A stretch of DNA of 34,689 nt from Flavobacteriales bacterium (GTDB lineage: Bacteria; Bacteroidota; Bacteroidia; Flavobacteriales_F; PHOS-HE28). The stretch is from assembly GCA_019638075.1 (NCBI GenBank), contig JAHBUM010000007.1, forward strand, positions 1 through 34,689, in the 5' to 3' direction. Below, piece by piece: positions 1 to 34,689 of the stretch. Position numbers and translations under genes: made by a program. Each line of letters begins with the position of its first letter. The first letter of the stretch is position 1. The notes under the pieces were generated by a model. That model had not been told where the DNA came from. It ran no database searches and saw nothing but the letters and a program-made list of their open reading frames with translations.

Positions 1-833
1 AAGCGTTCTTCGATGCGTGCGATACAGCGGGTGTCTTGGTCTGGCAGGACTTCATGGTGGGCAGTATGCCGCCGGGGAACAGGGAATTTCGGGAAAACAT
101 GTGGCAGGAGACGGATGAACAGTTCGATCGGATATCGGCCCATTCCTCGCTGGCGCTGTTCTGCAACGACAACGAATTAGATGTTGCTTGGCGCAATTGG
201 GGCTGGCAGGACCGCTACCATCTGCACGGAGCGGATTCGACCCGCGTCATTGATTCTTATCGAGAGGTACAACGTGCCCTCGCGATCCGGCCGAATGGCA
301 ATCATGTTCCCTACACCCCCACCTCCCCCCTCAGCAACTGGGGCAACGCCGAAGGGCTGAAGAACGGAGACCTCCACTATTGGGGCGTCTGGCACGGCGA
401 CAGCACCTTCTCTTCCTTCGAGAACAACGTGGGCCGTTTCGTGAGCGAGTACGGTTTCCAGAGCTATCCCGACAGCGCGCTGCTGGCGAAGTACATCCAC
501 CCGGACAGCCTCTACCTCGGTTCACCAGCAGTGGCGCGGTTGCAGCGCAGCTACAAGACCGACCGGCCCATCTGGGAGGCCATCGAACACGAGCTGGGGG
601 AGGAGCGGCCCACCACGTTGGGCGGTTTCATCGAGGCCAGCCAGCGGGCGCAGGCCAAGGCTTACGGCATGGCCATCGAGGCCCATACCGCCGCACAGCC
701 CCACTGCATGGGCACCCTGCTGTGGCAGTTGAACGATTGCTGGCCGGGGCCGAGCTGGAGCATCATCGACTTCGAGGGCAACCCCAAGCCCGCATACGAG
801 GTGGTGAAGCGGTTGTACAGCGGGGCACCGTGA
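1..833 (+). CDS. Beta-mannosidase, glycoside hydrolase family 2, C-terminal part (5' end outside window)
   Basis: The frame is open from base 3 (…AFFDACDTAGVLVWQDF) to TGA at 831-833, so about 276 residues of the catalytic barrel are visible. GH2 beta-mannosidases remove terminal beta-D-mannose from oligosaccharides with retention of configuration. The family signatures are present in order: LVWQDFM near the left edge, the acid/base region FCNDNE (Glu codon 174-176), the nucleophile region SEYGFQS (Glu codon 447-449), and LWQLNDCWPGPSWS near the end. The protein stops about 20 residues after that last motif, whereas most family members continue into C-terminal Ig-like domains, so it is short at its C-terminus. 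Location cannot be judged because the N-terminus is missing. No other sugar-use genes lie next to it here. The family call is secure; substrate is inferred from the family. Confidence 0.88.
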   Translation, partial: AFFDACDTAGVLVWQDFMVGSMPPGNREFRENMWQETDEQFDRISAHSSLALFCNDNELDVAWRNWGWQDRYHLHGADSTRVIDSYREVQRALAIRPNGNHVPYTPTSPLSNWGNAEGLKNGDLHYWGVWHGDSTFSSFENNVGRFVSEYGFQSYPDSALLAKYIHPDSLYLGSPAVARLQRSYKTDRPIWEAIEHELGEERPTTLGGFIEASQRAQAKAYGMAIEAHTAAQPHCMGTLLWQLNDCWPGPSWSIIDFEGNPKPAYEVVKRLYSGAP

Positions 834-915
834 AGTATGCCGGGCGCTCGTGGATGGGATCTTCATGCCCATGCGATCAGGGCTATCGCGTCAAACTTCA
901 GCAAGACTTTGGAGT

Positions 916-1036
916 ATTTGGTCACGTGGGGGCGCGGAGAAATTCCACCTCACCCCAACCCCTCTCATCGCCTACGCTGAAGCTCCGACGAATAAAGCAA
1001 GAGAGGAGCTTCTCCGCGTCCTCCGCGTGACCAAAT
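916..1036. repeat. Imperfect inverted repeat, about 26-bp arms, in the spacer after the mannosidase
   Basis: Left arm 916-941 and right arm 1010-1036 are reverse complements apart from two substitutions and a 1-base gap; both read ATTTGGTCACG followed by a purine/GC-rich GGAGG…GCGGAGAA word. The arm contains two near-copies of a short unit (GCGGAGGAC, GCGGAGAAG). The 68-nt loop has a pyrimidine-rich stretch (CCTCACCCCAACCCCTCT) and no reading frame that I can support. It belongs to the same architectural class as the other spacer hairpins of this window, but with different arm sequence. The rest of 834-1208 holds only this element and the degenerate heptamer element that follows. Confidence 0.75.
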
Positions 1037-1086
1037 TCGTTCAATAGCTCTCCCCGAAGAAGGGCCCAACAGCACCAATGACCTGA

Positions 1087-1176
1087 GATCAGCCTGCTGG
1101 CTTCGCTGAAGGTAAGGAGGTGCAGCATGCAAGCCTGCCTGCCATAGGCATGGCCTGATAACTGACAACTAACAAC
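1087..1176. repeat. Degenerate heptamer element upstream of the first cyclase gene
   Basis: Three heptamers lie in exact tandem: TGATAAC (1156-1162), TGACAAC (1163-1169) and TAACAAC (1170-1176). They match the right arm of the better preserved elements at 8548, 10195, 26156 and 27035. Upstream, CCTGCTGGCTTCGCTGAAGG resembles the internal stem of the 26156 element (CTGCTG…GGCTTC…GAAGCC). A matching left arm was not found, so this is probably a decayed or half element. It ends 16 bp before the promoter at 1193. Confidence 0.5.
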
Positions 1177-1192
1177 TGCGCCCGCCCCGCCG

Positions 1193-1200
1193 TACTTTCG
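1193..1200 (+). promoter_or_regulatory. Bacteroidota -7 promoter element TACTTTCG for the cyclase gene
   Basis: TACTTTCG fits TAnnTTnG, the known -7 box of Bacteroidota. It ends 8 nt before the TTG start at 1209, so the transcript should have almost no leader. No clear -33 TTTG is seen at the usual distance. Confidence 0.6.
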
Positions 1201-1208
1201 CGATCCTT

Positions 1209-2246
1209 TTGACCGCCCTGACCCGATACAAGCTGCGCAAGCTGGCCAAGTACACCTTGGTCACCAGGGCTGTGGCGATCACCTTCACCCTGTACAGCGG
1301 CGGCGCTTTGGACCTGCAGATCGGGGCATGGGCGCTGCTCGGCTTGTGGACAGGCATCCTGGAGGAATACCTCTTCGGGCGGCGTTTCCGGTCGCTCGCC
1401 ATTCCGTTGCAGTTCCTCGGCAAGGTGTTGCTGGTCAATCTGCTCACCATCGCCCTCATCGCACTGGCCTTCGCCATGGATAGCGACCGGTTCAACTGGT
1501 TCGCGCACCACCAGCCGGACAAGGTGCAGCACATCTTCCTGATGCGGCAGCTGTACACGCTCATGCTGCGCGTGGTCATCATCACGTCCATCGCCATCCT
1601 CGTGGTGCAGGTGGAAGAGCTCATGGGCCGCCGCATGTTCGTGGGCTTCCTGCTGGGGCGTTATGAGCGGCCGGTGGCCGAAGAGCGCGTGGTGCTCACC
1701 CTCGATCTGGTGGGCTCCACCGGATTGGCTGAGCGCATGGGCGATCTCCGATACTTCCGCTTCATCAACACCACCTACTCGCTGATGACCGATGCCGTGC
1801 TGCGCAACGAGGCCGACATCCACAAGTACGTGGGCGACGAGGTGATCTTCACGTGGCCCATGAAGGTGGGCGTGCGGCATGAGAACTGCCTCGACCTGTT
1901 CTTCGACATCGAAGAGCGCATCGCGCAGCACGCCGAAGTGTTGAAGGGTGAGTTCGGTGTGGTGCCCGCCTTCCGCGCCGCGTTGCATGGCGGGCGGGTG
2001 ATCTCGGCGCAGATCGGCCACACCAAGCGGTCGCTGGAGCTGAGCGGCGATGTGATGAACAGCGTTTCGCGCATGCTGGGCGTGGCCAAGGACATGAAGG
2101 TGGACCTGCTGATCTCCAGCGAGCTGCTCGCGCGCATCCCGGGCGCGCGGGAACGCTTCAGCATCGGCCCCGAAATGGTGGCCCCCGTGAAGGGCCGGAA
2201 GCGCGAGGTGCATGTCCACGAAGTGGGAAGGTCCCGCAAGGTGTGA
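1209..2246 (+). CDS. Membrane-anchored class III adenylate/guanylate cyclase
   Basis: 345 residues. The N-terminal 140 residues are hydrophobic with about four membrane segments (roughly 18-34, 36-56, 66-89, 113-134). The cytoplasmic cyclase homology domain follows, from about residue 155. Class III cyclases make cAMP or cGMP from ATP or GTP. The two metal-binding aspartates are visible as LTLDLVGST (D166) and KYVGDEV (D210), and the transition-state pair as DVMNSVSR (N284, R288), so activity is plausible; nucleotide choice cannot be read. TTG at 1209 is chosen because no ATG precedes the first membrane segment and it sits 8 nt after the TACTTTCG promoter box; the other cyclase also begins TTG ACC. 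The stop overlaps the next start (TGATG at 2244-2248), implying translational coupling. A paralogue of the same layout is encoded on the minus strand at 3501-4553. Confidence 0.85.
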   Translation: MTALTRYKLRKLAKYTLVTRAVAITFTLYSGGALDLQIGAWALLGLWTGILEEYLFGRRFRSLAIPLQFLGKVLLVNLLTIALIALAFAMDSDRFNWFAHHQPDKVQHIFLMRQLYTLMLRVVIITSIAILVVQVEELMGRRMFVGFLLGRYERPVAEERVVLTLDLVGSTGLAERMGDLRYFRFINTTYSLMTDAVLRNEADIHKYVGDEVIFTWPMKVGVRHENCLDLFFDIEERIAQHAEVLKGEFGVVPAFRAALHGGRVISAQIGHTKRSLELSGDVMNSVSRMLGVAKDMKVDLLISSELLARIPGARERFSIGPEMVAPVKGRKREVHVHEVGRSRKV

Positions 2247-3355
2247 TGCGTGGGTTGTACTTCATAGCGGCCCTGCTCTCCGGCATCGTGCCGTTGCTGT
2301 CGTCCGCACAATGCGTGGTGCCGTTCGTCACCACGCTGGACCGCACGATGCTCCTCAGCGAAGGCCGGTTCGCCGAAGTGGATGCCCGCCCACCGCGCAC
2401 CATGCACGCCATGAGCGATGGGCTTTTCTTCACCGACCATGAGCAACGCCTCTGCCTGCATGCCGCAGGGGCGGGGAGCGCACAGGTGCTGGAACATCGC
2501 GCGGCCGATGAGCTGCAGGTGAGCGGCGATCGTGCGGCGTGGCGTTCAGGCGATACGCTGAAGGTCCTTCGCGGAGGCCGTGCGCATGTGCTGGCCACAG
2601 GTGTGGAACGTTTCCGCGTATCGGACAGCCTTGTGGTCTTCACCGACAGCATCGCGCACGAACTGGCCGTCTTCTGGCGTGGGCAGCGCATCGCCCTTGC
2701 CACAGTGGAGCGGGGATCGGAGCGGCCGCAGTGGACACAGGGCGCCAACACCATCACCTTCTTCGATCGCTCGCAACGCCGCGTATCCTTCTTCCACCGG
2801 GGCAGTTTGCGCACCCTGACCGACAGTGCCGATGTGGGCATCGCGGTGAACGGCAACGACATCGTGGGCTACTGGGACGATGTGCGCGACGAGTTCATGG
2901 GCGAGCTGAACGCCGCGCCGGTACGCCTTTCCGGCATGAAGCCCGTGAGCGCGCAGGCGGGTGATGGCCTGCTCGCCTTCGTGGACGGCACCTTGAAGCT
3001 GAAAGCATGGCAGGGTGCGGGTGTGATCACCCTCACCGACTCCATGCCCGCACAGTACTGGGTGAAGGATCGCGTGCTGCTCTACCTGTGGGCCGGGAAG
3101 CTGATGATGCTGACCGGCAAAGGCCCGATGGAGGTGGAGAGCCATGTGCCCGAGCAGTGGAAGGTGTCCGGCGATCGCGTGGTATACCTCGACATCAACC
3201 GCGAACTACGTGCCCTGCACACCGATGGCCGTCGCGAACGCATCGCGCGCGAGCCGGGCATCGCAAGGTTCGATGTGTTCGGTGATGCCGTGGTGTACGA
3301 TGCGCCTTCGGGCGGGACCGTGGTGCGGTGCGGTCGGCGGCGGTACGTGTATTGA
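2246..3355 (+). CDS. Secreted protein of repeated beta-strand units, probable beta-propeller
   Basis: 369 residues from ATG 2246, which shares its A with the cyclase stop (TGATG). The N-terminus is a signal peptide (MRGLYFIAALLSG…LLSSAQC). The mature part consists of recurring units of about 40-45 residues of the type SGDRAAWRSGDTLKVL, SDSLVVFTD, NGNDIVGYWDD, GDGLLAFVDGTLKLKA, SGDRVVYLDINRELRAL and FGDAVVYDAP, a pattern typical of WD40/TolB-like propellers. There is no membrane segment after the signal and no T9SS tail. The overlap with the cyclase suggests that the two are made together, perhaps with this protein in the periplasm, but no functional link can be proven from sequence. I do not recognise a named family. 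An alternative GTG start at 2243 would add one residue. Confidence 0.75.
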   Translation: MRGLYFIAALLSGIVPLLSSAQCVVPFVTTLDRTMLLSEGRFAEVDARPPRTMHAMSDGLFFTDHEQRLCLHAAGAGSAQVLEHRAADELQVSGDRAAWRSGDTLKVLRGGRAHVLATGVERFRVSDSLVVFTDSIAHELAVFWRGQRIALATVERGSERPQWTQGANTITFFDRSQRRVSFFHRGSLRTLTDSADVGIAVNGNDIVGYWDDVRDEFMGELNAAPVRLSGMKPVSAQAGDGLLAFVDGTLKLKAWQGAGVITLTDSMPAQYWVKDRVLLYLWAGKLMMLTGKGPMEVESHVPEQWKVSGDRVVYLDINRELRALHTDGRRERIAREPGIARFDVFGDAVVYDAPSGGTVVRCGRRRYVY

Positions 3356-3393
3356 TCCCAATACGCCCACCGATAGGAGGCGTCGGCGTGAAG

Positions 3394-3514
3394 AAGAGTG
3401 CAAGAGTGAAAGGGTGCGAGAGCGGCTTTCTCCTTTCTTTCTTCTTTGTTCTTCTTCCTTTCTCCTTTTCACCCTTCCACTCTTTCACCCTTTCACCCTT
3501 TCACCCTTTCACCC
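3394..3514. repeat. Octamer-based inverted repeat with TTTCACCC tandem array between convergent genes
   Basis: The left arm 3394-3416 (AAGAGTGC, AAGAGTGA, AAGGGTG) pairs with the right arm 3470-3492 at 20 of 23 positions. The right side continues as four exact tandem copies of TTTCACCC (3483-3514). The loop is almost pure pyrimidine (CTTTCTCCTTTC type). The array runs into the end of the minus-strand cyclase gene and encodes its last residues (VRVKG). Lying between converging genes, the hairpin could end transcription from both sides. Together with the short flank 3356-3393 it fills the whole spacer. Confidence 0.75.
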
Positions 3515-4553
3515 GCACCAGCGTCCACAGCCGGATCTCCTGCCGCCTGCCTTTCAGCACGGTGCTCCCGATCTCGCGCAGGGTGTAGCTTTCCGGCAGG
3601 TGTAGCACATCGATCAGGTCCTGCGAGATCAGGTTGTCCACGCCGTGCGCGTTGCACTGGCTCTGGATGTGCGCGGCGGTGTTCACCACATCGCCGCTGT
3701 AGATGCGCTCCTTCTTCGCAAGGCCCACCTCGCCGGTGGTCACCGGGCCGTAGTGGAAGCCCGCCTTGAACACGGGGGCCAGACCGTATCGCGCTTCGTA
3801 ATGCGCGGCGCGCTGCTCCAGTTTGCTGCGGATGTCGAGGAAGCAGCGTATGCACCGCTGCCTGCCCGCGCCTTTCCGCAACGACCAGCTCACGCTTATC
3901 TCGTCGCCCACGTACTGGTAGATCTCGCCGCGCGAATACAGGATGGGGTCGGTGATGTCGGCGTACAGCTCGTTGAGCAGCTCGAAATACCGGGTATGTC
4001 CCAGCCGCTCGGCGATGGCGGTGGAGGAGCGCATGTCGAGGAACATGAAGATGCGCATCTCCGGCCGGGGCTTGTGGTAGAAGCCGGTGAGGTAGCTGAT
4101 GCCACCGTTGCCGTACTGGTCGTTCAGGCGCACCATCAGCATGGTGCCGGCCATCAGCAGCAGCCAGTAGAGATAGGTGCCGGCGAACTGGAAGGAGAGC
4201 AGGCGCCCGCCAGGAGTGAGGTGCGCAAGGCCCGGCGCAGGAAGCAACGCGAAGAGCAGCACCACCACGGCCAGCAACAGCACGGCCATGATGCCCGCCG
4301 CTTGGAAATAGGGCAGTTTGCGCCAGCGGTCGCGCAGCACGAAGATGTACAGCCCCCCGCCCAGCAGCCCCGCAAGCAGGGAGGCCGGAAGGCGTTCGCC
4401 GATGTGGTCCGCGAGCTGGCTGTGTACGCCGTTGGAGAGCAAGGTGGCATGCTCGAACACCGCCGCCAAGCAGGCCATGATGGCCCAGGCGAGGGTGATG
4501 CGCAGCACCCGTTGGAAGCGGACGCGCGTGCGGGATATGCGTTCGACGGTCAA
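3501..4553 (-). CDS. Membrane-anchored class III cyclase-type protein with His in place of the catalytic Arg
   Basis: 350 residues from TTG at 4553. There are about four membrane segments (roughly 17-34, 56-73, 85-104, 122-142), then a cyclase homology domain from about residue 165. Metal aspartates are present in FLDMRSST (D173) and YVGDEIS (D217). The transition-state motif reads GDVVNTAAH: N291 is kept but the usual arginine is H295 (codon CAC on the coding strand), so catalysis may be weak or lost. The open frame extends upstream to GTG 4625, but TTG 4553 is preferred because it lies 5 nt after a TAATTTCG box and mirrors the TTG ACC start of the cyclase at 1209. The last codons are made from the TTTCACCC repeat array. 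The small membrane protein gene ends 46 bp upstream on the same strand, so the pair may also be co-transcribed. Confidence 0.83.
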   Translation of the reverse strand: MTVERISRTRVRFQRVLRITLAWAIMACLAAVFEHATLLSNGVHSQLADHIGERLPASLLAGLLGGGLYIFVLRDRWRKLPYFQAAGIMAVLLLAVVVLLFALLPAPGLAHLTPGGRLLSFQFAGTYLYWLLLMAGTMLMVRLNDQYGNGGISYLTGFYHKPRPEMRIFMFLDMRSSTAIAERLGHTRYFELLNELYADITDPILYSRGEIYQYVGDEISVSWSLRKGAGRQRCIRCFLDIRSKLEQRAAHYEARYGLAPVFKAGFHYGPVTTGEVGLAKKERIYSGDVVNTAAHIQSQCNAHGVDNLISQDLIDVLHLPESYTLREIGSTVLKGRRQEIRLWTLVRVKG

Positions 4554-4558
4554 GGCCG

Positions 4559-4566
4559 CGAAATTA
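4559..4566 (-). promoter_or_regulatory. -7 promoter element TAATTTCG for the minus-strand cyclase
   Basis: The minus strand reads TAATTTCGCGGCC and then TTG ACC, giving 5 nt between the box and the start codon. The same box-to-start geometry is seen at the other cyclase gene and at folP, clpS and 10639. Confidence 0.55.
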
Positions 4567-4599
4567 GAAGAGGCTTTCTCCGGCGATGTGAAGCCTGCA

Positions 4600-5022
4600 T
4601 CAAGCCTTCGTTGCGCCCATGTCACGCCTGCGGCGCAGTTCCAAGGGAAGCATCACGAGGTAGTACCCCTCCAGCAGCACCAGCCCGGCGATGAACAGCG
4701 CCTGCACGATGCCGTGGCCGCGCGCATCGTAGAAGAAGTCGCAGAGCATCCACGTACTGTTGGCGAGGATCCAGAGGATCACCGCGATGGCGTGGACCAG
4801 CTCGCGCCGGTCGGTGCGGCATTGCCACGCGATGAAGAAGGCCATCGCGATGGTCGGCGGCACCATCACAAGGCCGGTGATCCGGTACTCCATCAGCCAA
4901 GCCAGATCCTTCACCAGCCACAGCACGATGTGCAGGTTCTCGTTCACGCGGATGCCGGGCATCTGGATCATCAACAGCGGGTTTTGCGCAAAGGTGCGGG
5001 TGCGGACTTGAACGGTGTGCAT
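4600..5022 (-). CDS. Small integral membrane protein of unknown function
   Basis: 140 residues from ATG 5022 (MHTVQVRTRTFAQ) to TGA 4600-4602. After a short polar N-terminus there are three clear membrane segments: around ITGLVMVPPTIAMAFFIAW, AIAVILWILANSTWMLCDFF and VQALFIAGLVLLEGYYLVML, with a weaker hydrophobic stretch LHIVLWLVKDLAWLMEY before them. The C-terminus is basic (LELRRRRDMGATKA), suggesting a cytoplasmic end. The frame stays open far upstream, but that part is His-rich antisense to the 5044 gene and is not protein-like, so the start is placed at 5022. Its start codon is 21 bp from the divergent start at 5044, so the two promoters must overlap. I do not recognise a named family. 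It lies directly before the cyclase gene on the same strand. Confidence 0.7.
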   Translation of the reverse strand: MHTVQVRTRTFAQNPLLMIQMPGIRVNENLHIVLWLVKDLAWLMEYRITGLVMVPPTIAMAFFIAWQCRTDRRELVHAIAVILWILANSTWMLCDFFYDARGHGIVQALFIAGLVLLEGYYLVMLPLELRRRRDMGATKA

Positions 5023-5031
5023 CCACCGCTC

Positions 5032-5039
5032 TACCTTCA
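5032..5039 (+). promoter_or_regulatory. -7 promoter element TACCTTCA for the 5044 gene
   Basis: TACCTTCA ends 4 nt before ATG 5044. A weak upstream TTG at 5008-5010 is 21 nt away, a workable -33 distance. The box lies inside the 21-bp gap between divergent start codons. Confidence 0.5.
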
Positions 5040-5043
5040 CGCC

Positions 5044-5619
5044 ATGTTCCACCGGGTGGCCGTGCTGCTGATCGCCTGTGCGCTGCTTGCGCCGCAGGCT
5101 TCGCACGCGTTCTACATCCACCTCCACGGCATCGTGACCGAGTATTTCAGCGGCGATGCCATGAAGGGTGTACAGGTGCGGCTGGTGAAGGACAGCGTGG
5201 ACCGCGAAACGGTGATCACCAGCAGCAACGGCAAGTACGAGCTTTACTTGGAGCGGGGCTACGACTACCAAGTGTGGTTCCACCGCTCCGACTTGGTGAC
5301 CAAGCACGTGCTGATCGACGCGCGCAAGGTGCCGCTCTTCCCCGACGTGCCCTTCTTCGACATGGACCTGCAGATGACCATGTTCGCATGGATCGATGGT
5401 TACGAGCTGGGCTTGTACATGGAACCGGTGGCGAGGGCCGAATACAAGCAGAGCGTGCGCAACCTGAGCTGGGACGTGGAGTACACCAAGGACTTCCAGT
5501 CGCGTTCCCAGCGGGCCATGGTCCACTACGAACGCGAAGTGGCCGACCGCCAGCGCAAGGCGGCGCGCAAGGGGGCGGCCGCGAAACGCACACGGCGGAA
5601 GCGGGTGATCGACTTCTGA
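5044..5619 (+). CDS. Secreted carboxypeptidase-regulatory-like (beta-sandwich) protein, paralogue 1 of 3
   Basis: 191 residues. Signal peptide MFHRVAVLLIACALLAPQASHA. Residues about 25-110 form one CarboxypepD_reg-like unit, seen in HGIVTEYFSGDAMKGVQVRL, SSNGKYELYLERGYDY and the following VLIDARKV. The C-terminal part carries the motif shared with the proteins at 8018 and 10639: Pro-X-(Ala/Gly), then an Ala and an aromatic, then WDxxY (W143, D144, Y147). It ends in a very basic tail (KAARKGAAAKRTRRKR), unlike its paralogues. The start at 5044 is chosen for the signal peptide and the promoter 4 nt upstream; the open frame before it is antisense to the membrane protein. Likely periplasmic or outer-membrane facing. 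Function unknown; the fold is often a binding or scaffolding module in Bacteroidota. Confidence 0.78.
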   Translation: MFHRVAVLLIACALLAPQASHAFYIHLHGIVTEYFSGDAMKGVQVRLVKDSVDRETVITSSNGKYELYLERGYDYQVWFHRSDLVTKHVLIDARKVPLFPDVPFFDMDLQMTMFAWIDGYELGLYMEPVARAEYKQSVRNLSWDVEYTKDFQSRSQRAMVHYEREVADRQRKAARKGAAAKRTRRKRVIDF

Positions 5620-5701
5620 TCCGTAGTGATGGCTATGTGCTGGAATGTCGTTAGGTTGAGAGCTTCGTAGCCGAGCCTGTTCCCGCCCCGGATCGAAGGA
5701 C

Positions 5702-5752
5702 AGGAATGCCGCTACCATCAAGGAGCTTGTCATTCCGGGCTTGACCCGGAAT
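5702..5752. repeat. Spacer hairpin with degenerate core words between convergent genes
   Basis: ATTCCGGG (5732-5739) and CCCGGAAT (5745-5752) form a perfect 8-bp stem around CTTGA. Just upstream, GGAATGCCGCTACCATCAAGGAG resembles the AATGCCT … CACCAAGG core of the heptamer elements with changes. It lies between the 5044 gene and folP and has no T-run, so a terminator role is possible but unproven. A further loose direct repeat (CGTAGTGA … GGCTATGTGC) occurs near 5623 and 5769, the latter overlapping the folP stop. Confidence 0.45.
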
Positions 5753-5784
5753 CGCGTGAATGCCCTTGACGTAGTGACATTGGG

Positions 5785-6618
5785 CTATGTGCCGGGATGG
5801 CATGCAGCCACCAGCTTCACCGCCTCCACCGCCTCCTTCACATCATGCACGCGTAGGATCGCCGCGCCGTTCACCAGCGCGATGGTGTTCAGCACCGTGG
5901 TCCCGTTCAGTGCTTCTTCCGGTCTCGTGCCCAGCACCTCATTGATCATCCGCTTGCGCGAAAGGCCCACGAGCACGGGTGCGCCGAGCGCAGCGATGCG
6001 GCCCAGCCCACGCAGCAGGGCGAAATTGTGTTCCACGGTCTTCCCGAACCCGAAGCCGGGGTCCAGCACCACGTCGGCGATGCCTGCTGCATGCGCTGCG
6101 TTCAGCCGTTCGCTGAGGAAGCGTGTCACCTCGGCCACCACATCGGTGTATGCCGGGGCGTGCTGCATGGTGGCCGGTGTGCCCTGCATGTGCATGGCGA
6201 TGTAGGGCACACCCAGCGCGGCCACGGTGGGGAGCATGTCCGCATCCAGCAGGCCCGCGCCGATGTCGTTCACCAGACCCGCACCTTGCGCCACCGCCTC
6301 TTTCGCCACGTCGGCCCGCCACGTATCCACGCTCACCAATACTTCGGGGAACCGGCGATGTACCGCGTCGATCACCTTCAGCACACGCTTCAGCTCTTCC
6401 GCCGCCGTGCCCTCACCGCTGCCCGGTCGTGTGCTTTGACCGCCGATGTCGAGGATCGAGGCCCCATCGGCAAGCATGCGTTCGGCCATGCGCAGCGCCT
6501 CGTCCACATCGGCACGGCTCGCCGCGTGGAACGAATCGGGCGTGGCGTTGATGATCCCCATCACCAACGGGAACGTGGGGTGAACGAGCCGGTCCTTGAT
6601 CCGCCAGGTCTGCTGCAT
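5785..6618 (-). CDS. folP: Dihydropteroate synthase
   Basis: 277 residues. It condenses 4-aminobenzoate with 6-hydroxymethyl-dihydropterin pyrophosphate to 7,8-dihydropteroate in cytoplasmic folate synthesis, and is the sulfonamide target. TIM-barrel motifs are all present in order: IINATPDSF (22-30), GGQSTRPG (59-66), SVDTW (96-100), NDIGAG (117-122), LDPGFGFGK (185-193), GLSRKR (218-223) and RVHD (256-259). ATG 6618 (MQQTWRIKDR) is preferred because it lies 5 nt after a CAACTTCG promoter-like box and starts about 20 residues before the first motif; ATG 6651 or GTG 6657 would add 11-13 residues without family support. It is divergent from the DUF1599 gene. The block folP, DUF1599, DoxX, tpiA is a familiar neighbourhood in Bacteroidota. 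Confidence 0.95.
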   Translation of the reverse strand: MQQTWRIKDRLVHPTFPLVMGIINATPDSFHAASRADVDEALRMAERMLADGASILDIGGQSTRPGSGEGTAAEELKRVLKVIDAVHRRFPEVLVSVDTWRADVAKEAVAQGAGLVNDIGAGLLDADMLPTVAALGVPYIAMHMQGTPATMQHAPAYTDVVAEVTRFLSERLNAAHAAGIADVVLDPGFGFGKTVEHNFALLRGLGRIAALGAPVLVGLSRKRMINEVLGTRPEEALNGTTVLNTIALVNGAAILRVHDVKEAVEAVKLVAACHPGT

Positions 6619-6623
6619 CGCCG

Positions 6624-6631
6624 CGAAGTTG
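6624..6631 (-). promoter_or_regulatory. -7-like element CAACTTCG before folP
   Basis: The minus strand reads CAACTTCGCGGCG and then ATG, with 5 nt between box and start. The first T of TAnnTTCG is a C, so the site is weaker than the others, but its spacing matches them and it decides the folP start. Confidence 0.4.
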
Positions 6632-6661
6632 GGCACGCGGATCGGAACCATGGCCACGCTC

Positions 6662-6669
6662 TACCTTCG
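6662..6669 (+). promoter_or_regulatory. -7 promoter element TACCTTCG for the DUF1599 gene
   Basis: TACCTTCGC ends 7 nt (counting from the 8-mer) before ATG 6677, predicting a leaderless transcript. No convincing -33 box is seen. Confidence 0.55.
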
Positions 6670-6676
6670 CCCGCCG

Positions 6677-7219
6677 ATGGAACGCACCCTTTCCCAATAC
6701 GATGCGGTCGTGGACGAGTGCATGGCGCTCTTCGCGAAGAAGGCGCACGATTACGGCACCGCGTGGCGCATCCTGCGGGTACCCAGCCTCACCGACCAGA
6801 TCCTGATCAAGACGCAGCGCATCCGCACATTGCAGGAAGTGGGGGAGAGCAAGGTGGGCGAAGGCATCCGCCCCGAGCTCATCGGCATCATCAACTACGC
6901 CGCCATGGCCTTGGTGCAGATGGAGCTGGGCGTGGTGGATGCGCCGGACATCGACGCCGCACGTGCCACACGCGAAGTGCGAACCCGCATCGAGCAGGCC
7001 CGCGACCTCATGCAGCGCAAGAACCACGACTACGGCGAGGCATGGCGCAGCATGCGCGTGAGCTCGCTGGTGGACCTGATCCTGATGAAGCTCCTGCGCA
7101 TCAAGCAGATCGAGGACAACAGCGGCAGCACCCTCGCCAGCGAAGGCATCGACGCCAATTTCCTCGACATCCTGAACTACGCCGTCTTCGCGATGATCCA
7201 GTTGGAAGAGGGGCGTTGA
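6677..7219 (+). CDS. DUF1599 family protein with internal duplication
   Basis: 180 residues, soluble and mostly helical, no signal. Two copies of the DUF1599 unit are visible. Copy 1 contains HDYGTAWRILRVPSL (24-38) and LIGIINYAAMALVQ (68-81). Copy 2 contains HDYGEAWRSMRVSSL (117-131) and FLDILNYAVFAMIQ (162-175). The conserved His-Asp-Tyr-Gly and Asn-Tyr residues recur in both. ATG 6677 is chosen over the earlier in-frame ATG codons because it directly follows the TACCTTCG promoter and the upstream codons overlap folP on the other strand. The biochemical role is unknown. In Bacteroidota this gene is commonly found with folP, the BT_3928 DoxX gene and tpiA; some relatives have been discussed in connection with nucleotide modification, which remains conjecture here. 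Confidence 0.88.
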   Translation: MERTLSQYDAVVDECMALFAKKAHDYGTAWRILRVPSLTDQILIKTQRIRTLQEVGESKVGEGIRPELIGIINYAAMALVQMELGVVDAPDIDAARATREVRTRIEQARDLMQRKNHDYGEAWRSMRVSSLVDLILMKLLRIKQIEDNSGSTLASEGIDANFLDILNYAVFAMIQLEEGR

Positions 7220-7491
7220 GGAGGCGGGGCCAAAACTTCCGAAAGGCTCTTCGCGCTCGCGGGATCTTGTGGCACTACTCCAACGAGAAGTGTTGGCCCG
7301 TAAACCGATGAGCGGTACCTTGGCTTTCTGATGGCACGATGTACATGGATAGAAGTGGTGCGTTCGGCTTCGAGGCCGCAGGCTTGCCTGCCGGAGCGCA
7401 GGGTCCACTTCGTGAGAATCTGCGGAGGTTTAACTCCCCTTAGGGCGCCTGGGCTAACCACCTTCCAAAGGGGCAAGGATCCTGTCACGCG

Positions 7492-7749
7492 ATGATGCAT
7501 CACCTTGCTGCGGCATACAGTTCTGTTATGGCAGCCATTGTATTGATCTCATGTGGATCAAGTGAATGCCAGCTCGCAGAAGTGAACGCTGCAAACGGCT
7601 ATCCGCCGATTTCGTTGGGTGCATCCCCGTTTGGCCCATGCCTCAGCGCAGCGAAGCAACGGACTCTTCATTTCCGAGTTCATCATGAGTGCGCTACGGA
7701 TCTCGCCGCCTATCAGCTCGTCATCACGATGAACTACGAAGAAGTTTAA
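7492..7749 (+). CDS. Possible small lipoprotein, hypothetical
   Basis: 85 residues (MMHHLAAAYSSVMAAIVLIS then Cys). The N-terminus has a hydrophobic stretch followed by VLISCGSS, which fits a lipobox with the acylated Cys at residue 21. The rest is short and polar with three further Cys codons and ends HECATDLAAYQLVITMNYEEV. A strong hairpin starts 27 nt after the stop. Against it: no recognised family, no clear promoter or ribosome-binding site, and lower GC than its neighbours. It could equally be a chance frame or the remnant of a larger gene. An internal ATG at 7528 would destroy the signal sequence. Confidence 0.33.
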   Translation: MMHHLAAAYSSVMAAIVLISCGSSECQLAEVNAANGYPPISLGASPFGPCLSAAKQRTLHFRVHHECATDLAAYQLVITMNYEEV

Positions 7750-7776
7750 GCCCACACAGGGTGTCCTCCCAAACCT

Positions 7777-7818
7777 CCGCCGGGTCTGTCCGCTGCTTTT
7801 GAGCGGACGACCCTGCGG
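7777..7818. terminator. Strong hairpin, probable transcription terminator
   Basis: CCGC, GGGTC and GTCCGCT (7777-7794) pair with AGCGGAC, GACCC and GCGG (7802-7818) around the loop GCTTTTG, with one C/T mismatch and one bulged T. That gives 16 base pairs. No T-run follows, so it may be a structured element rather than a classical intrinsic terminator. Confidence 0.5.
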
Positions 7819-7951
7819 CTTCCCGGACGTGAGCTGGATGTCCCCGCAAACTCCGGTAGAAAGACCGTGCCATCCTCCGCTTCCATTCCACACCTCTCCC
7901 GCTTTCAACTTCCGCAGGTTGATAACTACCGCCGTTCCCGAGGCATCGCCC

Positions 7952-7983
7952 TTTGAGGCCGGTGGTGCGCGAACATAGTTTCG
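7952..7983 (+). promoter_or_regulatory. Complete Bacteroidota promoter (TTTG - 20 nt - TAGTTTCG)
   Basis: The -33 box TTTG (7952-7955) and the -7 box TAGTTTCG (7976-7983) are separated by 20 nt, the expected spacing for the Bacteroidota primary sigma factor. The start codon follows 34 nt later, so this transcript has a short true leader. Confidence 0.7.
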
Positions 7984-8017
7984 CCTCCCCAGAAAACGTC
8001 GGCTTACCACGACGCCC

Positions 8018-8542
8018 ATGCGAGCATTCATCACAGCCCTTCTGGCTGTCTGTGCGTTGACTTCCACAGCGGCCGAACTCCGCCTCCGCGGCGAGGTTAC
8101 CGACCATGTCACCCGCCAGCCGCTGGGTGAGGTGCTCGTGCGTGTCTACCGTGACGGGGTGAAGGAACGCAGTTTCACCACCGGCCCGGGCGGCCGGTAC
8201 AGCGTCAGTCTGCAGCGCGGTGGAGAGTACATCATCCGCTTCAGCCTGCCCGGCCATGTCACGAAGTGCTATGCCGTGGACACCAAGGGACCGGCCTGGG
8301 AGAACGACAAACGTGAGGTGTCGGTGGATGTGGAGATGACCTTGTTCGAGAAGGTGCCGGATCTGGACCTCTCGTTCTTCGACATGCCGATGGGGCTGGC
8401 GCGGTTCTGCCCGATGACGGGTTTCCTGAAATGGGACAAGGCCTATGAGGAGCGGATAGCGCCGGAAGTGAGCCGCCTGATGGCCGAGGTGCGCTTGCGC
8501 CGCGAAGCCTCGCAGGGTGTGACGGCAGGGGTGGGGGATTGA
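8018..8542 (+). CDS. Secreted carboxypeptidase-regulatory-like protein, paralogue 2 of 3
   Basis: 174 residues. Signal peptide MRAFITALLAVCALTSTAAE. One CarboxypepD_reg-like beta-sandwich follows (about 22-110): LRGEVTDHVTRQPLGEVLVR, GPGGRYSVSLQRGGEYIIRF. The C-terminal signature shared with the 5044 and 10639 proteins is PMGLARFCP … FLKWDKAYEER (W139, D140, Y143). The upstream promoter is the clearest of the window. Downstream, a heptamer hairpin begins 5 nt after the stop. Most likely a periplasmic or surface-facing small protein; function unknown. Its position inside the folP to tpiA block, together with the third copy, suggests insertion or duplication there. Confidence 0.78.
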   Translation: MRAFITALLAVCALTSTAAELRLRGEVTDHVTRQPLGEVLVRVYRDGVKERSFTTGPGGRYSVSLQRGGEYIIRFSLPGHVTKCYAVDTKGPAWENDKREVSVDVEMTLFEKVPDLDLSFFDMPMGLARFCPMTGFLKWDKAYEERIAPEVSRLMAEVRLRREASQGVTAGVGD

Positions 8543-8547
8543 GAAGC

Positions 8548-8729
8548 AGTTGTCAGGAGGCGGTTGTCAGTTGTCAGGAAATGCCTCCTTCCGCAACTTC
8601 GATGGGTGCCAGTAGTCCGTTGTTAGGGAATGCTCGTCTCCGCAACTTTGGGATGGAACGGATCCTCCCGTGCGGCAGCGTCCACCAAGGAGCCTGACAA
8701 CTGACCACCGACAACTGACCACCGACACA
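8548..8729. repeat. Heptamer hairpin element A
   Basis: Starts 5 nt after a stop codon. Left-arm units are GTTGTCA-like. The right arm is TGACAAC, TGACCAC, CGACAAC, TGACCAC in exact tandem (8695-8722). The inner 17 bp of the arms (8561-8577 with 8694-8710) pair at 16 of 17 positions. The loop contains AATGCCT (8580-8586) and CACCAAGG (8683-8690). The left core is partly duplicated inside the loop: CCGCAACTT occurs twice, each downstream of an AATGC word. Confidence 0.8.
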
Positions 8730-8795
8730 ACCCCTTTCCACGATCCCTTCTTCCTAAACCCTTGTTAACGGAGTGGCTCCGCGCTGGGCTCCGGC

Positions 8796-8803
8796 TATTT
8801 TCG
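8796..8803 (+). promoter_or_regulatory. -7 promoter element TATTTTCG for the DoxX gene
   Basis: TATTTTCGC fits the recurring TAnnTTCGc pattern. It lies 40 nt before ATG 8844 and downstream of hairpin element A. Confidence 0.5.
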
Positions 8804-8843
8804 CCGTCCACGGCTCCGCACCAGCGGCGTGCCGTGCGGTAAC

Positions 8844-10184
8844 ATGCGCATCCTCATCCTCTTCTCCCGGCTCTTCGTGGGCTCGTTGTTCATCGTCAGC
8901 GGTCTCATCAAGGCCAACGATCCGCTGGGCTTCTCCTATAAGTTGGAGGAGTACTTCGCCGAGAGCGCGCTCAACATGCCGTTCTTGGAGCCTTTCTCGT
9001 TGTTCCTTGGCGCGCTGGCCTGCATCGCCGAGGTCGTGCTGGGCTTCGCGGTGCTCTTCGGCGGGCGCATGAAACTGGCCACGTGGGCGCTGCTGCTGCT
9101 CACCCTATTCTTCGGCTGGCTCACAGCCTACACCGCCACATGCGACCCCAGCGATGTGTACACCGTGATGGTGAACGGCCAGCCGGTGGAGCGCAGCGTG
9201 ACCTGTGTGACCGACTGCGGCTGCTTCGGCGATGCCATGAAAGGCTCCATCGGCCGCAGCCTCACCCCGTGGGAGAGCTTCAGCAAGGACATGGTGCTGC
9301 TCGTCTTCATCATCCCGCTCTTCATCTTCCGCAAGCGCATCACGTGGAACACTGCGGCGGACGATCAGATCCTGCTGCCGCTCGGTCTGTTGATGGTGAT
9401 CGGGTGGAGTGCGGTCTTCACGTGGTACGGCCCGGTATGGTTCACGGTGATCGGCTTCGCGGGTTACCTCGCCATCAAGCGGTTCGTTCAAGGTGCCAAG
9501 GCCGAGTGGGTCGCTGCGGGCTGGATCACCCTGCTCTCCATCGTCTTCACATGGTACAACTACGCGCACCTGCCCATGCGCGATTACCGTCCGTATGCGG
9601 TGGGGAAGAGCATCATGGAGCAGATGGAAAGCGCCCGCCCGCCGGTGAACCGCACGTTCGTGAGCTACCGCAACAAGACCACCGGCGAGGTGACGGAATA
9701 CGACACCACGAAGCCCTATCCGTGGGACGATGACAACTTCGAGAACGTGCCCAACAGCACGCGCATCGAAGTGATCGATCCCGGCGTGCCCTCGCAGGTG
9801 CAGGATTTCCGCCTGACGGATGCGGAGGGCTACGACCTCACGGGCAGCATCCTCAATGAAGAAGCGCCGGTGCTGCTGGTGATGATCTACAACGTGGAGA
9901 AGACCGACCGCTCGTGCCTGCCGGCGATCAAGACCTTGGTGGAGGCGGCGAACGCGAAGGGCTGGTACGCGTACGGCATCACCGCGAGCGATTTTGGCAA
10001 GGGCGAGCAGTTCCGCCACGAGCACCAGCTGCCCTTCGAGATCATGCAGTGCGACGAGAAGACCATCAAGACCGCTATCCGGAGCAATCCCGGTGTGATG
10101 CTGTTGCAGCAGGGCACCGTGCGTGGCCTGTGGCATTGCAATGATGTGCCCGCGTTCGCGGAGGCTGCGGCGTTGGTGCAGTAG
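8844..10184 (+). CDS. BT_3928-type DoxX/MauE-like membrane protein with C-terminal thioredoxin-like domain
   Basis: 446 residues. The N-terminal half is a DoxX-type membrane domain: segments near 4-22, 50-72, 78-96, 148-162, then further helices 178-195, 197-213 and 223-240. It has the cysteine cluster CVTDCGC followed by FGD (C121, C125, C127), which resembles the redox CGCFG of MauE/DoxX relatives. From about residue 315 a thioredoxin-like fold follows, with the beta-strand APVLLVMIYNV, a single Cys (C358) where CxxC would be, and NPGVML as the likely cis-Pro loop. A membrane redox role in thiol or quinone chemistry is inferred, not shown. ATG 8844 is chosen over GTG 8829 because it begins directly with the first membrane helix. 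This family is usually found near tpiA in Bacteroidota, as here. Confidence 0.87.
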   Translation: MRILILFSRLFVGSLFIVSGLIKANDPLGFSYKLEEYFAESALNMPFLEPFSLFLGALACIAEVVLGFAVLFGGRMKLATWALLLLTLFFGWLTAYTATCDPSDVYTVMVNGQPVERSVTCVTDCGCFGDAMKGSIGRSLTPWESFSKDMVLLVFIIPLFIFRKRITWNTAADDQILLPLGLLMVIGWSAVFTWYGPVWFTVIGFAGYLAIKRFVQGAKAEWVAAGWITLLSIVFTWYNYAHLPMRDYRPYAVGKSIMEQMESARPPVNRTFVSYRNKTTGEVTEYDTTKPYPWDDDNFENVPNSTRIEVIDPGVPSQVQDFRLTDAEGYDLTGSILNEEAPVLLVMIYNVEKTDRSCLPAIKTLVEAANAKGWYAYGITASDFGKGEQFRHEHQLPFEIMQCDEKTIKTAIRSNPGVMLLQQGTVRGLWHCNDVPAFAEAAALVQ

Positions 10185-10194
10185 GGGGGAGGCT

Positions 10195-10621
10195 GTTGTC
10201 GGTTGTCAGGGCGCAGTTGTCAGGAAATGCCTGCTGTGGGTGGCTTCTGTGTGAAGCCCACAGGTGGCAGTGACACCAAGGGGTTTGTCTGTGGCTATGG
10301 TGTGTACAGGTCTTTCAAAGGGCCAAAGGCCCGTGACATACCAGCCCATGGCAACGCCATGGGTCATGGTTACGCGAAGGAGCAAAGGGCTGAAGGCCCG
10401 ATACATCCCCTCCGATATGTGTCGGGCCTTCAGCCCTCCGCGAACACGACCGCGTTACCAGCCCATGGCAACGCCATGGGCTGGTAACGCGGTCGGACCT
10501 TCAGTCCTCCTAGCTCCGATCCGAGATGTCACCCCGCAGTCTGTTTGCCGACCTTTAGGTTTGTCGGCGGTCTGACAACTGACCACCGACAACTGACAAC
10601 TGCGCCCTGACAACCGACAAC
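10195..10621. repeat. Heptamer hairpin element B, with perfect 29-bp arms and a nested insertion
   Basis: Begins 10 nt after the DoxX stop. The left arm 10195-10223 and right arm 10593-10621 are exact reverse complements (29 of 29). The right side consists of seven heptamers in unbroken register (10573-10621): TGACAAC, TGACCAC, CGACAAC, TGACAAC, TGCGCCC, TGACAAC, CGACAAC. Core words AATGCCT (10226-10232) and CACCAAGG (10274-10281) follow the left arm, with the internal stem GGCTTC … GAAGCC between them. About 290 nt separate CACCAAGG from the right heptamers, and most of that is a different hairpin block listed separately. The element ends 5 nt before the next promoter box. Confidence 0.85.
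10339..10494. repeat. REP-like palindrome block nested inside element B
   Basis: Three hairpin units lie together. A 25-nt word starting TACCAGCCCATGGC is repeated exactly at 10339-10363 and 10456-10480. The second copy sits in a perfect 22-bp palindrome (10448-10469 with 10473-10494, loop AAC). Between them, 10386-10406 pairs with 10417-10437 at 20 of 21 positions (AGGGCTGAAGGCCCGA core, loop 10 nt). A further GGCCAAAGGCCC copy lies at 10321-10332. The sequence is unrelated to the heptamers. This looks like a REP/BIME-type element that inserted into element B; such elements are often mobilised by REP-associated tyrosine transposases encoded elsewhere. Confidence 0.75.
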
Positions 10622-10626
10622 TAATA

Positions 10627-10634
10627 TACCTTCG
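10627..10634 (+). promoter_or_regulatory. -7 promoter element TACCTTCG for the 10639 gene
   Basis: TACCTTCG ends 4 nt before ATG 10639 and begins 6 nt after the right arm of element B. A leaderless transcript is predicted. Confidence 0.6.
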
Positions 10635-10638
10635 GCGT

Positions 10639-11160
10639 ATGCGCCGGTTACGATCCTTCCTATCCGCAATATGCGTGGCAGCGGTGATCCCCGCAGTGGC
10701 GCAGGTCTCCGGCGATATCGGTAAGGACCGTATGATGCTCTTCGGTGTGGTGACCGAGGACAAGGGAGGTGCTGACATGCGCAACGTGTGCGTGCGGCTC
10801 TACACCGATTCGGTCGCGGGCGATTCCGTCTTCACCGATGCCATGGGCAAGTACCAGCTCTTCATCCCGCTGAAGGGTGTCCACCGCTTGGTCTACTCCA
10901 TGGATGGCTACCACCGCAAGGTGGTGCAGGTGGATGCCAGCGGCGAAATGGACGAGGCCGCGCGCAAGCAGGAATGGAACATGCGGGTGGACATCAGCTT
11001 GGTGCAGGCCACGCTGGCGCTGCCCGATGAACTGCTGGATACGCCGGTGGGGAAGGCCGAATGGCAGCCCGAAATGCGCGAGTTCAAATGGGACCAGCCC
11101 TACACCGAACGCTACAAGCTGCGCTACAAGCAGGCAGTGAAGGCGGCGGGGAGGAAGTGA
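10639..11160 (+). CDS. Secreted carboxypeptidase-regulatory-like protein, paralogue 3 of 3
   Basis: 173 residues. Signal peptide MRRLRSFLSAICVAAVIPAVAQ. A single CarboxypepD_reg-like unit spans about 33-122 (LFGVVTEDKGGADMRNVCVR, MGKYQLFIPLKGVHRLVYSM). The C-terminal signature is TPVGKAEWQPEMREFKWDQP then YTERY (W151, D152, Y155), aligning without gaps to the copies at 8018 and 5044. The start codon is only 4 nt from the promoter box, so there is no room for a ribosome-binding site. Product location is probably periplasmic; function unknown. It separates the DoxX gene from tpiA, genes that are usually close neighbours in the phylum. Confidence 0.78.
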   Translation: MRRLRSFLSAICVAAVIPAVAQVSGDIGKDRMMLFGVVTEDKGGADMRNVCVRLYTDSVAGDSVFTDAMGKYQLFIPLKGVHRLVYSMDGYHRKVVQVDASGEMDEAARKQEWNMRVDISLVQATLALPDELLDTPVGKAEWQPEMREFKWDQPYTERYKLRYKQAVKAAGRK

Positions 11161-11173
11161 GTGAAAGAGGTCT

Positions 11174-11290
11174 AATGAAGCAATGGAGGAATGACGCAAT
11201 GAAGCAAAGGTGTCTCTGAAGAACGCCCGCGCTATGCCTGATAAGCTCGCTGGTACCACCCTTTGCTCCATTCCTCTGCTCCATTTGTCC
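11174..11290. repeat. Octamer inverted repeat between the 10639 gene and tpiA
   Basis: The left side has four octamers in exact register (11174-11205): AATGAAGC, AATGGAGG, AATGACGC, AATGAAGC, then AAAGG. The right side, from 11260, reads CCTTTGCTCCATTCC and then CTGCTCCATTTG, the reverse complement of the same units with one fewer copy. The inner 12 bp pair at 11 of 12. The loop has ATGCCTG but not CACCAAGG. It begins 13 nt after the stop, as with the heptamer elements. The remaining 11291-11396 shows nothing I can support. Confidence 0.65.
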
Positions 11291-11396
11291 TGTCCATGCC
11301 CTTCACCCCCTTTTGCAAACAGTTTCTAATGGTATGAGCGGACCGATCTGTTGATATTGCCGGTGATGTGGAGGCGGAAAGCCCCCCGCGCGGGCG

Positions 11397-11404
11397 CATC
11401 TTTG
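11397..11404 (+). promoter_or_regulatory. -7-like promoter element CATCTTTG before tpiA
   Basis: CATCTTTG matches TAnnTTTG except for the first base. It ends 5 nt before ATG 11410, the same spacing as the other leaderless starts. Confidence 0.4.
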
Positions 11405-11409
11405 CGGGC

Positions 11410-12162
11410 ATGCGCAAGATCGTAGCAGGCAACTGGAAGATGCACAAGGACCGCGACGAGGTATCGGCCTTCATTGCGGCATTGAAGAACGTACCTGTGC
11501 CCACGGATGTGGAGGTGGTCATCGCTCCGCCGTTCCCCTTCCTCGCCGCAGCAGCGGAGCAGGCGGCGGGAAGCCTCATCACCGTGGCGGCGCAGAACTG
11601 TCACCAGAAGAGCCACGGCGCATACACCGGCGAAGTGAGCGCGCCCATGCTGAAGAGCATCGGTGTGAAGGCGTGCATCGTGGGCCACAGCGAGCGCCGC
11701 CAGTATTTCGGCGAGACGGATGAAGCTGTGGGGGAGAAGATCGCCGCGCTGCTGGAGCAGGGCATCACACCCATCTACTGCTGCGGCGAACTGAAGGAGG
11801 ATCGCGTGGGCGGGAAGCACTTCGAGGTGGTGGCCGCACAGATGAAGGCCGCCCTTGGTGCGCTCACCAACGATCAGTTGAAGCGCATCGTGATCGCCTA
11901 TGAGCCGGTATGGGCCATCGGCACCGGACTTACCGCGACCGCCCAACAGGCGCAGGAGATGCACGCGCACATCCGCACGCTGCTCGCCACGCATGGCGCC
12001 GATGTGGCAGCCCATGTTCCCATTCTCTACGGCGGCTCCTGCAAGCCCGACAACGCTGCCGAGCTCTTCGCCAACCCCGACGTGAACGGCGGCCTCATCG
12101 GCGGAGCCGCGCTCGACATCAACCAGTTCAGCGAACTCATCCGCATCGCCGGAGCGCAGTGA
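11410..12162 (+). CDS. tpiA: Triosephosphate isomerase
   Basis: 250 residues, the usual family length. It interconverts glyceraldehyde 3-phosphate and dihydroxyacetone phosphate in cytoplasmic glycolysis and gluconeogenesis. Catalytic residues are all visible: Lys10 in GNWKMHK, His93 in VGHSERR, Glu165 in AYEPVWAIGTG (loop 6), plus the phosphate-binding YGGSCKPDN and GGLIGGAAL near the end. ATG 11410 is chosen because it starts exactly at the first strand (MRKIVAGNWKM); the open frame upstream (MEAESPPRG) is an untranslated extension. The gene closes the folP/DUF1599/DoxX/tpiA neighbourhood and is followed after 68 bp by prmA. Confidence 0.97.
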   Translation: MRKIVAGNWKMHKDRDEVSAFIAALKNVPVPTDVEVVIAPPFPFLAAAAEQAAGSLITVAAQNCHQKSHGAYTGEVSAPMLKSIGVKACIVGHSERRQYFGETDEAVGEKIAALLEQGITPIYCCGELKEDRVGGKHFEVVAAQMKAALGALTNDQLKRIVIAYEPVWAIGTGLTATAQQAQEMHAHIRTLLATHGADVAAHVPILYGGSCKPDNAAELFANPDVNGGLIGGAALDINQFSELIRIAGAQ

Positions 12163-12175
12163 ACAGGAACAAGAC

Positions 12176-12226
12176 CGATCGCATCATCAGCCGATCAGCT
12201 AATTAGGGATCAACCGATCAGTTAAT
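12176..12226. repeat. Short direct repeats in the tpiA-prmA spacer
   Basis: CCGATCAGCTAAT (12191-12203) recurs as CCGATCAGTTAAT (12214-12226), 12 of 13 identical, and CCGATCGCATCATCAG at 12175-12190 looks like a third, decayed copy. No inverted arm is present. It resembles the short-unit arrays of the other spacers and fills nearly the whole gap. Confidence 0.4.
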
Positions 12227-12230
12227 CACT

Positions 12231-13100
12231 TTGCCCTACACCCGCGTCTCCTTCCTCATCGCTCCGGTGGATCCGTGGCGCGACATCCTCATGATCGAAC
12301 TCGGCGAGCTCGGCTACGACAGCTTCGAGGAGACCACCGGCGGCTTGGACGCCTACATCGCGGACGGGCAATTCGACGTGAATGCGTTGCAGAAGCTCCT
12401 CACCCTGCGCGATCCGCACGTCACCGTGTCGTGGTCCGTGTCGAAGCTCGAGGCCCGCAACTGGAACGCCGAATGGGAAAGTAGTTTCCAGCCCGTTGAA
12501 GTGGGCAGGGAAGTACGCATCCGGGCCGAGCATCACCCCGCTGCCGAAGGCTTCACGCACGAGCTGGTCATCCATCCGCGCATGGCTTTCGGCACGGGGC
12601 ATCACGCCACCACGCGCATGGTGGTAAGGGGGATGCTTGGGCGGGAGGCCACTGGTGGTCGCTTCGCACATGGGTTGAAGGATACGCTCGTGTGCGATCT
12701 CGGCTGCGGTACCGCCGTGCTCGCCATCCTCGCCGAGCGCATGGGCGCGAAGGAGGTCCGTGCCATCGACATCGACGAGCAGGCGGTGCTCAACGCCCGC
12801 GAGAACGTGGAGCGCAACGGTTGTACCCGCATCACTGTGGAAAAGGGCGTCGCCACCGCGCTCGAAGGCCACGCCTACGACATTATTTTGGCCAACATCG
12901 AACGTAACACCCTGCTTGATGCCATGGGCCTGATGGCCGGTGCCATGCGGCCCGGCGCGGCGCTGTTCCTCAGCGGCTTCATCGTGGCCGATCGTCCGCT
13001 GCTCGCCGCTGCGGCGGAGGCGCATGGCCTGCTGCTGGCGGAGCACCTCGAAGAAGGGGAATGGTCCTTGCTCGGTTGTCGCAAACGCCCGGTCGAATGA
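12231..13100 (+). CDS. prmA: Ribosomal protein L11 methyltransferase
   Basis: 289 residues. PrmA transfers methyl groups from S-adenosylmethionine to amino groups of ribosomal protein L11. The N-terminal substrate-recognition domain (about 1-90) is followed by a class I methyltransferase fold: FGTGHHAT (120-127), DLGCGTAVLAIL (156-167, the SAM-binding glycine motif), AIDIDEQAV (178-186) and ILANIERN (219-226). TTG 12231 is taken as start because PYTRVSFLIAP aligns with the usual family N-terminus and no ATG is available upstream or within the first 20 codons. The stop overlaps the next start as ATGA (13097-13100), implying coupled translation with the large exported protein. Confidence 0.93.
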   Translation: MPYTRVSFLIAPVDPWRDILMIELGELGYDSFEETTGGLDAYIADGQFDVNALQKLLTLRDPHVTVSWSVSKLEARNWNAEWESSFQPVEVGREVRIRAEHHPAAEGFTHELVIHPRMAFGTGHHATTRMVVRGMLGREATGGRFAHGLKDTLVCDLGCGTAVLAILAERMGAKEVRAIDIDEQAVLNARENVERNGCTRITVEKGVATALEGHAYDIILANIERNTLLDAMGLMAGAMRPGAALFLSGFIVADRPLLAAAAEAHGLLLAEHLEEGEWSLLGCRKRPVE

Positions 13101-16100
13101 ATCTGCTCCGCTCTGTCTCCCGTGTGTTCCCGGTGATGCTGGCCGTCCTGTTCGTGCAGGGCCGCACCGCCGCGCAGACCAAGGTGTTCTCCAACGATCA
13201 GGCCCTGTTCCTGCAGGAGATGACCGCCTTCATCGTGGAGGCCGACAAGAAGGAGGGGCGCCCGTTCATGGAGCAGACCTTCGCGCCCGTATGGAACGGC
13301 CCGTACTACAGCGCCGCACAGCGCACACGCATCGTGGAGGTGGCCAACTTCATGCTGAAGAAGCGCTTCGATGCCTTCCCGCACTTCCGCGATTACCTCG
13401 GTGCCATCGCCGCCTTCCCCAACGGTGGCCGCAGCGGTGCCGAGTTCGATGCGTGGATGCAGGGCATGGACAAGTTGGTGCAGAGCGGGCGCAAGCAGAA
13501 CGTGGTGGCCTTCATCGCCACCTGCGCCAACCTGTTCAAGGACAACACCATGTTCTCCAGTGCCAGCACCAAGTGGCGCAGCCGGTCCTCCAAGTTCACC
13601 TTCGAGTTCGATTCCATCCCCAAGATCGTGTTCCCGAAGGCGGACCTCGTGTGTTCCGCCAAGGGCGACAGCGCCGTGATCCTCGCCACCAGCGGCACCT
13701 ACCTGCCCACGATGGAATTGTGGAAGGGCGTGGGTGGCAAGGTCACATGGGAGCGCGCGGGCCTGAAACCCACCGCCACCTTCGCCGAGTGGGCGCACCG
13801 GTACGAGATCAAGATGAAGAGCGCGGCCTTCGAGGTCGATTCCGTGCAGTTCAACGATCCGTACTTCGAGCGCACTTTGCTCGGAAAGATCAGCGACAAG
13901 GTGCTTGCCAACGTGGAGGAGAAGACCGCCAGCTACCCGCGCTTCGAGAGCTACGACCGGCGGATGAAGATCCGCGACATCGCCGAGGGCATCGACTTCG
14001 AGGGCGGCTTCACCATGCAGGGCGCCAAGTTGCAGGGCTATGGCACCAAGGAGGAACCGGCCTTCATGACCTTCTACCGCGACAAGCGCCCGTTCATCAT
14101 CACGCGCGGCCTCTTCTTCAGCATCGAGCCCGAGCGCATCACCAGCGATGATGTGGCCCTTCAGCTCCTGCTGGAGAAGGACTCCATCCATCACCCCAGT
14201 GTGAGCATGCGCTTCATCAAGGGGAAGAAGCAGCTTTCGCTGATCAAGAAGGACGAGGGGTTGGGCAAGGCACCGTTCTACGATACCTACCACCAGCTCG
14301 ACATGTACTTCGAGACCATCACGTGGAAACAGGGCGACCCGCTGCTGGAACTGGGCAACCTGCAGGGCAGCACACAGACCAAGGCGAGCTTCGAGAGCTT
14401 CGACTATTTCCAAGAGAAGCGCTACATGGCCATGCTCGGGATCGACGCGGTGCATCCGCTCGTGCGCCTGAACGACTTCAGCAAGCAGAACGAGGGCCGC
14501 TTCTACGCGCAGGAGTTGGCCGTATTCAGCAAGATGCAGAAGCAGGCCGTGGTGCCCATGCTGATCGACATGGCGAACAAGGGCTACCTGAAGTTCGATC
14601 CCGAGACGGAATGGGTGGAGACCACGCCGCGCCTGCGCCAGCACATCCTGAACAGCGCGGGCAGGCAGGACTACGACGTGCTGCAGTTCAACAGCAATGC
14701 CGAGGGTGCCAATGCCACGGTGAACCTGCTGAACTACGACCTCGCCATCATGGGTGTGGCGCGCATCGTGGTGAGCGATTCGCAGGATGTGAAGATCTTC
14801 CCCAGCGGCAGGCAGGTCACCGTGAAGAAGGGCCGTGACTTCACCTTCGGTGGAAGCGTGCAGGCGGGCAAGCTCCAGTTCTACGGCAAGGAATACTATT
14901 TCCACTACGACCCCTTCGTGATCGACCTGCTGAACGTGGACAGCGTGAGCTTCATGGCCGACAGCTTCGAGAAGAACGAGCAGGGCGAGCGCACACGGGT
15001 GCGTGTGAAGAACGTGCTGGAACAGGTGACCGGCACATTGGAGATCGACGAGCCCAGCAACAAGAACGGCCTGCAACAGGTGAAGGGGCCTGACGGCAAA
15101 ATGACCGCGCGCTACCCGCAGTTCCCCAAGTTCAACAGCACCAAGGAGAGCTACGTGTTCTACGACAAGCGATCCACGCAGCGCGGCGTGTACAAGCGAG
15201 ACAAGTTCTACTACCGCAGCGATCCCTTCATGCTGGACAGCTTGGACAATTTCACCAACGCGGGCCTCAACTTCACCGGCACGCTGGTGAGCGGCGGCAT
15301 CTTCCCGGACATCAAGGAGCCGCTTGGGTTGCAGCCCGATTACGCGCTCGGCTTCGTGCGCAAGACAGGCGATGGCGGCATGCCGCTCTACGGGAAGAAG
15401 GCGAAGTTCACCGACGAGATCACCCTCAACAGCCGCGGCCTGCAAGGGAAAGGGGAGATGGAATACCTCACCACCACCCTGCGATCGAAGGCGCTGGTGT
15501 TCTGCCCGGACAGCACCTTGGGCCGCGCCGATACGCTGTTCAACAAGTCCAGCACCACGGCAGGCAAAGTGCCTGATGTGCGCGGGGCGGATCTCTTCGT
15601 GCGGCTGGAACCGGCCAACGATGTGCTGCGCAGCGAGAAGCTGAAGAAGCCCATGGTGATGTACGGCGATCAAGCCTATCTCCACGGCCTCACGGACCTG
15701 AAGCCTTCGGGCATGACAGGCGCGGGCCTCGTGGATTTCAAGAACGCCACATTGTCGTCGAAGCTCTTCCAGTTCACCACCATGCAGGTGCATGCCGACA
15801 CTTCGGATTTCCGCCTGACCGAGGGTGACACCGCCAGCATCGCCTTCAAGACCGACAACGTGAACGCCACCGTGAAGCTCGACGAGCGCGTGGGTGAATT
15901 CGTGAGCAACGGCAGCGAGACCAAGGTGGAGTTCCCGGTGAACCAGTACATGTGCTTCATGGACCGCTTCAAGTGGTACATGGATCAGGGCGACATCGAA
16001 CTGGAAAGCGACCGCACCGCAGCGGTGGGCAACGAGGATCTCCAACTTTCCGGTTCCAACTTCATCAGCACCCGGCCCGATCAGGATTCGCTCAGCTTCA

Positions 16101-17578
16101 TGGCACCGAAAGCGCGGTACGATCTGAAGAAGCATCTGATCACCGCCAACGATGTGCAGTACATCCAAGTGGCCGATGCGCTCGTCACACCCGACAGCAT
16201 GCGCGTCCGTATACGCCGCAACGCCGTGCTGGATCCCCTGAACAACGCCGTGATCACCGCCAACTACGTCACCCGGCACCACCGCATCTACAACGCCACG
16301 GTGGACATCAAGGCAAGGCGCCGCTACACCGCGACGGGCGACATCGACTACGTGGACGAGGATCAGAAGAGCTTCAGGATCGCGCTCAACGAGATCAAGG
16401 TGGATACCGGCCTGCAGACCGTGGCACGCGGCCGCATCACCAAGGAGCAGGACTTCCGCCTGAGCCCGGCCTTCGACTTCTTCGGCGATGTATCGCTCAC
16501 CGCGAGCATCAAGGAGCTCACCTTCTCCGGCAGCACACGCATCCAGCACGGCTGCGAAGGGCTTGCGAAGAACTGGATGAAGTTCAGCGGGCCGATCGAT
16601 CCGTTGGAAGTGTTCATCCCCGTGGCCGATACCTTGTACGATGACCAGAGCGCGCTGATCGGTGCCGGTGTGCGCCTCACCGACGAGGATCCCTTCAAGG
16701 TATACGGCACCTTCCTGAGCCGCGTGGCCGACCCCAAGGACCGCGCTGTGATCGGTGCGCGCGGGCTGCTCTTCTACGACAAGGCGCGCAAGGAATACAT
16801 GATCTCCAACAAGGACAAGATCCGCAAGCGTGACATGCCCGGCGATCTCGTGAGCCTCGCCGTGGACAATTGCGTGATCCTCGGCGATGGCCGCATCAAC
16901 CACGGCGTGGACCTTGGCCGCATCAGCCTGACCAACGTGGGCGGTCTGCGTTACGAGACCGACGGCGCCAAGCTCACCACCGAGGAGGTGATGATCCACG
17001 ATTTCTTCTTCCACGATAATGCCTTGGAGCGGATGGCTGCGGAAATGCTGGCCTACCCGGACCTCAAGCCCGTGGACATCACCAAGACCTACTACGAGCG
17101 CATGCTCCGCGAAGTGCTCGGCTTGGAGCGATCCGACAAGCTCATCAGCGAGCTCAGCATCAAGGGCGAGATCAAGAAGCTGCCCGATGAACTCGTGAAG
17201 CCGCTGGTGCTCGCTGATGTGAAGATGCGTTGGGATGGCCCCGAGCAGAGCTGGGTCAGCGACGGCCCCATCGGCATCGCCAGCATCCTGAAGAAACCCA
17301 TCTACCGCTACGTGAAGGGCAAGGTGCATCTGGAACGCAAGCGCAGCGGCGACATCATGACGATCTACCTCGCCATGGACGACCAGACCTACTACTTCTT
17401 CCAATACACGCGGAACTACCTGTACGCGTACAGCAGTGATGCCACCTTCAACACCATGCTGAGCGAACTGAAGGATGACAAACGCAAGCTGGACGCCGAC
17501 AAGGGGCAGGCCGCGTACCAGTTCATCCTCACGAACAAGAAGAAGGTGGACGACTTCCGCGAACGATTCGGACTTTGA
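13097..17578 (+). CDS. Large exported protein of unknown function, beta-rich, 1493 residues
   Basis: The signal peptide (MNLLRSVSRVF … GRTAAQ) is followed by about 1465 residues with no further membrane segment, no T9SS tail and no recognised catalytic motif. The first 140 residues look helical. From about residue 160 onward the chain is dominated by alternating hydrophobic/polar strands with recurring phrases such as GGFTMQGAKLQGYG, FGGSVQAGKLQFYGKEYYF, SRGLQGKGEMEYLTTTLRSK, YDLKKHLITANDVQYIQVAD and ARRRYTATGDIDYVDEDQKS. Such phrases are reminiscent of the beta-taco repeats of OstA/LptA, LptD-N and AsmA-like proteins. This is a resemblance by eye, not a proven homology. It overlaps prmA by 4 bp (ATGA) and plsY starts 3 bp after its stop, so the three form one operon. 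Likely periplasmic. The very long antisense frame across it is a codon-bias shadow. Confidence 0.82.
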   Translation: MNLLRSVSRVFPVMLAVLFVQGRTAAQTKVFSNDQALFLQEMTAFIVEADKKEGRPFMEQTFAPVWNGPYYSAAQRTRIVEVANFMLKKRFDAFPHFRDYLGAIAAFPNGGRSGAEFDAWMQGMDKLVQSGRKQNVVAFIATCANLFKDNTMFSSASTKWRSRSSKFTFEFDSIPKIVFPKADLVCSAKGDSAVILATSGTYLPTMELWKGVGGKVTWERAGLKPTATFAEWAHRYEIKMKSAAFEVDSVQFNDPYFERTLLGKISDKVLANVEEKTASYPRFESYDRRMKIRDIAEGIDFEGGFTMQGAKLQGYGTKEEPAFMTFYRDKRPFIITRGLFFSIEPERITSDDVALQLLLEKDSIHHPSVSMRFIKGKKQLSLIKKDEGLGKAPFYDTYHQLDMYFETITWKQGDPLLELGNLQGSTQTKASFESFDYFQEKRYMAMLGIDAVHPLVRLNDFSKQNEGRFYAQELAVFSKMQKQAVVPMLIDMANKGYLKFDPETEWVETTPRLRQHILNSAGRQDYDVLQFNSNAEGANATVNLLNYDLAIMGVARIVVSDSQDVKIFPSGRQVTVKKGRDFTFGGSVQAGKLQFYGKEYYFHYDPFVIDLLNVDSVSFMADSFEKNEQGERTRVRVKNVLEQVTGTLEIDEPSNKNGLQQVKGPDGKMTARYPQFPKFNSTKESYVFYDKRSTQRGVYKRDKFYYRSDPFMLDSLDNFTNAGLNFTGTLVSGGIFPDIKEPLGLQPDYALGFVRKTGDGGMPLYGKKAKFTDEITLNSRGLQGKGEMEYLTTTLRSKALVFCPDSTLGRADTLFNKSSTTAGKVPDVRGADLFVRLEPANDVLRSEKLKKPMVMYGDQAYLHGLTDLKPSGMTGAGLVDFKNATLSSKLFQFTTMQVHADTSDFRLTEGDTASIAFKTDNVNATVKLDERVGEFVSNGSETKVEFPVNQYMCFMDRFKWYMDQGDIELESDRTAAVGNEDLQLSGSNFISTRPDQDSLSFMAPKARYDLKKHLITANDVQYIQVADALVTPDSMRVRIRRNAVLDPLNNAVITANYVTRHHRIYNATVDIKARRRYTATGDIDYVDEDQKSFRIALNEIKVDTGLQTVARGRITKEQDFRLSPAFDFFGDVSLTASIKELTFSGSTRIQHGCEGLAKNWMKFSGPIDPLEVFIPVADTLYDDQSALIGAGVRLTDEDPFKVYGTFLSRVADPKDRAVIGARGLLFYDKARKEYMISNKDKIRKRDMPGDLVSLAVDNCVILGDGRINHGVDLGRISLTNVGGLRYETDGAKLTTEEVMIHDFFFHDNALERMAAEMLAYPDLKPVDITKTYYERMLREVLGLERSDKLISELSIKGEIKKLPDELVKPLVLADVKMRWDGPEQSWVSDGPIGIASILKKPIYRYVKGKVHLERKRSGDIMTIYLAMDDQTYYFFQYTRNYLYAYSSDATFNTMLSELKDDKRKLDADKGQAAYQFILTNKKKVDDFRERFGL

Positions 17579-17581
17579 ACG

Positions 17582-18256
17582 ATGGACTTCCCTTGGGTGT
17601 ACGGCATAGCATCGGTACTGATCGCATACCTGATCGGCAGCATCCCCACCAGCGTGTGGTGGGGCAGGGCCTTCTTCGGGGTGGACGTGCGCGAGCATGG
17701 CAGCCGCAACGCCGGTGCCACCAACACCTTCCGGGTGCTGGGGCCGAAGGCGGGCGTGCCCGTGCTGCTCATCGACATCCTCAAGGGCTTCCTGCCCGTG
17801 CGGCTGCTGCCCAACTTCACCGACCTCGAACCCGACACTGCGCCGTGGATGTGGTTCCGCGTGGCATTGGTGGGCGCGGCGGTCATCGGCCACCTGTATC
17901 CGGTCTTCGCGGGCTTCAAGGGTGGCAAGGGTGTAGCCACGTCGCTGGGTGGTGTGCTGGCGGTACATCCGGGCGCGGCGGCCATCTGTGTGCTGGTCTT
18001 CGCGGTGGTGTTCCTGCTCTCGCGCTACGTCTCGCTGGGTTCGTTGTGCGCGGCGGTGGCCTTCCCGCTGGCGGTGGTCCTCGTGTACAAGGAGTTCAGC
18101 CCGGTGAAGATCGGCTTCGCCGTGGTGCTGTGCCTGCTCGTGTTCTACACGCACCGCGAGAACATCGGACGATTGCTGCGAGGGGAGGAGAACCGGATGT
18201 CGCTGGCTGGCGGAAGAACCCATCCCCATGAAACACAAGGCCGCGGCACGGCGTAA
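17582..18256 (+). CDS. plsY: Acyl-phosphate:glycerol-3-phosphate acyltransferase
   Basis: 224 residues, slightly long for the family because of a polar C-terminal tail (RMSLAGGRTHPHETQGRGTA). PlsY is an inner-membrane enzyme that moves an acyl group from acyl phosphate to glycerol 3-phosphate, giving lysophosphatidic acid, the first step of phospholipid synthesis. Family motifs are clear: IGSIPTSVWWGR (18-29), GSRNAGATNTFRVLG (40-54), GHLYPVFAGFKGGKGVATS (103-121) and HRENIGRLLRGEE near the end. Several membrane helices fill the rest. ATG 17582 starts 3 bp after the preceding stop, and the following gene starts 18 bp after this one ends, so it is the middle of a four-gene operon. Confidence 0.96.
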   Translation: MDFPWVYGIASVLIAYLIGSIPTSVWWGRAFFGVDVREHGSRNAGATNTFRVLGPKAGVPVLLIDILKGFLPVRLLPNFTDLEPDTAPWMWFRVALVGAAVIGHLYPVFAGFKGGKGVATSLGGVLAVHPGAAAICVLVFAVVFLLSRYVSLGSLCAAVAFPLAVVLVYKEFSPVKIGFAVVLCLLVFYTHRENIGRLLRGEENRMSLAGGRTHPHETQGRGTA

Positions 18257-18274
18257 AAGCGCCCACTCTTCGTG

Positions 18275-21200
18275 ATGACCCGCACAACGGGCATACTATT
18301 CTGCATGCTGTGTACCCTGTTCGCGAAAGCGCAGGGCGATCAACAGGTGCGCGCCAAGGCCGACGGGCTCTTCAATGAGAAGAGCTACGTGGAGACCCTG
18401 CCGCTCTACAGCCAGCTCGTGAGCCTTGCCCCGGCGGATCGTGTGCTCAACTACAAGTTCGGCACCTGCCTGCTCTTCGGCGGCACCGACAAGGACAAGG
18501 CCATCGGCCACCTCAAGTTCGCCACGCAGGATCCCTCCATACCGCCCGATGCGTGGTACTGGCTGGGCCGCGCCTACCACCTCAGCTACCAGTTCAAGGA
18601 TGCCCTCACCGCCTATCAACGCTATCAGGGAACCGGCAGCAAGAAGGAGCTGGAAGGCTTCCCCATCGCCGCGCTCGACAAGCAGTGCCGCAACGGCATG
18701 AACCTGCTGAGCAACCTCAAGGAGATCACCGTACACAGCAGGGTGGAGGCCGATGACACCGAGTTCTTCCGCTTCTACGAACTGGGCGACATCGGTGGGA
18801 AGATCGTGGTGCTGCCCGAGGAACTGAAGACGCCGCTGGACAAGAAGAGCAAACGCCGCACGCTGGTGTACCTCCCGGAGAAGGGCGGCCCCATCTACTA
18901 CGCCAGCTACGGAAAGGACGGCAAGACCGGCCTCGACATCTACCGTACCGAACTGCTCTCCAACGGCACCTTCGCCACGCCGGTGAAGCTGGCCGGTTAT
19001 GTGAACACCGATCAGGACGAGGATTACGCTTTCCTGCACCCCGACGGCCGCAACTTCTACTTCAGCAGCAAGGGCCACAACAGCATGGGCGGCTACGATG
19101 TGTTCCGCTCGGCCTACGACAAGGTGTCCGAGACCTTCGGCCCGCCCGAGAACCTCGATTTCGCCGTGAACACGCCCGACGACGACGTGTTCTATATGAC
19201 CGATGCCGAGAACAAACAGGCATGCTTCGCCAGCGCGCGGGGCAGCAAGCAGGGCAAGTTGCACGTGTACCGCGTGGCCACTGCACAGGTGCCCGTGGTG
19301 GTCACCGTCATGAAGGGTACCTACGCCAGCGCCTTCGATCAGAACGACCGCAAGGCGCACATCATGGTGGAGGATGCCGTCACGCGCGAGCGTGTCGCCA
19401 ATGTGCGCACGGACATCAACGGCTCGTACGTGCTCGCACTGCCGCGCAGCGGGAAGTTCCGCTACCTCGTGGAATGCGGCCCCACTGGCCGCACGCACAC
19501 CGGCGTGGTGGATGTGCCGCGCGCCACCAGCGCACGTGCCTTCCGGCAGGAACTGGAGCTCACCCGCAAGGGCGATCAGGAGGAACTCGTCATCCGCAAC
19601 TACTTCGACACGCCGCTGGAAGAGGACATGATCGCCCTGATGATGGACGAGATCAAGCGTCGTGCGCGCCTCGATGTCACCGGCGATCGTCCTGCGGCCA
19701 CCGAACAGCCCGCCCCGGAACCCGCTGGCGACGTGCTTACACAGGCCGGGTTCTCCGGTGATGTGACGGAAGCGAAGGCGGTGCAACTGGCGAAGGACGA
19801 CGCCCGTGGACTGGAGGATCTTACCAAGGCGCTGGACGGCCAGAGCGCGGCGGCGTACATCATCGCGAAGGATGCCGCCACTGCTGCGGAACAGGCGGCA
19901 AGGGAAGCCACCGTGGCGGCGGAGAAAGCGAACGCCGCGACCGACGAAGCCACGCGCAATGCGCTGATGAAGGAGGCCGCCCAGCTCCGCCAGCAGTCGC
20001 GCACGGTCAATCTCCGCGCCCGTGCTGCCTATCATGCGGCACAGGGTATCGATGCGGAACGTATGGCGGTGCAGCAGCGCGCGAACACGGCAGCCCGGCT
20101 CGCCACCGATCTGGAGCAGGCGGTAGCCACCGGAAAGCAGGAGACCACGCTGGCCCATCTGCGCACGCTGAAGGAACGCCTCGATACCAAGGCAGGGCCG
20201 GAAGGGGATGTCCCGCTGGCCGAGCGCACACGCCGCACCCTCGCCGAACAGGAGAAGGAGGCTGCCCGCCGCATGAGCATGGCCACGGCCAAGCGCGCAG
20301 AGGAGACCGAACTGGCCGACCGCATCGAACGGGCGAAGCGCGAGCGTGATGCCGCGAAGAACAAGGCCCGCAAGGATGAACTGTCGCGCACCATCGCCGA
20401 GCAGGAGCAGCAACTGGCCTACCTCCATGCCGAGGTGGAGGGCGCCTTCAACACGGCGCGCGAGCACGAGATGGGCACTGCCGTGATGCGCGGACAGCAC
20501 TCGCTCACCCACCACCTGTCCACACAGCCCGCTTCGGGTGGAAGCAAGGCGCCCACGAAGGAGGAGATCGCCGGTCTGGGCCAGCGCATCGCAGGCAACG
20601 ATTCCCGCATCGCATCCATTCCGGTTGATGCCCGCTTCGACGGCAACTTCGCCGAACCTGCATCCGCCGTGGAAGCCCGTTCCTTCAACTGGCAGCTTGC
20701 CGGGCCGGACGCGGTGCTGGCCGCAGGCGCGGTGCCGACGCAGAGCATGGCGCGCGATGGCCGCAACGATGCCGTACACGCCGATGGCCGCACCGCCACC
20801 ATCCCTGCCCGTTCCGCTTCAGGGGAGGTGCGCAGTGCCGAGGTGCCCGATGTGCCGGTGAGCACGGGCGATGAACTCGTCAACGCGGGCCGCACGATCG
20901 GAGAGGTGCGTGAGGATGCTGCGGTCAATGATCCATCTTCTGCTGGCACTGCTTCCGGTGGGCAGGCGTCAGGTCGTGCGCAGAACAGCGATGCACATGC
21001 GGCAGGCACCACAGAGGGAACATCTGCCACCGATGTCGCCGCAGCACAACAACGGATCCAGCCGGTCGGTCAGGGAAACTCGGGTACGGCTTCGGGATCG
21101 ACACAGCACAACGAAGCGCGTACGGTGGGAGAGGGTGCTTCAACAGGCACCACGGCAACCGATGTGGCAACTTCCCGGCAACAAGGGAACGCGGTGGATG

Positions 21201-24200
21201 GTCAACAGACCACAGGCAGCACCACACGGCAGAACCCGAATGCACATGATCTCGCTTCGGCTGGAATTTCCACCGCAGCCGGGACCGATGCTGTGGATGC
21301 ACAGGGTGAACGGCACAGTGCATCATCCACGGATGCAGGCGAGGCGGCACAGTCCGCAACGGCTGATGCTTCGTCCAGTGGCGACACCTTCCTGCTCGAG
21401 AACGAGAAGGCCGAACTGCAGCAGGCCATCGCTGCCGAGCGCAACGCCGCCCGCCGCGATGAACTGCGCGCCCGCCTCAGCGTGGTGGAGCAACGCCTGA
21501 GCGCCGCCGCCACACAAGCCGACGAGGCTGAGGCAGCGGAAAGCGAGATGAGCATCGACGGGGTGGACATGCAGCGCACGCCGATCACCTTCTTCCCCAC
21601 GACGAAGGACAACGACATCATCACCCTCGTGTACCCGAACTACGAGAGCGACAAACGCAAGCTGGGTTCGCTGTCCGATCCGGTGGCGCGTGCCGAAGGG
21701 CTCAGTGGTCTTGAACTGATGCTCGCCGACAGCCTGCGCGGTGAAATGGTGCGTCAAGCCGCCGTGCTGGAGCTTGCACCGCAGCAGGGCGCGAACGTGT
21801 TGCCGAAGATCGAGCGCCTGCGCCTCATGCGGCAGACACGCATACAGGAGGCTGATCGCATCACGCGCGAAGCGGCCGCAGCCGGGCAACTGGCCGAAGA
21901 GACACCGCGCGAGGGCCTATCACGCACGGCCTCCCGTGCAACCTACCCCGCCGGGCAGAACCCCGTTACGGACCGCTTCATCTTCATCCCGGACGATCGT
22001 CAGGAAGTGTACACCAGCAAGGTGGAACATCGTTCGCCCAAAGTGGCCGAGGCCGTGGCCGCCAAGGATGCCGATCTGGAGCGTATGCGCAGCCTCGACG
22101 ACCGCATCGATGCCATCGAGGTCACCTTGGAGGGCCTGCCACGCAAGGAGTACGAGAAGAAACGCCGCGAGGCCGACAAGCTGATCGACGAGCGCATGAT
22201 CCTCCGCACCGAGCTCGGCCAGCGATCGGCTTTCCTGACCAAGGAGGAGTGGCGCACCGCTGCGGACAGCCTGAAGGGGATCGACAAGCGCGTGACTGCG
22301 CTCGGGCTGGCTCCGAACGAAAGCCTCCTGCTCATGTCACAAGGCATGCGCACCAACGCCACCACGCGCTATGCCGAGGCGGAGGCCATGCGGAAGAGGG
22401 CCGACCGCAGCGAGGACATCATGCTGCGCGACAGCCTGCTGCGCTCGGCCTACGGCATGGAACTCGAAGCCCTGCACGAGATGGACCGCTCCATCACCGT
22501 GAAGACCTACCTGCTCGGCGACCAGTTCAAGCGCGGCGAGTCACTGGCGTATGATGAAGTGGCCCGCCGTGTGCTGGGCATCACCGATGAGCCGGTGCCC
22601 GCCATCGCTTCGTCCATCCCCACAGGCCGTGCGGATGCTGCGGATGGCCGTGTGGCGGTGACAGGAGAGGAGGCGCGTGTTGCAACCACCGACCCCGATG
22701 TGCAGGATGGCGCGACCGTCACTGCGATACAGGAACGACCCACACCCGTGGATCGTTCCGAGACTGTGGACGGACAACAAGCGACGAACACCGCAGGTGA
22801 AGGCAGCGGCACGATGGATCCGCGCGTGACCGATGCTGCGCCGAACACATCGGAAGCGGATGCCGCCGCCATCCGCCGTGCGCGTGAAGAAGCCATCGCC
22901 TTGGCGGAGCGCACCGAAGGCACGCTGCCACACTCGGCCCGCGCACCGGCACAGCTCTACGAGAACTACCTGACCGGGGAAACGGTCATGCTGAAGGTGG
23001 AGGCATTGGATCCCGCGCTCGACAGCGATCTGTTGTCCATCCGCAAGGAGCAGGCCGCCCGCGAAAGCGCCGAACTGGAGCAGCGCTCCCTTGCGCTGAC
23101 CGATCGCGCAGCGGCCATGGAGGACAGCGCCACCACTGCGCGCAAGCGGGACCGCGAACGCTTGGAACTGCTCGCCATCCGCACACGCGCCGAGGCCGAT
23201 TCCTTGCACGACCACTCACTGGTGCGGGCCGAGGATGCCCGCGCATTGGAACTGCAGCAGCGCGACGCCGCTCAAGCGAAGCAGTTGCGCGATCGCTTGG
23301 TGAAGTACTACTACCTCTCCGGCGAGGAACAGACGGCCGTGCTGGACGATCAGGACTTGAGCCGCTACTTCCAGATGAAGGCCCGCGCGCTTGAACAACT
23401 GGATGCCGCCGCCGATGCCGAAGCCTCCGCCCGCGCCAACCGCCAGCTTGGCGAAGTGCTGCGCAAGGAGGCCGATGCCGTGAGGGCAGGGGAGGCCGGA
23501 GGGACCGCCCGCCGCGAAGTGCTGTACGGCCGCGCCGAGATGCTTTCCGCACGTGCGGATTCATTGAGCAACATCGCCGCCCGCCTGCGTGGTGCCGCCA
23601 ACATCAACGAAAGTCAGGCCGGGGTGATCCTGCAAGGCATGCCTGCGGACCGCTCCACCGAGTGGATGGCCATGGAGATGCGCACGCGCCGCACCGAGCT
23701 CATGCTGGCGCAGGCCGAACAACGCACGCCGGTGGTGGCCAGCCAAGAACAGGGCAGGGGCGGCTCCGTGGCGGCCAACGAGCGTGAGCGTTCCACTCCT
23801 GCAGGCAGTGCGCCTCCCACCCGTAACATCGCACCGCCCTTCGGCACCGACCAGCGCAGCGAACGCCCGGCTGTGGCACGCCCCATCGCGGAGATCCCCG
23901 CCGCCAACGCGCCGGAAATGGTCTTCCCCGAAGTGCTCGTCAACGACATGTTCGAGTTCCGCCCCACGGGTGAGCGCAAGCCCGCCGCCATCGCCATGGA
24001 TGCGCGCCTGCCTTCGGGCATCGTCTTCAAGGTGCAGATCGGCGCCTTCCGTTCGCCCATCTCCGAAGAGAACTTCAGCGACATGACCCCGGTGATGGGC
24101 GAGCACACACCGAACGGGTTCATCCGCTACACGGCAGGCCTCTTCACCGGGTTCCAGCAGGCGGCCCGCGCCAAGGACCGTGTGCGCGACCGTGGCTACC

Positions 24201-24958
24201 GCGATGCCTTCGTGGTGGCCTACCGCGATGGCGTGCGCATCCCCTTGGGTGAAGCCATGCGCGAGGCCCGCGCTGCGGAACAGGGTGCCATCGCTGCGAA
24301 CGCCCCGGCAGGGGCGCCGCCCGCCACAGCTACGGGAGGCGCTTCCGGCGCAGGCCGCACCGCTTCCACGGTGGCATCCACACCGCCAACGGCCACGGCA
24401 TCCGGTGTGGCGCGCGAGCCGGGGAACACCGTGCTGGAACCGGTGCGCACCAGCACGGGTGGCACGGAACCATCCGCCGTGCTGATCCAGCGTCCCCTCG
24501 ATACACCGGCCGCTCCGGTACCGGCTCCTGCCGTCACCACCGAACAGATCCTCGCGAAATACCCGGCCACCGCCGAAGCCATCGTGGGATCCTTCGTGCC
24601 CGAAGCAGGCGCGGCGGATTACTACAACGTGCCCGGTGCCGCACCGGCCGCGCAGGTGGAGACCATCAAGGGCCTCTTCTACACGGTGCAGGTGGGCGTG
24701 TACAGCAAGCCTGTGGCGCTGGACAAGCTCTTCAACCTCACGCAGCTCAACAGCGAGCGCACCGAAACGGCCAAGATCCGCTACACCACCGGCCGCTACA
24801 CCGATCCCGAGCAGGCGCGCGTGCGCAAGGACCAGTCCGTGGCCCTCGGCGTGAAGGACGCCTTCGTGACCGCCTACCTCAACGGCAAGCGTATCCCCAT
24901 GCAGGAAGCGGCGGCGCTGTTGCAGCAGTTCGGTACGGAGATCTTGGCCCGGCCCTGA
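18275..24958 (+). CDS. Giant envelope protein: TPR, beta-propeller, regulatory-like domain, long coiled coils and two SPOR domains
   Basis: 2227 residues. Signal peptide MTRTTGILFCMLCTLFAKAQG. Order of parts: TPR-like helices (about 24-126); a PD40/WD40-type propeller (about 170-335, with HPDGRNFYFSSKGHNSMGGY and DDDVFYMTDAENKQACFASA); a CarboxypepD_reg-like unit (about 358-415, VRTDINGSYVLALPRSGKFR); an Ala/Glu/Arg-rich coiled coil (about 529-730); a Ser/Thr/Ala/Gly-rich low-complexity linker (about 830-1035); more coiled coil to about 1830; then two SPOR-like repeats (about 1916-1990 and 2133-2210), each with (K/T)VQ(I/V)G near its start, IRYT and DAFV(V/T)AY. SPOR domains bind peptidoglycan lacking stem peptides. 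The first three domains match the order known from the T9SS protein PorE, but the OmpA-like end is replaced. ATG 18275 is preferred to GTG 18272. It follows plsY by 18 bp. Confidence 0.88.
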   Translation: MTRTTGILFCMLCTLFAKAQGDQQVRAKADGLFNEKSYVETLPLYSQLVSLAPADRVLNYKFGTCLLFGGTDKDKAIGHLKFATQDPSIPPDAWYWLGRAYHLSYQFKDALTAYQRYQGTGSKKELEGFPIAALDKQCRNGMNLLSNLKEITVHSRVEADDTEFFRFYELGDIGGKIVVLPEELKTPLDKKSKRRTLVYLPEKGGPIYYASYGKDGKTGLDIYRTELLSNGTFATPVKLAGYVNTDQDEDYAFLHPDGRNFYFSSKGHNSMGGYDVFRSAYDKVSETFGPPENLDFAVNTPDDDVFYMTDAENKQACFASARGSKQGKLHVYRVATAQVPVVVTVMKGTYASAFDQNDRKAHIMVEDAVTRERVANVRTDINGSYVLALPRSGKFRYLVECGPTGRTHTGVVDVPRATSARAFRQELELTRKGDQEELVIRNYFDTPLEEDMIALMMDEIKRRARLDVTGDRPAATEQPAPEPAGDVLTQAGFSGDVTEAKAVQLAKDDARGLEDLTKALDGQSAAAYIIAKDAATAAEQAAREATVAAEKANAATDEATRNALMKEAAQLRQQSRTVNLRARAAYHAAQGIDAERMAVQQRANTAARLATDLEQAVATGKQETTLAHLRTLKERLDTKAGPEGDVPLAERTRRTLAEQEKEAARRMSMATAKRAEETELADRIERAKRERDAAKNKARKDELSRTIAEQEQQLAYLHAEVEGAFNTAREHEMGTAVMRGQHSLTHHLSTQPASGGSKAPTKEEIAGLGQRIAGNDSRIASIPVDARFDGNFAEPASAVEARSFNWQLAGPDAVLAAGAVPTQSMARDGRNDAVHADGRTATIPARSASGEVRSAEVPDVPVSTGDELVNAGRTIGEVREDAAVNDPSSAGTASGGQASGRAQNSDAHAAGTTEGTSATDVAAAQQRIQPVGQGNSGTASGSTQHNEARTVGEGASTGTTATDVATSRQQGNAVDGQQTTGSTTRQNPNAHDLASAGISTAAGTDAVDAQGERHSASSTDAGEAAQSATADASSSGDTFLLENEKAELQQAIAAERNAARRDELRARLSVVEQRLSAAATQADEAEAAESEMSIDGVDMQRTPITFFPTTKDNDIITLVYPNYESDKRKLGSLSDPVARAEGLSGLELMLADSLRGEMVRQAAVLELAPQQGANVLPKIERLRLMRQTRIQEADRITREAAAAGQLAEETPREGLSRTASRATYPAGQNPVTDRFIFIPDDRQEVYTSKVEHRSPKVAEAVAAKDADLERMRSLDDRIDAIEVTLEGLPRKEYEKKRREADKLIDERMILRTELGQRSAFLTKEEWRTAADSLKGIDKRVTALGLAPNESLLLMSQGMRTNATTRYAEAEAMRKRADRSEDIMLRDSLLRSAYGMELEALHEMDRSITVKTYLLGDQFKRGESLAYDEVARRVLGITDEPVPAIASSIPTGRADAADGRVAVTGEEARVATTDPDVQDGATVTAIQERPTPVDRSETVDGQQATNTAGEGSGTMDPRVTDAAPNTSEADAAAIRRAREEAIALAERTEGTLPHSARAPAQLYENYLTGETVMLKVEALDPALDSDLLSIRKEQAARESAELEQRSLALTDRAAAMEDSATTARKRDRERLELLAIRTRAEADSLHDHSLVRAEDARALELQQRDAAQAKQLRDRLVKYYYLSGEEQTAVLDDQDLSRYFQMKARALEQLDAAADAEASARANRQLGEVLRKEADAVRAGEAGGTARREVLYGRAEMLSARADSLSNIAARLRGAANINESQAGVILQGMPADRSTEWMAMEMRTRRTELMLAQAEQRTPVVASQEQGRGGSVAANERERSTPAGSAPPTRNIAPPFGTDQRSERPAVARPIAEIPAANAPEMVFPEVLVNDMFEFRPTGERKPAAIAMDARLPSGIVFKVQIGAFRSPISEENFSDMTPVMGEHTPNGFIRYTAGLFTGFQQAARAKDRVRDRGYRDAFVVAYRDGVRIPLGEAMREARAAEQGAIAANAPAGAPPATATGGASGAGRTASTVASTPPTATASGVAREPGNTVLEPVRTSTGGTEPSAVLIQRPLDTPAAPVPAPAVTTEQILAKYPATAEAIVGSFVPEAGAADYYNVPGAAPAAQVETIKGLFYTVQVGVYSKPVALDKLFNLTQLNSERTETAKIRYTTGRYTDPEQARVRKDQSVALGVKDAFVTAYLNGKRIPMQEAAALLQQFGTEILARP

Positions 24959-24970
24959 TGATCCGCAAGA

Positions 24971-25038
24971 GCAGGGGCAGCTGGCAGGAGCAATGCCTCC
25001 TGCACTTGCCCCTGCCAACTGCCCCTGCATCACCAAGG
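24971..25038. repeat. Heptamer hairpin element F (different arm sequence, same core words)
   Basis: The left arm 24971-24987 (GCAGGGGCAGCTGGCAG) and right arm 25012-25028 pair at 16 of 17. The units are GGGGCAG and CTGGCAG, unrelated in sequence to TGACAAC. AATGCCT (24992-24998) lies in the loop, and CACCAAGG (25031-25038) lies just outside the right arm. It starts 12 nt after the stop of the giant gene and ends 14 nt before the clpS promoter box. Confidence 0.75.
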
Positions 25039-25052
25039 TGACCTCACCGCCG

Positions 25053-25060
25053 TACTTTCG
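25053..25060 (+). promoter_or_regulatory. -7 promoter element TACTTTCG for clpS
   Basis: TACTTTCG ends 4 nt before ATG 25065. The 11 bases CCGTACTTTCG are identical to those at the cyclase promoter (1190-1200). Confidence 0.6.
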
Positions 25061-25064
25061 TCCC

Positions 25065-25352
25065 ATGCCCATGCGCGCGTCGCTCACCCCCGAGGAACTC
25101 CTCCTCGAAGAGGTCATGCTGGAACTCGGCCCGGTCCGTGAGATCGTGGTACACAACGATGACGTGAACACCTTCGACCATGTGATCGCTTCGCTGGTGG
25201 AGGTCTGCGACCACGAGCCCATACAGGCCGAGCAATGCGCATGGATCGTACACAACAACGGCAAATGCAGCGTGAAGCGCGGCACCTACGACCAGTTGGA
25301 GGCGCGCTGCCATGCACTTCAACAACGCGGCCTGTCGGCCGTCATCCAATGA
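25065..25352 (+). CDS. clpS: ATP-dependent Clp protease adaptor ClpS
   Basis: 95 residues, normal for the family. ClpS binds proteins with N-terminal degron residues and hands them to the ClpA/ClpC unfoldase in the cytoplasm. The degron-pocket residues are visible: VVHNDDVNTFDHV (Asn31, Asp32) and WIVHNNGK (His63). ATG 25065 is chosen because it follows the promoter box by 4 nt and the region upstream is repeat element F; ATG 25071 is also possible. The stop overlaps the start of the M48 protease gene as ATGA (25349-25352), so the two are probably translated together. Confidence 0.95.
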   Translation: MPMRASLTPEELLLEEVMLELGPVREIVVHNDDVNTFDHVIASLVEVCDHEPIQAEQCAWIVHNNGKCSVKRGTYDQLEARCHALQQRGLSAVIQ

Positions 25353-26152
25353 ACATGGGAACCAAGGGCCTGCTGCTGCTGGCCGGTATCGTCGTATTGG
25401 AAGCCTGCTCCAAGGTGCCTGTCACCGGGCGCCGCCAGTTCAACGTGGTGGGCACCTCGCAGATCGCCTCCATGGTGAACACGCAGTATCAGGAGACGTT
25501 GCAGAGCAGCAGTATCCTGCCTGCGAGCGATCCGCGCACGCAGATGGTGCGCAGTTGCGGCCAGCGGATCGCCACCGCTGTGGAAACCTTCCTCAACAAC
25601 AACGGCATGCAGGAGCGCGTGGCCGAATTCAACTGGGAGTTCAACGTGGCCGACGACCCCACGGTGAACGCCTGGTGCATGCCCGGCGGCAAGGTGCTGT
25701 TCTACACCGGCATCCTGCCCATCACCAAGGACGAGACCGGCTTGGCCGTGGTGATGGGGCACGAGGTGGCCCACGCCGTGGCCCGCCATGGCAACGAGCG
25801 CATGAGCCAAGGCATCCTCGCCCAAGGCGCAGGCATGACGCTGGACATCCTCACCAGCGAGAACCCCGGGCTGGCGCGCGACCTGTTGATGCAAAGCGTC
25901 GGCATCGGCTCGCAGTTGGGCATGCTGGCATACAGCCGCTCGCACGAAACGGAAGCCGACAAGATGGGCCTGATCTTCATGGCGATGGCCGGATATGACC
26001 CGCGCGAGGCTCCCGCGTTCTGGGAGCGCATGAGCGCAGGCTCCGGCGGACAGGCACCGCCCGAACTGCTGAGCACGCACCCCAGCGACCAGCGCCGAAT
26101 CAGCGACCTCAACGCCTACATGCCCGAGGCGCTGAAGTACTATAAGCCGTAG
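25349..26152 (+). CDS. M48 family metalloprotease, lipoprotein
   Basis: 267 residues. A lipoprotein signal peptide ends at LEAC, with Cys20 as the predicted lipid attachment site, so the enzyme is membrane-anchored on the periplasmic side, probably at the outer membrane. The zinc motif HEVAH (His138, Glu139, His142) is intact and the third ligand is Glu200 in SHETEADKMG. The motif AWCMPGGKVLFYTGIL before it and LLSTHPSDQRRI near the end are typical of the BepA/LoiP/Oma1-like branch of M48, which handles misassembled envelope proteins; that role is inferred. ATG 25349 overlaps the clpS stop; ATG 25355 is an alternative two codons later. Heptamer element C starts 3 nt after the stop. Confidence 0.92.
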   Translation: MNMGTKGLLLLAGIVVLEACSKVPVTGRRQFNVVGTSQIASMVNTQYQETLQSSSILPASDPRTQMVRSCGQRIATAVETFLNNNGMQERVAEFNWEFNVADDPTVNAWCMPGGKVLFYTGILPITKDETGLAVVMGHEVAHAVARHGNERMSQGILAQGAGMTLDILTSENPGLARDLLMQSVGIGSQLGMLAYSRSHETEADKMGLIFMAMAGYDPREAPAFWERMSAGSGGQAPPELLSTHPSDQRRISDLNAYMPEALKYYKP

Positions 26153-26155
26153 GGC

Positions 26156-26285
26156 AGTTGTCGGTTGTCCGTGGTCAGTTGTCAGGAAATGCCTGCTGCC
26201 GTGGCTTCTGCATGACCGAAGCCTCACGCGCAGCAGTCACCAAGGAGTCGGCAGACTGACAACTGACCACGGACAACCGACAACT
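26156..26285. repeat. Heptamer hairpin element C, perfect 30-bp arms with nested stems
   Basis: The left arm 26156-26185 and right arm 26256-26285 are exact reverse complements (30 of 30). The right arm is TGACAAC, TGACCAC, GGACAAC, CGACAAC in register (26257-26284). The 70-nt loop folds further: CTGCTGC pairs with GCAGCAG and, inside that, GGCTTC with GAAGCC. AATGCCT (26188-26194) and CACCAAGG (26238-26245) flank the inner stems. The element begins 3 nt after a stop codon and ends 8 nt before the next start codon, so it occupies the whole spacer. Confidence 0.88.
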
Positions 26286-26293
26286 ACACCTCC

Positions 26294-27025
26294 ATGGACC
26301 TCCTCCCAACGCTTCGCATGGTCGCGCGGTCCGTATGGCTGTGCATGGTGCGTTGGTCGCGGCGGGTGGTGGTGTGGCTTGGGAGCCTTGCCCTGCTTCT
26401 CATCGTGCTGGCCTGCACCCGAGTCCCCTTCGATATGCACCGCTGGCTGGGGAGCGGGGCCGGTGAATGCCGCACGGCACCGGAGGCCATCGTGGTGCTG
26501 GGTGGAAGCGGCATGCCTTCCGGGCCGGAGCTGTTGCGGTTGCACCATGCGGCGGCCCTTGCCGTGGCGGTGCCCGCCGCGCCGGTGTACATCATGCACC
26601 CCGATACCGGCGCCACCATGCGCCAGATGGTGGCCGAACTGGTGCTGCGGGGCGTGCAGGTGGCCCGCATCAGGCCCGTGCCGCTGGGTGAGAACACCCG
26701 CGAACAGGCGCTGGTCTTCGCACGCCAGTGGAAGGCAGGGCAGGGGAGTGTGGCCGTGGTCACCGCGCCGGAGAACATGTACCGCAGTGTGCATGCCTTC
26801 CGCAAGGCCGGTGTGGCGCAGGTGTGCGGTGCCCCCGCTTGGGACCATGCCATGCCGCACGACTTCGCCTATCGTCACAAGGCCATCGGGGGCAAGGCAT
26901 GGGCACCCGACGTCTCCGGCAACATCGGCCTGCGTTATACCTTCTGGAACTACCTGAAACTGGAGATCACCTGCCTGCGCGAGTTCGCGGCCATCGCGTA
27001 TTACCGGGTGAACGGCTGGATCTGA
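26294..27025 (+). CDS. DUF218 family (SanA/ElyC/YdcF-like) membrane-anchored protein
   Basis: 243 residues. One N-terminal membrane segment (about 24-42, VVVWLGSLALLLIVLA) anchors a periplasmic DUF218 domain. Family motifs are visible: AIVVLGGSG (65-73), GENTREQALVFA (132-143), VAVVTAPENMYRSVHAFRKA (153-172) and a C-terminal helix YLKLEITCLREFAAIAYYRV. In other bacteria SanA, ElyC and YdcF are linked to envelope integrity or the lipid carrier of cell-wall synthesis, but their chemistry is not settled. The start ATG 26294 lies 8 nt after hairpin element C, with no clear promoter box between, so the gene may depend on read-through or on a promoter inside the repeat. Confidence 0.86.
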   Translation: MDLLPTLRMVARSVWLCMVRWSRRVVVWLGSLALLLIVLACTRVPFDMHRWLGSGAGECRTAPEAIVVLGGSGMPSGPELLRLHHAAALAVAVPAAPVYIMHPDTGATMRQMVAELVLRGVQVARIRPVPLGENTREQALVFARQWKAGQGSVAVVTAPENMYRSVHAFRKAGVAQVCGAPAWDHAMPHDFAYRHKAIGGKAWAPDVSGNIGLRYTFWNYLKLEITCLREFAAIAYYRVNGWI

Positions 27026-27034
27026 GGGGGGTAT

Positions 27035-27127
27035 CAGTGGTCCGTTTTTCAGTGAATGCCTGGCGAACACCAAGGGGCCATGCCTCCGGCAGGCAAGTCT
27101 GACGACGGACCACTGACAACTGCGAAC
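27035..27127. repeat. Heptamer hairpin element D (short form)
   Basis: CAGTGGTCCGT (27035-27045) and ACGGACCACTG (27105-27115) are a perfect 11-bp inverted pair. The right side is TGACGAC, GGACCAC, TGACAAC, TGCGAAC in register (27100-27127). AATGCCT (27055-27061) and CACCAAGG (27068-27075) are only 6 nt apart here, so the inner stem is lost. A second stem, GCCTCCGGCAGGC, follows. It starts 9 nt after the DUF218 stop. Confidence 0.78.
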
Positions 27128-27175
27128 TGCCCCAGGACGCTTCTTCCTTCCGATCGCACTGGAGTGAATTTTGCC

Positions 27176-27183
27176 TATCTTCG
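27176..27183 (+). promoter_or_regulatory. -7 promoter element TATCTTCG for the tRNA gene
   Basis: TATCTTCGC lies 14 nt before the first base of the tRNA, a suitable distance for a short 5' precursor. It shows that the TAnnTTCGc box also serves stable RNA genes. Confidence 0.6.
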
Positions 27184-27197
27184 CCGCCGTTTTAGGA

Positions 27198-27271
27198 GGA
27201 CCCGTAGCTCAATTGGATAGAGCATCTGACTACGGATCAGAAGGTTTGGGGTTCGACTCCCTACGGGTCCA
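27198..27271 (+). tRNA. tRNA-Arg (anticodon ACG)
   Basis: 74 nt in a complete cloverleaf: acceptor GGACCCG/CGGGTCC, D stem GCTC/GAGC, anticodon stem TCTGA/TCAGA with loop CTACGGA (anticodon ACG, read as inosine-CG and decoding CGU/CGC/CGA), five-base variable loop, T stem TGGGG/CCCTA with loop TTCGACT. The discriminator base is A. CCA is not encoded, so it must be added enzymatically. An intrinsic terminator starts 5 nt later. Confidence 0.97.
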
Positions 27272-27276
27272 CAGGA

Positions 27277-27313
27277 GGGGCTGTCTCAGAACGAGGCGGC
27301 TCCTTTGCTTTTG
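27277..27313 (+). terminator. Intrinsic terminator of the tRNA-Arg gene
   Basis: GGGGCTGTCTC (27277-27287) pairs along all 11 bases with GAGGCGGCTCC (27293-27303), including three G-U pairs, around the loop AGAAC. It is followed by TTTGCTTTTG. This is a classic rho-independent layout. Confidence 0.85.
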
Positions 27314-27621
27314 CGGGCCTGATCCGTCATCCCGGGCTGTACCTGACGAAGGCCGGGGCCGGTGTCGCGCAAGTGCTGCCGATGGCACTGGCATTCAGGC
27401 GATCCGGCTCAAGGCCGGTATGATGATGCGTGTCGGGCTGCCACCTCCGCAGGCACCTTCCAGACTTGCCCCGGTTAGGGACTTGTAGTGCGCTGACGCG
27501 CATACGTGGGCATCCATCGGCTCTCATTTTCCGTTGGTCGAAACAATGTGCTGGATGTCATCGTAATAAGGCCCGTTCCATTTTCACACGAAATGGGAAC
27601 GAGGACCAAACTCTCCGATCG
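27314..27621. other. Spacer between the tRNA terminator and the T9SS cargo gene, with a leader hairpin
   Basis: No gene is supported here. CGTTCCATTT (27574-27583) pairs with AAATGGGAACG (27591-27601), with one bulge, around TCACACG. This hairpin ends 20 nt before the cargo start codon, so it could act in the mRNA leader. No clear TAnnTTnG box is seen. The in-frame open stretch upstream of 27622 is not protein-like. Confidence 0.4.
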
Positions 27622-30600
27622 ATGACATCAACACACACACACGAACGTCCCTGCCGAGGGCTTTTCTTCATGCTATCGGTGCTGGCCCTGCTGGCCTGCG
27701 CACTTCCGGCAGCCGCGCAGGTATCCACGTTCTACAGCTTCGCGCAAAGCGCAGGCTCGCTGAGCGTGATCACCGGAGGTACCCGGCTGAACACCACGAA
27801 CAACTCGTTCGACGATCAGGTGTATACGGTAACCATCCCGGAGTTCTTCTACGATGGGAGCTACTACACCACGATGTACGTGAGCGCGAACGGCTTCATC
27901 ACCTTCGGCGCGGCCCCTGCGGGTAACAACTACACCCCGCTCAGTTCCAACGCGGGATATGCCGGGGCCATCTCGCCCTTCGGCACCAATATCCGCCAGA
28001 CCGGCAGCGGTACCCGCGAGGTACGTTGGCAGCAGGTGGGCAGCGAGATCGTGGTGCAGTGGGCCGGCGCGCGCCGTTACGACTCAGGCACCAGCGAATC
28101 CTTCACCGTTCAGGCCCGCCTGAACACCGTTACGGGTGTGATCCGGTTCGTGTACAGCGCGGTGACCAGCTTGGCTACCGGAACGCATGACCAGCCCCAG
28201 GTGGGCCTGCGCGGACCCAACAACACCTTCGCCACCAATGTGAACAACCGGATGGTGACCAACGCCACCGGCGGCGGGGCCAACAACTGGGCCACCAGCT
28301 TGGTGGGCACGGCCAACAACTCCACCAGCCGTTTCACCAATTCCAATCCGGCGAAGAGTCCCACGGCGGGGCTTACCTATACCTGGACCCCCGTCTGCCT
28401 GTCACCCGCAGCCAATGCCACGGTAAGCACGAACTGCGCTACGAACAGCTACACCATCACGGTGGATGTGACCAGCCTGGGCTCCGCAGCGAACGTCACC
28501 ATTCAGTCGCCCATCGGTACCAACGTGCATACAGCGGTGGGAACGGGCACCTATTCCATCGGCCCCATCAATGTGGGTACATCACGTACGGTGCGGGTGG
28601 TGCATACCGGGAACAGCGCGTGTAACATCGATCTGGGTACGCTCAGCAGCGACATCAGCGCTTGTGTCACCAACGGGAACTGCCTCAGCAACCCCTACCT
28701 GGCCATCCCCGACAACGGGTGCGGATCGAACAATGCGGCCAATGCCGGCATCCAGATCGCCGGTCTCAACAACAGCCTGGGCAGCAGTGTTGATCTGCTG
28801 AGCGTGGACCTCATCATGGCCCATACCAACCGCGGCGATCTCCGGGTCACGCTCACCTCGCCCACGGGCCAGACCAGGAACCTCATCCTGAACCGTGGAG
28901 GCACGGGCGACAACTTCGGCAACCCGGGCAGCTGTCCCACTTCCACGTTCACCCTTAGCGACGACGCGGCAAACGCGGTCTCCGCCAGTGGAACGGGCAA
29001 CAACCCAACCGGGTCGTGGCGGCCTGAACAGACCTTGGCGGGGTTCACCGGCGATCCCAATGGCACGTGGACGCTGAGCATTTGCGACAATAGCAACGGT
29101 ACCACCGGTACGCTCCGGTACGCGAAGCTCAATTTCTGCGACCGCCCGGTGATCACGGCCACAAGCAGCAACTCGCCCTCCTGTACGGCGGACCAGCTCA
29201 CGCTGGGTGTCACCGCATCGGGTACGGGCCTCACTTATGCCTGGACCGGCACCGGCACCTTCAGCCCGAACGCCGCCAGCGCGAACGTGAGCGTGAGCGG
29301 GGCCGCTACGGGGACTTACTCAGTAACCGTAAGCAACGGCTGCACCAACGTGGTCGCCGATATTCCCGTGGTGGTGAACCCCAGCCCTACGGATGCCACG
29401 GCGAACAGCAGCGCGGCATCGGTGTGCTCCGATGCCAACACGGTGGACCTCACTGGCAGTGGCATTTCCCCGGGCACCATCCTGTCGCAGAACTTCAACG
29501 CGGGCATCGCGCCCTGGACCACCACGAACACGAGCACGGGCGGAACACCCGCCAACGCCGCATGGACGGCCCGGGCGAACAACTACACCTTCAACGCCTA
29601 TGATGGCAACGTGACCTTCAGCAGCAACGATGCCACGCAGTTCGTGTTGAGCAACTCCGATGCGCAGGGCAGTGGCACCACCGCCACCACCTTGGTATCG
29701 CCCTCCTTCAGCACCGTGGGCTATACGACCGCCACGTTGTCCTACTACCATTACTACCGCTACAACTCCGGCGCCGATGACCGTGCCCGTGTGGAAGTAT
29801 CCGTCAACGGTGGTGGGTGGACCACGTTGGAGACATACTCCAGTGTGCAGGGTACGCCCACCGGCTTCGTGCAGGGAACGGTCAGCCTTAACGGCTACCT
29901 GGGCCAGGCCAACCTGCAGGTGCGCTTCCGCTACAACGCCTCCTGGGATTACTTCTGGGCCATCGATAACGTGGAGGTCACCGGCACGTCCGCCGCACAT
30001 TCCACCTTCGCATGGACCAGCACGCCTTCGGGCTTCACGTCGAGCCTGCAGAACCCCACCGGTGTGGCGGTGACGCAGAACACCACCTACACCCTCACGG
30101 TGACGGCCCCCAACGGTTGCACCGCCACGGCGAACACGGCCGTGACCCATACCCAGGCGCCTGCGGCCACCATCGCCTACACCGGTTCGCCCTATTGTGC
30201 TGTTGCCGGGAACGTGAACGTGGCGCATACCGGCACCACGGGAGGAACCTATACCAGCACGGCGGGCCTCTCCATCAATGCCAGCACAGGCGTCATAGAT
30301 GCCGCGGCCAGCACGAACGGCACCTACACCGTAACGTACACGGTGGCCGCTTCAGGCCCCTGCGCACAGTTCCAGACCACGGCCAGTGTGACCATCACCG
30401 ACTGCATCTACTACAGCCGCAACACCGGCACGCTTGCCGACCCCATCTGGAGCCTTACGCCCAACGGCGCCGCAGGCTATGCCGTTTGGAATGATGCCAC
30501 CGCCATGGTGGTGCAGACCGGCGATGTGGTCACCAACGGCAGTAACGAACAGGTGGGCGGCATCACCGTGCAGAGCGGTGGCAGCCTCGTGCTCGGTGCC

Positions 30601-32997
30601 TTCACCCTTACCAGCGGTGGTGATGTGGCTGTGCAGGGCGCCCTCACCGCCAACGACAACAGCGCGCTGGTGATCGCAGGCAACGGTGCCCGCACGCTCT
30701 CCCTGGCGGCGGCCACCAGCTTCTGGGACCTCACCTGCAACACGCCCGATGGCACCACTCTCACGGGCAATGCCAGCATCCGCAACACGCTGCTCCTACA
30801 GGACGGTGAGTTCGATTGCACCGGTAACCCGGTGGCCTTGGAGAGCAATGCCATCAGCACCGGCCGCCTCGGCCCTGTGGGTGCCAACGCCAGCTATACC
30901 GGCAACCTCACCGTTAACCGCTACATCCCCGCAGGCGCCACCAACTGGCGCATGTTGGGCAGTCCCGTGGCGGGCCGCACGGTGAACCACTGGAAGGACG
31001 ACTTCACCACCGCAGGCTTCCCCGGTTCGCACTACCCCAGCTTCGATAACCCCGTGGGCAGTGGCATCGTGTGGCCCAGCATCCGCTGGTACGATGAAAC
31101 GAACACCGGGGCGGATATGAACGACGGCCTGGTGGGTGCCACCAGCACGGCGCAGCCCCTTGCACAGGGCCAGGGCTTCGCGGCCTGGTGCGGCACGGGC
31201 CTTACCACCACCACGGCCTTCACCGTGGACGTGACCGGCAACCCGCACATCGCGCATACGCCCATCAGCCTGCCCATGAGCTACACCAACACCGGCGTGC
31301 CGGACACCGACGGCTGGAACATGGTGAGCAATCCGCTCGCCAGCCCCATCGCCTTCGACCAGATCAGCCGGGGCGCGGACGTGGCCGACTACATCACCTA
31401 TTTCAACCCTGCCAACGGCAACCTGGCCACCTGGGACATCAGCGAGGGCCTGGGTACCAACGGTGGCACCAACGTGATCCAGAGCAGCCAGGCCTTCTGG
31501 CTGAAGGCCACCGGCACGGCCGTGACCACCACCGTGAGCGAGAGCGCCAAGGTGAGCGGCAACAGTGGCGGCTTCTTCGGCGGCGCGCAGGTGCAGACCG
31601 CCAGCCTGGTGCGCCTGCGCATCCAGAGCGCCATCAACCAGTACAGCGATGAGACCGTGGTGCTCTTCAGCAGCGGCGAGCCGGAGATCACCGGCAGGGA
31701 CGTGCCCAAGTTCATCTTCGCGCACCCCGATGCGCCGCAGATCGGCACCCAGGGTGATGCTGGCCAGCTGATCGCCATCAACGCCTACGGCCCCTACACC
31801 ACGGACATCAGCATCCCCGTGAAGGTGGATGTGGCGGTGAACGGCAGCTACACCATTGTTGCCAACGAGTTCCAGAACATCGGCCTTAGCTGCCTCAGCC
31901 TGGTGGACCTTGCCACCAACACGGTGACCCCCCTTGCCGATGGCGCCACCTACACCTTCACGGCCCTGACGAGCGACAACGCGGCCCCTGCGCGTTTCGT
32001 GCTCCGCGCCACCGCACCCATGCCCCTTGCGGCCACCGCGGCCACCTGCCACGGCAGCGATGATGGCAGTGCCAGCGTGGAGGTCGGAAGCGGCCCGGTG
32101 GACATCACCTGGACGAACGCACAGGGTGGGGTGATACTGGAGCAGACAGATGTGCTGCCGGGCACCAGCGACCTTGCAGCCCTGCCCGCAGGCAGCTATG
32201 GCATCCGCGTGGCCGGTGATGGTGCCTGTGGCGCGTTGAGCACCACCTTCGTCATCGGCGAGCCGGATGCCTTGGAGGCCGAGGCCATCACCCTGCCCAG
32301 CACCTGCCCCGACAGCGAGGACGGCACCATCGGCCTCACCGTGCTGGGTGGCGTGGCCCCCTACACCTACCTGTGGAGCAACGAAGCCACCACCGGGGAC
32401 ATCGAAGTGGCCGCAGGCAGCTACACCGTGCTGATCACCGATGCCAACGGCTGCACCTTCGCGCCGCAGGCGTATGTGGTGGGCGCCGGTGAAGGCCCCG
32501 ATGCGGGCATCAGCGTGGAAGGCACCTTGGTACTGGTTGGCGAGGACATCCTCTTCACCCCGAACACCATCGAGGGCGTTGCCAACACCTGGGACTTCGG
32601 CGACGGCAGCACCAGCAATGACCTGGAGGCCGTACACAGCTACGCTGTGCCCGGTTCCTACACCATAACCCTCAGCGTGGACAACGGCGACTGCATCAGC
32701 ACCGCGAGCATCGTGGTGGATGTGCAGACCGGCACCAGCGTACCCACCGTGGCAGGCCACAGCCTGAACGCCTACGTGAGCGGCGACCACATCGTGGTGG
32801 ACCACGACTTCAGCACCCAGCACCCGGTCATCATCCGCGTGATCAGCACCAGCGGCCAGCTGGTACAGGAGCACCGTGTGGCCAGCGCGCCAGCCCGTAT
32901 CACGCTGCCTGCCAGTGACTTGGCCAGCGGCGTATGGCTCGTGCGCGTGAGCAGCGGCGAGCAGATGCGTACCTTCTCCCTGCCCATCGTCCACTAA
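27622..32997 (+). CDS. Large multidomain T9SS cargo protein (P-domain, SprB repeats, PKD, type A sorting tail)
   Basis: 1791 residues. Signal peptide ends near LLACALPAAAQ. Parts in order: an N-terminal beta-rich domain (about 35-255); a proprotein-convertase P-domain (about 390-507, with RGDLRVTLTSPTGQTRNLIL and GDPNGTWTLSICDN); Ig/PKD-like strands; a MAM-like jelly roll (about 622-790, SYYHYYRYNSGADDRARVEV, WAIDNVEVTG); an unannotated middle region; two SprB-type repeats (about 1470-1620, PYTYLWSNEATTGDIEV, GSYTVLITDANGC); a PKD domain (about 1627-1703, WDFGDGST … GSYTITLSV); and a Por secretion tail (about 1712-1791, IRVISTSGQLVQEH, LASGVWLVRVSSGEQ). The tail directs export by T9SS and attachment or release at the cell surface. 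No catalytic site is seen, so adhesion or matrix building is the likely role. ATG 27670 would also keep a signal peptide. Confidence 0.9.
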   Translation: MTSTHTHERPCRGLFFMLSVLALLACALPAAAQVSTFYSFAQSAGSLSVITGGTRLNTTNNSFDDQVYTVTIPEFFYDGSYYTTMYVSANGFITFGAAPAGNNYTPLSSNAGYAGAISPFGTNIRQTGSGTREVRWQQVGSEIVVQWAGARRYDSGTSESFTVQARLNTVTGVIRFVYSAVTSLATGTHDQPQVGLRGPNNTFATNVNNRMVTNATGGGANNWATSLVGTANNSTSRFTNSNPAKSPTAGLTYTWTPVCLSPAANATVSTNCATNSYTITVDVTSLGSAANVTIQSPIGTNVHTAVGTGTYSIGPINVGTSRTVRVVHTGNSACNIDLGTLSSDISACVTNGNCLSNPYLAIPDNGCGSNNAANAGIQIAGLNNSLGSSVDLLSVDLIMAHTNRGDLRVTLTSPTGQTRNLILNRGGTGDNFGNPGSCPTSTFTLSDDAANAVSASGTGNNPTGSWRPEQTLAGFTGDPNGTWTLSICDNSNGTTGTLRYAKLNFCDRPVITATSSNSPSCTADQLTLGVTASGTGLTYAWTGTGTFSPNAASANVSVSGAATGTYSVTVSNGCTNVVADIPVVVNPSPTDATANSSAASVCSDANTVDLTGSGISPGTILSQNFNAGIAPWTTTNTSTGGTPANAAWTARANNYTFNAYDGNVTFSSNDATQFVLSNSDAQGSGTTATTLVSPSFSTVGYTTATLSYYHYYRYNSGADDRARVEVSVNGGGWTTLETYSSVQGTPTGFVQGTVSLNGYLGQANLQVRFRYNASWDYFWAIDNVEVTGTSAAHSTFAWTSTPSGFTSSLQNPTGVAVTQNTTYTLTVTAPNGCTATANTAVTHTQAPAATIAYTGSPYCAVAGNVNVAHTGTTGGTYTSTAGLSINASTGVIDAAASTNGTYTVTYTVAASGPCAQFQTTASVTITDCIYYSRNTGTLADPIWSLTPNGAAGYAVWNDATAMVVQTGDVVTNGSNEQVGGITVQSGGSLVLGAFTLTSGGDVAVQGALTANDNSALVIAGNGARTLSLAAATSFWDLTCNTPDGTTLTGNASIRNTLLLQDGEFDCTGNPVALESNAISTGRLGPVGANASYTGNLTVNRYIPAGATNWRMLGSPVAGRTVNHWKDDFTTAGFPGSHYPSFDNPVGSGIVWPSIRWYDETNTGADMNDGLVGATSTAQPLAQGQGFAAWCGTGLTTTTAFTVDVTGNPHIAHTPISLPMSYTNTGVPDTDGWNMVSNPLASPIAFDQISRGADVADYITYFNPANGNLATWDISEGLGTNGGTNVIQSSQAFWLKATGTAVTTTVSESAKVSGNSGGFFGGAQVQTASLVRLRIQSAINQYSDETVVLFSSGEPEITGRDVPKFIFAHPDAPQIGTQGDAGQLIAINAYGPYTTDISIPVKVDVAVNGSYTIVANEFQNIGLSCLSLVDLATNTVTPLADGATYTFTALTSDNAAPARFVLRATAPMPLAATAATCHGSDDGSASVEVGSGPVDITWTNAQGGVILEQTDVLPGTSDLAALPAGSYGIRVAGDGACGALSTTFVIGEPDALEAEAITLPSTCPDSEDGTIGLTVLGGVAPYTYLWSNEATTGDIEVAAGSYTVLITDANGCTFAPQAYVVGAGEGPDAGISVEGTLVLVGEDILFTPNTIEGVANTWDFGDGSTSNDLEAVHSYAVPGSYTITLSVDNGDCISTASIVVDVQTGTSVPTVAGHSLNAYVSGDHIVVDHDFSTQHPVIIRVISTSGQLVQEHRVASAPARITLPASDLASGVWLVRVSSGEQMRTFSLPIVH

Positions 32998-33013
32998 GGA
33001 CAGGGTTCGGTCA

Positions 33014-33053
33014 GGCGGCCCCCGCTTCCACTCCGGTGGAGGCGGGGGCTGCC
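33014..33053 (+). terminator. GC-rich terminator hairpin after the T9SS cargo gene
   Basis: GGCGGCCCCCGCTTCCAC (33014-33031) pairs along all 18 positions with 33036-33053, with two G-U pairs, around the 4-nt loop TCCG. It lies 16 nt after the stop. No T-run follows (CGTTGGGG), so it is a strong hairpin but not a textbook intrinsic terminator. Confidence 0.65.
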
Positions 33054-33085
33054 CGTTGGGGGGTATCGGGCGTTATGCACATTGG

Positions 33086-33116
33086 TTTGTTCATTTCGTG
33101 GCAAATCATACCTTCG
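33086..33116 (+). promoter_or_regulatory. Complete Bacteroidota promoter (TTTG - 19 nt - TACCTTCG)
   Basis: The -33 TTTG (33086-33089) and -7 TACCTTCG (33109-33116) are at the expected spacing. The start codon is 62 nt downstream, giving one of the few real leaders in the window. Confidence 0.72.
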
Positions 33117-33178
33117 GACCCCCTAATCGAGAACGTGCCGGATCCGCCTCCCCGGGCCGGGACCAAAACCCTTTTTCC

Positions 33179-34689
33179 ATGAGGAAGTTCTTTACGCTTC
33201 GGAGGTATTTCCACCGTTCACTCATGTTCATTGCGATTAGCTCGGTTGTCGCGGTGAACAGTGGGATAGCGCAAACCCCTTTCACTGCGACGTACAATTT
33301 GTCGGGTGGGGGAAACAATGTCACTTCGTTCAACTACAACGGATCGGCCATTACCGGTGCCGCCTTCGGCCCTTTGCTTAAGGCTGGGATTACCAGCACC
33401 AGTAGCAACAACAACTATCGTGGTAGCAATTGGACAACGGCGACCAGCATTAACACGGGAATGTATATCGGGTTCACGATCACGGTTCAGGCAGGGTATT
33501 CGCTGGATCTGGATGGCATCAATTTCGGCTTGGGCAGAAGCGCTGACGGGCCGTTGCTTTGGCAATGGCGATCCAGTGCGGACACGTATGGTGCAGCGAT
33601 CCCGGGGTATTCGAGTTTGAATGGCGGCCTGACCAACACCTCGGGTGTCCTGAGCAACCCAGACGCGAATTCAAGTTGGACTGGAAACGTCCTTGACCTC
33701 ACCGGTGCAACGTACCAAGGACTCACTGGCACGATCACGTTCCGCTTGTATGGGTATGACGCTGATGCCGCAGGCGGAACAGGTGGGCTACAGGGCAATA
33801 TTTCGATCATTGGGGAGTACAGTCCACTTGGCACCAACACCTCCGTCCAGTTCGCCAGCACCGGCAGCACCGTGAGCGAAGGCGTGGGTACGGTGAACCT
33901 CTCTTTGGAGATCACCGACGAGGATGCCACCAATGACACCGAAGTGGACGTGGTGCTCATCACCGGCGCGCCCGGCCGGGTGAACAGCTACACCACGCAA
34001 ACGGTGACCTTCCCCGCCGGCAGCAGCGCCGATGAAACGGTGACCATCACCGTTACGGACAACGGCCTGTGCGATGGCAACACCATCATCGGCTTCGAGT
34101 TGCAGAACATCACCGGTGGGCAGGGTACGCCTACGATCGGCGGGAACGACACCTACGACCTGAGCATCACGGACAATGATGTCTGCACCAGTGTGAGCTA
34201 TGCGGTCACCAGCGCCACGGTGAGCGAGGGCGTGGGCACATACGGTGTCACGGTGAACATTTCCGATTTCAGCACCACGCAGGCCACCTATGTGGATGTG
34301 GCGCTGGTGACCGGCAATGGCGCGCGCATCAACGGCTTCACTTCGCAGACGGTGACCTTCCCCGCCAACAGCGGCGCGGCCCAGACCGTGACCCTTACGG
34401 TGACGGACAATGCGAGCTGCGACGGCGAGGCGGTGCTGACGTTCGGGCTGGAGAACCTCACCGGTGGGCAGGGCACGCCTTTCGTGGGGACGAACTCGAC
34501 CCGCACACTGACGATCAATGACAATGACGGCTCTTCCGGCCATGTGATCGCGCGGCAGGCCTTCGATGGACTGGGCACGGACAACTGGGCGATCACGAGC
34601 GGTGCAGGCAATATCAGTACGAACGCAGGCGGGAGTGATTTCCCCGCGAGTAGCCGGATCCTTAGTGGTTCTTCCTCGTGGCAGACGAT
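33179..34689 (+). CDS. Secreted protein with two Calx-beta domains, 3' end outside window
   Basis: Open from ATG 33179 to the window edge (503 full codons, no stop). Signal peptide MRKFFTLRRYFHRSLMFIAI … NSGIAQ. Residues about 35-220 form a beta-rich domain I do not recognise (AGYSLDLDGINFGLGRSADG, LTGTITFRLYGYDAD). Two Calx-beta domains follow: about 221-337 (STVSEGVGTVNLSLEITDED, TVTFPAGSSADETVTITVTD) and about 340-450 (ATVSEGVGTYGVTVNISDF, TVTFPANSGAAQTVTLTVTD), each closing with a Thr-Gly-Gly-Gln-Gly-Thr-Pro turn and an Asn-Asp pair. Calx-beta units bind calcium in other proteins and are common in long Bacteroidota surface proteins. Hand counts give 92 of 180 GC in 33181-33360 but 39 of 60 in 34201-34260, so the N-terminal domain has a different base composition. 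A C-terminal sorting tail would be expected beyond the edge. Confidence 0.85.
   Translation, partial: MRKFFTLRRYFHRSLMFIAISSVVAVNSGIAQTPFTATYNLSGGGNNVTSFNYNGSAITGAAFGPLLKAGITSTSSNNNYRGSNWTTATSINTGMYIGFTITVQAGYSLDLDGINFGLGRSADGPLLWQWRSSADTYGAAIPGYSSLNGGLTNTSGVLSNPDANSSWTGNVLDLTGATYQGLTGTITFRLYGYDADAAGGTGGLQGNISIIGEYSPLGTNTSVQFASTGSTVSEGVGTVNLSLEITDEDATNDTEVDVVLITGAPGRVNSYTTQTVTFPAGSSADETVTITVTDNGLCDGNTIIGFELQNITGGQGTPTIGGNDTYDLSITDNDVCTSVSYAVTSATVSEGVGTYGVTVNISDFSTTQATYVDVALVTGNGARINGFTSQTVTFPANSGAAQTVTLTVTDNASCDGEAVLTFGLENLTGGQGTPFVGTNSTRTLTINDNDGSSGHVIARQAFDGLGTDNWAITSGAGNISTNAGGSDFPASSRILSGSSSWQT

Follow-up and report, generated by a model that had tools for sequence, protein, structure and literature searches.

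A very large SPOR-tailed protein with a PorE-like head in Bacteroidia, a candidate peptidoglycan-anchored scaffold of the cell envelope

An uncharacterised and very large envelope protein, predicted to be exported, is encoded in a 34,689-nucleotide window of a Flavobacteriales genome (a 3.3 Mb draft in 380 contigs, 93% complete) and belongs to a family found in many environmental Bacteroidota. The protein, hereafter the giant, comprises a signal peptide, a TPR domain, PD40-type beta repeats, a CRD-like domain, a long linker and 2 SPOR domains, a make-up most naturally read as that of a peptidoglycan-anchored scaffold. Tentatively, and at somewhat below even probability, we propose that it serves to place or steady on the wall an apparatus for assembly of the outer membrane (lipid, LPS or OMP). 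The family is present in roughly two fifths of the sampled Bacteroidia genomes, yet we found no description of it in the literature, where searches for a PorE-like head with a SPOR tail, or for SPOR domains in connection with T9SS or Bacteroidetes, returned nothing relevant. The first-pass annotation of this DNA had described a PorE-like front joined to a double-SPOR end, an observation that is confirmed here, and had interpreted the protein as a T9SS or motility scaffold, an interpretation that is partly supported.

Results

The gene and its head

The giant is encoded at 18275..24958 on the forward strand by an open frame of 2227 amino acids plus stop, exactly as annotated at first pass. Codon-position GC is coding-like (0.69/0.50/0.79), and orthologues with a single long frame, usually of about 1800–2500 aa, were found across the class Bacteroidia. 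Purifying selection is acting over the N-terminal, linker and C-terminal segments alike, dN/dS between congeners being about 0.12–0.30 for the head, 0.22–0.42 for the linker and 0.29 for the tail.

The forward-strand features of the head begin with a putative Sec-type signal peptide (MTRTTGILFCMLCTLFAKAQ; 18275..18334), read from the sequence by the known signal-peptide pattern; no lipobox was seen by eye in the first 25 residues. The TPR domain (residues 22–146; 18338..18712) is identified by AlphaFold helices, by Foldseek matches to TPR structures and by a weak Pfam TPR_2 match; the PD40-type, beta-propeller-like block (residues 149–340; 18719..19294) by Pfam PD40, AlphaFold strands and a partial match to the NCBIfam PorE model; and the CRD-like beta sandwich (residues 344–447; 19304..19615) by AlphaFold, with CarboxypepD_reg matches in Pfam confined to single homologues. 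Direct Pfam search of the window copy returned only weak PD40 (0.0011) and weak TPR (TPR_2) matches; across the family PD40 was matched in 19 of 22 members, a set that included 20 members from other families and one congener (A1). The AlphaFold model of residues 1–480 (pLDDT 87.5, pTM 0.82) lays out TPR helices to about residue 146, PD40-type strands to about 340 and the sandwich to about 447. Foldseek matched TPR structures at TMt 0.7–0.8 and backed little else; whole-chain matches to pneumolysin and TIE (TM 0.12–0.17) were rejected as unrelated, leaving the TPR matches as the meaningful ones. The order of TPR, propeller and CRD, first noted as that of PorE, is thus borne out by AlphaFold and by Pfam in homologues, although the propeller-like block, at about residues 149–340, is shorter than the five-bladed propeller of PorE.

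A head clade distinct from PorE

PorE of P. gingivalis is a lipoprotein composed of TPR, a five-bladed propeller, CRD and OmpA_C (PMC7192894). The NCBIfam PorE model (NF052230) scores the giant at 76 bits, over residues 205–398 only, against a curated cut-off of 600, and the CHU_0125 model (NF053607) at 75 bits, over the PD40 region, against a cut-off of 620. The first-pass annotation had suggested looking for an ordinary PorE in the same genome, and there is one: a 660-aa protein (L143) with an OmpA domain (6e-14), which is the genome's best match to NF052230, at 502 bits over 6–645 of the 648-position model, though under the strict cut-off of 600. Two further OmpA-ended proteins of the genome best fit NF053607, also under its cut-off. 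When the heads are placed in a tree, a long branch (support 1.00) divides the giants from every OmpA-ended protein; intermediate between the two groups is L146, a TPR-PD40-CRD protein of 530 aa that has no wall domain. With a head clade of its own, no lipobox and a PorE-model score of 76 bits where 600 are required, the giant is not a PorE with a new tail; and since its own genome holds an ordinary OmpA-ended PorE-family protein, neither does it replace PorE.

The linker and SPOR tail

The head is followed by a low-complexity, Ala/Glu/Arg-rich and mostly helix-favouring linker of about 1450 residues (19625..23986, forward strand), delimited by conservation profile, composition and profile matches to coiled-coil proteins. 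Its length and low complexity agree with the first description, in which it was also called a coiled coil, a term that has composition and those profile matches as its sole basis. A profile search of the PDB with the full alignment returned mostly coiled-coil proteins (SMC6, tropomyosin) and was uninformative save for TPR and SPOR. Conservation is high at both ends of the giant and low in the fast-evolving middle, and identity with other families reaches 47% at the head and 45% at the first SPOR domain; ends that are kept and a linker that is free to drift fit a tether. A helix of some 1450 residues, if fully extended, would be much longer than the periplasm is wide, and the linker must therefore be disordered, double back or lie along the wall.

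Two SPOR domains end the protein, both on the forward strand: residues 1912–1993 (24008..24253), the best-conserved domain of the tail, with Q1921 and R1951 kept, and residues 2130–2212 (24662..24910), with Q2139 and R2169 kept. Direct Pfam search of the window copy gave no SPOR match; Pfam SPOR was found in 15 of 22 family members (best 2e-12), and a family-derived SPOR profile, among whose training rows the window copy is itself included, matched the window copy at E about 1e-34 and about 1e-33 respectively. Against the PDB, the only match of the C-terminal profile was the SPOR domain of CwlC (1x60), in which a basic residue, K47, is aligned opposite R1951. By the family profile three SPOR domains are present in 71 of 91 scored sequences, against the two of the window copy. 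No OmpA-like domain was matched at the C-terminus by Pfam on the window copy, so that, as first reported, SPOR stands where PorE has OmpA. SPOR domains bind denuded glycan, which is enriched at septa, and the conserved glutamine, at which Q1921 and Q2139 fall, contacts NAM and NAG in RlpA (PMC6895207). Both domains of the giant keep the glutamine and arginine for such contact and may bind denuded glycan; these residue pairs, Q1921/R1951 and Q2139/R2169, agree with the reading of the giant as peptidoglycan-anchored.

Distribution and the T9SS

A strong C-terminal match to the giant was found in 59 of 149 Bacteroidia genomes. SprA is present in 143 of the 149 and PorE-type proteins in 142; 58 of the 59 giant-positive genomes have SprA, and 85 of the 143 SprA-positive genomes are without the giant. 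In a phylum-wide sample of 248 genomes, weighted to complete genomes, the giant occurs in two and SprA in 191. Among named taxa, the giant was found in Flavobacteriales outside the classic families, Fluviicola, Vicingaceae and unclassified Bacteroidetes MAGs. Genomes that carry the giant without a T9SS had been named beforehand as grounds for abandoning a T9SS role; a single one came to light (G101), and its missing SprA is probably an assembly gap, because its congeners are SprA-positive. Since nearly all genomes of the class have SprA and a minority have the giant, the proposed co-occurrence of the double-SPOR form with T9SS is uninformative and was dropped as support for a T9SS role; equally, T9SS does not need the giant, and the distribution argues against its being generally required for T9SS secretion.

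Genomic neighbourhood

The giant lies in a run of forward-strand genes: a gene for a secreted, all-beta protein of 1505 aa whose family has no name (13061..17578, the true start probably being 13097), plsY, glycerol-3-phosphate acyltransferase (17582..18256; Pfam G3P_acyltransf, 3e-57), the giant, clpS, an ATP-dependent Clp protease adaptor (24993..25352; Pfam ClpS), and an M48 metallopeptidase (25349..26152; Pfam Peptidase_M48) with a lipoprotein signal, its lipobox read from the sequence. Gaps are of 3, 18 and 34 bp, and the last pair overlaps. An antisense frame of 1787 aa (12875–18238, reverse strand) was treated as a mirror frame and not as a gene.

Across 91 giant loci, a few of which are duplicates of one genome, the most conserved neighbour is the M48 lipoprotein protease gene, downstream on the same strand in 44; the 1505-aa gene is upstream in 38, plsY upstream in 30 and clpS downstream in 12. 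T9SS genes are not among the class-wide conserved neighbours in these 91 loci, and T9SS cargo is encoded near the giant in the window, as had been pointed out, at 27430–32997. The conserved neighbours point to outer-membrane building and not to T9SS, and plsY and clpS may be bystanders. In E. coli, LptD is acted on by the M48 protease BepA (PMC8423444).

The 1505-aa family is present in 129 of the 149 class genomes: every one of the 59 with the giant has it, as do 70 of the 90 in which the giant was not detected (Fisher p 3e-5, uncorrected for relatedness of the genomes). Its gene stands directly upstream of the giant on the same strand in 25 of the 59 giant-positive genomes, and the two are apart in about half. 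The protein has no sequence match in Pfam, NCBIfam or the PDB. An AlphaFold model of residues 311–1500, made with 28 homologues (pLDDT 86.5, pTM 0.49), consists almost wholly of beta structure, interrupted by a short helical insert. Foldseek matched this model to LptC (6mit_C) and LptA (2r1a) with probability 1.0, TMt 0.52–0.57 and E-values of 0.02–0.06; LptD entries were among the best E-values, and the whole-model TM-scores, those to LptC and LptA included, were low. The predicted fold thus appears to resemble the beta-taco proteins LptC, LptA and LptD, a lead rather than proof. The genome also encodes an ordinary OstA_2/LptA-type protein, and the 1505-aa protein is therefore not its sole LptA.

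Discussion

We suggest that export takes the giant to the periplasm, where its TPR, PD40 and CRD-like head would bind a partner near the outer membrane, its SPOR domains would hold peptide-stripped glycan strands, that is, septal or remodelled wall, and its long linker would serve as a flexible tether. Having neither a lipid anchor nor a barrel, the giant would need a specific outer-membrane partner. This is most likely encoded in its conserved operon, the 1505-aa beta-taco-like protein being the first candidate, and PlsY and the M48 lipoprotein protease could be further members of the same envelope-assembly system. Several observations run against this outer-membrane-assembly reading: the LptC and LptA Foldseek E-values are weak and the whole-model TM-scores low, the genome has an ordinary LptA-type protein besides, 70 class genomes carry the 1505-aa family but no detected giant, and the two genes are apart in about half of the giant-positive genomes.

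The alternative that survives best, though we consider it unlikely, is that the giant is a paralogue of PorE that serves the T9SS as an anchor: its head would bind a PorP/SprF-like barrel and the type B CTD cargo of that barrel, and SPOR would replace OmpA at the wall. It retains some weight from the domain order shared with PorE, which itself binds PorP (PMC9143113); from operons of F. johnsoniae that combine a PorE homologue, type B cargo and an SprF-like protein (PMC12618676); and from the lineage L063–L067, in which a protein with a type B CTD-like end and a PorP/SprF gene lie upstream of the giant. There, however, an opposite-strand gene stands between PorP and the giant, which rules out a single operon. 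Nor does SprA in 58 of 59 giant-positive genomes count for much when SprA is so widespread and most SprA-positive genomes lack the giant; and with an ordinary PorE-family protein in its own genome, a distinct head clade and no T9SS gene among its conserved neighbours, the link of the giant to T9SS is weak. A specific role in T9SS or motility, as first proposed, finds no support in the same distribution and neighbourhood.

Improbable too is a part in division or cell separation, by which the SPOR domains would target the septum and the head would recruit or regulate envelope constriction proteins, in the manner of FtsN, DamX or Tol-Pal. The affinity of SPOR domains for septum-enriched denuded glycan (PMC6895207), with two to three such domains per giant, speaks for it, but no division gene is among the conserved neighbours, the head is not TolB- or FtsN-like, and the giant is absent from most of the phylum and is therefore not a core division factor. 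Least probable is a general spacer between outer membrane and wall, comparable to OmpA, Pal or Lpp and serving no particular client: the giant would then be one of several SPOR-tailed envelope proteins of its lineage, as SPOR-bearing related ORFs common in the class and, in its own genome, a beta-barrel, TSP3 and SPOR protein of OmpA-like layout (L148:4173-6281) with a 504-aa neighbour of SPOR-like C-terminal sequence would allow, but its want of a lipid anchor or barrel and its specific operon link to the 1505-aa protein argue otherwise.

The operon accordingly favours a scaffold for outer-membrane assembly over T9SS. In a fuller form, which we regard as doubtful, many Bacteroidia would possess a module for envelope assembly that has so far gone undescribed. 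In it a periplasmic beta-taco protein of 1500 aa, possibly a lipid or LPS bridge, would work with PlsY and the M48 lipoprotein protease, and the giant, as a SPOR-tailed scaffold, would fasten the bridge to denuded glycan, so that supply of the outer membrane is coupled to places where the wall is being remodelled. The wall-binding end of PorE-like scaffolds appears to be exchangeable between OmpA, whose target is wall that bears peptides, and SPOR, which binds denuded glycan; such an exchange would alter the place of action of the scaffold in the cell. With its conserved 1505-aa partner, the giant offers a testable entry into outer-membrane lipid supply in Bacteroidota.

Comparison with known systems

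PorE (NF052230; P. gingivalis) shares with the giant the order of TPR, beta-propeller and CRD-like domains and a C-terminal peptidoglycan-binding domain, from which the giant differs in having SPOR instead of OmpA_C, a linker of about 1450 residues, no lipobox and a separate clade. The CHU_0125-type OmpA-like outer-membrane integrity protein (NF053607) has a PD40 region like that of the giant and, unlike it, ends in OmpA. OutB/GspB-type secretion scaffolds (PMC9239104) resemble the giant in concept, an envelope machine being held to the wall by a scaffold, and are unrelated to it in sequence and client. CwlC, FtsN, RlpA and DamX share with it the SPOR motif VQxGAF, with the glutamine and basic residue for denuded glycan; in these proteins an enzyme or a membrane anchor carries one SPOR domain, or a tandem in the case of CwlC, whereas in the giant family two to three SPOR domains end a protein of 1600–2600 aa with a TPR-propeller head.

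Neighbouring genes in the window

Immediately upstream of plsY in the operon of the giant SPOR-tailed protein, a gene on the forward strand (window 13061–17578) encodes a 1505-aa secreted protein without known family, members of which are present in 129 of the 149 Bacteroidia genomes sampled and share 33–44% identity between families. Its predicted fold resembles the beta-taco of LptA, LptC and LptD, with a putative MarR-like helical insert, and this protein is possibly of greater interest than the giant itself. A 1787-aa open frame lies antisense to this gene and plsY (12875–18238, reverse strand); it is unlikely to be a gene, and is best read as a mirror frame arising from GC-rich codons. 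Directly downstream of the operon are encoded a DUF218 (SanA/YdcF-like) membrane protein (26294–27025, forward) and, further 3', a T9SS type A cargo protein of 1855 aa with a P-domain, SprB repeats and PKD domains (27430–32997, forward). Two proteins encoded on opposite strands (1209–2246, forward; 3501–4625, reverse) appear by eye to be alike, with ends resembling class III adenylate cyclases.

Related proteins elsewhere in the genome

A 530-aa TPR-PD40-CRD protein (locus L146:2425–4014, contig C368 of this genome, G000) lacks any wall-binding domain; in the tree of heads it takes a position intermediate between PorE and the giant proteins, and an ORF with a type B CTD-like end sits upstream. 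Two more proteins with SPOR-like C-termini adjoin each other (L148:2637–6281, G000 contig C354, and L151), next to a bacterial alpha-2-macroglobulin, and a congener shows the same layout. One of the pair, of 702 aa, combines a predicted outer-membrane barrel, TSP3 and SPOR, a layout like that of OmpA but with SPOR where OmpA has OmpA_C.
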